Position numbers and translations under genes: made by a program. DNA of 64,000 nt from Symbiodinium sp. CCMP2592 (taxonomy: Eukaryota; Sar; Dinophyceae; Suessiales; Symbiodiniaceae), in NCBI GenBank assembly GCA_905221615.1, contig CAJNDT010005833.1, positions 440,001 to 504,000 of the forward strand, in the 5' to 3' direction. The notes under the pieces were generated by a model. That model did no database searches. It had not been told where the DNA came from and saw only the letters and a program-made list of their open reading frames with translations. Positions 1 through 64,000 of the stretch are shown piece after piece. Numbering within the stretch: position 1 is the first letter of the stretch; every line of letters begins with the position of its first letter.

Positions 1-394
1 TGTTGCAAGGCGATCCATGTGTGCACTGCCACTGGCTTCGGCATCCCGAAACAAACGGCCAGCCTCTGCAGCAGGAACTGCATTGGTCAGGAACAAATTT
101 CCCAACCTTCTTGCTAATCTTCTTGGGGGCTCAACATTGCTCAAGTCTATCTGAGCCCTCTTGTTGGAATTCATGGCAAACAGCTAGCTCGAACCGCCTC
201 GAGCCGTATAGCTATAGCTATACATACACCTGCAGATGTGCAAAACAATTGCAACGATCCATGCAAAGCACGTGCAGGCAAGCCACAAAAAGACTGGCAG
301 TCGAGAAGCTGTTTTGAGGCTCCTTGCAAAAACCATGCAATTCGGGCACAGGAGGATCATCGATCCTCCTCGGCCTGGCCCGGGATTTGCTCGA
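1..394. other. Spacer downstream of the minus-strand gene
   Basis: No gene is supported here. The stretch lies 3' of the stop codon of the minus-strand gene ending at 395 and holds a short GCTATA/TATAC-rich patch around 210-230. Open frames on the plus strand are short and have no recognisable motif. Confidence 0.6.
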
Positions 395-1020
395 TCAGGA
401 CAGAATGGCCTTAGCCTTCTTTAGAATCTTGCCAGCAGCATCCTGGTGGACGACTGCTTCAGCAATCATCTCAGCGACCTGGGCCTTATTGTCAGCACTC
501 GGGGCCTGGATCGACTCAAGGGTGGCCAAAGCGAGGCGAGCATCCTTGAGCCAAGTGTCCAGCTCTTTGAGTGCGTTGTCCATCTCCGTGGCCGTGGTCC
601 CGGTAACACCGGCATGTGCTCCCCTGGCGGACAAGTCCTTCAGCTGCGTCTCGATTTTTTCCAGCTTGATCTTGCCAGATTGCAAAATGCCGAGCTGACC
701 CTTGAACTCCACCAGCTCGGGGTTCACGACTGTGACGGTGGGGTTCCCTCCGGATCCCGAGGCCTCGTTGAGGAGCATGTTCTGCTTCTCTTTGTCATTG
801 CAGTCGAAACCGGCATGCATGGCGTCCGTCTCCAAAGTCACGGAGTCTGTCTCGGCATGCTTCCTCTTGCCATAGTGATATCGCTTCTCTTTCTGTTTTT
901 TCAATGCCCTCTCCCTCGCTGAGGACTCGTCCCAGTCGTAGTCGAAGGGGGTCTCGTTCAAAATCGCAAGCAGCAGCTTGTCGTCCACATCCATGTTTTC
1001 ATGCTGAGCGATCTCGAATC
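395..1020 (-). CDS. Exon 2 of a Lys-rich dinoflagellate protein gene split by a retrotransposon
   Basis: This is the C-terminal exon of a minus-strand gene whose first exon lies at 1613-1191 plus 11229-11214. The exon starts after an AG at 1022-1021. It reads FEIAQHENMDVDDK, continues through a charged region (ERALKKQKEKRYHYGKRKHAE) and a predicted helical segment, and ends in KKAKAILS and a stop. Joined to exon 1 the coding length is 1065 nt, exactly 355 codons including the stop, with the frame kept at both junctions. I recognise the general layout (Lys/Ala-rich start, a GFMTR-like junction, a coiled-coil-like C-terminus) as a repeated dinoflagellate protein type. The function is unknown, and I see no catalytic motif, signal peptide or membrane segment. 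The ATG at 994 could be mistaken for the start, but the frame is open upstream to the splice site. Confidence 0.75.
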
Positions 1021-1190
1021 CTGAACTTCATGTGTTCAAAAGGAGGCATGCAGACCAAGGTTACGATCGAGTGCATGCATGATCGACTCCTAGGATCCTA
1101 TAGATATATATATGCATGTATATACATATACTATATATATCTAGTATCGATTTCTACATGCATGCCTGCATAGCAATGCAGAAAAGGTGC
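1021..1190 (-). other. GC-AG intron of the split gene (170 bp)
   Basis: The donor is GC at 1190-1189 directly after ...ATGACCC, and the acceptor is AG at 1022-1021 followed by GATTCGAG. Removing it joins ACC-C to GA-TTC and reads T-R-F-E-I without a frame break. The intron contains TATATA and TGCATGC-type simple sequence. GC donors and AG|G acceptors are known for dinoflagellates. Confidence 0.7.
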
Positions 1191-1613
1191 GGGTCATGAA
1201 CCCGGCCAGGGTCCCCTCTGTGGTCTTCGTCTGTGTCTCGAAGGTCTTCGTCTTCTGTGCCCAAGCCTTTCCGGATCTATCCTGGTTCCAGCTGGCCAGC
1301 ATCATCATTCTCTCGTGGTGCTGGTTCCGGCCGAGATTCCCGTACTCGTTGTAAAACTGAACCTTGGATTCCAAGGTCTCAAGCTCTTTCGGTGATAAGG
1401 AGAGTTTGCCCTCCTTGTACTCCTTGAGTTTTTTCAAGTTCGCTTTCCCCTGGGTTGACAAATTGCTCTGCATCTTCTTGACCTCGGCTGGATCCACACC
1501 ATCCAGCGGGGCCTGCTCTGCCGGCTCAGTTTTCACTGGCATCTGCGGAACGGCCTTCGCCTTCGCCTTAGCCTTGGCCTTGGCTGCTTTCGGAGCCGCC
1601 TTTGTTGCCGTAG
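1191..1613 (-). CDS. Exon 1 (main part) of the split Lys/Ala-rich gene
   Basis: This is the first exon of the gene disrupted by the copia element. Directly after the insertion point it reads ATATKAAPKAAKAKAKAKAK, then a Pro/Glu linker. A helical segment (KKLKEYKEGKLSLSPKELE) and an aromatic region containing NRDRS-like and GFMTR motifs follow. Its 5' end (16 nt with the ATG) lies 9.6 kb away at 11229-11214, on the other side of the element. The Lys/Ala-rich start could be DNA- or RNA-binding, but that is inference. The apparent ORF starting at 1659 uses LTR sequence and is not the natural start. Confidence 0.75.
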
Positions 1614-1618
1614 CTTTC
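1614..1618 (+). repeat. Left target-site duplication CTTTC
   Basis: The five bases CTTTC directly before the left LTR are repeated directly after the right LTR at 11214-11218. Five-bp duplications are usual for copia integrases. Confidence 0.9.
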
Positions 1619-1903
1619 TGCTGATATCTGGCATTCCCGTGGAACTGATGTAACATCATGTGTGTGTTTGATTGAGTCGCTTATGGCTCTTGCACAGGAC
1701 AGTAGGCAATCGCCAAATAGCTGCACTTTGTCAAGTATGCAACGTTCAATGTATAGGCAGCTGGTGGAAGCCATAGTCACATGTGCTTGAACTGAAAAAG
1801 AGTTTAGCTCGCGAACGTGGCTTAATGGTTGGCGCCTCGACGGCATAAGCCCTGCATTCTAACAGCCTCGTGGAGCTTCAATTCGAGATCTACGTGATTT
1901 ATA
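1619..1903 (+). repeat. 5' LTR of the copia element
   Basis: The 285-bp LTR starts TGCTGATATC and ends GTGATTTATA. It is identical to 10929-11213. It contains TGGCTTAATGG at 1818-1828, a perfect fit to the Pol III A-box consensus, and a B-box-like GCTTCAATTCG at 1875-1885. No TATA box is obvious. No canonical initiator-Met primer-binding site follows the LTR. The first ATG of the polyprotein is only five bases past the LTR end, so any primer site must overlap the start of the coding region (TGGTCGCCC at 1909 is one possibility, inference only). Confidence 0.93.
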
Positions 1904-1907
1904 GGTT

Positions 1908-4900
1908 ATGGTCGCCCAAAGTACAGAGCGTTCAAGCTCCGCAACACGGCCGGCTAGCTCGCAAGAAGTGGCAAGTTCGTCAGGACTTCCGAACGGTGTG
2001 ACTGCAAGTGAAAGGCCTCAGAGGTCGAGAAGCTCAGCCGAGTTCTTGAGGACGGAAAATCCCAACCTACATGACCCGGCCCCTCCTCTGGAACCTTCGG
2101 CAGATGTGACTTCAGCGACTCCACCTCCAAGGGAACCTCCTTTGCAAGTGGAGCCTAACTATGATGAACCGCACCGGGGCGCGAACGTTATAACGAACAG
2201 TGCTGGAAGGACTGAAGTTAACCTGCCTACGAGAGGACAGAGCGAGCCGCCTACTACCCCGATGAGCTCAGCGGTGAGAGTCCAGGAGTACTACACGGCG
2301 CAATCGAGAGCTACGACAGGTGAACAACATGGTGTTAGGTGGATGGCACGGTTTACGGAGTTTCTTCGGACAGCAGCAGACCGTGGTGCAAGTGGCGTAG
2401 ACCGAGTTCTGGATGGGCTGGGAATTCCCCAGTATCACTCAGACCCTACGAATGTGAGAAGACTCGGTCCTATGTCGCAAACTACGGCTACGCAAGCTGC
2501 TATGGTAGTGTACTCACCTCCCGAAGAACTTCCTCCGCCTCCTCCACCAAGTAGACCGATACAGCCGTTACCAAGGTCATGGGAAGTTCCGCAACCGGCA
2601 GAACCTCCTCTTTTTGGCCCAGCTCAACTGGAACGAATGCGACAAGCTCAGAGTGACTACCCTCATATCTACGGACAAGCTTCAGAAGGCGGTAGTGAAC
2701 ACTCGTCGCGGCTACAAGCTGAAGTACAACGTCAGTTGGATGAGTACAATGCTAAGCACCGAGAGGAGATGAGAAAGATGGCTTTGGAAGTGGAGCACTT
2801 GAAAAACGAGCGATTGCAATGGGAGATGACAGCGCGAAGCCTGCTTGAATCACACGCACAGCCTCAAGGTGATCCACGGCAACAGCTTCCAGGTGATCCA
2901 CGGCAACAGCTTCCAGGTGATCCACGGCAACAGCTTCCAGGTGATCCACGTCAACAGCTTCCAGGTGATCCACGGCAACAGCTTCCAGGTGATCCTTCTC
3001 AACAGCTTCCAGGTGATCCACGGCAACAGCTTCCAGGTGATCCACGTCAACAGCTTCCAGGTGATCCGCGTCAACAGCTTCCAGGTGATCCTTCTCAACA
3101 GCTTCCAGGTGATCCTTCTCAACAGCTTCCAGGTGATCCGCGTACACAGCTTCCAGGTGATCCGCGTACACAGCTTCCAGGTGATCCGCGTCAACAGCTT
3201 CCAGGTGATCCTTCTCAACAGCTTCCAGGTGATCATAATGTCCAGTCCCGTGGTGATTCTGGGACAGGATTCCCGAGTCATACGCAGCTTCCGAAGGCAG
3301 CAAGTGAGTCCGTAAGAAATGGTTTTGAGACACAGTCCGCTGAGTTCACGAATGTTCAACATGAGCGATCTGGCTACGGTGGAGTAGGTGCTTCTCAGAC
3401 CACTTCTGGTGCTGATGACGGGAGAGGACCAGACTCTGCGAAGCAGCCGACGGCACAGCAATGGCTTGGAGGAGATCAAAAAACAGACCCAATGGCACTG
3501 CTGGCAGGAGGAATGGCTCAGTTGCAAGCGGTCATGCTTCAGCAGCTTTCGAGTGATAAAGACCGTTCAGGTGAGAGAAGCCCTGAGACGGTGAAGCCTG
3601 GTGTTTCAGCACTTCCTCTACTTCCTCAAGTGTCGTCCTCTACGGCATCAGTGGACATTATGGACTGGCTAGAACTGATTGCTGCTCCAATGTCTGACCT
3701 GAGTGACGGCTCGGGTGAATGGTGGTCCTTGGTAAAAAGGGAAGCCTCTAAGGCGTACCAGCTTTGGACGGATGCGAGCCCCATCGAGAAGTTGAGGATC
3801 ATGCCACCACATGTTGCAGAACTGGAGACGGGTCGATGGAGTAGAGTTAACTCGAGGGCCTCTTCAATGCTACTTCTTGCGCTTCATGATACAGTTCGCC
3901 AAGAAATGGTTTCGAGACGATCTACAGGTTCGGCGACAGCGTTGTTATTCCGGCTCCTGACGATCTACCAACCAGGAGGACAGCAGGAGAAAGTCACCAT
4001 ACTTCAAAGTCTTCAACAACCTGGTGAAGAAAGGGATCCTCACCAGGCAGTAGTGGCGCTGAGGGCATGGGCAAGGTGGCTTCGTCGCTGCCGAGACCTT
4101 GGAGTTTCGGCTCCAGATCCTAGCCTTCTGGCTAGGGGCTTGACCAACATGACTCGGTCAGTGCTCGAGCGGGATCAAGAAGTAAGCTTTCGTACAAGTT
4201 TGGTGAGAAGCAACTTGCTCGTGGATACGAAGCCCTCCTATGACTCAGTGGACCAGTACTACCACCACCTTTTGGCAGAATGCGAAGCCATGGCGGTGAA
4301 CTCTCAGACTCCGGGCTCTACGAGCACAAGCACTCCAAACAAGCCGGATCCGAAGATCAAGCCAATGAAGCCGGAGCCAAAAGGAGGGCCACCACAGCCA
4401 CCACCTGCACCTCCTTCGACGTCAAGGACTACTACAGGCGGTCAGGGTGGTGAAGAAGAAGTGGACAAAAGGGGCCAGGTTCCTTGTCGCTACTTCGGGA
4501 AGTCCTTCAAGGGTTGCGCCCGTGGAACTAAGTGCCCATTCAAACACTCTTGGGAAGGCAATGAGAAAGAGAAGGCTGTGCGTTGCCACCTTTGTGGAGG
4601 CAAGCATATGGCTAAGGAGTGCCCGACAAAGAAGCCGAGCACGCCCTCCTCTACCTCTTCTGCGACACCGGCGGGTACACCCAAGGCAGCTCCGAGCAAG
4701 GCACCGCCTCCAACAACAACCCCACCGTCGACCTCAACGAAGACCGTCCGAATTGATGAACGGGCCCAGGTTCAAGAAGCTCCTTCGTCCTCTACATCAA
4801 CCACTCACGAGACGGTCCCGGACCTAAAGGAAGTCTTGGCAGACGTTGGAAAAATGCTGAAGGTGATGACAGCGTCCTCTTTGCGAAAGTTCACCGTGAA

Positions 4901-7900
4901 GGATATGGAAAGTACCCATGGTGCTAGCATAAGGAGCCTCACAGCTGCTGAGGAAGGCAACGGTCCTGAACCCGCGGGCTCAACAATGGCTACCGGTTCG
5001 GGAACTACACGGAGTTCTCAGTCTGAGGAGTCTGAGGTGGAGGAACAAAGTGAAGGCGAAGATGAAGGACCCCGAGGACTTTTGGACAGTGGCGCAAGCC
5101 ATGCCCTTAAGCAGGCAACCCAGGAGGAGTACGATAAGGGAGTCCCAGTGAAAGTTACGCTTGCGGGCGAAGATACCAGAGTCCTACGTCAGAATGTTTG
5201 CGGCACTGTTCTGGTCACCAACGACGGCAACGAACGCATCCAACCAATTGTGCCAATGGGAGCGCTGATTGAGGACCTTGGTTGCAGCCTGCAATGGAAT
5301 CGAGGAAGGCTAAAGCTCAGGCATCCGACGAAGGGCTTCATCAAAATCTACCTCAACAACAACTGTCCTGAAGTGAATTTCAAGGAAGCCCACAAACTCA
5401 TAACAGAGTTGGAGAAGAAACACTTGGCCCAGCTCAGCTCGCAGGTGAACTCTTTGACTGCGAGACTTGAAGTGCTTCGAAAAGAAGAGAAGAGGACGTG
5501 GGATGAGTTGATGAAGGATTATGTGAAGACTGGATGCCAGGCCACTATTTTGCGAGCCCTTCTTCTATGTCCTGTGACAAAGGATCTCCCAAGTGAGGTG
5601 CATGCAATGCTTGCCGAAGGCTTTGATCCGGACGGCGGTGAACGATACCTAAAGGACCTCCCATTGTCAAAGAGGAGGAGGCGTGCGTTGATGAGGTCGA
5701 GTTCGTGGGTTATTCACCTTCATGCTGGAGACGGTGATGGAGAAAAAGGGCCTTTCAATGTGATCTCCAGAGGTGGAAAGATGGTTCTTGAGATTGACGC
5801 AAAGGCTTCAAAGCAATGGGACTTGCACCGCAAAGAAGGAGCTTATCGAATGTTGCTATGGGCAGCGGCACAAGGGAAGATCACAGATGTAATTGGTACG
5901 CCCCCACACACTACGTGGCCCACATCAATGGCGCCGACCCGAGGACCTGGATCCTATCCGATGAGGACTACAACGTCACCCTATGGACAACAACCTCTCC
6001 AACCTCTACAGCAACATCGAGTTGATCAAGAAACTGCTAGCATTGCCAAACAGCTGGTTGTGTGGATGATTGCTTCAGCGAAAGGACGCGGGGAAGTTGG
6101 GTTCTTCATGGACATGTCCCAGGATCCTGAGAAGTTGAGGGCGGACCAACCGGTGCAAGCATCCTTTTGGTCAACTGAGATGTGGAAATCCTTCAAGTCT
6201 GTCAGCGGAATGAAAAGGATCGACTTCTACATGGGAGCCTACGGACACAAGGCAAAGAAGCCAACTACCGCAGCTACGAACTACCCGGGGATGCTCCATA
6301 TGAACAACAACTGGGACTTTTCAAGTATATGTGTGCCGTCATCACTCTTGAAGTACGATGAAATGATCAAATGGTCAAGGGAGTTCAAGGAAATCCTCGC
6401 GCAGAACATCCTGGGCTGCTACGATGAGGCTGCCATGTCTGAGGAGGAGATCAAGGATGAGGAAGCCAGCCTTAAAAAACTAACCCGAGAACAACGACGG
6501 GAATGGAGGGACCACATCCACAACGATCACCAACCTTATCGACCTGATTGCTCGGTATGTGTTAATGCACAGGCCACTGGTTACCAGCACAAGCGGAGGA
6601 AGTTTCCAGGGATGTATGCGGTGGCAATGGACCTGGCTGGACCTTTCAAAAAGAAAGGACGTGACATGGACTTCGATGACTACAAGTACATTATGGTTGC
6701 TGCTTATCGCTGCCCTCGTCAGTACTTGAGTTCCATGGCTTTGACAGAGCTTGAGCGTGAGCTATATGTTCCTTCTGAAGACGAGGAAGTCCCTGAAGGT
6801 GAAGATCCTTTGGTGTTGGGGGAAGATGATGAGAAGGACCTGGAGGCCGAGGAGTCGTCAACCGAGGAGGCCGAAAAATTGGAAAGTGAGGTCGAAGAGC
6901 TCACTAAGAAAGTGGATTACGCCACGATCTATGTGACGCGCTGTTTGAGGAGGAGAACTGGACCTGCGGTACTACAAGCGGCTAAAGAAATCCTTCTACA
7001 GCTACGACAAACCGGTCTGCATGTTGCTCATATGCACACGGACAGAGCAAGGGAGTTCAAGACCAAGATGTTCAAAGCTTGGGTCAATGAAGAGAAGCTC
7101 AGGCATACGAAAACAGCTGGAGGCGACCCGGCAGGGAACAGCACGGCGGAGCTGGGAGTGAAGTGGGCGAAAGCTCGTGTGCGAAGCCTACTCAGAAGTG
7201 CAAGTGCACCACCAGAAGATTGGCCGATGGCAATGGATCACGCAGCAAGTAGCCTGTGGTCGAAGGCTTTCCCGTCGAGCTCATGGACAAACCCTCCAGC
7301 AGTTGCTTTTGGTACTGAGGTGTGGTTTCGGGCAAAGGCCTATAAAGGAAAGAAAGAGAAAGAGTATGACCCCGACGGCGTTCGATGGAAAAAGGGGCTC
7401 TATCGTGGCCCATCAAGGGAAGTAAGCCGGGGCCACCTCATTCAACGTGAAGACGGAGGACTCGTTGTTGCAAAGGGAGTGAAGTTCAATTTGGTGGAAC
7501 CAGAAAGAGACCTACAGGACCTTCTTCCACATGCTACCGTACAAGGAGAAGTTGAAGGCCTACGTGGTGATGATTTACCTCCCTCCAAAAGGCAGCTTCG
7601 AGAAGAGATTGAGTTTGTCTCTAGGAAGGCGATGTCAGAGAACAACTACACCAAGGAGCAGGTTGTCGAGATCTACAACCTACTTGAGGAGCTCGGTGAT
7701 GTTGACTTTCGGGCGTCAAAGAAAACTTCAATGACTACATGGTTCACTGGGGCATTCGTCCATGGTGGCAAAGCAGGCGTTCGTTCCAACTTAAAGGAGT
7801 ACCCTATGACAACAAAGTTCCTGACGACCTTCGCAAAGAAGTTCAGTGGAGATAAGACATTCAGCGCTTTGGGAATTACGCGCAACACAACCCTGGGAAT

Positions 7901-9671
7901 CCATCGCGACTCTCACAATTCGAGGGAGACATTGAATATGGTGTTGCCGTTGACTGAGTTTGCGGGAGGCAACCTGTGGATTCAAGACGGTGATGCTGAT
8001 CCTTCAGAAGCCATTGAGAAGGTCCTACCGAATGGGAAACAGGTGCTGGGTCGTGTGCTAACCCTGGAAAAGGATAAGCTTGTAGAGTTCACTCCCAGTC
8101 AATGGCATGAAGTTCAACCATGGGATGGAGATCGGGTTGTGATGTTGCTATATACCCCAAGAACTTCCAAACTCCAAGACGAGCACTATGAAGAGCTGCA
8201 AAAGGCCGGGTTTACGATTGACAAGGCCAGCTCAAGCGCTCGTGATCCCATAGAAGATGAAGAGGATGGTGAGGCAATGATTAAGCGCTTCGAGGTTACT
8301 GAAGTCTTTGAGATGATCCAGGCCTTCATTGAAGTCGATGAGTTGGACTTTCTTGACTTTAACTCGAAGACCCGTGGGGCTACCTTACCGCGAACAACCT
8401 TAAAGAAAACTGAGGTACAGTGCACCCCCAACATCGAAGAGATCCTACACGACTTGGACCTCAAGGGCAAGCCTTTGGAAGTTACCCATACTATAAGTCT
8501 GGGTGAAGTGAAGAAGAATATCTCCAAATGGTATGATTCTGCAGTAAAGGAGTTCACGAACCTCAGGGACAAGAAGAAGGCCTTCAAAGTCACCAAGCGG
8601 TGGAATCTTCCAGAAGGATGCAAGATAGTCCCTTGCAAAGGGGTGTTTACTGTCAAGCCAGATGCCTCACCGAACAACTACAAGAGGAAAACTAGATTTG
8701 TGGCTTGCGGAAACCATGTTCCTGAAGGAAGTATGATGCCGGAAGGTTTCGATCTGTTTGCTGCAGGGCTGGATTCCACTTCGTTGCGGACAATGTTTGC
8801 GTTTACAGCAGGATCCAACTGGCTCACCGGTACGACTGACATAAGACAAGCTTTTGTGTTGGCTCCTTGGTTGGGGGCTTCGGTCGCACTGCAGCCACCA
8901 AATATAGCCTTCGAGTTAGGCCTTGCAGAACCGGGAGACATGTGGGAAGTCCTGATGTCAATTTACGGCCTCAGAGAGGCCCCGGCACTTTGGTCTGGAT
9001 TTCGAGATCAGGAGCTACGGGCTGCACAGTGGGAGGTAACGATCGATGGAAAACTCAAGTGCCTCAGACTTCAGCAGTTAGTGTCAGACAATCAAGTATG
9101 GAAGGTTGTTGACACGAACGACCCGGACAAGGCTCTTGGGTATGTGATGGTCTACATCGACGACCTTTTGATTACGGGACCCTCAGAGATCCTCCACTCC
9201 TTCTTTGGATGGGTTTCGGCAAGATGGGAGTGTGATGAGCTGAACATCCTGACGGAGGAGAATCCCATCCGGTTTTTGGGCTTGGAGGTTCATAAGGTTC
9301 CAGGAGGAGTTGAAGTTGCGCAACATGGCTTCATCACCGAGTTACTCAGAGCGTACAATCACAAAGGGTCGAGGTCGTGGTCACAAGGTTCAAGAGATTT
9401 GATGGTGTTGACACCGGAAGAAGAAGAGGCAATCCTCAATGCAGAGCCTGTGAGTCTAGAGGGACGTGAAGCAGAAGTTAAACAGGCCCAGAAGCGAGTT
9501 GGGGAACTTCTCTGGCTCACCGGACGCTCGCGCCCCGATCTACAATATATTACTTCAATAATGTCCTCGAGGATTACCAGAGCTCCAGAAATCGTGAATG
9601 AGTTGGGAAAACCGTTTGCTCGACTACTTGTACGAGACACAGTACTACCGTTTGAAGTTCGTAAAGCTTGA
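1908..9671 (+). CDS. Copia Gag-PR-INT-2OG-RT polyprotein (2587 aa)
   Basis: This frame encodes the replication machinery of element 1. Residues 1-310 are Pro/Ser-rich. Residues 326-442 hold a QLPGDPRQ repeat. A CCCH finger begins at C860 and a CX2CX3HX4C knuckle at C893 (one residue shorter than the usual knuckle). The protease motif is LLDSGASH with D1060. The integrase has an HHCC-type region (from H1536) and catalytic D1575, D1712 and E1748; D1712 to E1748 is exactly D-x35-E. A Glu-rich insertion separates the first two aspartates. Residues about 1940-2110 are a 2OG-Fe(II) dioxygenase-like domain (H1999, D2001, H2067, R2076). RT follows, with D2311 and YIDD at 2416-2419. The start is the ATG at 1908, five bases after the LTR. 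Productive reading leaves this frame near 9609-9614; the last 20 residues or so are out-of-frame tail. Confidence 0.95.
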   Translation: MVAQSTERSSSATRPASSQEVASSSGLPNGVTASERPQRSRSSAEFLRTENPNLHDPAPPLEPSADVTSATPPPREPPLQVEPNYDEPHRGANVITNSAGRTEVNLPTRGQSEPPTTPMSSAVRVQEYYTAQSRATTGEQHGVRWMARFTEFLRTAADRGASGVDRVLDGLGIPQYHSDPTNVRRLGPMSQTTATQAAMVVYSPPEELPPPPPPSRPIQPLPRSWEVPQPAEPPLFGPAQLERMRQAQSDYPHIYGQASEGGSEHSSRLQAEVQRQLDEYNAKHREEMRKMALEVEHLKNERLQWEMTARSLLESHAQPQGDPRQQLPGDPRQQLPGDPRQQLPGDPRQQLPGDPRQQLPGDPSQQLPGDPRQQLPGDPRQQLPGDPRQQLPGDPSQQLPGDPSQQLPGDPRTQLPGDPRTQLPGDPRQQLPGDPSQQLPGDHNVQSRGDSGTGFPSHTQLPKAASESVRNGFETQSAEFTNVQHERSGYGGVGASQTTSGADDGRGPDSAKQPTAQQWLGGDQKTDPMALLAGGMAQLQAVMLQQLSSDKDRSGERSPETVKPGVSALPLLPQVSSSTASVDIMDWLELIAAPMSDLSDGSGEWWSLVKREASKAYQLWTDASPIEKLRIMPPHVAELETGRWSRVNSRASSMLLLALHDTVRQEMVSRRSTGSATALLFRLLTIYQPGGQQEKVTILQSLQQPGEERDPHQAVVALRAWARWLRRCRDLGVSAPDPSLLARGLTNMTRSVLERDQEVSFRTSLVRSNLLVDTKPSYDSVDQYYHHLLAECEAMAVNSQTPGSTSTSTPNKPDPKIKPMKPEPKGGPPQPPPAPPSTSRTTTGGQGGEEEVDKRGQVPCRYFGKSFKGCARGTKCPFKHSWEGNEKEKAVRCHLCGGKHMAKECPTKKPSTPSSTSSATPAGTPKAAPSKAPPPTTTPPSTSTKTVRIDERAQVQEAPSSSTSTTHETVPDLKEVLADVGKMLKVMTASSLRKFTVKDMESTHGASIRSLTAAEEGNGPEPAGSTMATGSGTTRSSQSEESEVEEQSEGEDEGPRGLLDSGASHALKQATQEEYDKGVPVKVTLAGEDTRVLRQNVCGTVLVTNDGNERIQPIVPMGALIEDLGCSLQWNRGRLKLRHPTKGFIKIYLNNNCPEVNFKEAHKLITELEKKHLAQLSSQVNSLTARLEVLRKEEKRTWDELMKDYVKTGCQATILRALLLCPVTKDLPSEVHAMLAEGFDPDGGERYLKDLPLSKRRRRALMRSSSWVIHLHAGDGDGEKGPFNVISRGGKMVLEIDAKASKQWDLHRKEGAYRMLLWAAAQGKITDVIGTPPHTTWPTSMAPTRGPGSYPMRTTTSPYGQQPLQPLQQHRVDQETASIAKQLVVWMIASAKGRGEVGFFMDMSQDPEKLRADQPVQASFWSTEMWKSFKSVSGMKRIDFYMGAYGHKAKKPTTAATNYPGMLHMNNNWDFSSICVPSSLLKYDEMIKWSREFKEILAQNILGCYDEAAMSEEEIKDEEASLKKLTREQRREWRDHIHNDHQPYRPDCSVCVNAQATGYQHKRRKFPGMYAVAMDLAGPFKKKGRDMDFDDYKYIMVAAYRCPRQYLSSMALTELERELYVPSEDEEVPEGEDPLVLGEDDEKDLEAEESSTEEAEKLESEVEELTKKVDYATIYVTRCLRRRTGPAVLQAAKEILLQLRQTGLHVAHMHTDRAREFKTKMFKAWVNEEKLRHTKTAGGDPAGNSTAELGVKWAKARVRSLLRSASAPPEDWPMAMDHAASSLWSKAFPSSSWTNPPAVAFGTEVWFRAKAYKGKKEKEYDPDGVRWKKGLYRGPSREVSRGHLIQREDGGLVVAKGVKFNLVEPERDLQDLLPHATVQGEVEGLRGDDLPPSKRQLREEIEFVSRKAMSENNYTKEQVVEIYNLLEELGDVDFRASKKTSMTTWFTGAFVHGGKAGVRSNLKEYPMTTKFLTTFAKKFSGDKTFSALGITRNTTLGIHRDSHNSRETLNMVLPLTEFAGGNLWIQDGDADPSEAIEKVLPNGKQVLGRVLTLEKDKLVEFTPSQWHEVQPWDGDRVVMLLYTPRTSKLQDEHYEELQKAGFTIDKASSSARDPIEDEEDGEAMIKRFEVTEVFEMIQAFIEVDELDFLDFNSKTRGATLPRTTLKKTEVQCTPNIEEILHDLDLKGKPLEVTHTISLGEVKKNISKWYDSAVKEFTNLRDKKKAFKVTKRWNLPEGCKIVPCKGVFTVKPDASPNNYKRKTRFVACGNHVPEGSMMPEGFDLFAAGLDSTSLRTMFAFTAGSNWLTGTTDIRQAFVLAPWLGASVALQPPNIAFELGLAEPGDMWEVLMSIYGLREAPALWSGFRDQELRAAQWEVTIDGKLKCLRLQQLVSDNQVWKVVDTNDPDKALGYVMVYIDDLLITGPSEILHSFFGWVSARWECDELNILTEENPIRFLGLEVHKVPGGVEVAQHGFITELLRAYNHKGSRSWSQGSRDLMVLTPEEEEAILNAEPVSLEGREAEVKQAQKRVGELLWLTGRSRPDLQYITSIMSSRITRAPEIVNELGKPFARLLVRDTVLPFEVRKA
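2883..3234 (+). repeat. Coding minisatellite, 15 x 24 bp
   Basis: Fifteen head-to-tail 24-bp units with consensus CAGCTTCCAGGTGATCCACG plus CAA encode QLPGDPRQ, with variants PSQ and PRT. A degenerate unit precedes the first. The period keeps the frame, so copy-number changes are tolerated in the Gag-like region. The repeat also keeps two antisense frames open; those ORFs are shadows. Confidence 0.95.
7725..8240 (+). other. 2OG-Fe(II) dioxygenase-like domain in copia polyprotein 1
   Basis: This domain lies between integrase and RT. It shows a GAFVHGG strand, then HRDSHN with the H-x-D metal pair, GGNLWI, and FTPSQWHEVQPW...DR with the distal histidine and a 2OG-binding arginine nine residues later, followed by a YTPR strand. 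The same ordered pattern occurs in the second element of this window. Metal and 2OG binding are inferred from these residues; the substrate is unknown. Confidence 0.75.
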
Positions 9672-10857
9672 TGATAGCGAACAGAGGTTGGATATTTTCA
9701 CCGATTCATCGTTTGCCACTTCATCGGGACGGTCACACGGATGTGCTGTAGTTTTCTGGGGAGCCTCACCTATTGCCTGGCGATCATCAAGGCAGCAGCT
9801 CATCACTCTTAGCACGGCAGAGAGTGAAATGATTGAGGCTGTGGAAGGAACAACGCTGGGTTTGGCTACAAAGTGTCTACTACAAGAGCTCTTGGGTAAG
9901 GAGTTGCCGATGTACCTCAGGATCGACAACCAAGCTGCTATTTCGCTGATAAGCGGAAGTTCTGCAAGCTGGAGAACTAGGCACTTGAGGCTACGATCAA
10001 ACTGGGTCAGAGAGAGAGTGACAGCAAGAGAACTATTTCTTCTACATGAGCCAGGAGAAACCCAACGAGCAGATATTGGGACAAAGGCACTTCCAAAGGA
10101 CAGGTTGAAGAAGTTGGTTGAATTGTGGGGTGTAGTTGACAGACGTCCTCCTCGTGATCCTTCGATAAGGAGGGCTTCTACCGAAGGTGCTGGACAACAG
10201 GGATGGCTATCGAAGTTGATCATGTTCTGTCAAATTTGTGGAACGGTAGCAGCTTCAGAAAGCTCCATTGAAGCTGGAATTCCCTGGGATCTCTACTTGG
10301 TTGTTGCAGTCCTTGCGATCGCAGTCATTGGCTTGTGGGAAGGTTTCAAGTTTTGCTGGAAACGTAAAGAGACTCAACTTCGTGCTCTACGAACAAAAGC
10401 GAACAAGGCCTCTCCACAGAAGCTTAACAAGACCGAGCTCAAAGAGCTGCAGAGGATTTTAGCTCTTGATCCAGAAGATCTTACAAGAGATCAACGAGTC
10501 AGACTTGTTGACCTGAGGACAAGGTTTGAAGCTACTATGCCTCCGAATACCTCACCGGTGCCAACGCTTCCTCCTGATGTACTAGCGTCTTCATCCTCTA
10601 CTGGTCGTAACAAACAACCAGCTACGAGGGACCAAGGCGTTCAAGCAACACCGGCTTTCCAGAGGGTTGAACCAGATCCAGTACCTCCTGTTCGGGTAGA
10701 GATGTACGCGGGCCCATTTTTCCAAGTGCCTGGCAGAGATACGCTCCACCTATATCAAGGATGTTGGGGTTTGCGGAACACTGGAAGAGCACATACTGTA
10801 CAGCTTTGTCGCTGTTGTACAGAAAACGCAGGACGCAGTCTATACAACCGGGGATGA
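9598..10857 (+). CDS. Copia RNase H plus C-terminal membrane/His-Cys domain (419 aa)
   Basis: This frame continues the polyprotein after RT. RNase H motifs are complete: DSSFA (D36), STAESE (E75), RIDNQAA (D110), TRHLRLR and ADIGTKAL (D159). After the usual end of a copia polyprotein there is about 200 aa of extra sequence. It has a hydrophobic segment at residues 230-254 (WDLYLVVAVLAIAVIGLW...), a basic linker (KFCWKRKETQLRALRTKANK), a Pro/Ser-rich stretch and a final H384...C389...C404-x-C-C motif. The ATG at 9598 overlaps the first frame by 74 bp, but homology shows that sense continues from the first frame at GK followed by RLLDYL here, so translation probably enters by frameshift rather than at this ATG. 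Stop at 10855-10857, 72 bp before the right LTR. Confidence 0.9.
   Translation: MSWENRLLDYLYETQYYRLKFVKLDDSEQRLDIFTDSSFATSSGRSHGCAVVFWGASPIAWRSSRQQLITLSTAESEMIEAVEGTTLGLATKCLLQELLGKELPMYLRIDNQAAISLISGSSASWRTRHLRLRSNWVRERVTARELFLLHEPGETQRADIGTKALPKDRLKKLVELWGVVDRRPPRDPSIRRASTEGAGQQGWLSKLIMFCQICGTVAASESSIEAGIPWDLYLVVAVLAIAVIGLWEGFKFCWKRKETQLRALRTKANKASPQKLNKTELKELQRILALDPEDLTRDQRVRLVDLRTRFEATMPPNTSPVPTLPPDVLASSSSTGRNKQPATRDQGVQATPAFQRVEPDPVPPVRVEMYAGPFFQVPGRDTLHLYQGCWGLRNTGRAHTVQLCRCCTENAGRSLYNRG
9609..9614 (+). other. +1 frame change between RT and RNase H frames (AAA-CCG)
   Basis: The RT frame reads ...GGA AAA CCG TTT..., while the RNase H frame reads CGT TTG CTC GAC. Sk­ipping one C after AAA gives G-K-R-L-L-D-Y-L, the expected continuation. 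It is either a programmed +1 shift or a one-base insertion in this copy. Confidence 0.6.
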
Positions 10858-10919
10858 ATAATGAAGGAATGCCATGACAAGTTTGTGGCCATGTGTGACA
10901 CTGCCCTTGCGGTGGTGTC

Positions 10920-10928
10920 AAGGAGGAG
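10920..10928 (+). other. Polypurine tract
   Basis: AAGGAGGAG abuts the 3' LTR directly. This is the expected position for the plus-strand primer of an LTR retrotransposon. Confidence 0.85.
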
Positions 10929-11213
10929 TGCTGATATCTGGCATTCCCGTGGAACTGATGTAACATCATGTGTGTGTTTGATTGAGTCGCTTATGGCTCT
11001 TGCACAGGACAGTAGGCAATCGCCAAATAGCTGCACTTTGTCAAGTATGCAACGTTCAATGTATAGGCAGCTGGTGGAAGCCATAGTCACATGTGCTTGA
11101 ACTGAAAAAGAGTTTAGCTCGCGAACGTGGCTTAATGGTTGGCGCCTCGACGGCATAAGCCCTGCATTCTAACAGCCTCGTGGAGCTTCAATTCGAGATC
11201 TACGTGATTTATA
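10929..11213 (+). repeat. 3' LTR of the copia element
   Basis: 285 bp, identical to the 5' LTR at 1619-1903. It is followed by the duplicated target CTTTC. Confidence 0.95.
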
Positions 11214-11218
11214 CTTTC
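11214..11218 (+). repeat. Right target-site duplication CTTTC
   Basis: Matches 1614-1618. On the minus strand it is GAAAG, within codons 5-6 of the interrupted gene. Confidence 0.9.
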
Positions 11219-11229
11219 TTAGGCGGCAT
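11214..11229 (-). CDS. 5' fragment of exon 1 (start codon) of the split gene
   Basis: Sixteen nucleotides on the minus strand read ATG CCG CCT AAG AAA G, i.e. MPPKK plus one base. Removing the element and one copy of CTTTC makes the next codons GCT ACG GCA from 1613, so the protein reads MPPKK-ATATKAAPK in one frame. MPPKK followed by a Lys/Ala-rich run is a coherent start. This shows that the element entered a real coding exon and cut the start codon off from the rest. Confidence 0.75.
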
Positions 11230-11456
11230 GAATGCAATCGCCAGGCATGGGAAGCAAGTTGCCAGCCACGAAAGGAACATTGTGGCAACAAGAAGAGAAA
11301 ACGGGAGCCTTGAAATCGACTGGTGCGATCGATATATATCGCTCGAGCAAACTGCACCACGAAAGCAGGATGCAATATCGGTGGACAAAAGTTTGGGGTC
11401 GATCTTTAGGTGTGCATGGTTCGAATCTATATACAACAAGCCAAGAAAGACCAGAA

Positions 11457-11640
11457 GTTAAATTTAAGTTAAATTTAACTTCAATTTAACTTTAATTTAA
11501 CTTGTTGGTTTTGATTGCGTACAATGTTTTAAGTTAAGTTAAATTCGAGTTAAATTGGAGTTAAATTTAACTCCAATTTAACTTTATATTTTTTCTAACA
11601 GCCTCCTATACTTTCGAGGAGGCTGGTAAAAACGAATATT
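11457..11640. repeat. AT-rich palindromic array and 9-bp hairpin
   Basis: Many copies of AGTTAAATT / AATTTAACT in both orientations can fold across 11457-11502 and 11531-11587. They are followed by a perfect hairpin, CAGCCTCCT (11599-11607) with AGGAGGCTG (11617-11625). No ORF is present. It could be the remnant of an inverted-repeat element. Confidence 0.6.
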
Positions 11641-11679
11641 AATGCACTCTACATATTCCATTAACAGTTTTTATAGCCC

Positions 11680-12470
11680 TTTAGGGGTTCAGGGGTATAG
11701 GGTTTAAGGTTTAGATTTCAGGGTTTGGGCCAGGCTGGGTCCAGGGTTTAAGGTTTTATGGGTATATACATATATAATACATATTTTGACATTATATATA
11801 TATATAGAGATAGACATACATATGTCTTATGTATAGTTATACTATATATCTATATACATATATATACACATATACACTTACATATGCTTCTAGCATAGAT
11901 GTGTGTATAATTAATTCATATATACAAACTCATAGTTAATTATGATTATACACATACATACATATATACATACATAGAGACATATACATAATTAACATAT
12001 ACATACCTTACATACAATCATGATAACCTAAAGTAATTCACCTAAATTATATAGTGTATACACATGTACATGTACATGTCATGTGTAATCTCTGTATGCA
12101 CATATACCTAGCACATACACAATATATACACAGGCATTATATATACATATATATATAGACATACATCATATATGCTTATAGCATCCATGTGTCTATGCAT
12201 GTATTTTTTATCTTTACAAACTCGATCAGAATCATACATATACATATACATATACATATATCACACATACATACATATGCATACATACATACATACATAC
12301 ACACATATCGATCTATATATATTTATATGTATATATATATATATATTACATACAATCATATCTTAAGCAATGTAAACACATATATTATAATGTCTACACA
12401 TGTACATGTACATGACAATTTTAACATATATCTATAGTGTATATATATATAGACATATATATATATATAT

Positions 12471-12509
<39 letters not shown>

Positions 12510-12600
12510 TATTTGTACATCATGATGCAATCTAGATATACATGCATACGTGCACATGTACACACACATATCTATATATATATATAGATATGTGTTAATA
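11680..12600. repeat. Telomere-like patch followed by AT-rich microsatellite region
   Basis: 11680-11760 contains degenerate GGGTTTAAGG units. 11760-12600 is dominated by TATA, ATAC and TATG runs (ATACAT repeats at about 12235-12310). A pure GATA array, about nine units, lies at 12473-12508. The ORFs here are low-complexity and not credible. Confidence 0.85.
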
Positions 12601-13045
12601 TTGGCGGTCTCGATCCTAGGAAAGCTAGCAGCTAGCATCGAGGCCGGTCCACGACAAAGGAGAGCCACACGTGCAACCCTCCTCGATCGCGTGAGGAGCC
12701 CCGGTGGGCTCCTGAAGAACATGAACTGAAAAACAAAATTAATCGCCGTTACACAATTGGAGCCAGGTTGTAAAATAATATGTTGTGAGTCGTTGAACTC
12801 ATATCACTCGATCTCTTGTGGAGGCTACCGAAAACCTCCAGAAGTACCTAGACAAAGCACATGCAGGAAACAAGTCCTCGATCCTCGCGACAAAATGTGA
12901 GCTGTCAGAGGCACATGCACTGCAAGCCTTGAGGATCGTGATCTCCACGTCGATATCCTGAACAAAAGCACATCCAGAGCACTTCAAGTTTGCACGTGGT
13001 TTGGACCCAGGCCTTGCAGAAGTACTTGACATCGATCCTGAAGCC
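12601..13045. other. GATC-rich spacer
   Basis: No supported gene. The sequence is rich in CGATC and GATCGA words. One minus-strand frame (13032-12799) of 77 codons contains several cysteines (CSACASDSSHF), but it has no start context or homology that I recognise. Confidence 0.4.
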
Positions 13046-13327
13046 CAGCCTGCAAGCAGAACGAGGGTTTAGGGGTTGAAGGTTTAATTAGTACAGGCCT
13101 GCATTCGGGAGAACCACGATCGACTCGATCTTGATGGCCAGCCTGCAAGCACAAGCAGGGTTTAGGGGTTGAAGGTTTAAGGGGTACAGGCCTGCATGCA
13201 TTCGCGAGAACGACGATCGACTCGATCTTGATGGCCAGCCTGCAAGCAGAACGAGGGTTTAGGGGTTGAAGGTTTAAGGGGTACAGGCCTGCATTCGCGA
13301 GAACGATCGATCGACTCGATCGCGATG
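13046..13327. repeat. Three-copy ~94-bp tandem repeat with telomere-like core
   Basis: Copies start at 13046, 13139 and 13236 (93, 97 and about 92 bp). Each begins CAGCCTGCAAGCA, contains GGGTTTAGGGGTTGAAGG and ends with a GATCGACTCGATC segment. The copies differ by small substitutions and a TGCA insertion in copy 2. Confidence 0.85.
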
Positions 13328-13475
13328 GAGCCCACGGTACGATCGAGGTCCTGCATGCAAGGAGTTTCACACCGAGATCATGCAATGCAGACACTATATA
13401 GATCGAATGGCATGCCTTGCATGCACAATCGATCCATCTTTTTTTCATACTGCCCGGCCCGTGGATCTTCTCGAT

Positions 13476-13856
13476 CTAGGACACAACGATCGGCTGCACG
13501 TCTGCACTGCCGGACGGGCCTGCATGATCACCGCCATCCATATCATCATCGTCATCTCCAGGAGGCGGCTTCCACAGGCAGATCGCCGTGCACAAAACCG
13601 GGTCCTCCTCGTCCTCCTCCTCCTCTTCGTCGGGTTCCTCGCCACGATTGCGATAGCCCCATGCGTTCCAGGAGGATTTGGTTCGCTTGCAATGTTCTGC
13701 CCACCATGCCTTCCTCTTTAATCCCCTGTTCTTCTTAGGCTTCTTTGGGTGCAGGCGATAGTACTCCATGTACTCGGCCGCTTTCTTGGGATTTGAAGGC
13801 GGCTGGCCGGCCCAGTTCTTGGCCACGTTCAGGTCCGGCACACCCATGAAGGACAA
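13476..13856 (-). CDS. Second exon of a small hypothetical gene with acidic C-terminus
   Basis: The exon reads LSFMGVPDLNVAKNWAG, a basic/aromatic stretch (LKRKAWWAEHCKRTK, WNAWGYRNRG), then an acidic run of Glu/Asp, CTAICLWKPPP, an Asp-rich patch and a stop. It follows an AG at 13858-13857. With the upstream exon (14213-13953) it gives about 213 aa in one frame. I do not recognise a domain. The Trp/Lys/Arg-rich part followed by an acidic tail suggests a nucleic-acid or protein-binding role, which is only a guess. Confidence 0.5.
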   Translation of the reverse strand: MSFMGVPDLNVAKNWAGQPPSNPKKAAEYMEYYRLHPKKPKKNRGLKRKAWWAEHCKRTKSSWNAWGYRNRGEEPDEEEEEDEEDPVLCTAICLWKPPPGDDDDDMDGGDHAGPSGSADVQPIVVS

Positions 13857-13952
13857 CTGCCAGGGTTTAGGGTTGGAGGTTTAGGGGTTCATAAGGGTTC
13901 GGGTTTAGGGTTTTGGGGTTATATAAAACAATGTTAAACTCATCCAAGTGGC
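13857..13952 (-). other. Candidate GC-AG intron made of telomere-like repeats (96 bp)
   Basis: Donor GC at 13952-13951 after CGG, acceptor AG at 13858-13857. The intron body is mainly CCCTAAA-type units on the minus strand. Phase 0 is kept. Confidence 0.45.
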
Positions 13953-14213
13953 CCGGCATCGGACATTGAGACAAATCCGTTCGCGAAAGTAGGCGAGCTC
14001 CCCACAAACAGTGCATCTGCGAACGTATGACCCGTATGGAGTCGGCTCTTCTGTGGTTGGTGCCGGCGGTGCCGTCGGTGGCGGCAATGGCGGTGGCGTC
14101 GGTGGGAACTCCGGCGTCGGGAGATCGCCGAGCTCCTGGTCACCTTCCTCACGAGGACCATCCGGATTGGCGGCCTCCAAGAACTCGCGGGCCACCGACT
14201 GGTGAGCACCCAT
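13953..14213 (-). CDS. First exon of a small hypothetical gene: Pro-rich plus four-Cys motif
   Basis: The minus-strand ATG at 14213 begins MGAHQSVAREFLEAANPDG. A Pro/Thr-rich linker follows, then RRCTVCGELAYFRERICLN and VRCR, i.e. CX2C...CX4C, a likely small zinc ribbon. The reading frame continues past the proposed donor to a stop at 13905, so an unspliced 102-aa product is also possible. Splicing at CGG|GC to the AG at 13857 fuses it in frame to the acidic exon. Confidence 0.5.
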
Positions 14214-14836
14214 GATCAAGCGATTGCGATCTTGCAGGATGCTTTTCGTCCCTTAAGCAAGAAGGCTGCGAAAACATGGGTGAGGAGCTGCAGCCTGCGT
14301 GATAGCATGCATGCAGCTACCTTGACCGCGATCCATTACTCTCGAATGGTCCTTGCAGAAGGAGAGCACGATGGCCCTCGCTGTTAACGTCGTCAAGGAG
14401 AGTATGTACCCTCCTGCGATGCAGAATTTAAAGTGCATCTTATTATATAGAAGGTTATTATTTGTGTATATATATATATATATATATTTGTATGATATTG
14501 CCAAAAGAAGCAGTGCCTACAGCACCTCGAAGATGGAGAGCCTGCCCTCGAGGTCGAGGATCTGCCATGGTTGATCCTGCAGGTATACACACGTGAATAG
14601 GGTCAAGGTTATTGTCGACTGCAGAATTTAATGCCGGAGTCCTTGTACAAGATCCTGCCATGGCGACGATCGATTATGGACCGATCGGCAACAAAAAGCT
14701 CTACGAAACATGTCATGCCTAGCGAGCATGAAAAATCGAGCAGGGCACGGCAAAGTAACATGGATTTGCATTTTAGGCACTCGAAAAAATTGGCATTGCG
14801 ATTCGCGATCGGGATCCTATCCTGCTATTGCAGCCC
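14214..14836. other. Spacer with TA microsatellite
   Basis: Holds a TATATA run at about 14465-14488 and GATCGA-type sequence. No gene is supported. Confidence 0.5.
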
Positions 14837-16264
14837 CTACTCTGCATGGAGCTCGCTTCGAAGAGCACGGGCTTGCCCATAGGTGAGGCTACCGTCCTGG
14901 ATCTTCTTGAGATACTCCTGCCCCAAGTCTTTGTAGTTTGCAAAGTTCCTCTGACGGATCTCCAACAACAACTCCCGTTTGTGCTTGCCGGATTTGCAGC
15001 GACAGCCCGTGATGTAGACCCTTGGGTTCGTCATGGTCGTAGTAATGCGAACCTGGTGGAGAGGATCGTCGTCTGCAGCTGGTACAACAGCAGGATCATC
15101 ACCTGGAGCTGCGGGTGCAGCAGGAGCTGTAGGGACAGGATCACTTGCAGGATCATTCGGAAGTGCAGCCGCTTCGTGGGTCTTGGCCTTCGGTTTCGCC
15201 TTGGACTTAACCGCCGTCTGCTTCGCCTTCGCCTTGGCCTTGGCCTTGGCCTTCTTGGGCTTTTTCTTCGGTGCCAAACAAGAAGCTGGCTTCTTCATTG
15301 CCGCCGCACTGGCCAGAGCATTATGATGCTCAATCACCGTCTTTGGAACAGCACCCTCGGGCAGGTCAGTGGAAATCTCACTGCCATCAGCAAGGATCGT
15401 CCGGCTCTTGCAGGCATGCTGATCCGTGTACGTGAAAATGGGCTGCTTCAAGGGCTGATCTAGACGAGCTTCATGGCTGGCCTGCGTAAGCGAAGTTCCA
15501 GGATTGGAAGGCTTCGATGCCTCGCCAGAAGACAACTTCATCCTCTTGGCCTTGGACGATGGTCCGGCAGTGCTCGAGTGAGACTTAGCTTTCGAGCCGG
15601 TCTTTGCATCTGCAGGAGAATGATCATCCTCCTCGACTGCAAAAGCCTCATCACCACTGCTCGAGATCACATCGATCGCCGTCGCATGCCCGATCGGCGC
15701 CCGGGGGACCGAAAGCCCATACCTAGCATAGATGTCCGACGAGGAGGATGTGCTCCTCCTAGGCCGCCGTTCTCCATCAGGCTCTGATTCTCCAGCAGGC
15801 TCTACGGGCAGAGGCGGCTTGGAATCGGAGTTGCCCTTTGTCAATGTTCTCCTGCCCCTCCACAACTTCGGCTTGGGAGGTGCAATCCCCATCTTGGCTT
15901 GTTCCTCTCGGGCTTCTCTTCTGCTTAGGGCTTCAACAATGCGAAGTACAGCAGGATCCGTCCTTTTGCCGCTGGAGATGCTCTTCCTCTTCAAGCGAGC
16001 AAACTGCACAACATTCGCGATCTGGCGGCCAAAATGGTCGGCCTCAGCTTGCTCAAGTCCTTCAAAGGCCAAGCAAGCAGCTTTGGAGATCACAGTCTTG
16101 ACCGGTCGCGAGGAGACGTTGAGGTAATCCAAGATGAAGGCCTCGTAAGCACAGGCTACCTTTGCAGGATGCGACTCTGTATACTGGCTGCCCAATTTCT
16201 TGTAGTTCGCATTCAACATCTTCTTCACTTGCTCCACAGTCGCTGTGTTAGCTGCACGGGTCAT
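14837..16264 (-). CDS. Hypothetical Lys/Ala-rich protein (475 aa)
   Basis: A single open frame from ATG at 16264 to TAG at 14837-14839. Residues 1-110 are a folded-looking helical region (VKKMLNANYKKLGSQYTE, AYEAFILDYLNVSSRP). Residues 120-330 are Ser/Pro/acidic and low-complexity. A (KA)n run such as KKAKAKAKAKAK follows, then an Asp/Pro linker. The last ~65 residues are conserved-looking: RVYITGCRCKSGKHKREL followed by ANYKDLGQEYLKKIQDG and QARALRSEL. I associate that C-terminal module with a large dinoflagellate protein family of unknown function. The (KA)n part recalls histone-like or nucleolar tails. No intron is needed. No catalytic residues are seen. Confidence 0.7.
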   Translation of the reverse strand: MTRAANTATVEQVKKMLNANYKKLGSQYTESHPAKVACAYEAFILDYLNVSSRPVKTVISKAACLAFEGLEQAEADHFGRQIANVVQFARLKRKSISSGKRTDPAVLRIVEALSRREAREEQAKMGIAPPKPKLWRGRRTLTKGNSDSKPPLPVEPAGESEPDGERRPRRSTSSSSDIYARYGLSVPRAPIGHATAIDVISSSGDEAFAVEEDDHSPADAKTGSKAKSHSSTAGPSSKAKRMKLSSGEASKPSNPGTSLTQASHEARLDQPLKQPIFTYTDQHACKSRTILADGSEISTDLPEGAVPKTVIEHHNALASAAAMKKPASCLAPKKKPKKAKAKAKAKAKQTAVKSKAKPKAKTHEAAALPNDPASDPVPTAPAAPAAPGDDPAVVPAADDDPLHQVRITTTMTNPRVYITGCRCKSGKHKRELLLEIRQRNFANYKDLGQEYLKKIQDGSLTYGQARALRSELHAE

Positions 16265-16506
16265 GATCGATGGGGATCCGGCCAGGAAGCATGAATCGCG
16301 AATCTCGATCGACGTCCCAAATCGAGGGATCGAGCCAAAATGATGATCAAGGATCGAGAGTCAAATGCACGTGCAGGCAGCCGATGCATGATCATGCCAT
16401 GATCGCCATGCAGGAGAGATTGCATGGAACCCCTCCTATAGGTCGCGATCGCACGTCGACAGGAGAGCATTATATCGAACCCCTCCTGGATCGAAGCCGA
16501 CCGCGA

Positions 16507-17211
<705 letters not shown>

Positions 17212-17216
<5 letters not shown>

Positions 17217-17418
17217 CATGTATATATATACATAATTTGTATATACATATTATACATATACATATACATGCCACATACATATATATATATATATATAATG
17301 CATGCCACGACATGCATGCAAACCATACAAGAAAAAGCACTTTAAATAAGGCATGTGAAAACACTGAATTTAAGGATTGTTAAAATAGGGTATGTAAACG
17401 CTAAACAAAGCGTATTGA
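17212..17418. other. AT-rich spacer before element 2
   Basis: TATA-rich to about 17300, then roughly 120 bp with no motif recognised except TTTAAGGGGGAAAG just after it, which resembles a polypurine tract. No LTR was found here. Confidence 0.5.
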
Positions 17419-17445
17419 TTTAAGGGGGAAAGCCAAAATGGACTT

Positions 17446-17973
17446 TTGGGTTTACTGGGCCAGGAGGAAGCCTTGACAGCAGGACCGACTACTCAGGAGG
17501 CTGTCCTGACGGGACACTGCGTGATTGACGGCGGGGCCACGAGAACTCTGGGCTCCGTGAAGGCGCTTGAGCGGGTGTTCCAGAAGAACATGGAAAAGTA
17601 CGGCGAGGATAGAGTGCAACATGTGGATCTCGAGGACCGTCCGGTGTTTGGCTTCGGCAACTCAACGGAAGGCCGCTGTGTCTCAACGCTGCATCTTGGC
17701 ATCCAGGCCTCCGGCAAGAATGGCCAGATCGTGGTGCACGCCCTCGACGAGGGCGAGGGCCCGGTGCTGTTCTCGATTGACGCGCTCCGGAAGTTGGATG
17801 CTCTGATTGACTTTAGGCGAGACTTAGCAGTGTTTAGAGCACTCGACCCTTGTAAAGTGATTCAGTTGCAGCGGTCGCAAACCGGCCATCAGCTCTTGGA
17901 TTTGACAGCAGATTTCTATGCAAATGCGAAGGGAACGACAAGGCCTGTTCCCCCTCTCGATGAGTTTCTGTAG
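17446..17973 (+). CDS. Retropepsin-like protease domain of element 2
   Basis: The frame is open from 17419; no upstream ATG is in frame and 17446 is TTG, so the true start is lost or lies upstream. The catalytic motif is HCVIDGGATRTLGS (Asp-Gly-Gly-Ala instead of Asp-Ser/Thr-Gly). The second half, PVLFSIDALRKLDALIDF, matches the flap-distal part of retropepsin folds in copia relatives. About 175 codons end at TAG 17971-17973. The next 6 kb in the same frame are open, so this single stop separates protease from pol. Confidence 0.7.
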   Translation: MGLLGQEEALTAGPTTQEAVLTGHCVIDGGATRTLGSVKALERVFQKNMEKYGEDRVQHVDLEDRPVFGFGNSTEGRCVSTLHLGIQASGKNGQIVVHALDEGEGPVLFSIDALRKLDALIDFRRDLAVFRALDPCKVIQLQRSQTGHQLLDLTADFYANAKGTTRPVPPLDEFL

Positions 17974-18073
17974 GGACAGCTCCTCCCGGATGACGTTCCT
18001 GGCGTCAAAAGGGAGGTCCGCATGTACAGTCCAGGAAGTGTTAGTGCAACATGTCAGAGTCCTCATTTGAGAG

Positions 18074-19081
18074 ATGGTGATGATAGTGTTAATGAAGCTC
18101 ACATTTCTGATTGCAGAGGCACAGCTCAACAACCAGACGTTGCGGACAGCCTGTGTAGGAGCTCAAATCCACAGCCCCAGGCACCTGTCCTTCAGCGTCC
18201 CCTACCTGAGAGCCATGATGCGGATGAACAAGACCCAGCTGCAGGAGGCCATCAGGGCTCGAGGCGAAGAACCACCCCGGGAGTGGAGCAACGTCGAGCT
18301 TCGCGATCGCCTGAGCGAACTCATGGAGCTCAACGGAGAAAGTGTCGGAGGATCTCGCCGAACCGACCTACGCCAGTGGATGGCCGAGCTCAACAAGGCG
18401 AGCCGCAAGAAGGAGACTCTCAAGACCTTCTGCATGGAGAGGCTCAAGATCAACGTGACGGGCTCAGAGACCATCCCGGTTCTCCAGAAGTACGCGACCA
18501 AGAAGATTTACGAGGTGTCAGTGGCGAACGCCCTGGACGCAGTGGGTTTTGGCAAGCATTCGACCCTCACCTACGGACAGCTTCGGAGGGAACAGCCGGG
18601 CTACTGCACATGGGTTCAGGAGACGCTTCTGGAGAATGGCAAGTCCACCGACTACCGGCTCCAGCGGCTGGGTACGTGGCTGATGAATCAGCCAGACGAG
18701 GAAACCGAAGAGATCTCGATCAAGGACCTGCCGATGCACCAGTCCCCCGTGATCCATGGCACTCCGGCGAAGGCGAAGGCCAAAGCACCCTCCGGCGGGA
18801 AAGGCTACGGGGCGCCAAAGTTCGATTTGGCAGCTCGTGCCAGTGCCTCCAAGGAGATCCCGGGCACCTCCAGTGCGGCCGAGAGTCCCATGGGAGCCAG
18901 CTCGGACCAGCTCAAGATCTTGATGGACACCATGGTCGCGATGAAGGAGGAGATCAAGCAGTTGCGCGAGAACCAAAGCCCGGAGGAACCGCGACGCAAG
19001 AAGAAGGAGGAGAGCGAGACGGCCAAGGACTCCGAGACGGGCAGCAATGTGGCCAGTTACACAATGGTCCTGGATCCGTAG
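18074..19081 (+). CDS. SAP-like and ExoX-C-like module of element 2 (335 aa)
   Basis: ATG at 18074, stop at 19079-19081. Residues about 50-85 (MNKTQLQEAIRARGEE...NVELRDRLSEL) look like a SAP DNA-binding helix-extended-helix. Residues about 157-185 (GFGKHSTLTYGQLRRE, YCTWVQETL) resemble the short module found at the C-terminus of exonuclease-X-like proteins. A Lys/Ala/Ser linker and a C-terminal coiled coil (DQLKILMDTMVAMKEEIKQL) follow. The frame is one base off that of protease and pol, so it either needs a -1 shift near its end or reflects an old indel. The parallel plus-1-frame reading of 18022-19050 is Arg/Gly/Gln-rich nonsense and is a shadow. Confidence 0.65.
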   Translation: MVMIVLMKLTFLIAEAQLNNQTLRTACVGAQIHSPRHLSFSVPYLRAMMRMNKTQLQEAIRARGEEPPREWSNVELRDRLSELMELNGESVGGSRRTDLRQWMAELNKASRKKETLKTFCMERLKINVTGSETIPVLQKYATKKIYEVSVANALDAVGFGKHSTLTYGQLRREQPGYCTWVQETLLENGKSTDYRLQRLGTWLMNQPDEETEEISIKDLPMHQSPVIHGTPAKAKAKAPSGGKGYGAPKFDLAARASASKEIPGTSSAAESPMGASSDQLKILMDTMVAMKEEIKQLRENQSPEEPRRKKKEESETAKDSETGSNVASYTMVLDP

Positions 19082-22000
19082 AGGAGCCAGGAGACGGGCA
19101 AGAAGAGAGTTTTGTGGCAGCAGTGAATGAAGATTCAGGTGAAGAGCCTGTACGGTGGCGTCAACTCACATCTGGTGCCGCTCAGGTTCTGGAAACCGAG
19201 TCTTGGAACACGGTGCCTAGGATGTTCTCGGATCTTGTTCGAAGCCAACGACCACAGTTGCTTGAAGTGACGTGTGAAAAAGAAGGAGTTCTTGCAGCAG
19301 CCGTGCGTAGGGCAACAGGTGACGAGAGTGCTGCAGTCAGTTGTGCCTTGTGGAACATGGACGATTTAGGCACCGCTGAAGGTCTTAGGCTTGTGTTGGA
19401 ACAAGTGGAAGCGTTACATCCCAGTGTTGTGTGGTTGTGTCCTCCTGGAACTCCCTACTCCCCCATGCAAAGAACAAACCAAAGAACGGAGGAACAGAAA
19501 CAGGAGTTGCAACAACAAAGACAAAAAGCCTTGCAAACTTATGTGAACTGCACGGTTGTCTGGCACTTCTGTGTCCAAAAGGGCATCCACGTGGCTTGGG
19601 AAATGAGTGACAAGAGTGATGCTTGGCGACTTCCCTTGATGCAGGATATGGTGCGTAGGTATGAACCCCGTTTTGCGGTGACGAAGGGATGTAGGGTGAA
19701 TCTGAGAAACGGGGAGGGGAAACTGATCCAAAAGGGTTGGAAGGTGATGACCACGCATGCGGGATTGGCCCAGGCCCTCAACAAGCCCTGTAGGTGTCAC
19801 CACAAGTACGAACATGGCAAATGTGAGGGTTCGACATGGAACACTGAGGCCCCGCACACCAAAGAATTCCAGAGGCTCGTGGTTCAAGGTACGCAACAAG
19901 AGTTGACCATGTATGAGTTGCAACAGGAAAGCGGTGGGAAAACCCAAACTCCTGACCTCTTTGGATGCGGTCTTGCTTGTGTGTGTGAAGTGACATGTCA
20001 GTCAAGCAATAAGCAGTTATGTGCATGTTGCTTGCTTGAGACAGAAGGGCGAGAGAATGGAGAGAACCATGGCATGGTCGCACAACACACGAACAGCCCA
20101 AGCACAGAGGAGCAGGCTCGCGAGCATTTAAGGAACCAGGAGTGGGCACCACAGGCCATGGAGAACTTCCTGAACAACCTGGACCTCAAACTGCCTAGGA
20201 AGGGAAGGACAATGATGAAGGGTGTTCAGGAGCGGCCACCATACCACCAATTCGGCGCATACACACATGGTCCGTTCTCCGGAGTGAGTGCCAGAACACG
20301 TCAACATGAAGCGTTGTGCAAGTACATTAATGCCTATCTCCGGCAACACGCCGACCCAGGAGCGACTTGGTCTTCGTTTGTGATAAGCGTTAATAACCCT
20401 GTTCCGTGGCACAAAGACAACCACAACTTGAAAGGCAGCCGAAATTATACTTGCGGTTTCGGCAACTACGAGGGGGGTGCTTTGAGGATCAAGGAACAGC
20501 ACGACGACAATCACACCGAGGTGGACACCAAACACAAAGTGATCGAGTTCTCTCCAGACGCCTGGCATAGTGTTGCGGCCTGGAAGGGCCAGCGGTTGAC
20601 CTTGTCTGCATACACGGTGCGTGGAGTGCATAGTTTGAGTCCTGAAGAGCGTGAGAGACTGAGAAAGTGTGGATTCCCGTTACCCCGTCATCAACAGATC
20701 ATGTGGAGCGAGGCGAACCAAGACCCTGAGGCCTTAGCTGTGGAAGGACCCCGAGGCCCCCAAGCTAAGAAGAAGGCACAAATCCAGAAACAGTTGTACT
20801 TGCTGCACGCTGCGACGGGCCACGGGAGCATGCGACACTTAGTTGACGCGCTTAAGAAGCGAGGAGCATCCGAAGAAGTGTTGCAGGCTGCGAAAGAGTT
20901 TAAGTGTAGCGTGTGTCATGAGAAACAACGAGTGCAGCCTCGGCATCTGGCGTCAATAGAGCCGCTTCCTCCGAAGTGGCACACCCTGTCAGCGGATGTC
21001 GGTCACTGGCATCACCCAACAACAGGAGAAGACGTGCAATTTCTTGTGATGATAGATGAGAACACGAGGTTCCGAACGGCACGTATTCTTACTAGGGGTT
21101 CCAAACAACAGCCCTCCGCCACACAGTGTCTGAACTACATGCAAGAAGGTTGGTTCCAGTACTTTGGTCTGCCCCGCACTTTGCGGGTAGACCCAGCAGG
21201 AGCTTTCAGAAGCCAAGCACTGGAGAGCTTTTGTGACAAGCATAGCATATTTCTTGATGTGGCTCCTGCCGAAGCGCATTGGAAGATTGGTTCCATTGAG
21301 CAAGCGGTTCAAGGGTTGAAGGAAGTTCTAGGTAGGGTGCATGAAGATGAACCGGAAATCACTCCTGAAGATGCCCTGGCCAGTGCTGTGCGTGTGTTTA
21401 ATCACCGGGAGCAGGTGAGAGGCTTTACTCCTGCCCAGCTTGCCATAGGCAGGAATGCAGATGACACCGATCGCTTTGTATCGGAAACTCACCAATTACC
21501 TCCCGACCTGTTGGTCGAGAACGCCTCGGGAGAGTTTCAGCGAGATGTCCAGAGGCGAGCTTCTGCCGAGAAGGCCCATGTTGAGTGGCACACCAGGCAG
21601 AGATTGCTGAGAGCGAAGCACTCTCGGCCACGGCGTGCATACGACTACGTGCCTGGAGAACTGGTGTTCTTTTGGCGAAGCCAAGAGTCAAACAAAAGCC
21701 GTCGAGCTCCAGGTGGCAAGCACGGTCGTTTTCTGGGCCCCGCCAGAGTCCTGGCTACGGAGACCAGAAGAGATGCTGAAGGTCACCTCCGACCGGGAAG
21801 TGCCATCTGGTGCATTCGAGGGAAACAGTTGATAAAATGCTGCCCGGAGCAGCTTCGCCGCGCATCTGAACGCGAGGCTCTGGTGGAGGAGTTGAGTACT
21901 GATGCCAAAATCCCCTGGACCTTTACCAAGGTGGCGGAGGAGCTGGGCGGCAATCAATTTCAAGATGTCTCACATGAAGCTCCCGATGAGACGGAATGGC

Positions 22001-24081
22001 ACCGTGCCCAAGATCCCGAGCAGGAGTCGCCCCCCCTGCTTCGGCGGATCCGGAGCAAACGACCGGAACCACCTCTACCTACCGACGAGATGGAGGAGGA
22101 TCAAGGCAATCCTGCACAGCGGCCAAGGCAGAGTGCCAACATGGTCGCCGGCTTCGCCGCGGAGAAGTGGCAGGACCGGATCACCGATCACACCTGGCGA
22201 GCGGAGCCCGTGGAATTCTGGAAGGATGAACAAATGGCCGTCGAGATCGAGGTGGAGGTCCCGGACACGAACCGAGGCCGGAAACAGATGATTCAGAATA
22301 TGGAGGGCTTCTTTGTGGGTGCCATGAAGCGCAAGGCGGTTGAGATCAGCGAGAAGCGCCTCAGTCCCGAGGAGAAGGCACAGTTTCAAGAAGCCAAGGC
22401 GGTAGAAGTCAAGAACTTTCTTGCTGCAGAGGCCTTCAAGAGTCTGCCGTCTCATCTACAGCCTTCGGCCAGCCAGGCCGTAGGCATGAGATGGATCCTT
22501 ACATGGAAAACAAAAGAAGACGGCAGCAAAAAGGCAAAGGCGAGGGCGGTGCTGTTGGGCTACCAGGACCCGGCCTACGAGCACCGCGCTACTACATCTC
22601 CGGTTATGTCGCGGCAGACGCGACAGATGTTCCTCCAGTATGCCGCTTGGAAACGATGGGTCATCCAGAAGGGCGACGTGTCGGGAGCCTTCTTACAAGG
22701 AAGGGAGTATCCGGACAAGCTGTTCTGCATCCCTTGCCCTGAAATCCTGGCTGCCATGAACCTTCCGCCAGGTACCGTGACGCAGCTCAAAAAGGCATGC
22801 TACGGGCTTGTGGACGCGCCTTTAGAATGGTACAAATCCGTGGACGAGTTCCTTACGAGCCTGGGCCTCGAGCGCTCCTGGTCCGACCCGTGCGTCTGGT
22901 ACTGGCGCAAGGATGGAAAGTTACGGGGCGCAATTTGTGGCCACGTCGACGACTTCCTCTTCATGGGATCCCCAGATGATAAAGGCTGGACGGAGATCCT
23001 CGCCCAGATCCAGAAGAAGTTCAAGTGGGGAGACTGGGAGAAGGACACCTTCACGCAATGTGGCGTTAAGATCGAGGCCACCTCTTCCGGCTACGATCTG
23101 TCCCAGCCAGGCTATGCCACCGAGGTAAAGGAAATCCCTTTGAGCGCTACACGACGGAAGCATGACGACAGTGTCATCACGGAGTGGGAGCGTACGCAAC
23201 TGCGCACGCTGCTTGGAGCGCTGTCCTGGACAGCACAACAGGTGGCGCCGCACCTGTCAGCGGAGGTTTCCTTGTTACTCTCCGAGACCAGTCAGGGGAC
23301 GGTGAAGACCATCAAGAAAGCCAACCAGCTACTCCATCAAGCTCAAGTTCGGCATGCTCACAAGATGAGGGTGCATCAATTCGATCCCAACACCGAGCTG
23401 GCCCTCTACGCGTGGGTCGATGCCGCAAGTCAGAATCGCCAGAAGGGCGGCAGTACGCAAGGGATCTTCATTGGGATTGCACCGGTGTCCTTGTCACGAG
23501 GAGAAGTCACGGAAGTGACTCCCATTTGCTGGCATTCCAGCAAGATTGACAGAGCATGCCGCTCCCCAGGAGCGGCAGAAGTGCAAGCAGCATGCAACGG
23601 TGAAGACACGCTGTTCTACGCGAGGTACCAGTGGTCCGAGATGCTCTACGGTAAGGTTGATGTCAAGGAGCCTGTGAACACTGTACGCCAGACCCCGGGT
23701 TTTCTGATCACCGATTCAAGGAACGTGTATGACAAGTTGAATACGGAAGTGTTGGTGATCAAAGGAGCAGAGAAGAGAGCGAATATCGAGCTGTTGAGTG
23801 TAAAAGCATCGCAACAGAGCACAGGCCTGGATATTCGTTGGGTACACTCTGAGGCTCAACTGGCAAACGGCCTCACCAAGGCCGGCACCTCCCGAGAGTT
23901 CGAGCTCTACTACAAGATGAATGGCAGATGGCGGATTGTGGAAGACCCCAACATGATGTCAGCGCGACGTCGTAAGTTGGCAGGGTTGTTGCCTCTGCAG
24001 AAGAAAGATGAGCCTATTTCTAGTGATAATGAGGACTCTGATGATGTTTGGGGATCGGGTGCCATGCAAGTGCCAACATAA
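19082..24081 (+). CDS. Pol region of element 2: MTase-like, 2OG-like, INT, RT, RNase H
   Basis: Residue numbers count from 18022, the first ATG of the open frame. A methyltransferase-like segment has LCPPGTPYS (472-480) and VAWEMSDKSDAW (E527). The 2OG-like domain (about 735-885) has WHKDNHN (H797, D799), EGGALRI and DAWHSVAAW...R (H849, R858). Integrase has H929, H934, C962, C965, D992, D1057 and E1093, with D1057 to E1093 again D-x35-E. RT has GDVSGAF (D1552) and HVDD at 1641-1644 in place of YVDD. RNase H has WVDAAS (D1800), PGAAE (E1853) and ITDSR (D1898). The frame is intact through 5 kb to TAA at 24079-24081, so the pol part decayed little even though the front end is broken. Stop is followed by about 200 bp of unique sequence. 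Confidence 0.9.
19390..19900 (+). other. DNA-methyltransferase-like domain of element 2, nucleophile apparently lost
   Basis: HPSVVWLCPPGTPYSPMQR resembles the PPC motif (IV) of C5-type methyltransferases, but the position expected to be Cys is Gly. A glutamate-containing VAWEMS strand follows about 50 residues later, like motif VI, and then DAWRLPLMQDM. I recall the same layout with Cys in other dinoflagellate retroelements; that is from memory, not a search. Confidence 0.45.
20224..20680 (+). other. 2OG-Fe(II) dioxygenase-like domain of element 2
   Basis: The ordered motifs match the domain of element 1: GAYTHGP...GV, WHKDNHN, YEGGALRI, K-V-I-EFSPDAWHSV, a W-x-G-x-R step with R exactly nine residues after the distal His, then YTVR and a GF near the end. 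The spacing H-x-D to distal His is 52 residues here and 68 in element 1. Confidence 0.75.
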
Positions 24082-24290
24082 AGTTTGGACTTGTGCTGCA
24101 GAACTCACGGAGTGCTCTCTGCAGCTGTGTGACCATCCAAGAGACGCTAGCCTGATTAGACCGGGGGAAATCGCTGCTGTGCCGCGATAAAAGAAGGTCT
24201 GTCATTGACAAGCGGATCTGCGAAGGTGCAAGTGACTTGAGCCCCTTTCGGCGACCACCAATCAATCCCGCTTGCAGGGTTTATAGGGTT
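24082..24290. other. 3' flank of element 2
   Basis: Unique sequence with GACCGGGGGAAAT near 24158-24170. No second copy of it exists upstream, so it cannot be shown to be UTR, LTR or host. Confidence 0.4.
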
Positions 24291-24640
24291 TGGGGTTTGG
24301 GGCTTAAGGATTTATAGGGTTTGGGATTTAGGGTTTAGAGTTTGGGGTGTTGGGATTTAGGGTTTATGGGTTTTTAGGGCTTGAGGGTTGACAGGGTTTG
24401 GGATTTAGGGTTTGGGGTATTGGGGTTTAGGGTTTATAGGGTTTGGGGTTTACGGCATGTGGTTTTGGGCTTAAAGGTGTTGGGCTGGGTTGGGCTGATT
24501 GGGGCTACAAGGGTTCTCTTTTTGTGAAGGGAGGGGTGCAGATCAAGGGTTCAGGGTTACCATTTGGGGGGTCTGGTGTAGTTAGGAACCCCAGCACAGT
24601 TACTAGGTTTGGTTATGAGGGTTAGGAGCATAATTTCTAA
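24275..24640. repeat. Degenerate TTTAGGG telomere-like block
   Basis: Dense GGGTTTAGGG / GGGTTTGGGG units on the plus strand with single-base drift. This is the left edge of the long telomere-like region that extends to the end of the window. Confidence 0.85.
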
Positions 24641-24780
24641 AAATTGAAATACTTATAGCCCGAAGGAAGATACGCATACCCTTCCTGACTACGTCCTCTG
24701 AACCTCCAAGTAGGGATTCAAGATCAGGGTTGAGGATGCAAAGGCTGGAAAGGAGGGGTTGAATGGCACTTAGGCTTTGT

Positions 24781-24873
24781 CTTACCTTTGGTTAGTCGGG
24801 AATGGAAGAATGGTAGTTATAGTAGTTATACTGTTTATACTTGTACCCCATACCCCCATTCCCTGGTTACCCT
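24781..24873. mobile_element. Inverted-repeat element family C, degraded copy
   Basis: The left part (CTTACCTTTGGTTAGT to about 24828) matches the reverse complement of the right half of 41830-41919. The right end (CATTCCCTGGTTACCCTAG) is a decayed terminal repeat. Confidence 0.6.
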
Positions 24874-24938
24874 AGTTGTGGCCTTTGGTGTGATTTCTTG
24901 TGGTGTCTTGGAGCAACCGCAACATGCCACGACTCATG

Positions 24939-25009
24939 CCAAAACTCATGCTGTTGCAAAACATGCTGCTGCAAAACTTGCTGTTGCAAAACATGCTCGC
25001 AAAACGAAA
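24939..25009. repeat. ~15-bp minisatellite (TGCTGTTGCAAAACA)
   Basis: About four imperfect tandem units with the core TTGCAAAACATGCTG. It lies just 3' of the minus-strand gene at 25567-25085. Confidence 0.7.
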
Positions 25010-25084
25010 CTTTTGAACTCCAACCCCTCGTTGCAGCTTGCAAAAACACACGCGGCTGAACCGCGGAATCACAACAGGGACAAT

Positions 25085-25567
25085 CTACTCCTTCAGGAGC
25101 TTTTGTCCCTGCTCGATAATCTGTCTCGCCTGCGAGGCGACTTGTGAAAACATAGCAATTGGAGGATTCAGAGAGAATTCTCTCTCTCTGGCCGTTTGCC
25201 CCGTAGCGGCCATAGTGGAAGATGCCGCCTCGGTCGTCGAAGAAGGTGCCTCCAAAGGGGCACGAGGAGGAGTCGGCAACCGCACCCGTGGCGGCACCGA
25301 AGGCGGCACATTGACCCCATGGCGCTGGAACTCTTCCGGCAGAACTGGTACTGCCACACGAGGTAAGCCGAACGTCTCGGCCACCAACTGCCCAGGCGCA
25401 ACGGATGAAGGCGCGGGGCTTCCCGGAGCAGGGCCCACTTCTGAAGATGGAGTGCCCACATACCCCGGCATCTGATGCAGCTTTTGTCCAGTCATCTCCT
25501 CCAGAGTCTTCCAGATAGCCGCATCTGAAAAATCCCCACAAGCCTTTGCGCGACCCAAGGCCGCCAT
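25085..25567 (-). CDS. Hypothetical Pro-rich protein (160 aa)
   Basis: ATG at 25567 begins MAALGRAKACGDFSDAAIWK, then LEEMTGQKLHQMPGY, a Pro/Ser/Val-rich middle and a C-terminal helix (SQVASQARQIIEQGQKLLKE) before TAG at 25085-25087. GC content and codon pattern stand out from the surrounding telomere-like DNA. A competing 224-codon antisense-phase frame overlaps it but runs into the minisatellite. I do not recognise the protein. It could be the last exon of a longer minus-strand gene. Confidence 0.5.
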   Translation of the reverse strand: MAALGRAKACGDFSDAAIWKTLEEMTGQKLHQMPGYVGTPSSEVGPAPGSPAPSSVAPGQLVAETFGLPRVAVPVLPEEFQRHGVNVPPSVPPRVRLPTPPRAPLEAPSSTTEAASSTMAATGQTAREREFSLNPPIAMFSQVASQARQIIEQGQKLLKE

Positions 25568-26647
25568 CTCGCCCTTATTGGCTCGATGAGTGTCCGGACC
25601 GTCCGGAGTCGACTCAGGGGTGAGGGAGGAAGGGATCTCAAGTCTGCATAAGAATAGCCAGGGTTCATGATTGTTTACGGTTTAAGTTATAGGGATGATG
25701 CGCGAGCGAATATGGTTGACTTGATAGTTCTAACTTGGTTACCGGCCCCATAGAGTAACAGTCAATAATAGGGCTACTATCAAGGTCCTTATATCTCTTT
25801 CGGTCTATTATCCAACTGTTACTGAGTGGGGGCAGTACCCAAATTCTAACCTTTACCTGTTACTGCTTACACCCCGCGGATCGTGGACAGTTCTCAAGGT
25901 TGCTTGGAATCTGAGGACTTGCACCCAGGGCCGCAAAGGATTAGCAAAGGATGGATTGGGAGTTCTATAGCGTTTTTGTAACTCTATTCCAAAGGGTTCC
26001 CTAATTAATCAGGCTTCTACATATCCTCACGCCTTCGTGCATGTAAACCATGGTGTGCTAAGTGTAGTCTTGTCATGTCGCGACGACAACCTCCAAGCCA
26101 TCAAAGGCTAAAATGGCATCCACCGCTCTTCACCCGCAACACCGCAGCATCCTCATCATCGCCATCGCTGACCACCCCTATGTTACAAATCCCCAACACT
26201 TTGATTCCAGAAGCGAGACTCTTAAATGCAGCCAACTTCCAATAGCCCAAACCAACAAAATCCAACTGAACCCGCAGACCTTCAAATTGAACCCCAACAC
26301 CCCCGCACTCCAGACTCCCAGCCCTAGAACCCCAAACAAAAAGGAACAACACCAAACCCCAAACCCAATAGCCTGGAACCACGTGGCATCCAAATGGCAG
26401 TAAGGCCTATAATTCATGAGCCGTCCTTTGTGTGAGGCTAGGTTTAAGACCCAAGGCGTAATCTCAAAAGGCACCAACTCCCTCAAGTTACATGAAGGGT
26501 TCAGCCCAAAACGGGCCGGATGCTGCAAGAAGAAGTAGGGTTTAGGCTCGGGTTTAGGGTTTAAGGGTTTAGGATTCTGAGGCCTGCACCCTAGATTCTT
26601 CAAGCACAAAATTACACCGCAAATGCCACAAAGAACTCAGCCCTGGC
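25568..26647. other. Spacer, mostly degenerate telomere-like
   Basis: No gene is firmly supported. A minus-strand stretch near 26170-26100 reads SDGDDEDAAVLRVKSGG and could be a small acidic exon. The remainder is simple or CCCTAAA-like. Confidence 0.4.
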
Positions 26648-26695
26648 CTTGGGGAAATGTCTCGCAGCGGTGAACGGGAACTGCAAAATTAGCTC
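26648..26695 (-). CDS. ABCA exon: post-[11 protein letters not shown]
   Basis: 48 nt, phase 0 to 0, AG before 26695 and GC donor at 26647. Reads [16 protein letters not shown], matching the ABCA-type stretch after the NBD (GxELxFxLPF...FP). The other frame of the same bases gives a longer ORF without family resemblance. Confidence 0.7.
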
Positions 26696-29600
26696 CTGCA
26701 CACATCTCCTCTTCGGTATAGAAGGAAGCTGCATACCGTGAATGGGCTCCTGCTGCCTGGAGACTAAATTTTCGGGTTTGTGGCGGCTCAATAGTGTACC
26801 ACAACACGTGGTTCAGGCCCATACTTGAGCTTTTTCGGGGCTCTGGGGCAATTTTGGGGGCTTCTCGTCGGGATTGGATCCCGAAACCCCGGACCAGGGG
26901 CCTCAACCCCAAAAACCCTTAACTTCAATGAACTCCCTCCCAAGGATCCCATACGACCCTGTAGTGGTTCCAAGTCCAAAGTCCCAGGAGGCAAAATACC
27001 GAAGCTTGTGATCCCAAATGCTATACTCCGAATGGCTCTTGGTGCAAAAAAAGCCCTGAAACTCAACTATTTGAGCAGCTTGCATCCCTAGGGGCTTCAA
27101 AAAACAAGTTCGGAACACCTGAATCCCCCAAAATGCCGACAGCGGAGTCCTTTGCGCTGTTCGACAGCGTTACGACCTCCAGGCTCTTGATCGAACTTTT
27201 GAGGCTGAAGGAGGATTCTTTCAAGGCATCCGATAGGAGCGATGATCAGAATCGGGATTTTTGGAGGTGGGTGGTATTATGATAGAACTATGTCCATGTC
27301 CTGGGTTCTTTCGGTGGTTGTATGGGAGGGGTATCAGGGTTTCAATAGGACTTTATACGGTGTTCAAAGGGCCTCTTATGGGCTCGGGATTAAGACGTTC
27401 CATGTTCTTGGGATGGATCTGATCTCAGTGTTGCAGAAGTGCCGGATGGAATGTCTACACTGGCTCATAACCCTAAACCCTAAAACCTAAACCCTACACC
27501 CTAAATCCGAGGGTTCGCAGACATGTCTAGCAGGGAGTCCGGCTCCAGCAGAGAAACAAAACACGACCTCTTGCTACCCCCTTGCATAATGACCCTACAC
27601 CCGAAACCCCGAGACCCCAAACCCTAAATCCTAAGCCCAAATCTCTAAACCCCTACCCGGAATCCCTAACTCCAATAAGTGAGAATCTGAGGTTTAGGGT
27701 TCGGTGTTCAAAAAACATAATCCTCGTCCCCGAAGGACTTAACGTCAAAGTCTTCATAATTTGAATTGCGTTCATTGGCTTCAGCATTTGAAAGCGTTCC
27801 TTTAACGGGTTCTTAAGGGTTCTATAAGGGGGTCCACGAAGGCTTATGATAGCGGTCTCAACCCTTGGCATATGGTTTGGGGATGTTTGGGGTATATTGC
27901 AGTGTAAATGGAGGTGGGCCGCAAGGTCACATGAAGACAAAAGATGCAGACCTCGTTAAACCACACCTGACCTTGAAAGAACCGCAATCCAAACCTGCAG
28001 CAAACTGAAAAAAATACAACACGCGAAGTACATTGGAGGGTCCCGGAGAAGCCGTAAACACAAATGTAGTCTTCAGATTTTAGAGGACCTGGGTCTTGGG
28101 GTTGCAGGTTCCCTCTAAATCTTCTTATCAACCCATAAATCTTTTAACCCAAAGCCCCTGAAGCCCTAAACACGAAAAACCAAAACCTTGAAGCTTATAA
28201 ACCCCAACATGCACAGCCTGATACCAAAAATCCGAAGCCCTAAACCCTCAACCCTAGTACCCTGAACACTAGGCCCTGATACCCAAGATCCTAAAGGTCC
28301 TAAACCCATCTAAACCCTAAACCCCAGTACCCAAGATGCTAAACCCCTGAAGCCCGAAGATTCAAGCCCACCTCCGAGGTGAGCTCTGGTACATGATGGC
28401 ACACGGCCTGGCATTGGCTACAGGGCCTAGAGTTCAAGGGCTTGAGGGGTGTGGGGTCAAGGCTTTTAAGGTCGAGGCGAGAGAGTTTAGGGCGTAGGGT
28501 TTAAGGGTATAAGGCCTTGTGAGTACCCACCTACAGTAGATGAGTCTGCTGAAGACTCTTCAACCTGTTGAATTCCCCGGCATGTTGTACCGAAAGGCAG
28601 AAGATTTGGGTTTGGGGGATCGGGGTAGGGCTCCGACAGGTGGTTTTTCTGTGCTACCGCAACTGAGTTTTGGGGGTGAACTTCTGTGAAATCCATGTTG
28701 GTCTCTTTGTTTCAAGTCCTAGCCTACACGCAGCAAGCTACGGTAGGTTAAGGTAGCCTTTTGGTGCAATTATAGTAACAGCTAATAGCACGAAACCCCT
28801 CGATACCAGTAGCAAGCACCCGAAACCCTGCCGAAACCCTGAACCTGAAACCGATAAGTTATTCGTGATCAGGCTTCCATTTGATGCAATACGCATATAC
28901 TAACCAAGTACCGAGGTTTTGGGCCCTTTTGACCCTAACGGTTCGGGCTAAGCTAGGTTTCATGGGACTGTCGGCTGTTGGGCTTCGACTGCCTCGCGCA
29001 CAGCGTCGGCATCGCATCCGGGTTTCTTGACGAAGGTGACGTTGTAGCCTGGGAGGGCACGCGTTCTTCGGAATTCGTATGTGCTGCAAGTGCTTTCTTT
29101 TTTGTACCGTGCCTTGTAAGGCTTGGAGTTTATAAAATAATTCAGACTTACTTTGCATAAGGCCCGGGGAATTATTTTAGAGTTTCGGCTTGCAGAGTTT
29201 CGGTCTTGAGGGAGGGGGCCGGAGGATCCTAATTCCTGAGACAACGCCATTTAGAGCCTCTTCAGAAAGGCAAAACCTTATGCAACACTTTCAAGCCACT
29301 GGGTGCCGGGGGTCTGGGGGTTTCGGGGTTTACGGTTAGTTTAGGGTTCAGGGAAGACTATTGAAGTGCAACGCTACCCTCAATACAAGTATCCGAAAAG
29401 CCCTCTGGAAGGTTTTGGGTTTAGGCTTCAGGGTTTGCTTTTGTGGGCCAACGGCCTATTGGTCCTGGGTTTGGGAGTTCCTTCTCTAACATCGTAGAAC
29501 CCTGAAACCCTTTACAGGAACCTTGTAGGAACCCTTCCAAACCCTTGTAGAAGCCGTTTTTTGCACTTGTTGTCTAAGATTGCAAGTACACTTCCAGGCC

Positions 29601-32600
29601 CCCGCCGCAGTCGTATGCCCGCTTCAGGAACCTTGGCCCGAAACAGGATTTCAGTTGCTTATCGTCCACACATCTAAAAATATCTGATCTTAAACCAGGG
29701 CTATCTGGTCCTAAACTGATGCCCAGTAACGTAGGAATAAAAAGGGCTCTCTTTCTGGCATTGGGCAACTTTATCAGGAACCTAGGACTAAAAAAAAAGG
29801 GAAAAAGGGCACTACTGGGCATCCTAGTGAAGGAGATTTCAGGCTTCTGGATCAGGGCCTCATAATGAAGGTCGGGATTCTCGGCTCACGGCTTTGGATT
29901 TGTAAGGATTAGGGTCTACGGTTTAGGGTCTTTGATCCTTGATTTGTCTTTCGGATTTTGGGTGCTGCCAACTTGGCAACCCACTCCCATAGTAGGGTAC
30001 TACAGGGGCCTTAATAGTCGAGGAACCCTAAGTCAACTGTTCTGGCATGTTCGTGGGTCGATCCTTCAGCGTCCACGGCTGGCTGGTTTGGGGCTTAAGA
30101 TGTCCAAATCGCCAAGGGGTTTGCACCAAAAGAAGCAAGAAAACGCAGCGACGACAACCACCCTGCACCCAGTCAGCATCACTAAGCACCCTGGGATTGC
30201 GAGTCACCAGCTTGCCTTGGGCCTCAACTATACTCGACTAAACTCTACTGAACTATACTAATCAGCGTACTATGCTATATTATGATTCGATGGGTTACAT
30301 CTTGCAGTAGAATAGAACAGAGCAGAATACAATATTTCATAGCATATCATACAATGGAATACCACAAGCTAGTCTAAACCTGATGCTATCCCAAGTTCAG
30401 TTCCTGATCTTCTGCCATGAACATAACTACTTAGGATAGGGCTTTGGTGCACGCTGTACCGTTTACTATTTCTGGGTACTACAAAGGCCATTTGCGACAA
30501 TTTCCCGAAAACCCGAGCCCTCAACCCTCCATCGCAAAACCTGCTCAGACTTCAAAACTACGGGGATACCCGTACCTGACCTCTATAACCTAGAGAAGCC
30601 ATCGACCTCGACGGTTTAGGCAATTTTTTGGGGGGTTCAGGGCCTATAGGGTTTGGGATTAGTTTTCGCGTTTGGATCCTAGACAATCACGGTTGCTAGA
30701 TGCTTGTGGTCATTGTGATCTCATGCGGTAGCAGCTGGTACATTGCTCCTGTCGCTGCTGTCCGTGCTGTCACACGGCCACGCCGAATCATGCCTAATCT
30801 CTACAAATCAGAAGTTCAGAAGCCTAAACCCCTAACATCAGTAGCCTAGTTTCTTAAACCCTAAACCGGAGAGCTTACAGTTCAACCTATGCCACCCTAC
30901 ACCCTAAAATCCTAAACTCCAACTCCACTCCCAACATTCCTCAACTCAAGCCTGAACCCTAGAAGCCACCACGCCAAGGTTTAAGATGTCTAGGGAACTC
31001 CAGAAAAGCCGTTGCAATAGAGCCCACTGAAAAACCCCATAAGCACCCACATTGAGCCCTTGAAGCGACCCTCAATGAACCCTAAACCCGAGTGTTCTTT
31101 AAACTGTAGCACGATCCTATAAGTCGCCTTAACAAATCTAAACAACATCTTCGAAACCCTACCAAACAATCCTGCAAAAGACGCTAAGCACCCTAAGCCC
31201 TAAACCCTAAAACTCTAACACTAAACCGTTACACCCTAAACCCTAAAACCCTTATCCCCAACACCCTGAACCCTAAAACCCTAAACCGTGCTCTGCCAAG
31301 TGGCTGTGGAGAGCCGCAGCATCTCAGTCGGCCCTCGTGGAGTATAGCGATCCTTTGGGGTGCTGGGGTTTGGGGCTTTCGGATGCGTTTTATAAATGTG
31401 CAGTGGACTTCGAACCGCCGAACGTCCCGACATCGTGGGCCTGCACAGTGAGACAAATCAGGACGTCCTTCCAGGATCGGGCACCCGCGCATTCGGCCTA
31501 CATCTTCATGGTTCGGGACCCGCCTGCCCTCAGACCCTTGTTCAGACCCTCGTCCAGACCCTGCACGATACACATTCCCATAATCTTCCGGTACCTGCAT
31601 GTCCCCGTCAAGGTGACCTGTAGCTGAGGTGTCATCCGACGAAGGCCCCATCGTTCTGCCAATGGTGCGCGTACGTCCGAACGAAAGCGTGCACGTTGGA
31701 CAAATCATGCTTGGTTGACCTCAACCTTTCTGTTCAGCAAACCTCGCCAAACTTGTTGCTGTGTGACCTACTGACCTCCGTCAAGTCCCCCACACAGACA
31801 TCCCCGTCTAAGAAACGATTCAGAAGGCAGCCTCCATTTTCGAGGCAAGAGTCCTCTCCTTAACTGGCCAAAGCTAAGCCCCGAACACTTTCACCTCTGG
31901 GCTTGCTTGGGCTGGACTCTGGCGCACAAAATTGACGCTGCGATAGGACGAAAGTTTGACCTACTCCTCGTTTCGTCGAACACAGGCCCCCATTCCCCCA
32001 TAGAACCCCAACAAGCAGGACCAACCGGCTACTCCTCCGGAACATTAAAGTAGCGTAATTTGAAAACGGGGTATAAAATACTCCGCTGGCCAGGCCACGT
32101 ACATCGCACTTTTCGGTACTCCGCTACTCCGCAAGACGTCTTAAGACAAGACAGATCCAATAGGCAAAAACTTTTGTCCTCCAGATGTAGTATGCTATGA
32201 CTATATGGGTAGCCTAAATTAGGGTCCCTTCTTTGGTCCTTTCATACAAGGCTCCCGCCTCCTTCGGGTTCTCTGAAAAGCCTGAAGCCAAACCTCCTAA
32301 ATCTTAAAGCCCAAGGCCTTGAATCTCTAGAACCGTAAACCCCAAGCAGAGCCTCAAAGCCTCAGTTGCCCGAAACGGTAAGCCCTAAATACCCCAAGGC
32401 CTAAACTTTGAACCCTAAACCCTCCAGCACCCCCGAATCCGAAACCCACCATTCCTAAGCCATCCGAGCCTCCATTTATTCCCAATCGAAATCCCTGTTA
32501 GGAACCCTGTAAAGGAACCCCAAAAACCCTCCAAACTCCAAAAGCACAGTGAACTGCTGCAATTTGGTCCTGTCTCCCAGGATGTCAGCCTGCACACGGA

Positions 32601-35600
32601 GTCGTGTGGGGAAGCTCTGGCTGTGGTTCCTGTACCTAGACCCTCCATCTACCCCCTATTAGACCCTAAATGCCCCTTATGTGGGACACTATACCCCTAT
32701 TTGAGGGTACAAGGAGGGTTCTGGTATGTTCTCTACACCGCGCGGCTCCGGCGTTGGGTTCAGGGTTTCGTCTGTAGGGTTCAGTGTTTATAAGGGTTTA
32801 GAGTTTCAGGTTCAAGATTTTGGGCTTCGGGTTCTAGGTTTTGGCCTTAGAGCTTTGGGTTTAGGGGTTAGGGTTCAGAGTTCAGGGTTTAAGGCTGCGC
32901 TGTAAGGTTCCTTTAAGGATGCCTTAAAGCTTTCTATGTAGAGTTCAAGGACTAGGACTCCGGTTGAGGGGACTATGAGGATAAGGGCGCTTGGTTGTTC
33001 TTGAGGTTTGGAGCTGGGGGTGTTTAGTTTTTTTTTTTTGTGGAGGGCTTAGGACTTCAGGGTTTAGGGAGTTTAGGGGTTCAGAGTCGGGAGGTTTCGG
33101 GTTCAGGGATTGCCTGTTTCGGGCGCGAAAATCTGCGTCCTTACTCCCCAACCAGGAACTCATTCACACCCTTCTTCCCTTGAAGGACTAAGGATCATTG
33201 GACCTGGTAGGCACATCATTGGGGTTACACGCGATTGTAACTACAGCTACTGTGCACATTCAGAACAATAGCTTCTGGGTCCCATGATACTTTCAGCTCA
33301 CCTCGTCCATGTAGTGCGTGGACAGCACCTGCGTCTCAGTCAGTTGCGGTCTTCAGGGACTACGGCATAAGGCATAAGGTTTAAGAATTTCAAGCTCTCA
33401 GGGTGTCGGGATTTAAGTCGTTGTTCCGGGACTTTGGGCTTCAGAATTTCAAAAATGGTTGGGCTTCAGAATTTCAAAAATGGATGGAGTAGTATCTGTT
33501 CTCTGCCCAGCCGGAGTTTTTGGGGTGACAGAAGGGCTCCTTATCTGATGCGGGTGTCGTTGTGCTGTACTAAACGATCAGTGTGTTACGAACGTAAGGT
33601 GCGGATGATTCAGGCCACTGTATCGGTTTAGGGTTGAGGGCTTCTATGTTGGGATTGGAGTTTGAGCATGTGCTGGGACACTCAAGCGCTCAGGATTTAC
33701 TCCAGCACCTCAGCTGCCTCGCAATTTGCAAGCACAGTCTACGATTGTTACGAAATTTTCGATTGGGTGCTCCTGAACCACTGCAGAATCAACCCCAAAC
33801 CTCGTGTCTATAAAATAGGGGCCAACTAGACAAGACTTTGGGGGGTACACTATAACAAAAGAATGTTACTATGAAGTTACTCGGCCTTCCCTAAGTCTGT
33901 CAGCCTTCGATTCGCGGTGGCCGACCTCCTCACAAAGTCTCCCAAACCAAACCTATACCTCGTGGTCGATCTCGACCAGAGCCTCATGTTTACAAGTCAA
34001 GAAACAGGACTCCCCAGAAAGCTTCCGCGTGATATCCGAAGTTTGGGGCTTGTATTGAACTAGACTTGCTTGTAGGGTGTGGCCACCCAAGTCGTCTCAG
34101 CCGTATCTATCCGTGTGTGCTGCAAAGTCGCGGTGACTCGACCGTGCCTGGCAAAGGCAGCGTTCAGTTTTAGGTTTAGGGCTTGGGGTTTCAGGATTTA
34201 AGCGGTTTCGGGTTTGACTTATGCACTCCACGCCGAAGCCTGAACAACCGAAACCCTACCAGCCCATAGCCCGACACCTTTGAGCGCATAAGCTCAGAAC
34301 ACCGACAGCCCCAAACTCGAAGCCTCGTAGCCTTCCGAACTGGATAAAAGCTCACTTGAAAAGTTGTTCGTCAATACCGGTTTTTGGTACCCAAAAGAGA
34401 CCAAAGACCTGAGACTTCATTGTTTTTGGTACGTTAAAAAACCTTTAGAAGACGGCAAATGAGATCCCTTGGGTGTCTCAAAGGGGCCTTAAAATGATTA
34501 GGAGAGGGTTCGTGGGTGTGCGCGGACCGGCGTCTGTGGCGAGCAGAGCGACAGATGTCTTGCGCATCTCAGGAACGTTGAGTGTAGGGGCCATGATAAT
34601 TAGAATAGGGTTTTGGGGCTTCCTTACTAGGAGTTACAGTAAAATGTGCCCCGACAAACCTGTTCCAAGTAATCAAGGTCTCTACATTGGCCGCCAAGGC
34701 TGTGGATATCAGGTCACTCGGAAAAATCGTAAAATCGAGGCCTAAATGAGGCTACACTTATCCTACTACGATCCACGTTAAAGCCCTGATTGAACATGAG
34801 CTTGGAATATAGAACTTCATAATTGCCAATTCAGTATGATTGTGGTACGTACGCAAACCCTTTCTGTTAATTAACAAGGCTTCTATGTTGGTTGGACCCG
34901 AAAAGTCTGAGAAGTTGGGCCCCGAACTTCATGGAGCGAAGAAGCTCCCAGACGCTGCGGCGAGAAAAGGGATCCTGGCCGTGTGTCATGAGCTTCAAAA
35001 ATGTCGTTTAAAGTGAGAACAAAAGTCTTCTGCTCGGGTTTAGGGGCTTGAGGTCTTACTTTAGGATTTTTGGACTTACGGCTGCTTAGGGTATAGGGCT
35101 TCTTGGCTTTCTTGGTTTAGTGCGAACTTACGGTTGGCAGGAGTGAGTAGGGGTTCATGGTCTTCCGGTTTAAGGTTAGGGCTTCAGGGCTTTAAACGAA
35201 GAAGTAGGCTGGCCAAAACAGGTGCCACAATTCCGGTATAGTAGTTTAGAACTTATCTCAGAGCGGGCACCGGCCAGAACCATCAGGACCAGGGTGCTTA
35301 TATAGGGTCTTTTTGAGTGAGGTTGCTTGAGATGACTGTAACTAGCATATCAACAGCACAACCCTACTCGAAATATACTGGTTGCTAAATTGAGGATCAT
35401 AGGACTTATTGACTGGGGCTACGAATAAGGTAACTGTAGGTATATAATACTGTAATATGTTAAAAAAACCTATGACCCTCATTGAGGTACTTGTAACTTT
35501 TAACCTTACTTCCTAAGTACAATCTCCTGATTCTCCAAGTAATTTGCAAGATTCTGTACTAGACTCCTTTGGAACCGTAAGGTTCGAAGAGGACCCCGCA

Positions 35601-38600
35601 TAAAGGCCTCGCACTTGCCTTAGGGTTTTGGAATAGGGCTATGAGGTTTGGTTTGGAGGGTTCAGCGATTGGGTTGGGATGTCAGACTTAATCTGCAAGA
35701 TTTAGGGTTTAGGCAGTTTCCTCATACATCGTATGCCTTCAACAACGCGGTAAACAAAGAAGTGCAATGGTAACTACCTGACGGCAAAATTTCAGCGGAA
35801 GCGCTACATCTTGACCATACTGAATGCAAGGGTACCCCGCCCTGAACCCCAAGCCCCAATCCTACAACTTCATACCCTAAACACGAGCTCTAAACCCTAA
35901 ACTCTAAAACCTTGGGCCCGAGCCAGGCCAGACGTGGGCTCATCCAGCACCACGAGTCTGGAGCCGCCAATGAAGGCAATGCCTTCAGATGAGAGCCCAA
36001 GATTCACGGGTTTTAGGATCCGGGGCCTCTGCAGGGGTCCAAGTTTAGGATTTGGGGACGGAACCTTTAAGGGTTATAAGGATACCAGCAGGGTTTTGGG
36101 GATACTGTGGGTAGAATAAGGGCTGAGGGTTGGGAGCTTTGGGTTTAGGGTTCAGGCTTTACGTTTTGGAGGTGGAGGGTCTTAAACTGTAACTTGACCC
36201 AAACCCTTCTTGGTTGAACTTGCAGACTTATCAAAAACTTTGCAGGATGCATGGCAAGCCCTAGTGCTTTCGAGCATCTTCAACTGGCATGAAAGCATTG
36301 GTTTTGGGCTTTGTCAGGATGGAAACATCCAGTAGTTATAGGCAAGATCGGCCCTCGAAGCAGTTTGAGACAAACTGAAAAGCAGATGTTTTCATCCCTC
36401 CCAATACAGGAACACGGCTTTCTCGTGCAACCGACTGCCATCCTCCTCCTCTTCCTCTTCATTGTCACCATCATCATCGTCGTCATCATGCCCGGTAAGA
36501 TTTGGTGATCAGGAACCACAGCGAAGCCTGCCATCACCATCGCTTGGGGGGTCGCAAACCCTCAACGCCGATCCCAAGCTCCTCTGCCGCCCCCAAGCAC
36601 GAAATCCTAACCCCGGTTTTGTTTAGGGTTTGCAAACCCATAGTATAGGGGTAAATGGTAAGTAGAATAGGGTTTTGGGGTATTGTAGAGGACAGTTCTG
36701 GTCCCTATATTAGATCATGAGCCCGAAAAGACCTCAACAGTCAGACTTGCAAGAGGCAAAGAGGCCTTCCGAAAGCCTCGAAAGCTACAATAAAAGCTAG
36801 GACATACCCCTGGCACACCACCCAAAAAAGAATTTCACCCCCATCCCCCCACCTCTGCAAAATAATGAAAGACCTACCTTGACCCGGTTAATTAAGGACT
36901 TATATAAGGAAATCATAGTAAGGAACCCGAAACAGGCAGGTTTTTCAGGGTCAAGGTAAACTCTACAACCGATCAGCCCCCCGCAGAGGCCCCCGGCCCA
37001 AGCTCAGCTTCCGCTTCATGCCGCCACTGAGCTTTCCCGCGTGCACAGCGGACGCACCGGCCTGTCGGGTCTGTAGCCTAGGGCTCCGTTTAAGGGTCTT
37101 GGCTTTAGGGTTTCGGGATGCTTCAAGGGCTTAGGGTTTAAGTTAGGGATATCGGGGTTTGCCCGAAACTCTTTAAGAGGTAATTACCACGGCAGCACAC
37201 GGCGCAGAAACAAAATAGCACAACACTCCGCGAGACAACAAAACAAAGCAAGCCAAATCAAACTCGAAACACAACTTGAATACTCTAAACACCAACACGA
37301 CTTTAACACTTAAACTTTACATGCCCGAACCGAAAAAAACAAGACCCCAAACCAAAAGCAAAACAGCTCGCTGGCCTTCTGGAGGCCCACACGTTCCAAG
37401 GTGGAGGCGACTTCGCCATCCACCTCCTCGCAGCGCAGGCAGCGCATGCGGAGAAAAAATCGGTGAGGGCCGAAAGTTGGGGACCCAAAAACCTATCGTT
37501 TTAGGGGTTAGATCCTCTGAGCAAAAGTCATAACCTACTATTTTGTAGGGTTTGGGGTCACAGGTCACAGGTAGTTGGGGTTTAGGGGTGTTCAAGGACG
37601 TTTATGCGATGCCTGGTAGGGTGTTTGGGGTCTAGTCTGCATACACAGTCTGAGGTACACAATAAGACTCGGTATTATGGTTTGGTTCGGTTAGGCTTAC
37701 GGCTCTGTTTTGTGCGTTTGGAGTTAACGGCATTAAGGCTCTGGGGCTGGGGGTTCGAGGGGGCGATGTGGGCGCTCTGGAGCTCTGTAGCTCTGCAGGT
37801 TGGGTCAAGGCCTCCGCATCTCCGTGGGGTTCATGCAGTGATTAATGATTAGGGGTTCAATGTGCGGGGCTTAGGGTTTAGGGCAGAGTCGAAGTAGCTG
37901 CAGCTCCGTTAAGGATTGAGGGCTGTGGGGCGTCCGGGTTTGGCGGGGCAGGGCTTAGGGTCTAGGGTTGGGATGGTTTACCATTAATTAACCCTAAACC
38001 ATAAACCCTAAACCCTCAGCTTGAATGCACTTCTGCCAGACAACTGCGAGTAGGCTTCATTCTGTGCCTTCTCGAGTTCTGCTCTTAATTTGGATACGTC
38101 TCAAGGTCTGTGTATTCTACAAAGGTTGCGGGTGTAAGGGATCGCTCTCTTCCACCAACCTTCTATCTTCTCATTGCAGACGGGATACGTTCAACACCTT
38201 CCTCAAGGAACTTGAAACATCCCGCTATTCTATGTTCTGTTGCATCTCTGGGTCTGGAATTGGGGCACACGCCCCTATGAAACGGGCACCTCGAATTAAA
38301 GCTCGGATACAATCCAACCCGGAGGTAGTCGCCGGCCTGCTTTGCCACGCCCTTGAAGCCCGCGAACAGCTGCAGGTGCTCCTTTGTCACTGCTACATGA
38401 TTTTGGTTGTGCTAAGTCCCCTAGCCGAGAGTAGAGTAGAGCTAAGTCAGAGAGTGCGACTACCCAAATAGGAGGCTTTTATTTATAGGTCCCGAATACT
38501 AAATTCAGAATCGCTCCTCTGGCACTGTAGCACCTTACTATTTGGGCACTTGGACCCTTAAGCTGCGTAACCTTTAGGTGTGGCAGGACAGTACTTATTC

Positions 38601-41600
38601 AGCTAGTAAAAGACTTGCACGCTGTACCAATGTGAGATGCACAGAAACCTCGAACACCAACCTCAACTCTAAACCCGAACCCCTCACCCCCAAATCCTAA
38701 ATCCTACGCCAGTCCGACACCCCTAAACCCTAAAGCATGAAACCCTCGGCCTCTCCGAACTCCCAAGCTCTGGCACCCAAGAAACAAGGGATCCCAAGGG
38801 TTTCGGTTTGATAGGGCTTGTATAAGGGCTTAGGGTTTGGGGAGCCTTGTGTAGGGCTTGCAGGGCTTATAGGGTTTAGGGGGCCTTATATAGGGCTTGT
38901 ATAGGGTTTAGGGAGCATTGCACAGGGCTTGTAGGGCTTGAAGGGTTTAGTGCTGAAGGCTTGTTTGAAAGGGCCCCTTGTCCCATCCGCAGCTCACGCA
39001 ACCTCTAGGAAGGCCACAGGAAGGTTTAGGTTTCAGGGTTTCGGGTTGCTTATTGCAGTTATACTTTTGTATACCGCAAAACCCCATTCGAATTGTTGAG
39101 GCCCCTATATCAGCACCTAGGTTTGAGAGCTTTGGATCCGGTGTGTCCTCGCAGGACAGTTCCTCCCAGAGGACGTCATGCTGCGGGCACACGCCCAGCA
39201 GTCGCTGCACCTGCAGCTGTGAACGGTTTAGGGTTTTGGCGGCTGAAGCTTTAGGGTTGAATTAAGGACTATGCGGTTGAGGGTCGAGCTGTGACATCGG
39301 CAGGGCTCGATGCACGCATTTCTTTTCTTACAGACATGCAGAAAACCGTCTTAACAGATCCAATGCCGTGCAACGCCGTTTGGATTTTCGATATGAGTGC
39401 GGTGAGTCCGCTCTGTCCGACTCTGTCCAGTTTCATTTGGGGAAATGCGCTTGGATGCATGTCCGGGTGCAGGCACATCAACCTGAGGGCATCACAGTCG
39501 TCAACCTCAAACCTCCAAGCAAGCGAACTCAAGCCAAATCCCCAAGTATCAACTTCCTGACCCCTACAGCATCCTACACCAGCCACGGAATGCACACAAC
39601 CGTAGAAGGCACCGAGAGCTACTAGATGGTCTTGCGGCCAGAGGGCTCTCTTGCACCTTAATATTCTTCTCATTTCTTGTTTTGTGATTTGTGACTATTA
39701 CTAATATGACTATTCTGCTATTGATATTAATACTATAGTACTTTTGCTAATACCAAGGCCGGACCTTGGTCCATGAAATGGTAATGGTGGCCACGACCCA
39801 AAGGCCCAAGCTCTAGCCTTCCAAACTCCTAAACTCTGAAAACAGGACAAACTCAGCTCCTGAATCATGGCTTCAGCCGTCATCATCCAAAAACGTATTG
39901 TCTCTGTTTTTAACACGCCCAAGGAAACCCCACCAACAAAAAGCATCTACAAAATCAGATTGTGTAGAGTTCAGGCAATCCCTCATCCAACCCCTTAGAG
40001 AAGCCCCCCATGCAATTCCTTTCAGAGACCTTAGAAGCTGCCCCCACCCTGTAATAGTGACCATAAGGATTGTATAGGATTATATTAGGGCCCTATTATA
40101 TTCCTATTATACCACTATTACAGGGTGGGGGCAGCTTCTAACAGAGACCCTTCAAACACACCCTTGAACCAAAACCGGGCCTCGGCAGGACACTCGACAG
40201 CCACGTGGCCGAAGACGGAGACCTCAAAAGGACGGTTGCGTTGCGTTGGCGATATGCGGTGGCACAACGGCTTAGGGTTGAGAGCTTCGGATTTTGAGTT
40301 GATGGTTTATGGTTTATAGGACATAGCCAATCTGTCTCTGTGCTGTTGTGTTCTTCGTCTTGTCGCGGTCTGTTGTGGGGCCTTTTGTTCTGTCATTCGT
40401 TGTTGAGGGTCTTCTGCTGGGCTTCATGTCTAAGGGTAGTTGCGGTCGAGAGTTTAAGGAGGGCTTGGATTTAGGGTCTAAGGCTTAGGACGAGGAGGAG
40501 GAGGAGGAGGAGGACACTGGCCCACAGACGTGACTGCGGCCGTCAACCCACTTCCCCCCAAGCATCTCCGAGCGGCTCGGTTCGGGGCAACTGAAGCAGC
40601 AATGCACGAGTGCATTTCTGGCTGTTCCTTATGTGGTTAGCTTAAAGCTGCGAGCTCCAAACCCTGAACCCACAAGCCCAGAACCTAAAGCCTAACCCCA
40701 ACCGCTAAACCCGAAAGCCTAAATCGAGGGCAAACCCTGTCAGAAGGAGCCCTTCAGAAAGGCTTGGGGTATACTAGATGCTTCTATAGTTACCTTACTA
40801 TCACTCTACGCGTCTACATTAAGCTGAAGGAGAACGCATCAAGCAAAGAAACCAGAGCAGAAACCACCCTCAACTGCAAAATACTGAATCGCACCAAACA
40901 GAACCCTAGGACCTGAAAGCCCTAACCTCCCCTAAAAACTGAACCCCTAAAGCTACTCCCTGAACCCTAAACCCGAAACCCCCAACCTAGTTTGTAAGTA
41001 ATCTAACTAGTTCCTAAAGCTCTCCGCGTTGAAGGAACCCTAAACTCAAAACCTCAAGCAGAAACGCAAGTACAGAAGACTAATAGCTATCAACACTGTT
41101 CCTTAGCGCTTTATTATACTACGGAACCTATAAGGAATCTCCTATGCCCTCATTACAGAACCCATTTTAACGAACCCTTAACCGAAACCTTGTCTTAATT
41201 GCCGGGTATTATGGCGGAACTCAAGATTTGCGTGGGGGATGTGAGAAGGATCATAATGCACCAAAATCGGTAAAGGTGACCTACTCGTTACTCTACTACC
41301 CAGCTATGAAGGTCTGTAAGTAAAGTCCTTGTGTGGGGCCCCCACCACCCCCGAGGTCGGGTGGTTCAGGCCGCAGAGCATCTGAAGCGTCGTGGTCTTG
41401 CCTTTCGGGCTCGGGGCTTAGACGCGAGACCCTATGGGTTTAGGGTTTAGGGTTTAGGGTTTAGGGTTTAGGGTTAGGCAAAATTATAGTATAATGAGCC
41501 CCAAAGCCCTGTTCTAATTATTAAGGCCCCTATATTAAGACCCTAAGCCCCAAACCCGAAGCCTTCTAGATTGGGGTTCTTTCCCCTTGTCCCCATGCCC

Positions 41601-44600
41601 TACAAGCCCTAAAGCTGAGGGTCTTATAGTACACCCTAAACTCTAGGGGGTTGGGGTTCTATACTCTTTTCCCTAAACCCTCCCGAATCCCTAATAGCCG
41701 TTTAATAGCCCTAAAACCTCAAGGGTTAGGGTCTTGGGGTAGCTGGTGCTGCAGCTCCAAGCAGCTCAGCCTACTCCTGGGGCTTGGTTTTGCGCAGGGC
41801 TTGTTCTGATTGTAAACCATAACCTAATCCTTACCTTTGGTTAGTAGGGAATGGAGGCATGGGGTACAACGATAACTACTATTACTACCATTCTTCCATT
41901 CCTACTAACCAAAGGTAAGAATCGGGACCCTACAAAACGGCAGATTTAGGTAGTTCAAGGTAAGGTTGAGGTCACGAGGCTGTGTGTTAAGGGGCTGCGG
42001 GTCTGTCATCGGCAATTACACACTGCTGCTAACAAGGGCCTAGCTTCCAGAAAAGTGGCTTGCAGTCTAGGGCCTAGGGGTACAGGCGGCAGGAATTTTA
42101 TGCGATTTTTTCCATCAGCATACACCCAAGGACCGACTTTCCTCTAGAGTCTAGAGTCGCGAGACAACAAAATGAAGCCCCCTGAAACCCAGATTCCAGT
42201 TACAGTTTGCAAAGCTCACAGATATTCAGCTCCACCGTACATGGCTGCAGCACCTCCGAGAGGCATAGAAAAGCAGCCGAGGAATCGTTCTATCTGGCCC
42301 AAAAGACACCCAAAAAATCCCCTGACACCCTAAACCCTACACCCGAACCCCCACAAAAGCCAAAAGCACAGACTACCTTTTCTATGTGCTGATTATGACA
42401 CCTAAGATGTAGTTGCTTTAGGAACCCTACTACAAAAAAACAGATGGCTTTGGTAATAGCAGCCCCTAAACCCGAACCTTAAAGGCTCCCTCAAGGGAAC
42501 CCTTCATGAACCCTTTCAGGATCCCTCTAAAGGATCCCTTAAAGCAACCCCCAAAGCAGCCAAAAGCAGCCCGCCGAACTCCGCGGCTCCCTGGAGCCGG
42601 AGAGCCTGCACCGTTGTGGCCCAGGAGAGCGAAGACCTCGCCTTGATACATGACCTGAAACGGTTCGGGGTTTAGGGTTTAGGATTTAATTAGGATTTAG
42701 GGTGTAGGATTTAGTTAGGATTTAGGGTTTAGGGTTTAGGATATAATTAGGATTTAGGGTTTAGGGTTTAGGATTTCAATTAGGATTCAGGGTTTAGGGT
42801 TGAGGGGTTTAGGAATTAGATTCAGGGTTTAGGGTTTAGGGGTTTAGGGGTTTAGGGCTTAGGGGGTTGGGGGTTTAGGGTTTAGAGCTTTCTGCAGGGG
42901 TGCCGAGCACAACCAACTGTCTTACGGAACCCTTTTCCCAAGTTCCTATCCTTGGCCACCTTAGCCCCTTTTCGAAAACCCCTTGCCCGTTCAGAATCCT
43001 CATATCCCTTAGGGCCCTTAGGTAAAGTACATCTATCGCAGACGAGGATCCCCAGAATAAGCCTTGCAGTAGCCCTTAAAGGAGCCCTTAAAGCAGCCCT
43101 TGAAGGAACCCATACTGCTTAAGGGCCATTGCATCTATCGAAGAGCTGAGCCCCAAGCTCTACACCCTAAAACCTTAAACCGTAACTGCTAAATCTTTAG
43201 GACCCCGAGGTAAATTACATCTATCGAAAAACTTGGCCCACTGCGAGGTCCAAGTTTTGCACAGCTTTCCTTGGCCGTAAAAAGGCTTAAGGAGTGATTG
43301 GGGCTTAGGGTTTACGGTTGAAGATTTTCGGGTTGGGGGTTTAGAGTGTAGGGGGTTTGGGGTGTAAGGCTTAACATACGGTTTAAAGGAAGCATCATGT
43401 AAGGTTTATGGGTTACTCGTGGGGGTTAGCATCAGGACCTAACGATTGGAGTGAGTTTATTACAGCAAAACATGACTTGGCTGAGGTCCTTTGGCTTCCA
43501 GGGCCTGGGTCTTCGGGTTTCGGGTTTAAGGCTTAGGTTTAGGGGTTTAGGGTTTAGGGTTTATGGGTTTTGCAAGGGGCTTATATAGGGTTTGTTTACG
43601 CAAGAACTTGGTACACTTCTCGATTTGTGCGTGTCATCCTGGCGCAGGGGCCATGCCAGTCTTCTCTGTATCGTTCCAACTTTATCGGATGATCCCCGAA
43701 GGGAAACCATCCGATAAAATGGCTTATGGTTTAGGGCTCAGGGTCGACAGTTTAGGACCTTTAGGCTTTAGGTTTAGGGTTTAGGGGTTAGAGTTTGCTT
43801 GAGTTTCAGGTTTATTCCTGCAGCGGCGCGGCTGCGTGTAGATGGTGTGGTGGCTGAGTTGCGTAGTTTTGTTACATTCAACACAGCCAGCCTCAGGCGA
43901 TTGGCTGCTCGTGGTTCAAAAATGTAGAGGGCCTCGGATTCAGGATTTAGGGTGTATAGCTGTAGCTCAAAGGGCTGAGGTAAAGCTATTATAAACTCTT
44001 TTGTGGCAATGGCCATGTTGTATTTCTACATTGGGGTATACATCAACATCCCGCAAGCAACCAAGGTATGCCTACTCATGGATCAGGCAGATGTGTTGAA
44101 GATGTGGCATCGCCAGTACGTTTGATGATATAAATCCTGCATTGCCCATACTAAGGAGTATACCATAATTCCCATGGTCTAGGGTCCTAAAGGTAATGCA
44201 AGATTTATATCATCAACAGGTACCACACCTTCTTCGCGAAGCCAGCTGTTTCCAAAAGTCTGGACGTGGAGCGTCCGGAGCCATGGCGCCAGGAATGGAT
44301 CCTTCGCGCGATGCGGAACTTTCACTGTGGGGATGTCACTGACCTTGATGTCGAAAGTTCGGCGCATCTGCTTGATGGACTTGAGGAAGTCTTCCATAGG
44401 AAACTTCTTCGGCGCATCCATAGCCTGCCGACAATTACTGTCGCATGCTCAGGAAAGGCATTTCTCAATTGATAAATTTTCCAAGTGGCAAATAACTCTT
44501 CACTGCACTTGTTATCCTTATCGTTACCACCGTTCACTTACTGCATATTCGCAGGCCGGAGTGTAGCCATCATCACGGTAACGGCCTACATAGCTCTACT

Positions 44601-47600
44601 TGCTACATCGCCTCCAAGTGGACCCTAAATCTTGAACTCTGCTGTTTACAGTTGGGTAGTTGTCAAAAATCGGGCCCCATTTCGGGTACCTCAAACATTA
44701 GGTGCCGTACTATAAACGGGACCCCAAAAGGGACCACATTTTTGACAACCACCCAATTGTTGGTTCAGTGTCTAGGGCCCATTAAGCCGCCTGGAACTCC
44801 AAACCCAAAGCCTTAATCCCCTGGGTTAATACTCCCTCCATGCGACTAGACCGTTTGACCTGGGGTGCTGGAGAACACCGCCGAAATCCCCCTAAGCTTT
44901 AAACCCAAAGCCCGAAACCTAAGGCTTCAAACATCCTGAAACCACATGCAAAACACAAATTAAGTCCCAAAACTCTAAACCATGCTAGATTTACTGGTTT
45001 TGGGGTTTAGGGCGGATTTGGTTTAGCGTAGCTCTGCATTCGTCCACGTCATGCTGGCTTCCTTCTGGAAATTCGAGCCCTTGGATAGAGTAAATCACGA
45101 ACCGTTGAGGGTCCAGGTTTTGTAAGGGTTCAGGGTTAAGGCTTTCCAGGGTTCGGGGTTCAGACCCCTACACCCAAAAGCTCCAATTCCTAAACCTTTC
45201 ACACCCAGCGCAGCTCCTGGTTCTATGTGGCCTACTTTGGCTTTAGGTTTTGGGGCTGTGGGTTTAGGGCACGGGGTTTAGAGTCTATGGCTCCGGGTTT
45301 AGGGCTTAGGCTTTTGGAGGCTCAGGGTTGCTGTTTTGGGTTTTAGGGTGAAATTTTTTCATAGCCGAGATCTCTCCCGAATCTGCGAAAAGGACTCCAA
45401 ACCCAAAGCCCCAAATCCCAAAGCTAATCCCTGGAACCCAAAACCGAAACCCCCAAACCCCAAGTCCAACAACAGAATCCATCGGAGGATCAGTGAGCCA
45501 TAGCTTTTCCTGGGCTTCTCAGGCGGTTGGGGGAGTCGTAGTTCGAAGCCTGAGGGGGCTTATGATTTTTTTGGAGGGTTGGAGGCCGAAACCCTAATCC
45601 CTGAACCCTTTTAGGGTCGAGGGCTTTGCTTTCATGAAGACTCGGGTTGAGGTTGGGGAGCTCACCGCTCACATTTCTGGTAAAGACGCATTGGGGCATT
45701 GAGAACGGTTTCTTTGATGGGCGGAACACAACTCTGGGGTATAAGATGAAAACTGACAGTCTCAGAACTAATACTAACGTACACATGTAAGGACATATAG
45801 GGGCTATGAGGGAAGACGATTCCTGACGATTCAGGACTCGACATTCATCCGTTGTTGCTGACCTGTTGCTGGAGTTTTGCTTGGAATCATGATCCCGCAC
45901 CCATTTCTCAGCATAGATGCTATAGGATCTTCAGAATGCACTAAGACACCCGTACCATGAGCTAAGCCGTTGACGGAGGCCCCTCTGACACTGTAGCTGT
46001 GATGCCTTCAGCAAGACATAAATATACGATACTGAAACTTTTTCTAGAAGGGCCTAGAAACCCCAACCCACAACTTTTAAAACACATTAGCAAGCGCAGC
46101 TTCCGCTACTCTTTTGCATTGACTTCACAACCCCCACGCTTGTTTCCCACTCGGGGTAGGCTGGTGATATGGGTGCCTAGCAACTCTTAGAATGGAGTGT
46201 TGTGATGTTGTCGTATGTTGTAGTGTACGAGGACCCCTAAACCCTAAACCCCTAAACCTAGACCCTCTAAGACTAAGAGGACATAATTATTGAATATGTA
46301 GCCCTTGATCGTAGAGCCCGAAGATCCGGTAGAGTCGGTTTAGGGGCGAAGGTCTGTGGGCCCATTACAGCTTTAGGCCCTTAGGATATAGGGTTGAGGG
46401 TTTTAGACCCAAATACGAGGGCTGTGAGCTTAGACGCCGCCCTTTGAAAGGTCTTTGGGTCTTACTGGGCCTGCGGGAAGGGTCTGCAAGGCCTTAGGGT
46501 TTCGGTGAGTTATCCACAAAACGGAACTGGAAGTCAAGGTCTAAGTGCACGCCTCTTGTTTCGGCACTACCCACAACGCCTAAGCCTTGCAAAGAGGCTG
46601 CCGGTCTGTGCTCTGGGTTGGACAAAACCCTGAAACCTCAAACCCTTATTCGTCGCCGGTATGTTTAGAGCTTTGGCTACGAGGCTTTGGGTTTGAGGGC
46701 TTCGGGTTTACAGTGTCGGGCTTGGGGCTTCGAGCCTGGCATGTTCGAGCCTTTCGGGATTTTAGGGTTAAATTTTGGGTTCACCCTGAACGCTAGCCCT
46801 GAACCCTACACCCCGCATCTCATAGGGTCGAAGAGGCTTGATGAGGGCTTGACAGAGTTTGGCAAGGGGCTTATAGGGACTTTCAAGAGCCTGCAGGGTT
46901 GATACTACCTCAATTACGCTCGGGTTACCTACCCTACAAAATACCCCAAAGCCAAGGCCCCAATGACCCTGAAAACCCAAGCCCTAAATCCTCCAAAACT
47001 TAAACCTTACACAAAGACTGGGAACTATGTAACTACATATACACGTCGCCTACTTAAACTTAAACCTTAAACGCTAGCCCTTCTTCTCCGACTTCCAAGC
47101 ATCGAGAGCTTCCGAAGTTCGACCGTCTGTCCACTTCGTGCCCTCAAGGGGTTTAGGGGTGCTTTAACCGCCTTTAGACTTTATGATCGTCCAGGGTTCA
47201 GGGTTGATGGTTCAGGGTTGGAATTAGGGTTTTGGGGTGTGCACGAAATTATACCATAATTATCAAAGGAACCCGAAGGGGTGCTATAGGGTCCGGGATT
47301 CCTCTACAAGGCTCCTTTGGTTCCAATGCTCCATGTTACGCTTAAAGGGTTTGTGAACGGGTTCCTGGGACGGCTCCTTGAAGAGGGATCGGTGTCATAG
47401 GTTTCATATGGAATGATGAGAATTCAACAAGGTTCCTTTAAAGGAAGGGCTGTGGTCTTGGGAGGGGGTGGGGGGTTTAGGGTTTAGGGGCGGGGGCTTC
47501 AGGCTCCGAATGGGGGGTATTTGTCAAGTTTGAGGCTCAAGGCTTAGAAATCAATTACGGTTCAGTTTAGGGTTTAGGGTTTAGGGTTGAGGGTTTAGGG

Positions 47601-50600
47601 GGACTCTGAACCCTTACCTACGGATTACATGCCCCCCACCAAGACGGCAGCCCACGTCTGTCACTTCTTCCACAGTGCAAAGACATTTCCCCATGTTCTG
47701 GTGTCTTTTAAGGGCTCCGCTAAAGGGCACGATTTATTTCAACAAGTATTCCAGAGAAAGGATCTTTCAAGGTTCCTCGGCAGACATCATAAGTTTTCTA
47801 CCAGGCCTCGGGCTGTAAGGTTCGCAACCCAAGAGAGCGCCATGTAGAGGGCTTGGGATTAGGATGCACTGCAGGGCCTAAGGCGTAACGCTTGAGATCA
47901 TAAGGTTTAGGGTTTAGGGTTTAGGAGGTTAGGGTTTAGGGTCATAAAACGAGAGACCTACCGGCATTAATGCTTAGAGCAGTGTTTTGGGGTAGCATTT
48001 TCTAGCACACTTATACGCTACTTTACATACATCTAAGCCCCCAACCTGGAACCTGCAACTCGAAGCCTTAAGTTATTAACCCGAAGCCTCCATGTAGCCA
48101 TATAGTATATACTTATACCCTAAAGTACCAATATAGGAACCCCTTAATCCCTAAGTATATACTATATGGGCACATGGAGCCTTAGGGTAAGTTTAACCGT
48201 CCAACAGCCCTGGCTAAGGTGTAGGATCTGCAGACAAAAGAAGACGCGGCTCCAAAAGCCTAAGTGCCGGGCATCATCGATGCTGCCTCTGCACGAAGCA
48301 CGAATCAGTCGAGCAGGCTCGTTCTGTTGCTTCCGGGTTTCGGGATGTATTACTGGGGTTTAGATTTAGATGGTTTAGGGTTAGATTGGAAATTGTAGGG
48401 GGGGATGCGGTCGCCTCTCACCATCTTCTGTTCGTTGCGCTTAGTGAAGGCCTACTTCCATTTCAGCTTGGAGAACAAATCGTACGTCGGCAAAGCCTGC
48501 TACCGTGAACGAACCCCTTAAAGCGCTAAGCCATCAACCATAACCCTAAACCCTGAACCCCTTGAAGCCCTAAACTCTAAACCCCTTCATGCCCAAAACG
48601 ACCTAAGTCGCATAGCTCTCGGCGGCACCTCTCCGATGTCCTGCTCGACCAGCGCATTCGACTGCCAGAGGGTGCACATAATAGTTACTTGGCATAGGAA
48701 TAGTAAAATAAAAAGAAACACTTATGAACCTAATCGTAGAATGATAACAAGTCTGCTGATAGTTGGAATAAGAAATAATGGTAGTCGATAATAACACTAA
48801 TGCTAATACACAGAGTCACTGAACCGAGCATCATGAGTCGTCCAAGTCGGGTTGTGTATAACTATGCCTCCGCGTTGGATGCAGGTTTCAGGTTGTGTTT
48901 GCTTATAGGTTTCTAGGGGTTTGTAAACTGGAGTGAACACCCTAACATGTTCGCAGAATGTCCATGTTGCGGGTATAAACACCGAAACTATAGGTTCCAG
49001 ATTAGGGTCCCAGCTGTTTGGCGGAGATCTGGTGCATGGCAGGCTTGCCGACACTCGAGCCACTGAAAACTATCAACCTGTGTCTTAACACCCTATCACC
49101 TGCACCTCCGAAACCTTCAAAGGGCTCCAAAGGTGGGATGAAGGTAGGTGGGATATTCCCAATTAAGAGCCCTTAACTAAGGGATCCTTCATCCTACCTA
49201 CCTTCATCCCACCTTTTGAGGCCTCCGAAACCCTAAAGCCCGAATTCCAGGCGTTAATGCTGACTGTCCGGATCGGAAGACCGAAACCCTAAACTCTAAA
49301 CCCTAAACCCACGAGTTCGTGGATCGGAAGACTGCCCTATCTTTCTTGAAACTCCCAACCCTAAATCCTGTATAGAACCCTTATAGATCCCTTTAAGGAG
49401 CCCCTCAGCATTCAACCTGGGGGCTTCGGTTTCCGGGTTTCAGGGTTTTCGGGATTCACTGTTGGGGTTTGGGTTTGAGGGCTTAGAGTCTTAGAGTCTT
49501 GGGGATCCCTCAAACCCCTAAAGCTCAAGGGCTGAGTAAAACCCTAGCCCAAAACGATTCAGCTTTTCAATTATGGTAGGGTTGTATGAACCTCAAAGGG
49601 TTAAAGGTTACCTGCTCAGCGACTAAGGGTAGGCCCTCGTAGAAGCCCTCTAGAAACCCTTCTAGATCCCTTTAAGGCCCTAAAAAAGACCCTACTACTA
49701 CGGTTGATGATATAAATCCTGCATCATTTTAAGGACCCTAAACTATGGGAATTATGGCATATTCCTTATTCTGGGTAATGCAGGATTTATATCATCAACC
49801 GTAAGAAAGTGTATCTACGGGTCAGCGCGTGCCCCCACCTCTGGCACCTCTTCGGCAACTGCTTGCACGCGAGGAGCTGGGGCTTTCCCAACGCACTCCT
49901 GAGGCTTTGGCTGTTAGGATTTAAGAAATTTAGGATTAAGATAAGGGTTTAGGCTTTAGGATGAAGGGTTTAGGGCTTAGGGCTTTAGGATGAAATGTTT
50001 AGGGGTTTAGGGTTTAGAATGAAAGGTTGATTGTTTTGGGGGTTTAGAGGCTTAGGGTCTAGGGGTTTAGGGTCACGGATGAAAGGTTTATGGGTTTTGG
50101 TGTTTGGAGGTTGAAACTGAGGGTTAAGGGTTTTAGAGGTTTAGGGTTTGGAGGTTTGGGGGGGTCTAGGGTTGAAGGTTCAGGTTTAGGGGTTTAGGGT
50201 TTAGGGTTTAGGGTTTAGGGTTTAGGGTTTAGGGTTTAGGGTCTAGGGGTGAGAGGATTTACTTTCATAGGGTTTGTGGTGCTTTGAATCAGGTTTTCAT
50301 GGGGTTCTTTCGGGCTTTATAGGGCTTCGTAAGGTTGTCGGGAGGGAGTTTGGGATTAGGGTCTTCGGGATTCAGGGGAGCTAGAGATCTATGGGTCAAG
50401 TGATTTACGGTTTAGAGACTAGGGGTTCGGCCTGATGCTAAACGGCTGTATGGACTGGGGAGTACTGATCCAGGTAGACTCTACCTGGAAGAGATGGGAT
50501 GTGCCAGTCTAACCAAGGTTTAGGGTTTAGGGTACGAGCTAGCCCTGACAAAGGTTTATGGCGTGCTATGGGCACTATACCCCGGGCTTCATGAAGCGTC

Positions 50601-53600
50601 CCATCAGCCCACAATCCGGAAGTCCGAATTCTCAACCCCCCCAGGACTCACCATATCCTCCCCCGAATACAAAAATCTAGGTTCCTAATATCCCCAAGCC
50701 TAAATGACGAAGATTGACGAAGTGTTGGGTCGTTTGGATCATTCGAGCAGCAGGGAATCCTGGAGAACAATTAGAGATTCAGACCCCGACTTTGCCAGCC
50801 GAAGCTGCGGGTGTTCTGGTTTCTGGGTATATCTTCCGGCATTTGGCAGAAGCTCCCGAAAAGTCTGAAACTCAACAGCCCCGAAGCCACACCCCAGAGA
50901 CGCCGGTCCTACACCGACCCAGCCGCAACACATCTAAACCCGAAACACTCCTTAACCCCGCACCCCTGCACCTTACACCCCTAGAACTCCCAACTCAATT
51001 TAACAGCAACCTGAGAACAACAATAACAAACGAACAGAGATCGTAAACTCTTAGATCCTAAAAGAAACGATGGCGAAGCAGCCTTCCAGTAGGAGGGCAA
51101 GAGAGGAAAGTACCAGGGTCGCTGCAGCCCCACCTTTTCTCGGTTCGGTTCGGGCTTCGGGATTAAGGGTTAAGGGGTTTCAGGGTTTAGAGTTTCGGGG
51201 TTTCAGGGTTTAAGGTTTGGAGTTTAGAGTTTGAGGAAGGTTTAGGGTAGAGTTTTCCCAAAGCGTACAGCGTTCTACAGTAAGGGTTCTAGAAGGATTC
51301 TACAATGCTCTTTTGGGTTTGCTAATGCCAATGGTCTAATACCTGCGGTAGGACGAAAACTTGACCTAGTTGTTGTTTCGTCGAACACAGGCCCCGATTC
51401 CCCCAGTCCCATAAATCGCACATTTCGGTACCCCCTCTACTTCGCAAAACGTCTTAAGACAAGAAAGGTCCAGTAGATCAAACTCCCGCCCTCCCGATGT
51501 AATTGGAATATGGCTTTGGGGTGCACAACATCATGCTAGTACTGAGGAACCCTGAGGCACATGGATCGAATACCTAACTTTCTTTAGTCCATATATTGGG
51601 TATTTAGGGAGGTTTAGGACTATCGGTATAGGAAGGCAAGAGGCGCAGCTCTCTCCTTGCCAAGCCTCGAACTACGACAACAAGACACACAAGACTTAAC
51701 TGTCACAAAAAGAACCCAAACTTTCTAGTTAAGTAACTGACTAACCAACTGCCAGAATCCCCAGACCTTATAAAGCCCTGCACCCTTGAACATCTATCAG
51801 TTCAGAACTCCGAAGACGGCTCTGCATCAACTCTTGGCACAACCGGGGAGTTTCAGAACATGAGGGGCGTCAAGGGAACCAGGAGCAGTACAGTCCTTGC
51901 TTGTCAGGACCGCTTGATGATCACGTCAATACCTACAAAAGTAACAGCGTCGTGGTAGTAGTAGTAGATACGTAATCATCAGCACCGCCATCAACAACAT
52001 CACCATGGAAACTGCAACCACAGCCACAAGCATGACCATAACCAAAGCCGTACTCACACGGGCAGCCAGAGCCATAGTAACAGTCGTCGTCATGATATTA
52101 AGAGTAGGACAAAGCCAAATACCCCCGCAGGCCTCGCGAGGTAGCACCTGGTCCAGGTACCTCAGAAAGTCTAGGGGCCCAGGGTTCAGAGTCTAGGGCT
52201 TAGGGTCTGGGGTTCAGGGCTTGGAGTTTAGGGACCGGGTGAGGGGCTGAAGCCCTGGGTTCTGCATACACCATGCATGTTGGTCAGGGCCTTCAAAACT
52301 TCGGGTTTGGGGCAATCCAAATGGAGAAGGTCCTAGAAGGAGAAGCAAGGCTTGCGCCTGTTGCGGGCTTGAGACTTCGTGCTTGTTCAAAGCGAAGGCG
52401 CTCAGGGTTGACGGTTGTAGGAGCGTAGGGCGAAGGCTTGTGGAATCAGGTCTGATAGCTTTGGCCTTTCAGAGGATCCTGCTTGAGTATGGCCGCGTAG
52501 AAACCTCTGGATATGACCGCGGACATGGCATCTGCAGCCCCCTGGATACTTTCAGGTAGTGCAGGGCCCATCCCAATTGGAATAAGGCTTTGGGGTATAA
52601 TATTGAAGTAATTAAGTATAACACTACTGACTGTGCCAGGGACTGCTAAGTGGATGTTAACACGAAGTCTTCCGACCCCTATAAGGCTATGAAAGCGGTC
52701 CCACAAGTAGCTGCAAGTAATTGGGAGTTTGGCTGCATGCCACAAGGGGCGCCAAGCTCTTCGAGCCAAGGGATTTGTACTGGAAACCAACCGACCCCAA
52801 GGCATCCACACTCAGCCTGAACCCTAAACGCTTCGGTATTTATGCGAGACCCATGCATGTGCCGATACACCATACAAGCCCCCATTCCTCAACCTATATA
52901 AACCCAGAGACTAACCCTACACCCTGGAACCTAAACCCCCTTTGAACCCTACACCTACATACCTGGAACAACCCTAAACCCTCAAGCTAAAGAACGACGA
53001 GGAGCAGAAAAAGGATGAAGAAGAGCACGGCATCAAGTGCCAACATCGCTGCACTCTCCTCCAACTACCAACTAGTCAACAAGACCCTGAACTGTGAAAC
53101 CCAAAACCCCAAACCATAAACTTGAAACCTTACACCCCTATAAACCCTTAAGCCTATACAGCATAATACCCAAACCCCAAACTTTAAGCCTTAAACCCCT
53201 CAAACTAAAACCCTAAACCAGTCCTAAACCCTAACGCATAAGCCCCGAACCCTCCACCGGTCCTACGTTTTAGATTTTTTTAACATTCATGCTTCAGGTC
53301 TTTGGGTTCGAGGTACCCTCCCCCCCTCCTGCGCAAATGTCTCGGTGCTTCGGGCTTACACCACACCCTCCCCAAAAAGTCATGTGTCGAGTGTGTAGGG
53401 TTTCGGGTATAGACTTGCGCCTGCGGATCTGCAACTTTGGGCACTAAACCCAAAAACCGAAGACAACCTTGATCACCTGAAACCCCTGGTTACCGACCCG
53501 AGAATCCTTAAGTAGAGCATATACACCCCCTCTGCCCCAAAACCGAAAAACGCCCTGAATCCGTAACTCCCAGTCTGATTTGACTCCATGAAACCCTTGC

Positions 53601-56600
53601 AAAAACATCCTCGCGAGCCCTGAAACCCTAAACCCCTAACCCTCAAGCCCCAAAACCCTAAACCTTACAGACACCCCTCCCCCCCCACTCTTTGACGCCC
53701 TCAACTAGCGCTCCAGCAAGCTGTAATTGTGGTACGCGGAACCCGCCTCAGATTGCTTGGAGGATCAGGGGACTCAGTATGCGAATCAATGAGTGCAGTA
53801 TATCGTGAAGGTTATACACAGAACCCTGGGAACGTCTCAAAAGTAGATATCTTAAGAGGGTTCCTATACAGTACCCTCTAGTCGTTTCGAGCCAAATTAC
53901 GAGGCTCCACTTCATAGATCCTTCCGGGGATCTGGGTAAAGGGCATACGGCCGGCAGAATGCCGGTGAATTGACCCAGTTTAAGGTCGTATACTTCAAGA
54001 ATTCGAACCGGTCAGGGTTTAGGGTTTAGGGCTTTGGAAAGGTTTGGGATTCCGGGCTTTACGCTGACAGTCACGGGGTCTAAGTAGTCCGACGCGCCTG
54101 CGTTTTAGTCTCAGGGTGTTGATATGTCAGGAGTCGAGGGTTGAGGCCTCAGAAGTCTTAGTGGCCAAACGCAGTCGGGATGTCACCAACTCCAGCGGCC
54201 AGCTTCGCGTGAAAGGCCAGGATGGATGCCGAGGAAGTCTTATGCTGCTTACCTCGACCCCCAAAGTAGGTAAAAGAATGGCCCAGAACCGATAGAAAAG
54301 GCGATTATTTCACATACTTTGAGAGACCAGGTATGCTCCATAGATACGGCCTGCAAGTGACTGTCTTCAGGATTTTGTTCGAATTCAAACTGGTTGATCA
54401 TTCCTCCAAAGGCCCCACTGCGGCCACTGCATCAGAGCCTGACAACACTCCTTCCAGTACGCCTCTCTTCGGTTGATACCGAAGCGGCCCTGGGCTGCCT
54501 TGTGCTACTGTTGATGATAGAAATCCTGCATTACCTTAAGGACCCTAAACTATGGGAAATATGGTATATTCCTTGTTATGGGGTAATGCAGAATTTATAT
54601 CATCAACCGTAGCGACCGCATGGCTGCGATTCGCTGCAGTTGAAAACCAACAAAGGGCTGAGCTGGAAGACGGTTGCTAAACTCAGACGTTTTTCAAAAG
54701 CCGACAAACTGCAAGCATTGGCAGCTGGCGGGCCTCACAAAGCAGGCTCTACTGCCAGAACATCGCTCCATCTCCTGGTGGCAATTCATGCGGGAGACCC
54801 ATTCCACTATGTATGACATTTCATGAGCATTGTGTGGCCGAAAACCTTTCTCACGGGGCTGCAGCTCGCTGCTGTGCAAGCCTGTGCTCCTCTGCCGCAG
54901 TCGCCCGCACCCACTCGATGCCGATAACTTCGACTTGAATTTAAAGGCATCGTGGGGTAATTTGGTGGTTTCCTGTGCCACCTTCATCAATGCCGTTTTC
55001 TCATATGGGCTGAACGAAGCCCGCGGAACCTCGAACCAACAAGCCTCAACAAAACAAAACGACTCCGCAAATCCCGAAGCCTAGACCCCAAATCCTGAAA
55101 CTGAACCCTCTCGACCCTGCAAGCCCTTATAGAACGTTTATGCTAAGCTTTCAAACAACCCTTATAGAACTTCGCGACAGGGGTCGTTTAAACTTCCGTA
55201 TTTAAAAGGAAACCTACACCCTCCTGGCGCCAGCCCCGGTACTCTAAACCCAACGTGCCGACCTAGGAGCATTCGTCCACGTGGCACCGACCTCATGAAG
55301 TGAAATATAGGAGTTGTAGGGTCTAGGGCAGAGGGTAGTATAGTTTAGGGTCTAGGGTCTGAACTCGGGGCGCAATGAGTAGAGCAGGGCTCTTCGAAAG
55401 GGTCCACAAAGCTTCTGTAAGGGCTACAGTAAGGGATCTAGATGGGTAGTTGTCGAAATAGGGGTCCCTTTAAGGTACCCTAAACAATAGGTGCCGCATT
55501 ATATTAGGGACCCGAAGAAGGGACCATAATTTTGACAAGAAACCCTAAACCCTAAACCCTAAACCGTGAATAACCCAGATGATAAGGGGCCTCAGCATCT
55601 CCTGAAGGTTCCTTTGCAGGCTCTTCAAAGGAATCTTGGGGAGGTTCCTTTAGAAGAGGTATTTTTAAGGTTCTATAAAAGGGTCTCCTTATAAAGGGTA
55701 TCCTTTTAAGGGGTATTTCAGGGTTCTATAACAGGGTCCCCTTCAAGGGTTACAGCTCGGGGGAACTACGGGCGTGAGGAGGCGGTGCAGTTTAAGAAGG
55801 CTCAGAAATGCCATCCACCGCCCCAACCTCTGCTTTTCGGGCTCAGGGCTTATAGGGTTTAGGGTTTAAAGGCGCAGGGCTTGTAGGGTTTAGGGTCGAG
55901 GCTGAACGGTCTCAGTTTGTAGGGATTCAGGGTCTCGAGAATTAGTGATTGGGGTTAGCCGTGGACCCCGAAGGTACCCTTCATAGAACCCCGATAGTCC
56001 TCAATAGCGGGTACGTACTTCGAGGATCATGGGACTTAGTAACTAAGGTGACTGTAAAAATTCAGGCTATGTTCGCAAGTTCCCAGGTCCTGTCAGAAGA
56101 AGTTCATACGAAGACATAGGGAGCTATTAAACGGACCCCTACCTTGAACCCTTATAAGAACACAAAAAGGAGCCCTTAAAGGAAGCCTTATGGGACCGTA
56201 TTTTCTACGCTGCCGAAAATCAGAGACCCTACCCTTAAAACGCAAACGTACCCAACATAAAAACATGCAAAACTCCTAGGAAAACCTAATTGATCCGCTG
56301 TACGTCCCCGCAACATCCCACAACACCCTATATACCACAAAACCGATCCCAAATGCAACACACGAACATACACACATGTATGTATGCACATGTGTGTATG
56401 TGTGTTATGTATACGAACATACATACATACATACCTACCTACATACAACATATAGAAAGCTAAGCCCCCAGGGCAATCTGCGAAGGTTGCCTGCTGGCTC
56501 TCCATAGCAGCGACCAAGTCAGCGCCAAGCTCAAAGGCAACCTCAAAGCGGAGTTTAGGGCTTAGGATGTAAACTTAGGACGTAGGCTTTCTTGGGTCTG

Positions 56601-59169
56601 TAAGGGTCTAATACGTTCTTTGGGTGTTGAACGTCCTTTGGTCGGCGGTGCAGGGTCGAGGGTCTATTGCTTAGCGTTTAGGGTGGTAGGGCTTAGCATC
56701 ATGAGGGAGCAAGCTCTGAAAGGCACAAACTGTAATGAACGCAAGATGCTCACGAATTGTGCTCCACATGGGAAAACGCTCAACCCTGAAGCTCAAGAAA
56801 CTCCGAATACCAGACCCTGGTAAGCCCGAAACTCTGGAAACTTCCCACCTCCGCCGAAAAACATGCTAAATCCTCATCACGTCGCCCTTCTCTGCAAACT
56901 TCTGTTGAGGGTCTGGGTGCATGGCCTAAGGTTTCGGAAGAGGTTTAACACCTACGCAGCAACCCAGAATATAGGGGACGGAACAAGTAGCAAAATTGTT
57001 ACTGAGGGTTCCTCATTGTTGTTGTTGTTCTTGTTGTAGTATTGAAACAAATAACACTAGTATTCCTTGGGTTCCTTACTGTTTTTATAGTCTTGACAAC
57101 CCGAAACGTCTTATTCAACGTCCTGAAAACGACTCAACCGAAACCCTAAACCCTGACTCATACTAGACTCATACCGACACCGCTTCCCGGCGAGGCGGTT
57201 GCTCGAATTAGGGGTCCCCGCAAAGACTTTCAACCATGGAACGGCCGCCAGAAAAGGGCGATGCTTGGGGATCCCTCATTAGTGAGTACCTGGCCAAGAT
57301 GGGTCATGGGGATAATTATCGGGGTTATGGGTGATGTTAAGTAGACTTACTAAGTTAAGAGAGCCTCACAGTATCAATGCCCAAGGACCGGCGGCAGAAG
57401 GGACAGCGCCCGCAGTGTCATGGTCGGCGTGGCGGGAGTCGCCAGGTACTTGAGGTAACCTCACCCGACGGTGATTTCCACCAAGAACATTTCCGCTGCA
57501 CCCCCAACTCTGAAGCCCAAACCCAACCCCACAGCCACAGAAGCCTTGTCACCCTTATCGAACGTTTCCTGTCACACAACGAGTCATACGACTCAGGTTT
57601 AGAGCTGTGAGTTTAGGAGCCGCATGCCATGGCTCGGGCGCATCTGAGTCGCCTAGCTGCATTGCCACGAATCTTGCGACACATTTAAGCGGGAGAAACA
57701 CATGCACAAACGCACTGCAGTCAATCGATGGTGCTAACGTTGACCGTGCATTTGGCTTTATGGGACCTTCAAAAACACAGTTCTTGACCCCAGGTGCCTG
57801 TGAATGATTGTAGTTATCGCCAAGGGTCCAAATACCTAATAATCATACACTCTCCAAAAGCCTAACTACTATCCTAGAACCGAGTACCCCCTAGTTATTG
57901 GGTCCTTTGGACCCGTGGGGTACAGGTAGTCAGACCCTTTTCCAATCATCAAGGTCGCTATATTATATCTGTTCCAGGAAATTACAGCAAAACCTGAACT
58001 TCCAATCAGAGCATCAAATTCAGAGCGCTAAGGGTGCGTTAGGTTAGGGGAGCTTTTGGATTCGAGCTGTATTGCCTATGCTACAAAGTAAGTCAGGTTG
58101 TAGAGCTGAGGGGCTTACAGCTTGTTTACAGCGATTTGGCTTGTATGGCAGAAAGACTCCGGACGTCTCCTGGCATAGTAGTAGACATAGGCAAGAATGC
58201 ATTCACCCCCCACGGCAGTCGTCGCGGCCAAAACACCGCTTAGACACGGGGATGCTATGTATTCGGGTTTCCTGAAGTCCTGAAGCCGACAAACTCGAAA
58301 CACAAAATCCCCAAACCCTGAACCCGAAGACCAGCCGAGCTCCTCCACTCTGAACCCTTGTCCTAAACCCGGCGAGCTTTCCGTGCATAATCTCTACCCA
58401 GCCACTGGTGCTGTAAAACAGGATGGAGCCCACCGTCGCAGCTGTCTTCGCCTCTCACTACTGGGTTTAGGGTAGTAAGGTAGTAGTTTGGAGAGCTTTA
58501 GAGTGGATGGTTGGCGCTCAGGCAGTCAAGGAGCAAGCTCGAATGATTGAGGCTCAAACATCCAAGCTTCTGTGCTGGGGCTCCTCCACCATCAACCCTA
58601 AACTCCAAACCCTGGCCCTAAACTCTAAACTAAACCCTAGATTCACTTGTAAATACGTCAAGTGGAAGGGTCACTGCGGTGCCCCTGTCTTGGAGGATCG
58701 AGGCCGTGACTCTTTTGGATAGATATACCTTACACGAGATGCAAAACCAAACAACAGATGGATAACACGACAGCCGAAGAGATAGATGGGTGGATAACAG
58801 GATGTTAAACAAATCGACGAATCTACTAGGTAACATGGACGGATAAGCAGATAGACCAACAGGCAAACAAACGGACAGATGGATGGACGGACGGATCAGT
58901 TAGATAAACAGATAACACGAACCGGGGTTTCAAAGAACGAATTCCGAATACGGGTCTCTAGGGGCGTTGCTCTGTGATGTCTAGGATGGATGCGATTTCT
59001 TGACTTTAGGAGCAGTTTGGTGGTTCAGGGCCTTAGGCTTCAAGCTTCCGGGCGTAATTTCGTAAACCAAGGAACCTTTCAAAAGAAACGCTCGCAATGA
59101 CAAGACCCCACCCTGGTGAAGAAGCTGGTGATGAGCAAGCCGTACGAGATCGCCGCAGCAGCGAAGAGC
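26648..59169 (-). CDS. ABCA-type ABC transporter gene, partial, 28 candidate micro-exons
   Basis: A membrane ABC transporter of the ABCA subfamily is spread over 32.5 kb. Exons listed below join with consistent phase (1270 nt, average 45 nt) and read in order: TM segment and extracellular-side loop, a second TM segment, a linker, then a nucleotide-binding domain with Walker A (GHNGAGKTTT), Q-loop (GVCPQHD), signature ([10 protein letters not shown]), Walker B ([13 protein letters not shown]), H-loop (STHYMDEAD) and the ABCA-type post-NBD stretch ([20 protein letters not shown]). Families of this type move lipids or other hydrophobic substrates; the substrate here is unknown. First TM exons upstream of 59169 and everything after 26648 were not found. 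Introns (most 0.2-3.7 kb) are full of TTTAGGG-like sequence and MITEs. Donors: 16 GC, 9 GT, 3 GA. Confidence 0.88.
27519..27542 (-). CDS. ABCA micro-exon candidate PDSLLDMS
   Basis: 24 nt, phase 0 to 0, acceptor AG and donor GC. Encodes PDSLLDMS. It fits by phase and position only; the neighbours could also join directly. Confidence 0.3.
28372..28407 (-). CDS. ABCA exon: [12 protein letters not shown]
   Basis: 36 nt, phase 0 to 0, GT donor at 28371. Reads [12 protein letters not shown], corresponding to the V..HVP step after the NBD of ABCA proteins. Confidence 0.6.
28993..29048 (-). CDS. ABCA exon: [12 protein letters not shown]
   Basis: 56 nt, phase 1 to 0, GC donor. Completes a Gly codon, then [18 protein letters not shown], the typical GYxLTFVKK..CD stretch of ABCA proteins. 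Confidence 0.85.
29606..29631 (-). CDS. ABCA micro-exon: FLKRAYDC
   Basis: 26 nt, phase 2 to 1, GC donor at 29605. Reads FLKRAYDC between RCCGSPQ and GYNVTF. Confidence 0.8.
31305..31352 (-). CDS. ABCA exon: [15 protein letters not shown]
   Basis: 48 nt, phase 2 to 2, AG acceptor then G. The sequence [15 protein letters not shown] is diagnostic of ABCA NBDs downstream of the H-loop. GC donor at 31304. Confidence 0.9.
32570..32589 (-). CDS. ABCA micro-exon of 20 nt: ADILGD
   Basis: GCTGACATCCTGGGAGACAG lies between AG and GA. It exactly supplies ADILGD-R between MDE and IAIL, completing the ABCA motif MDEADxLGDRIAI. Confidence 0.85.
33302..33350 (-). CDS. ABCA exon: H-loop STHYMDE
   Basis: 49 nt, phase 2 to 0, GT donor (GTGAGC). 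Ends [11 protein letters not shown] with the H-loop histidine that contacts the ATP gamma phosphate. Confidence 0.9.
34928..34974 (-). CDS. ABCA exon: [15 protein letters not shown]
   Basis: 47 nt, phase 0 to 2, GT donor. [15 protein letters not shown] follows TSGL as in ABCA D-loops (DPxSRRxxWxLL). Confidence 0.92.
35924..35982 (-). CDS. ABCA exon: Walker B
   Basis: 59 nt, phase 1 to 0, GC donor. [19 protein letters not shown] contains Walker B (LVVLDE) with the catalytic glutamate and the start of the D-loop. Confidence 0.95.
36998..37061 (-). CDS. ABCA exon: [10 protein letters not shown] signature
   Basis: 64 nt, phase 0 to 1, GC donor. [12 protein letters not shown] is the ABCA-type signature motif. 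Confidence 0.95.
37376..37426 (-). CDS. ABCA exon: [13 protein letters not shown]
   Basis: 51 nt, phase 0 to 0, GC donor. [17 protein letters not shown] is the helical-subdomain stretch before the signature. Confidence 0.85.
38319..38381 (-). CDS. ABCA exon: [12 protein letters not shown]
   Basis: 63 nt, phase 0 to 0, GT donor. [13 protein letters not shown] follows the Q-loop in ABCA proteins (EHLxxFAxxKGV). Confidence 0.9.
39148..39210 (-). CDS. ABCA exon: Q-loop CPQHD
   Basis: 63 nt, phase 0 to 0. [16 protein letters not shown] includes the Q-loop glutamine. The donor is GA (39147-39146), chosen because SCE joined to EHL restores the family pattern. Confidence 0.9.
40031..40141. mobile_element. 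MITE family B, 111 bp, 29-bp perfect TIRs, 8-bp TSD
   Basis: TIR TTAGAAGCTGCCCCCACC... is perfectly inverted at 40113-40141. The element is flanked by CAGAGACC on both sides (40023-40030 and 40142-40149). An 8-bp duplication is typical of hAT-like elements. It lies 40 bp from the end of the exon at 40181. Confidence 0.88.
40181..40222 (-). CDS. ABCA exon: [14 protein letters not shown]
   Basis: 42 nt, phase 0 to 0, GC donor. [14 protein letters not shown] fits the TSGxxxxxG segment between Walker A and the Q-loop. Confidence 0.75.
41349..41401 (-). CDS. ABCA exon: second half of Walker A
   Basis: 53 nt, phase 1 to 0, GT donor. [17 protein letters not shown] completes GHNGAGKTTT with the upstream exon. 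Confidence 0.93.
41437..41477 (+). repeat. Perfect TTTAGGG interstitial array
   Basis: About five to six perfect TTTAGGG units, within 40 bp of the Walker A exon's acceptor. Confidence 0.9.
41830..41919. mobile_element. MITE family C, complete copy
   Basis: TIR CTTACCTTTGGTTAGTAGG with its inverse at the other end. Flanking AATC occurs on both sides, a possible 4-bp duplication. Confidence 0.8.
42606..42654 (-). CDS. ABCA exon: first half of Walker A
   Basis: 49 nt, phase 0 to 1, GC donor. [16 protein letters not shown]; the Walker A glycine codon is split by the intron. Confidence 0.93.
43601..43707 (-). ncRNA. U6: U6 snRNA-like sequence nested in an ABCA intron
   Basis: The minus strand reads a 5' hairpin with CCCTTCGGGG, then ATCCGATAAAGTTGGAACG, ATACAGAGAAGA (the ACAGAGA box), GCATGGCCCCTGCG, AGGATGACACGCACAAATCG and an AAGTGTACCAAG end. 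This aligns along its whole length with plant/animal U6. Differences are CUGGC where U6 has the UUAGC region (altering the AGC triad) and GCCAG downstream, which together form a new five-base stem. There is no run of four or more T at the 3' end for Pol III. It could be a pseudogene or a diverged U6. The 5' side extends into an 11-bp perfect inverted repeat (TTTATCGGATG / CATCCGATAAA). Confidence 0.85.
43876..43891 (-). CDS. ABCA micro-exon of 16 nt: LAVLN
   Basis: GCTGGCTGTGTTGAAT between AG and GT. It supplies the second half of Met and LAVLN before VMYQGEVF, matching the AV...l..vy.G step. Short, so supported mainly by phase and family pattern. Confidence 0.5.
44122..44216. mobile_element. 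MITE family A, copy 1
   Basis: TIR TTGATGATATAAATCCTGCA, inverse at the right end, TA next to both ends. Related to 49699-49803 and 54506-54611 over its whole length. Confidence 0.85.
44221..44425 (-). other. Unassigned coding-like stretch beside MITE A1
   Basis: The minus strand reads [19 protein letters not shown] and [17 protein letters not shown] in one open frame after an AG at 44427-44426. It is not needed for the ABCA reading frame. It may be a fragment of another gene. Confidence 0.3.
44652..44757. mobile_element. MITE family D, copy 1
   Basis: TTGGGTAGTTGTCAAAAAT inverted against ATTTTTGACAACCACCCAA. The core GGTGCCG...TAT is shared with 55444-55538. Confidence 0.8.
47101..47133 (-). 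CDS. ABCA exon: [10 protein letters not shown]
   Basis: 33 nt, phase 2 to 2, GC donor. [10 protein letters not shown] resembles the beta-strand entry of the NBD (VxIxxLxK). Confidence 0.6.
48089..48180. mobile_element. MITE family E, single copy
   Basis: CTCCATGTAGCCATATAG and TATATACTTA on the left are inverted near-perfectly on the right (TAAGTATATACTATATGGGC). Confidence 0.75.
48624..48661 (-). CDS. ABCA exon: [12 protein letters not shown]
   Basis: 38 nt, phase 0 to 2, GC donor. Linker before the NBD. Assigned by phase and position. Confidence 0.5.
49123..49222. mobile_element. MITE family F, single copy
   Basis: AAAGGTGGGATGAAGGTAGG on the left is inverted on the right (CCTACCTTCATCCCACCTTTT). 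Confidence 0.75.
49699..49803. mobile_element. MITE family A, copy 2
   Basis: TA-CGGTTGATGATATAAATCC to its inverse CATCAACCG-TA; 105 bp. It sits 36 bp from an ABCA exon. Confidence 0.88.
49839..49898 (-). CDS. ABCA exon: linker ECVGKAPAP...
   Basis: 60 nt, phase 0 to 0, GT donor. Charged linker starting [14 protein letters not shown], directly after PSYWK. It is clearly unlike the surrounding repeat DNA. Confidence 0.65.
50183..50244 (+). repeat. Longest perfect TTTAGGG array in the window
   Basis: Eight to nine TTTAGGG units within an ABCA intron, surrounded by single-base variants. Confidence 0.92.
51083..51133 (-). CDS. ABCA exon: [12 protein letters not shown]
   Basis: 51 nt, phase 0 to 0, GC donor. 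[17 protein letters not shown] is the characteristic loop after the last TM helix of an ABCA half. Confidence 0.9.
52133..52160 (-). CDS. ABCA exon: YLDQVLPRE
   Basis: 28 nt, phase 2 to 0, GC donor. YLDQVLPRE is the conserved end of the last TM helix (YLxxVxPxExG). Confidence 0.88.
53006..53058 (-). CDS. ABCA exon: TM helix [12 protein letters not shown]
   Basis: 53 nt, phase 0 to 2, GC donor. [17 protein letters not shown] is hydrophobic with the conserved Asp of the ABCA helix before YLDQV. Confidence 0.85.
54506..54611. mobile_element. MITE family A, copy 3
   Basis: TA at each end, TIR GTTGATGATAGAAATCC, core AAGGACCCTAAACTATGGGA shared with copy 2. Confidence 0.88.
55444..55538. mobile_element. 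MITE family D, copy 2
   Basis: GGGTAGTTGTCGAAAT at the left and ATTTTGACAA at the right. The core TAGGTGCCGCATTAT matches copy 1. Confidence 0.75.
55804..55827 (-). CDS. ABCA micro-exon candidate VGAVDGIS
   Basis: 24 nt, phase 0 to 0, GA donor. Fits between ESQQ and ESAAML by phase and rough family pattern only. Confidence 0.35.
56491..56541 (-). CDS. ABCA exon: [17 protein letters not shown]
   Basis: 51 nt, phase 0 to 0, GC donor. With the upstream exon it reads [13 protein letters not shown], the conserved ABCA SLLPPxAFxxG segment. Confidence 0.85.
57389..57448 (-). CDS. ABCA exon: [10 protein letters not shown]
   Basis: 60 nt, phase 0 to 0, GT donor. Ends [11 protein letters not shown], continuing into VAFELG. 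Confidence 0.8.
58788..58920. repeat. Degenerate GATA/GGAC tetranucleotide repeat
   Basis: GATAGATGGGTGGATAAC and GGATGGACGGACGGAT runs. Spurious ORFs on the minus strand (LSIHLSLRL-like) come from it. Confidence 0.7.
59112..59169 (-). CDS. ABCA exon: TM helix [15 protein letters not shown]
   Basis: 58 nt, phase 2 to 0, GT donor. [19 protein letters not shown] is hydrophobic and ends in the family's SxFFxxA-like step. Confidence 0.82.
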
Positions 59170-61092
59170 CTAGGTTCGGGTCTGGACGTCAGTGCTAAAC
59201 GTTGAACGCCCAACGATTTAAGGTTGCGGGTTTAGACGTTTCAGGATGTTTCAGGGTTAGGGCTTCGGGTTTCGGTTTTAGACCTACAGCTTAAATAGGG
59301 CCGGTTCAGGGTTTGGGGCTACACCCGATATCCTGCTGGAGCCCAAGCTTGCGTAGCTTCGATTATGTACGCCGGTTGTAGCAAACCGAGACCGATCTAA
59401 AGTTGGATTTGGTTCGGGTTGGAGCTTGCGGTTCAGAGTTTAGGGCTCAACGTTCAAGGTGGAACACTTGAAATTTTGGGGGCCAGGTTTTTGTTGTGTG
59501 CCCCGCCCTTTGCCGAAGCTCCAAAATGAGCCGCAACAGATTGTTCTTGGTTGAATTTTAGGAGGGCTAAAATATTCTAAAAATATGGTCTTTGTAATTT
59601 ACTCTGAGGTTACCCCTAAATTGAACGGGAAACCGACGGGGACTGAAACGAAATGCACCTTTCCATCTATCAGTCCCGTCTCTGCAGCTCCGACCAGCGG
59701 CGACACAAGAACTGCCGGACGTCGTTTCCACGACATGTCATTTGTGCTCCTGAAGACCTGCGCATGCCCTACACGGCCTACTGAAACCCTTCTGATATCC
59801 CGCGCAAAGACCCTTTCCAAGCCGCAAGCCCTACTAAACCCTTCAACAATTCACCTGCGTCCGAGCATCTTTTCCGCACCAAGCCCCAAACTCCAAACTT
59901 TCAGCTTTTGCGGGATTAAGGTTGCGGGTTTATTATGTTGGAGACATGGGCCCCACATAGAAAGATCATCCTGTCTGCAAGTGTAGACCTATTGCCACCG
60001 TTGTTCTAAACCCACCGTGAAGCCTGCTAATCTGACAGCCTCAGCAAGCCGTGTAAATCCAAATAAGCGTCCAGAAGAACACATGCTAAGCCCCTGCATG
60101 CAAGCTGCATGAGCCAGGCAAAAAGCAAACTGGGGCTGCTCCGAGGAAGGATCTGCGCCAGAAAAGTGAAGGAGGAAAGGTTTATGCCAGTTTAAGGTTT
60201 CAGAGTTTAGGGGTTTTAGAGCTAGAGGTTTCGAAAAACGCGGCTTAAAAGTTTAGGAGTTGAGGCGTTAGGAAGCTTGGTGTCAGGGATTACGGTTTCA
60301 AAATTAAGGGCTTAAGGTTCGAAGGCTTTATAGGGTTGCGGGGTTTAAGCTTTGGAGGGCTTTAGGGTTTGAGGTTTGAGCTTCTTAAATTTTATAGGAT
60401 GCAAGGATTTCAGGGCGTAGGGACTTGCACCGCTGTACTGTTTGCCATATTGCTGCGGTGTGCATCGACCCAAGGGCTCGCCCACGGTGCGCCTTGTGCG
60501 CCGCGACGAAGCGAAAACCGCACCGCAAGGCTGTCCAGTCTGCATGGCTTAATTGAGTCTTTTTTCACGTCGGACCGTCGGATCTTCAATCAAGTTCCTC
60601 GCAAAACTTTGAATTGATTTAGCTTCAGTTGGACTGCATCGAAAACGTTTGAAGCCAGCAATGCTCAGCTTGCTCGCTCGCCATCTTTTGGGCTATCTCC
60701 TTTGTAGTCTGCGGCATGGCCCTTGACATGCAGCAGCAATTTGGCAAGTAGCCCCTTGACAATCCTTCCCTCCGAGGCGGCCTCACGCGAATGTTGTGGG
60801 GCCGCCGATGCAAATTAGCAGCTCCGATTCGACATGAATGTACAGAGTGCAGCGGAACCCAAAGAGGGTTCAGAAAAGCGCGCGGCGGGCCGTTGCAGAT
60901 GTCCTTAACCCTGCACCTTTTAAACCCTTAGCTCCGACTATCAAACTAAGGCTATGTAATGCAAAAGTCGGGCTGCAGCATCGGAGCTGGGAGAACAGAG
61001 ACACCCGCATCTAGTCCTCTGGCTATATGCCTCCGGTTTCTACCGTGTTCCTAAACCTATTGGACTAGAACTCTCAACATATACAGTGTAAA
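59170..61092. other. Spacer with a non-repetitive plus-strand island
   Basis: 60,400-60,760 is unlike the telomere-like DNA around it. On the plus strand it has two open stretches with hydrophobic segments (TAVLFAILLRCAS and LAIFWAISFVVCGMALDM) separated by stops. They could be exons or remnants; no gene is called. Confidence 0.35.
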
Positions 61093-61539
61093 CTATACCC
61101 GATTTCTTTTCAATTCTCCCAGTCCGAAAAATGAAAAATGCCAGCCTTCCTCATCCGAGGAAGCACTTCTCTCATCGTCTGCAAAAGCCCAGGTGCAGTC
61201 GTCTGGAAAAGAGCCTACGTGTAAATTGGGCTCTGAATCAAAGGCGCGGTGCGCTCGCCGCAAGAGGTTCATTTGCTCACTACTCAGCCACCTACGACAA
61301 TGCTTGACCAAGTAGCGCGTGAGGCCGCACCCCTTACGCCACTTACCAAAGACATACGCCGGGCCCAGTGAGACCCAGTTCGTACTGCTGAAAGAAGTGA
61401 ACGATGGTGTTGAAACCGAAAGGGCGCTCGCGGAAGGTTTTGGTTGAGCCTCCAGGGAGCTAGGAAATGGGAAAACAAGAAAGAAGAACCTCAGACCCGA
61501 GACCCGGAAGCTCAGTTGAACCGCACATTTAAACGAAAC
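61093..61539 (-). CDS. Possible terminal exon of a hypothetical gene (148 aa)
   Basis: Open in one minus-strand frame from an AG|G acceptor at 61539 to TAG at 61093-61095. It contains EAQPKPSASALSVSTPSF, then NWVSLGPAYVFGKWRK, RYLVKHCRRWLSSEQMN and an acidic/aromatic end (DDERSASSDEEGWHFSF). I do not recognise the family. Composition and length differ from the surrounding repeats, but no other exon was found. If real, the ABCA gene would have to begin between here and 59169, or this belongs to a gene upstream on the same strand. Confidence 0.4.
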   Translation of the reverse strand, partial: VSFKCAVQLSFRVSGLRFFFLVFPFPSSLEAQPKPSASALSVSTPSFTSFSSTNWVSLGPAYVFGKWRKGCGLTRYLVKHCRRWLSSEQMNLLRRAHRAFDSEPNLHVGSFPDDCTWAFADDERSASSDEEGWHFSFFGLGELKRNRV

Positions 61540-64000
61540 CTAAAATCTATTCCTGAACCACCTTCTGCGCGGCTGCACCAGACAATGCGTCGCCGACGGT
61601 TGTGCTTCAAATCCATGTGGTGCGTATGCCTATAGTGCGAACCACGACACCTCTAAACAAAGAAGGGGTAATTAGGCTGTGATTAGGGGCGCCGAACGGT
61701 AAAGTCCCAAAATTAATGTGCTATGCTCATCAGTTCCGCAAGTCAGCACAACACGCCACAGCCCACAGTACGTAAATCAGTTCAACGTGCAGCAGTGCAT
61801 TTTCTGGTTTCAATCCTGTAATGGGGGTAGAATCTCAACATGTCAGGGCTTCATGGCTTTTCATGCTTCAGGGCTACCTAGGGGCTTAAGATTTTAGCAT
61901 GTATCGGTCCTGAATTTGGATGCCAAGTGGAATATGAGTCCATATAGGCCGAAAACATGGCGAGTTTTGCAACACGCGCTCCTTTCGAAGACCCTTTTTC
62001 GCCTCCCCCCCGTATGAATTTGAGGGTTCAAAAATGTAGGGATGTGGGATCTTGGAATTCTTAGGATATTGCGCGTTTAGGATGTTAAGAATTTTAGGGT
62101 TCGTCCCTTGTAGGTTTTGATGCCTCGGCCTGGGCTTCAGGGCAACTTGGGGCAGAAGGACTTCGGAACCGTAGCGGAATTCGGGACTGAGGGGCGGAGC
62201 TGGGAAGTAGGTGTGGCCGCCACATTGGAGAGGGAAGCAACGATTCTGCAACACGAGCCCCCTTTGGAAGATGCTTTTTCGGCCCCGCTGAGTTGCAATT
62301 AAGATGCTGTGACATCAAGGACTAAGGTCAATTGGTTGGGTGGGTCAGGATTTTAAGATTTTAAGGTATGAAGTTTTAGGGTTTCACGATTTTCGGAGAC
62401 TCGGGCGCTGGGGCTTGTAGAGTCTTACGAGATTTGAGCAGGATTGTCAGCATTTTAGGATTTGGGGGTCCTGTCGTTTAGGTTTAGCAGATCTGGTTTG
62501 TTACAACCCGTAAGGTTAAAGCCCAAGCCTGCAAAAGAACTACAGCACTCGAAGCTAACTCTTCTTCGTGCTAGAGACTGGCCCACCGCGTTCCGACAGA
62601 CCGTCGCTGAACCGACCTCCATGGCCGTCACCAGAGGCTCGCCGGGCTCGCGTCGGCCCGCTGCATGGCTGTCCGCCCAGCTGAACGGGCCCTCCCTCAA
62701 GTTTCAGGGTTTAGGGCTTTAAGGTTTAGGTTTTGAGGTCTGAGTGCTTATGCTGTTCGGGTTTAGGGCTTTCAGGATTAGGCCAAGGGGCTTATTGTTT
62801 GGGCCCGGCTGGGAGCTGGCAAGAGCGTCCAGCAGCACCTGGCGTCACCATCTCGCCTTCCTCGCTCCTGACGTGTCGGTGCTCACCATTCCGCCTTGAT
62901 GTCCGGGCCGTAGCCTCACACAGACAACTTAATCCATGCGGCCGGCATCCAGCGCGGAGAGTACCTCCCCCTTAGAACAACCACGACTGAACAAGAGACA
63001 ACCATGGCACGAAAGACATTAGCATCAGAACACATCAGAATCTAACAATGGGAACCCATTCTTTTGATCTTGCAAATCACCACCGTAAACGTCTATAACA
63101 CCTACTTGCTTTTAGCATCGACATATACATCTTAGTTCGGTAAGTCCAAGCATCATACAGAAGAGTAGATTATAAGTCCTGAACCCTGCACCCCTAAACC
63201 TGAACCTCTAAACCCCTAAACCCTAATAATTACCCCGCCAATACCCCTAAACCCTAAACTAGACCGTCAAGTTTCGCTTCGAAGCAACAGGCCTTGAGCC
63301 TTGGACAACTTTAGTTGAGGAAGCGCAGTTTCCGGGGGTTTAGGGTTTCGGGGACACTCTGGGTGTCGGGAAGAAGCTTTACGAGGGCACCGCTTGAAAG
63401 GGGATTTGGGAGTTATGATTTTAAGTTTGCTTATAAAGTTTAGGGGTTCTGGGATGCATGGCTAAACCCCTTACCTGCCCTGGACCCCTGAACCCCATGA
63501 TTGCGCATTTAATATTCGGGGTTCAATGCTCGGGAGCCCTGGTGCTTCAGGATTCAAAGACGTGGGGGAAGGAAACGTTAAACCGTAAAGGAGCCCTTAA
63601 AAGCAGCCCTAGTCCCGTCATGGAACCCCGTTAAAGGAGCCCTTCAGGGATTCGGGGTGTAGGGTTTCAGGATTCGTGGTCTTCGTCTTCGGGTTGCGGG
63701 GTGTTCTTTCTATCGGTCCTTTTCCTCTGGGGATTGTGGGTGTAGGGTTGAAAGGTTCTGAGACCCAGGTCTTCACCAAGATGTTCGAAGCTGACACGAT
63801 GTCATCGGACCTCATCCTCACTATATGCTATACTCGAATATGCCACAATATCCTAAAATACAGTATTCCATAGGATACGAAACTACAAGTAACATGCAAA
63901 GTAAAACTCCAGAAAAGCACAACAGAGTCAACGCCAGAACATACCCGCAAACCCTGCCTAAACCTTACAAAACTTACGCGTTTAGCGGAGAAGTGCCTTG
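61540..64000. other. Spacer, mostly degenerate telomere-like
   Basis: No gene is supported. GC-rich islands at about 62570-62700 and 62840-62970 could hold small exons, but no family pattern was recognised. Confidence 0.4.

Follow-up and report, generated by a model that had tools for sequence, protein, structure and literature searches.

Retrotransposons of the window

The window, the whole 64,000-nucleotide stretch of Symbiodinium sp. CCMP2592 DNA analysed here, carries an LTR retrotransposon (element 1) and the Pol frame of a further element (element 2). Both polyproteins contain an oxygenase-like domain. The features, with the basis of each assignment in brackets, are as follows.

1614..1618, no strand: target-site duplication CTTTC, left (read from the sequence)
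1619..1903, + strand: 5' LTR, 285 nt, starting with TG (identity to 10929-11213)
1908..9671, + strand: element 1 Gag-Pol frame, 2587 aa (open reading frame; Pfam RVT_2 E 8.6e-15)
3585..4415, + strand: Gag-like segment, aa 560-836 (conserved in many copia relatives; the name Gag is positional)
5658..6476, + strand: pre-integrase conserved segment, methyltransferase-like by eye only, with IGTPPHTTW, FMDMSQDP and KPTTAATN (conservation)
6705..7607, + strand: integrase region, aa 1600-1900 (conserved segment; name from motif reading and position)
7683..8225, + strand: 2OG/Fe(II)-oxygenase, TET/JBP-like domain, aa 1926-2106 (sequence, profile, fold and selection evidence)
7902..7910, + strand: H1999-R-D2001, predicted iron ligands (H and D in 100/100 distinct relatives)
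7917..7919, + strand: N2004 of the HRDxHN signature (N in 99/100; HRDxHN aligned with TET2)
8106..8108, + strand: H2067, predicted third iron ligand (100/100)
8133..8135, + strand: R2076, predicted 2OG-binding arginine (98/100; opposite the TET2 Arg in TRISLVFYQHK, in a very weak second stretch)
8160..8162, + strand: R2085, second conserved arginine (93/100)
8604..9359, + strand: reverse transcriptase (RT), aa 2233-2484 (Pfam RVT_2)
9598..10857, + strand: RNase-H-like 3' part, in a different frame from Gag-Pol (RNase H by motif reading)
10929..11213, + strand: 3' LTR (identity to the 5' LTR)
11214..11218, no strand: target-site duplication CTTTC, right (read from the sequence)
18022..24081, + strand: element 2 Pol frame, 2019 aa (RVT_2 E 4.6e-25; rve E 2.9e-5, below its cut-off)
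20227..20706, + strand: second oxygenase domain copy, ahead of integrase, with H797, D799, H849 and R858 (BLASTP 3e-21 to P0001)

Element 1 belongs to Ty1/copia according to its copia-type RT (RVT_2), LTRs and target-site duplication. A reading made from the sequence alone had called it young, and this holds: the LTRs (1619-1903 and 10929-11213) are identical at 285/285 nt and a 5-bp CTTTC repeat stands on both flanks, so the insertion is recent. RVT_2 was the only retroelement domain that Pfam recognised in the polyprotein, which had no match to rve, a family present in copia relatives such as P0008 and P0043-P0046 (precomputed Pfam). That protease and integrase precede RT and RNase H follows it is suggested by conservation, position and motif reading. 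The RNase-H-like 3' part had no Pfam match; along almost all of its length it shows 79% identity with the C-terminal end of P0007, a relative that has RT and the RNase-H-like part in a single frame. Because this relative joins the two, the copy in the window has a frame break between them and, with its RNase-H-like part out of frame, is not fully intact. The oxygenase lies upstream of the break. The break, at 9598-9671, lies in an element with identical LTRs. Within the N-terminal Gag part, positions 2786-3330 form an in-frame tandem array with a 24-nt unit (QLPGDPRQ), represented in the repeat listing by 16 staggered 185-nt copies.

The oxygenase-like domain had been placed at 7725..8240, between integrase and RT. 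It is present there, flanked by the aa 1600-1900 region and the RVT_2 match (aa 2233-2484), and its extent is slightly wider (7683-8225, aa 1926-2106). H1999, D2001, H2067 and R2076 all occupy the positions assigned to them in frame 1908-9671. Across the aligned rows, H, D and H were found in 49/49 and R2076 in 48/49; together with the 47 homologues described below, this exceeds what chance would give.

The domain of element 2 is 26% identical to that of element 1 (BLASTP 3e-21), and the two families align profile to profile with E 1.7e-47; it lies on the opposite side of the integrase. No LTRs of element 2 were found within 15500-27000. Ten further proteins belong to the element 2 family. Their alignment preserves both HxD and the distal H...R, with the exception of P0061, which diverges from the domain before the distal His.

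Spread, conservation and selection of the domain

A protein search yielded 47 homologues at E ≤ 0.01 among 589 candidates. The homologues listed with an organism were all from Symbiodinium, the nearest named ones (93%) being from Symbiodinium sp. CCMP2592. The window's own genome (1.098 Gb, 5383 contigs; G000) gave 4882 first-look candidates, which are not confirmed copies. The best 150 of the 4882 were scored, all at E ≤ 1.5e-22, and an internal stop occurred in 4 of these 150 rows; since only the best candidates were scored, the sample leans to intact copies. In 11 of 16 regions of diverse copies the oxygenase lies between integrase and RT (L031-L033, L035, L037-L041, L044 and L046); L031 and L032 have one identical domain sequence, and L046 is broken into several frames. 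Region L043 has the order of element 2 (segment, oxygenase, integrase, RT), and in L036 and L045 the oxygenase precedes RT with integrase not detected (Pfam RVT_2 in L036). No other copia segment was found in L034 and L042; neither integrase nor RT nor any Pfam family was detected in the long open frames (1975 and 2140 aa) that hold their oxygenase. In G000, contigs C711, C1046, C5251, C1, C136, C2490 and C5252 hold a lineage with about 39% identity to the window domain, whose open frames run to about 4020 aa and score almost alike; it is a copia lineage with a very long single frame and may have been active recently.

When relatives outside such elements were sought, 2039 candidates led to 10 proteins, which look like pieces of these same elements. 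Pattern searches picked up 28 stretches in viral contigs and 65 in prokaryotic ones, none of them confirmed, an absence that is weak evidence because each search used one short pattern.

The domain also occurs in a DIRS-type element, L051 (contig C485; L053 upstream). Its third frame (3911-7759, 1283 aa) carries the oxygenase at aa 75-230, followed by a segment that looks DNA-methyltransferase-like by eye, RT (RVT_1 E 0.012, below its cut-off) and, again by eye, an RNase-H-like end. The repeats are arranged A-coding-B-A-B and are 100% identical (B 297 nt, A at least 243 nt). A candidate tyrosine recombinase frame shows a recombinase-like motif by eye and Phage_int_SAM_1 at no better than E 0.42. 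The L051 oxygenase and the copia domain are homologues (102 bits). With homologous oxygenases in copia elements and in L051, the domain is found in two retrotransposon orders, across many lineages of copia and in a single one of DIRS type. A genome-wide Pfam Tet_JBP search gave 4 matches at E ≤ 0.001 (150 of 155 candidates scored), all of them very similar DIRS-type copies with this domain and PPC/ENP motifs; in L048 the domain starts in another frame. The Tet_JBP matches found in the genome are thus all element-borne, in a search that scans intron-rich host genes exon by exon.

The segments ahead of integrase in element 1 (5658-6476) and ahead of the oxygenase in element 2 (about aa 436-723, counted in the stop-to-stop frame) are conserved. 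By eye they show PPx motifs and others resembling those of methyltransferases; in place of the PPH of the element 1 copy, PPC is found in some copia relatives. A methyltransferase identity is a motif reading only and is not claimed for these segments. Pfam returned one unrelated match at 0.18 across 12 rows, and PDB one unrelated match at 1.1. Profile comparisons between the segments were not significant (element 1 with element 2, E 0.55; element 1 with DIRS, E 0.021, 2% probability; element 2 with DIRS, E 0.058, 1% probability). In the DIRS segment the motifs are more complete (APPCGTAS, ENPANS), and neither Pfam nor PDB gave a DNMT match for it.

Residue conservation was counted in 100 distinct relatives of at least 110 aa, a set that omits the duplicates L001, L047 and L050 plus 7 rows shorter than 110 aa and extends to 26-28% identity with the window domain. 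The H, D, H triad is kept in 100/100, N2004 in 99/100, R2076 in 98/100 (absent from L031 and P0051), H2003 in 96/100 and R2085 in 93/100. Outside this count, the short rows P0061, P0067 and P0068 retain H and D with the distal part absent, and the short row P0070 has the distal His with Ser replacing R2076. In the copia relatives L037 and L038, HKDYNN/HKDFNN replaces HRDxHN and Q/N replaces R2085. All 30 genome copies compared carry H1999, D2001, H2067, R2076 and R2085, and the codons vary only synonymously.

The oxygenase domain is under purifying selection, in agreement with the earlier suggestion that it is likely maintained. Six pairs with enough changes, drawn from the 30 genome copies, gave dN/dS values of 0.06-0.15 (L001-L002 0.06, L001-L003 0.07, L020-L022 0.08, L020-L025 0.07, L022-L025 0.15, L027-L030 0.10); for the same pairs, integrase gave 0.02-0.15 and RT 0.04-0.12. 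Eight further close pairs, with 2 to 7 changes each, were left out: five are without amino-acid change, L023-L026 gives 0.19, and L002-L003 and L010-L019 have 3 and 2 amino-acid changes with zero silent. For distant, largely saturated pairs, the median pN/pS of the oxygenase was slightly higher (0.41) than that of integrase (0.36) and RT (0.34). Mean pairwise identity among 33 full copia-type proteins was 55% for the oxygenase, 58% for integrase and 65% for RT. Oxygenase identity correlated with RT identity (Spearman 0.86 for all 55 proteins, 0.46 for the copia set alone), the pattern to be expected of a domain that moves together with its element.

Fold and family affinity

The predicted fold is the double-stranded beta-helix of 2OG oxygenases, as the sequence-only reading had anticipated: the AF2 model of the window domain, compared with PDB (VIA-align on Foldseek's top 1000), matches these enzymes. 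Most of the 50 fold matches listed are nucleic-acid enzymes, the Naegleria TET-like enzyme among them. ALKBH5 and AlkB lead or tie, with the AlkB Z tied with TET, and structure places TET level with AlkB and with small-molecule enzymes. The fold resembles those of ALKBH5 and FTO, which are RNA enzymes. Matches in BFVD include plant-virus replicases.

Pfam families were compared over three alignments: A1 (19 rows), A2 (9 element-2 members) and A4 (18 widely spaced members). In A1, Tet_JBP matched 9/19 rows (best E 0.0021), Asp_Arg_Hydrox 7/19 (best 6e-4) and 2OG-FeII_Oxy_3 3/19; in A4, the counts were 3/18 (best 2.2e-7) for Tet_JBP, 4/18 (1.7e-6) for 2OG-FeII_Oxy_3 and 2/18 (1.2e-4) for Asp_Arg_Hydrox. 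The window domain alone matched Asp_Arg_Hydrox as its sole family (E 0.004-0.018), with no Tet_JBP. Tet_JBP was found in 0/9 element-2 members, and 2OG-FeII_Oxy_3 in 1/6 full-length element-2 proteins (E 0.0029). The AlkB family (PF13532) matched 0 of the 46 rows scanned at E ≤ 1 (A1, A2 and A4, window domains repeated). As the curated Tet_JBP cut-off (PF12851, 34.9 bits) was passed nowhere scored, the best value being 29.6 bits, we name the domain TET/JBP-like and stop short of placing it in the family.

In profile searches against PDB sequences, the 18-row profile placed TET2 first (E 0.013, suggestive only), aligned at HRDxHN, a signature of the type typical of TET. The A1 profile found TET2 only (E 0.29-0.30), and the DIRS oxygenase domain alone had TET2 on top (E 0.074). 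The element-2 profile retrieved no 2OG enzyme, only three unrelated matches (E 0.2-0.8), and AlkB chains were absent from the matches of the A1 and 18-row profiles. For P0001, PDB gave nucleoside hydrolases alone (E 1.4-1.8) and NCBIfam no match. The expected alignment of the ligands to 2OG oxygenase profiles was borne out: the HxD region aligns with HRDLHN of TET2, and the distal His and Arg align in a second stretch with a score of -0.5, too weak to count by itself. The TET2 residues opposite HxD and the distal His and Arg are presumably its iron and 2OG ligands. Matches to PHROGs were scattered and were not built on; the commonest, phrog_6059 (named queuine tRNA-ribosyltransferase), occurred in 6/9 element-2 members (best E 0.013), and A1 gave nothing better than E 0.04.

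The sequence evidence leans toward TET/JBP. With the TET/JBP dioxygenases (TET2, Naegleria NgTet1, JBP1/2; PF12851) the domain shares the 2OG-oxygenase fold and HRDxHN...H...R, and they provide the best sequence-profile matches of the broad set; it differs in scoring below the curated cut-off, in its compactness (about 180 aa) and in being embedded in Pol. The AlkB family is alike in fold and iron triad, but its Pfam family is unmatched in the 46 rows. AlkB is not known to carry HRDxHN.

Proposed function and its bearing on dinoflagellate DNA

We read this domain, with its fold, intact iron triad and arginine, purifying selection and association with elements, as a predicted functional 2OG/Fe(II) oxygenase that would oxidise nucleic acid as TET/JBP enzymes do and is kept within retrotransposon Pol (probability about 0.62). 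For the base-modifying role that had been suggested, we envisage an oxygenase that would be made within Gag-Pol and then released, or held beside integrase and RT; a Pol-borne enzyme could reach cDNA, integrase and target DNA. It would act on a pyrimidine in element cDNA or target DNA by oxidising its 5-methyl group (turning thymine into 5-hydroxymethyluracil, 5hmU, or 5mC into 5hmC), and the new copy would thereby be marked or unmarked, as suits the element. Oxidation could aid escape from silencing, as proposed for fungal TET+ transposons in the accessible text of PMC12730594, or could mark new copies.

DNA is the most likely substrate, because methyltransferase-like motifs neighbour the domain in the DIRS-type element and dinoflagellate DNA is rich in 5hmU. 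Where assayed, 12 to 68% of dinoflagellate thymine is replaced by 5hmU, which in Breviolum lies preferentially over most repeats (PMC11071213, accessible text). Thymine as the target base is supported indirectly by this 5hmU content and by the Naegleria TET-like fold match, an enzyme reported to act on thymine too (accessible text of PMC12344493, 2025, citing Pais 2015). The 5mC alternative is suggested by widespread CG methylation in Symbiodinium and by DNMTs carried in its retroelements (PMC5890265, accessible text). Against the TET/JBP-like reading stand the sub-cut-off Tet_JBP scores, the weak element-2 matches, Asp_Arg_Hydrox for the window domain, the structural tie of TET and AlkB, the absence of R2076 from L031 and P0051, and the oxygenase pN/pS of 0.41.

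The leading or tied position of ALKBH5 and AlkB in the fold comparison and the plant-virus replicases among the BFVD matches would also fit an AlkB-like repair enzyme that strips alkylation damage or m6A/m1A from element RNA or cDNA. Such repair has been proposed for the AlkB domains found in certain plant RNA viruses. This reading is unlikely, however, given that the AlkB Pfam family is unmatched at E ≤ 1 in A1 (19), A2 (9) and A4 (18), that HRDxHN aligns with TET2, and that PDB profile searches yield no AlkB chain. Asp_Arg_Hydrox, the sole family for the window domain (E 0.004-0.018) and present in 7/19 (best 6e-4) and 2/18 rows (best 1.2e-4), could point to a protein hydroxylase (Asp/Asn/Pro) whose substrate would be Gag, integrase or a protein of the host. 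In the 18-member set its best match is nevertheless weaker than those of Tet_JBP (2.2e-7) and 2OG-FeII_Oxy_3 (1.7e-6), and most of the 50 fold matches listed are nucleic-acid enzymes, which makes protein hydroxylation quite improbable.

Base oxidation of RNA (5mC or other) instead of DNA would suit a retroelement genome that passes through RNA and a fold resembling ALKBH5 and FTO; the methyltransferase-like motifs adjoining the domain in the DIRS-type element and the modification-rich host DNA speak against it without being decisive, and we give it very little weight. Equally slight is the chance that the domain is a catalytically dead structural or DNA-binding part of Pol: 2/100 distinct relatives are without R2076, but H, D and H persist in 100/100 of a set reaching down to 26-28% identity, and among 30 genome copies the only variation in the catalytic codons is synonymous.

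A TET/JBP-like enzyme in mobile elements has a counterpart in the fungal TET+ DNA transposons (Kojima 2025, PMC12730594), where, in the accessible text, a TET/JBP-type gene is found in several element lineages and is thought to serve the transposon; those are DNA transposons, Helitrons included, whereas the elements described here are retrotransposons. The accessible text of de Mendoza et al. 2018 (PMC5890265) describes SymbioDIRS-Dnmt3 and SymbioLINE-Dnmt, which are likewise retroelements of Symbiodinium that captured a DNA-modifying domain and keep it under purifying selection, SymbioDIRS-Dnmt3 having a DIRS architecture like that of L051; they differ in carrying a DNMT instead of an oxygenase. 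The earlier statement that retroelements of this group capture DNMTs is supported for LINE and DIRS of Symbiodinium, but not for Copia, which in this source is without any DNMT domain; PMC12344493, in its accessible text, attributes the capture to Copia and DIRS of streptophytes and dinoflagellates.

The accessible main text of PMC5890265 nowhere mentions TET, JBP or dioxygenase; that of PMC11071213 has no oxygenase, dioxygenase or JBP, and "thymidine hydroxylase" solely in a reference title. In the literature searched, which lay mostly outside subscription papers, nothing was found that describes an oxygenase domain in retrotransposons of dinoflagellates. Retroelement-borne DNMTs in dinoflagellates are already known; we provisionally regard as new the TET/JBP-like oxygenase that Ty1/copia and DIRS elements carry in Pol.

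It is conceivable, though on balance doubtful, that the retrotransposon TET/JBP-like oxygenases are the thymine hydroxylases behind the massive dinoflagellate 5hmU, or their evolutionary source. Elements would deposit 5hmU in their own cDNA or at the sites where they insert, and the repeat-biased 5hmU landscape of the host would come from very many such copies.

A well-preserved, DNA-modifier-like oxygenase in a retrotransposon polyprotein may bear on the unusual DNA chemistry of dinoflagellates, and one element places it beside methyltransferase-like motifs. The finding would widen the link between transposons and TET from fungal DNA transposons to retrotransposons. With the Tet_JBP matches found in the genome all retrotransposon-borne, and their relatives under selection and multicopy, these proteins may offer concrete candidate enzymes for the old question of 5hmU.
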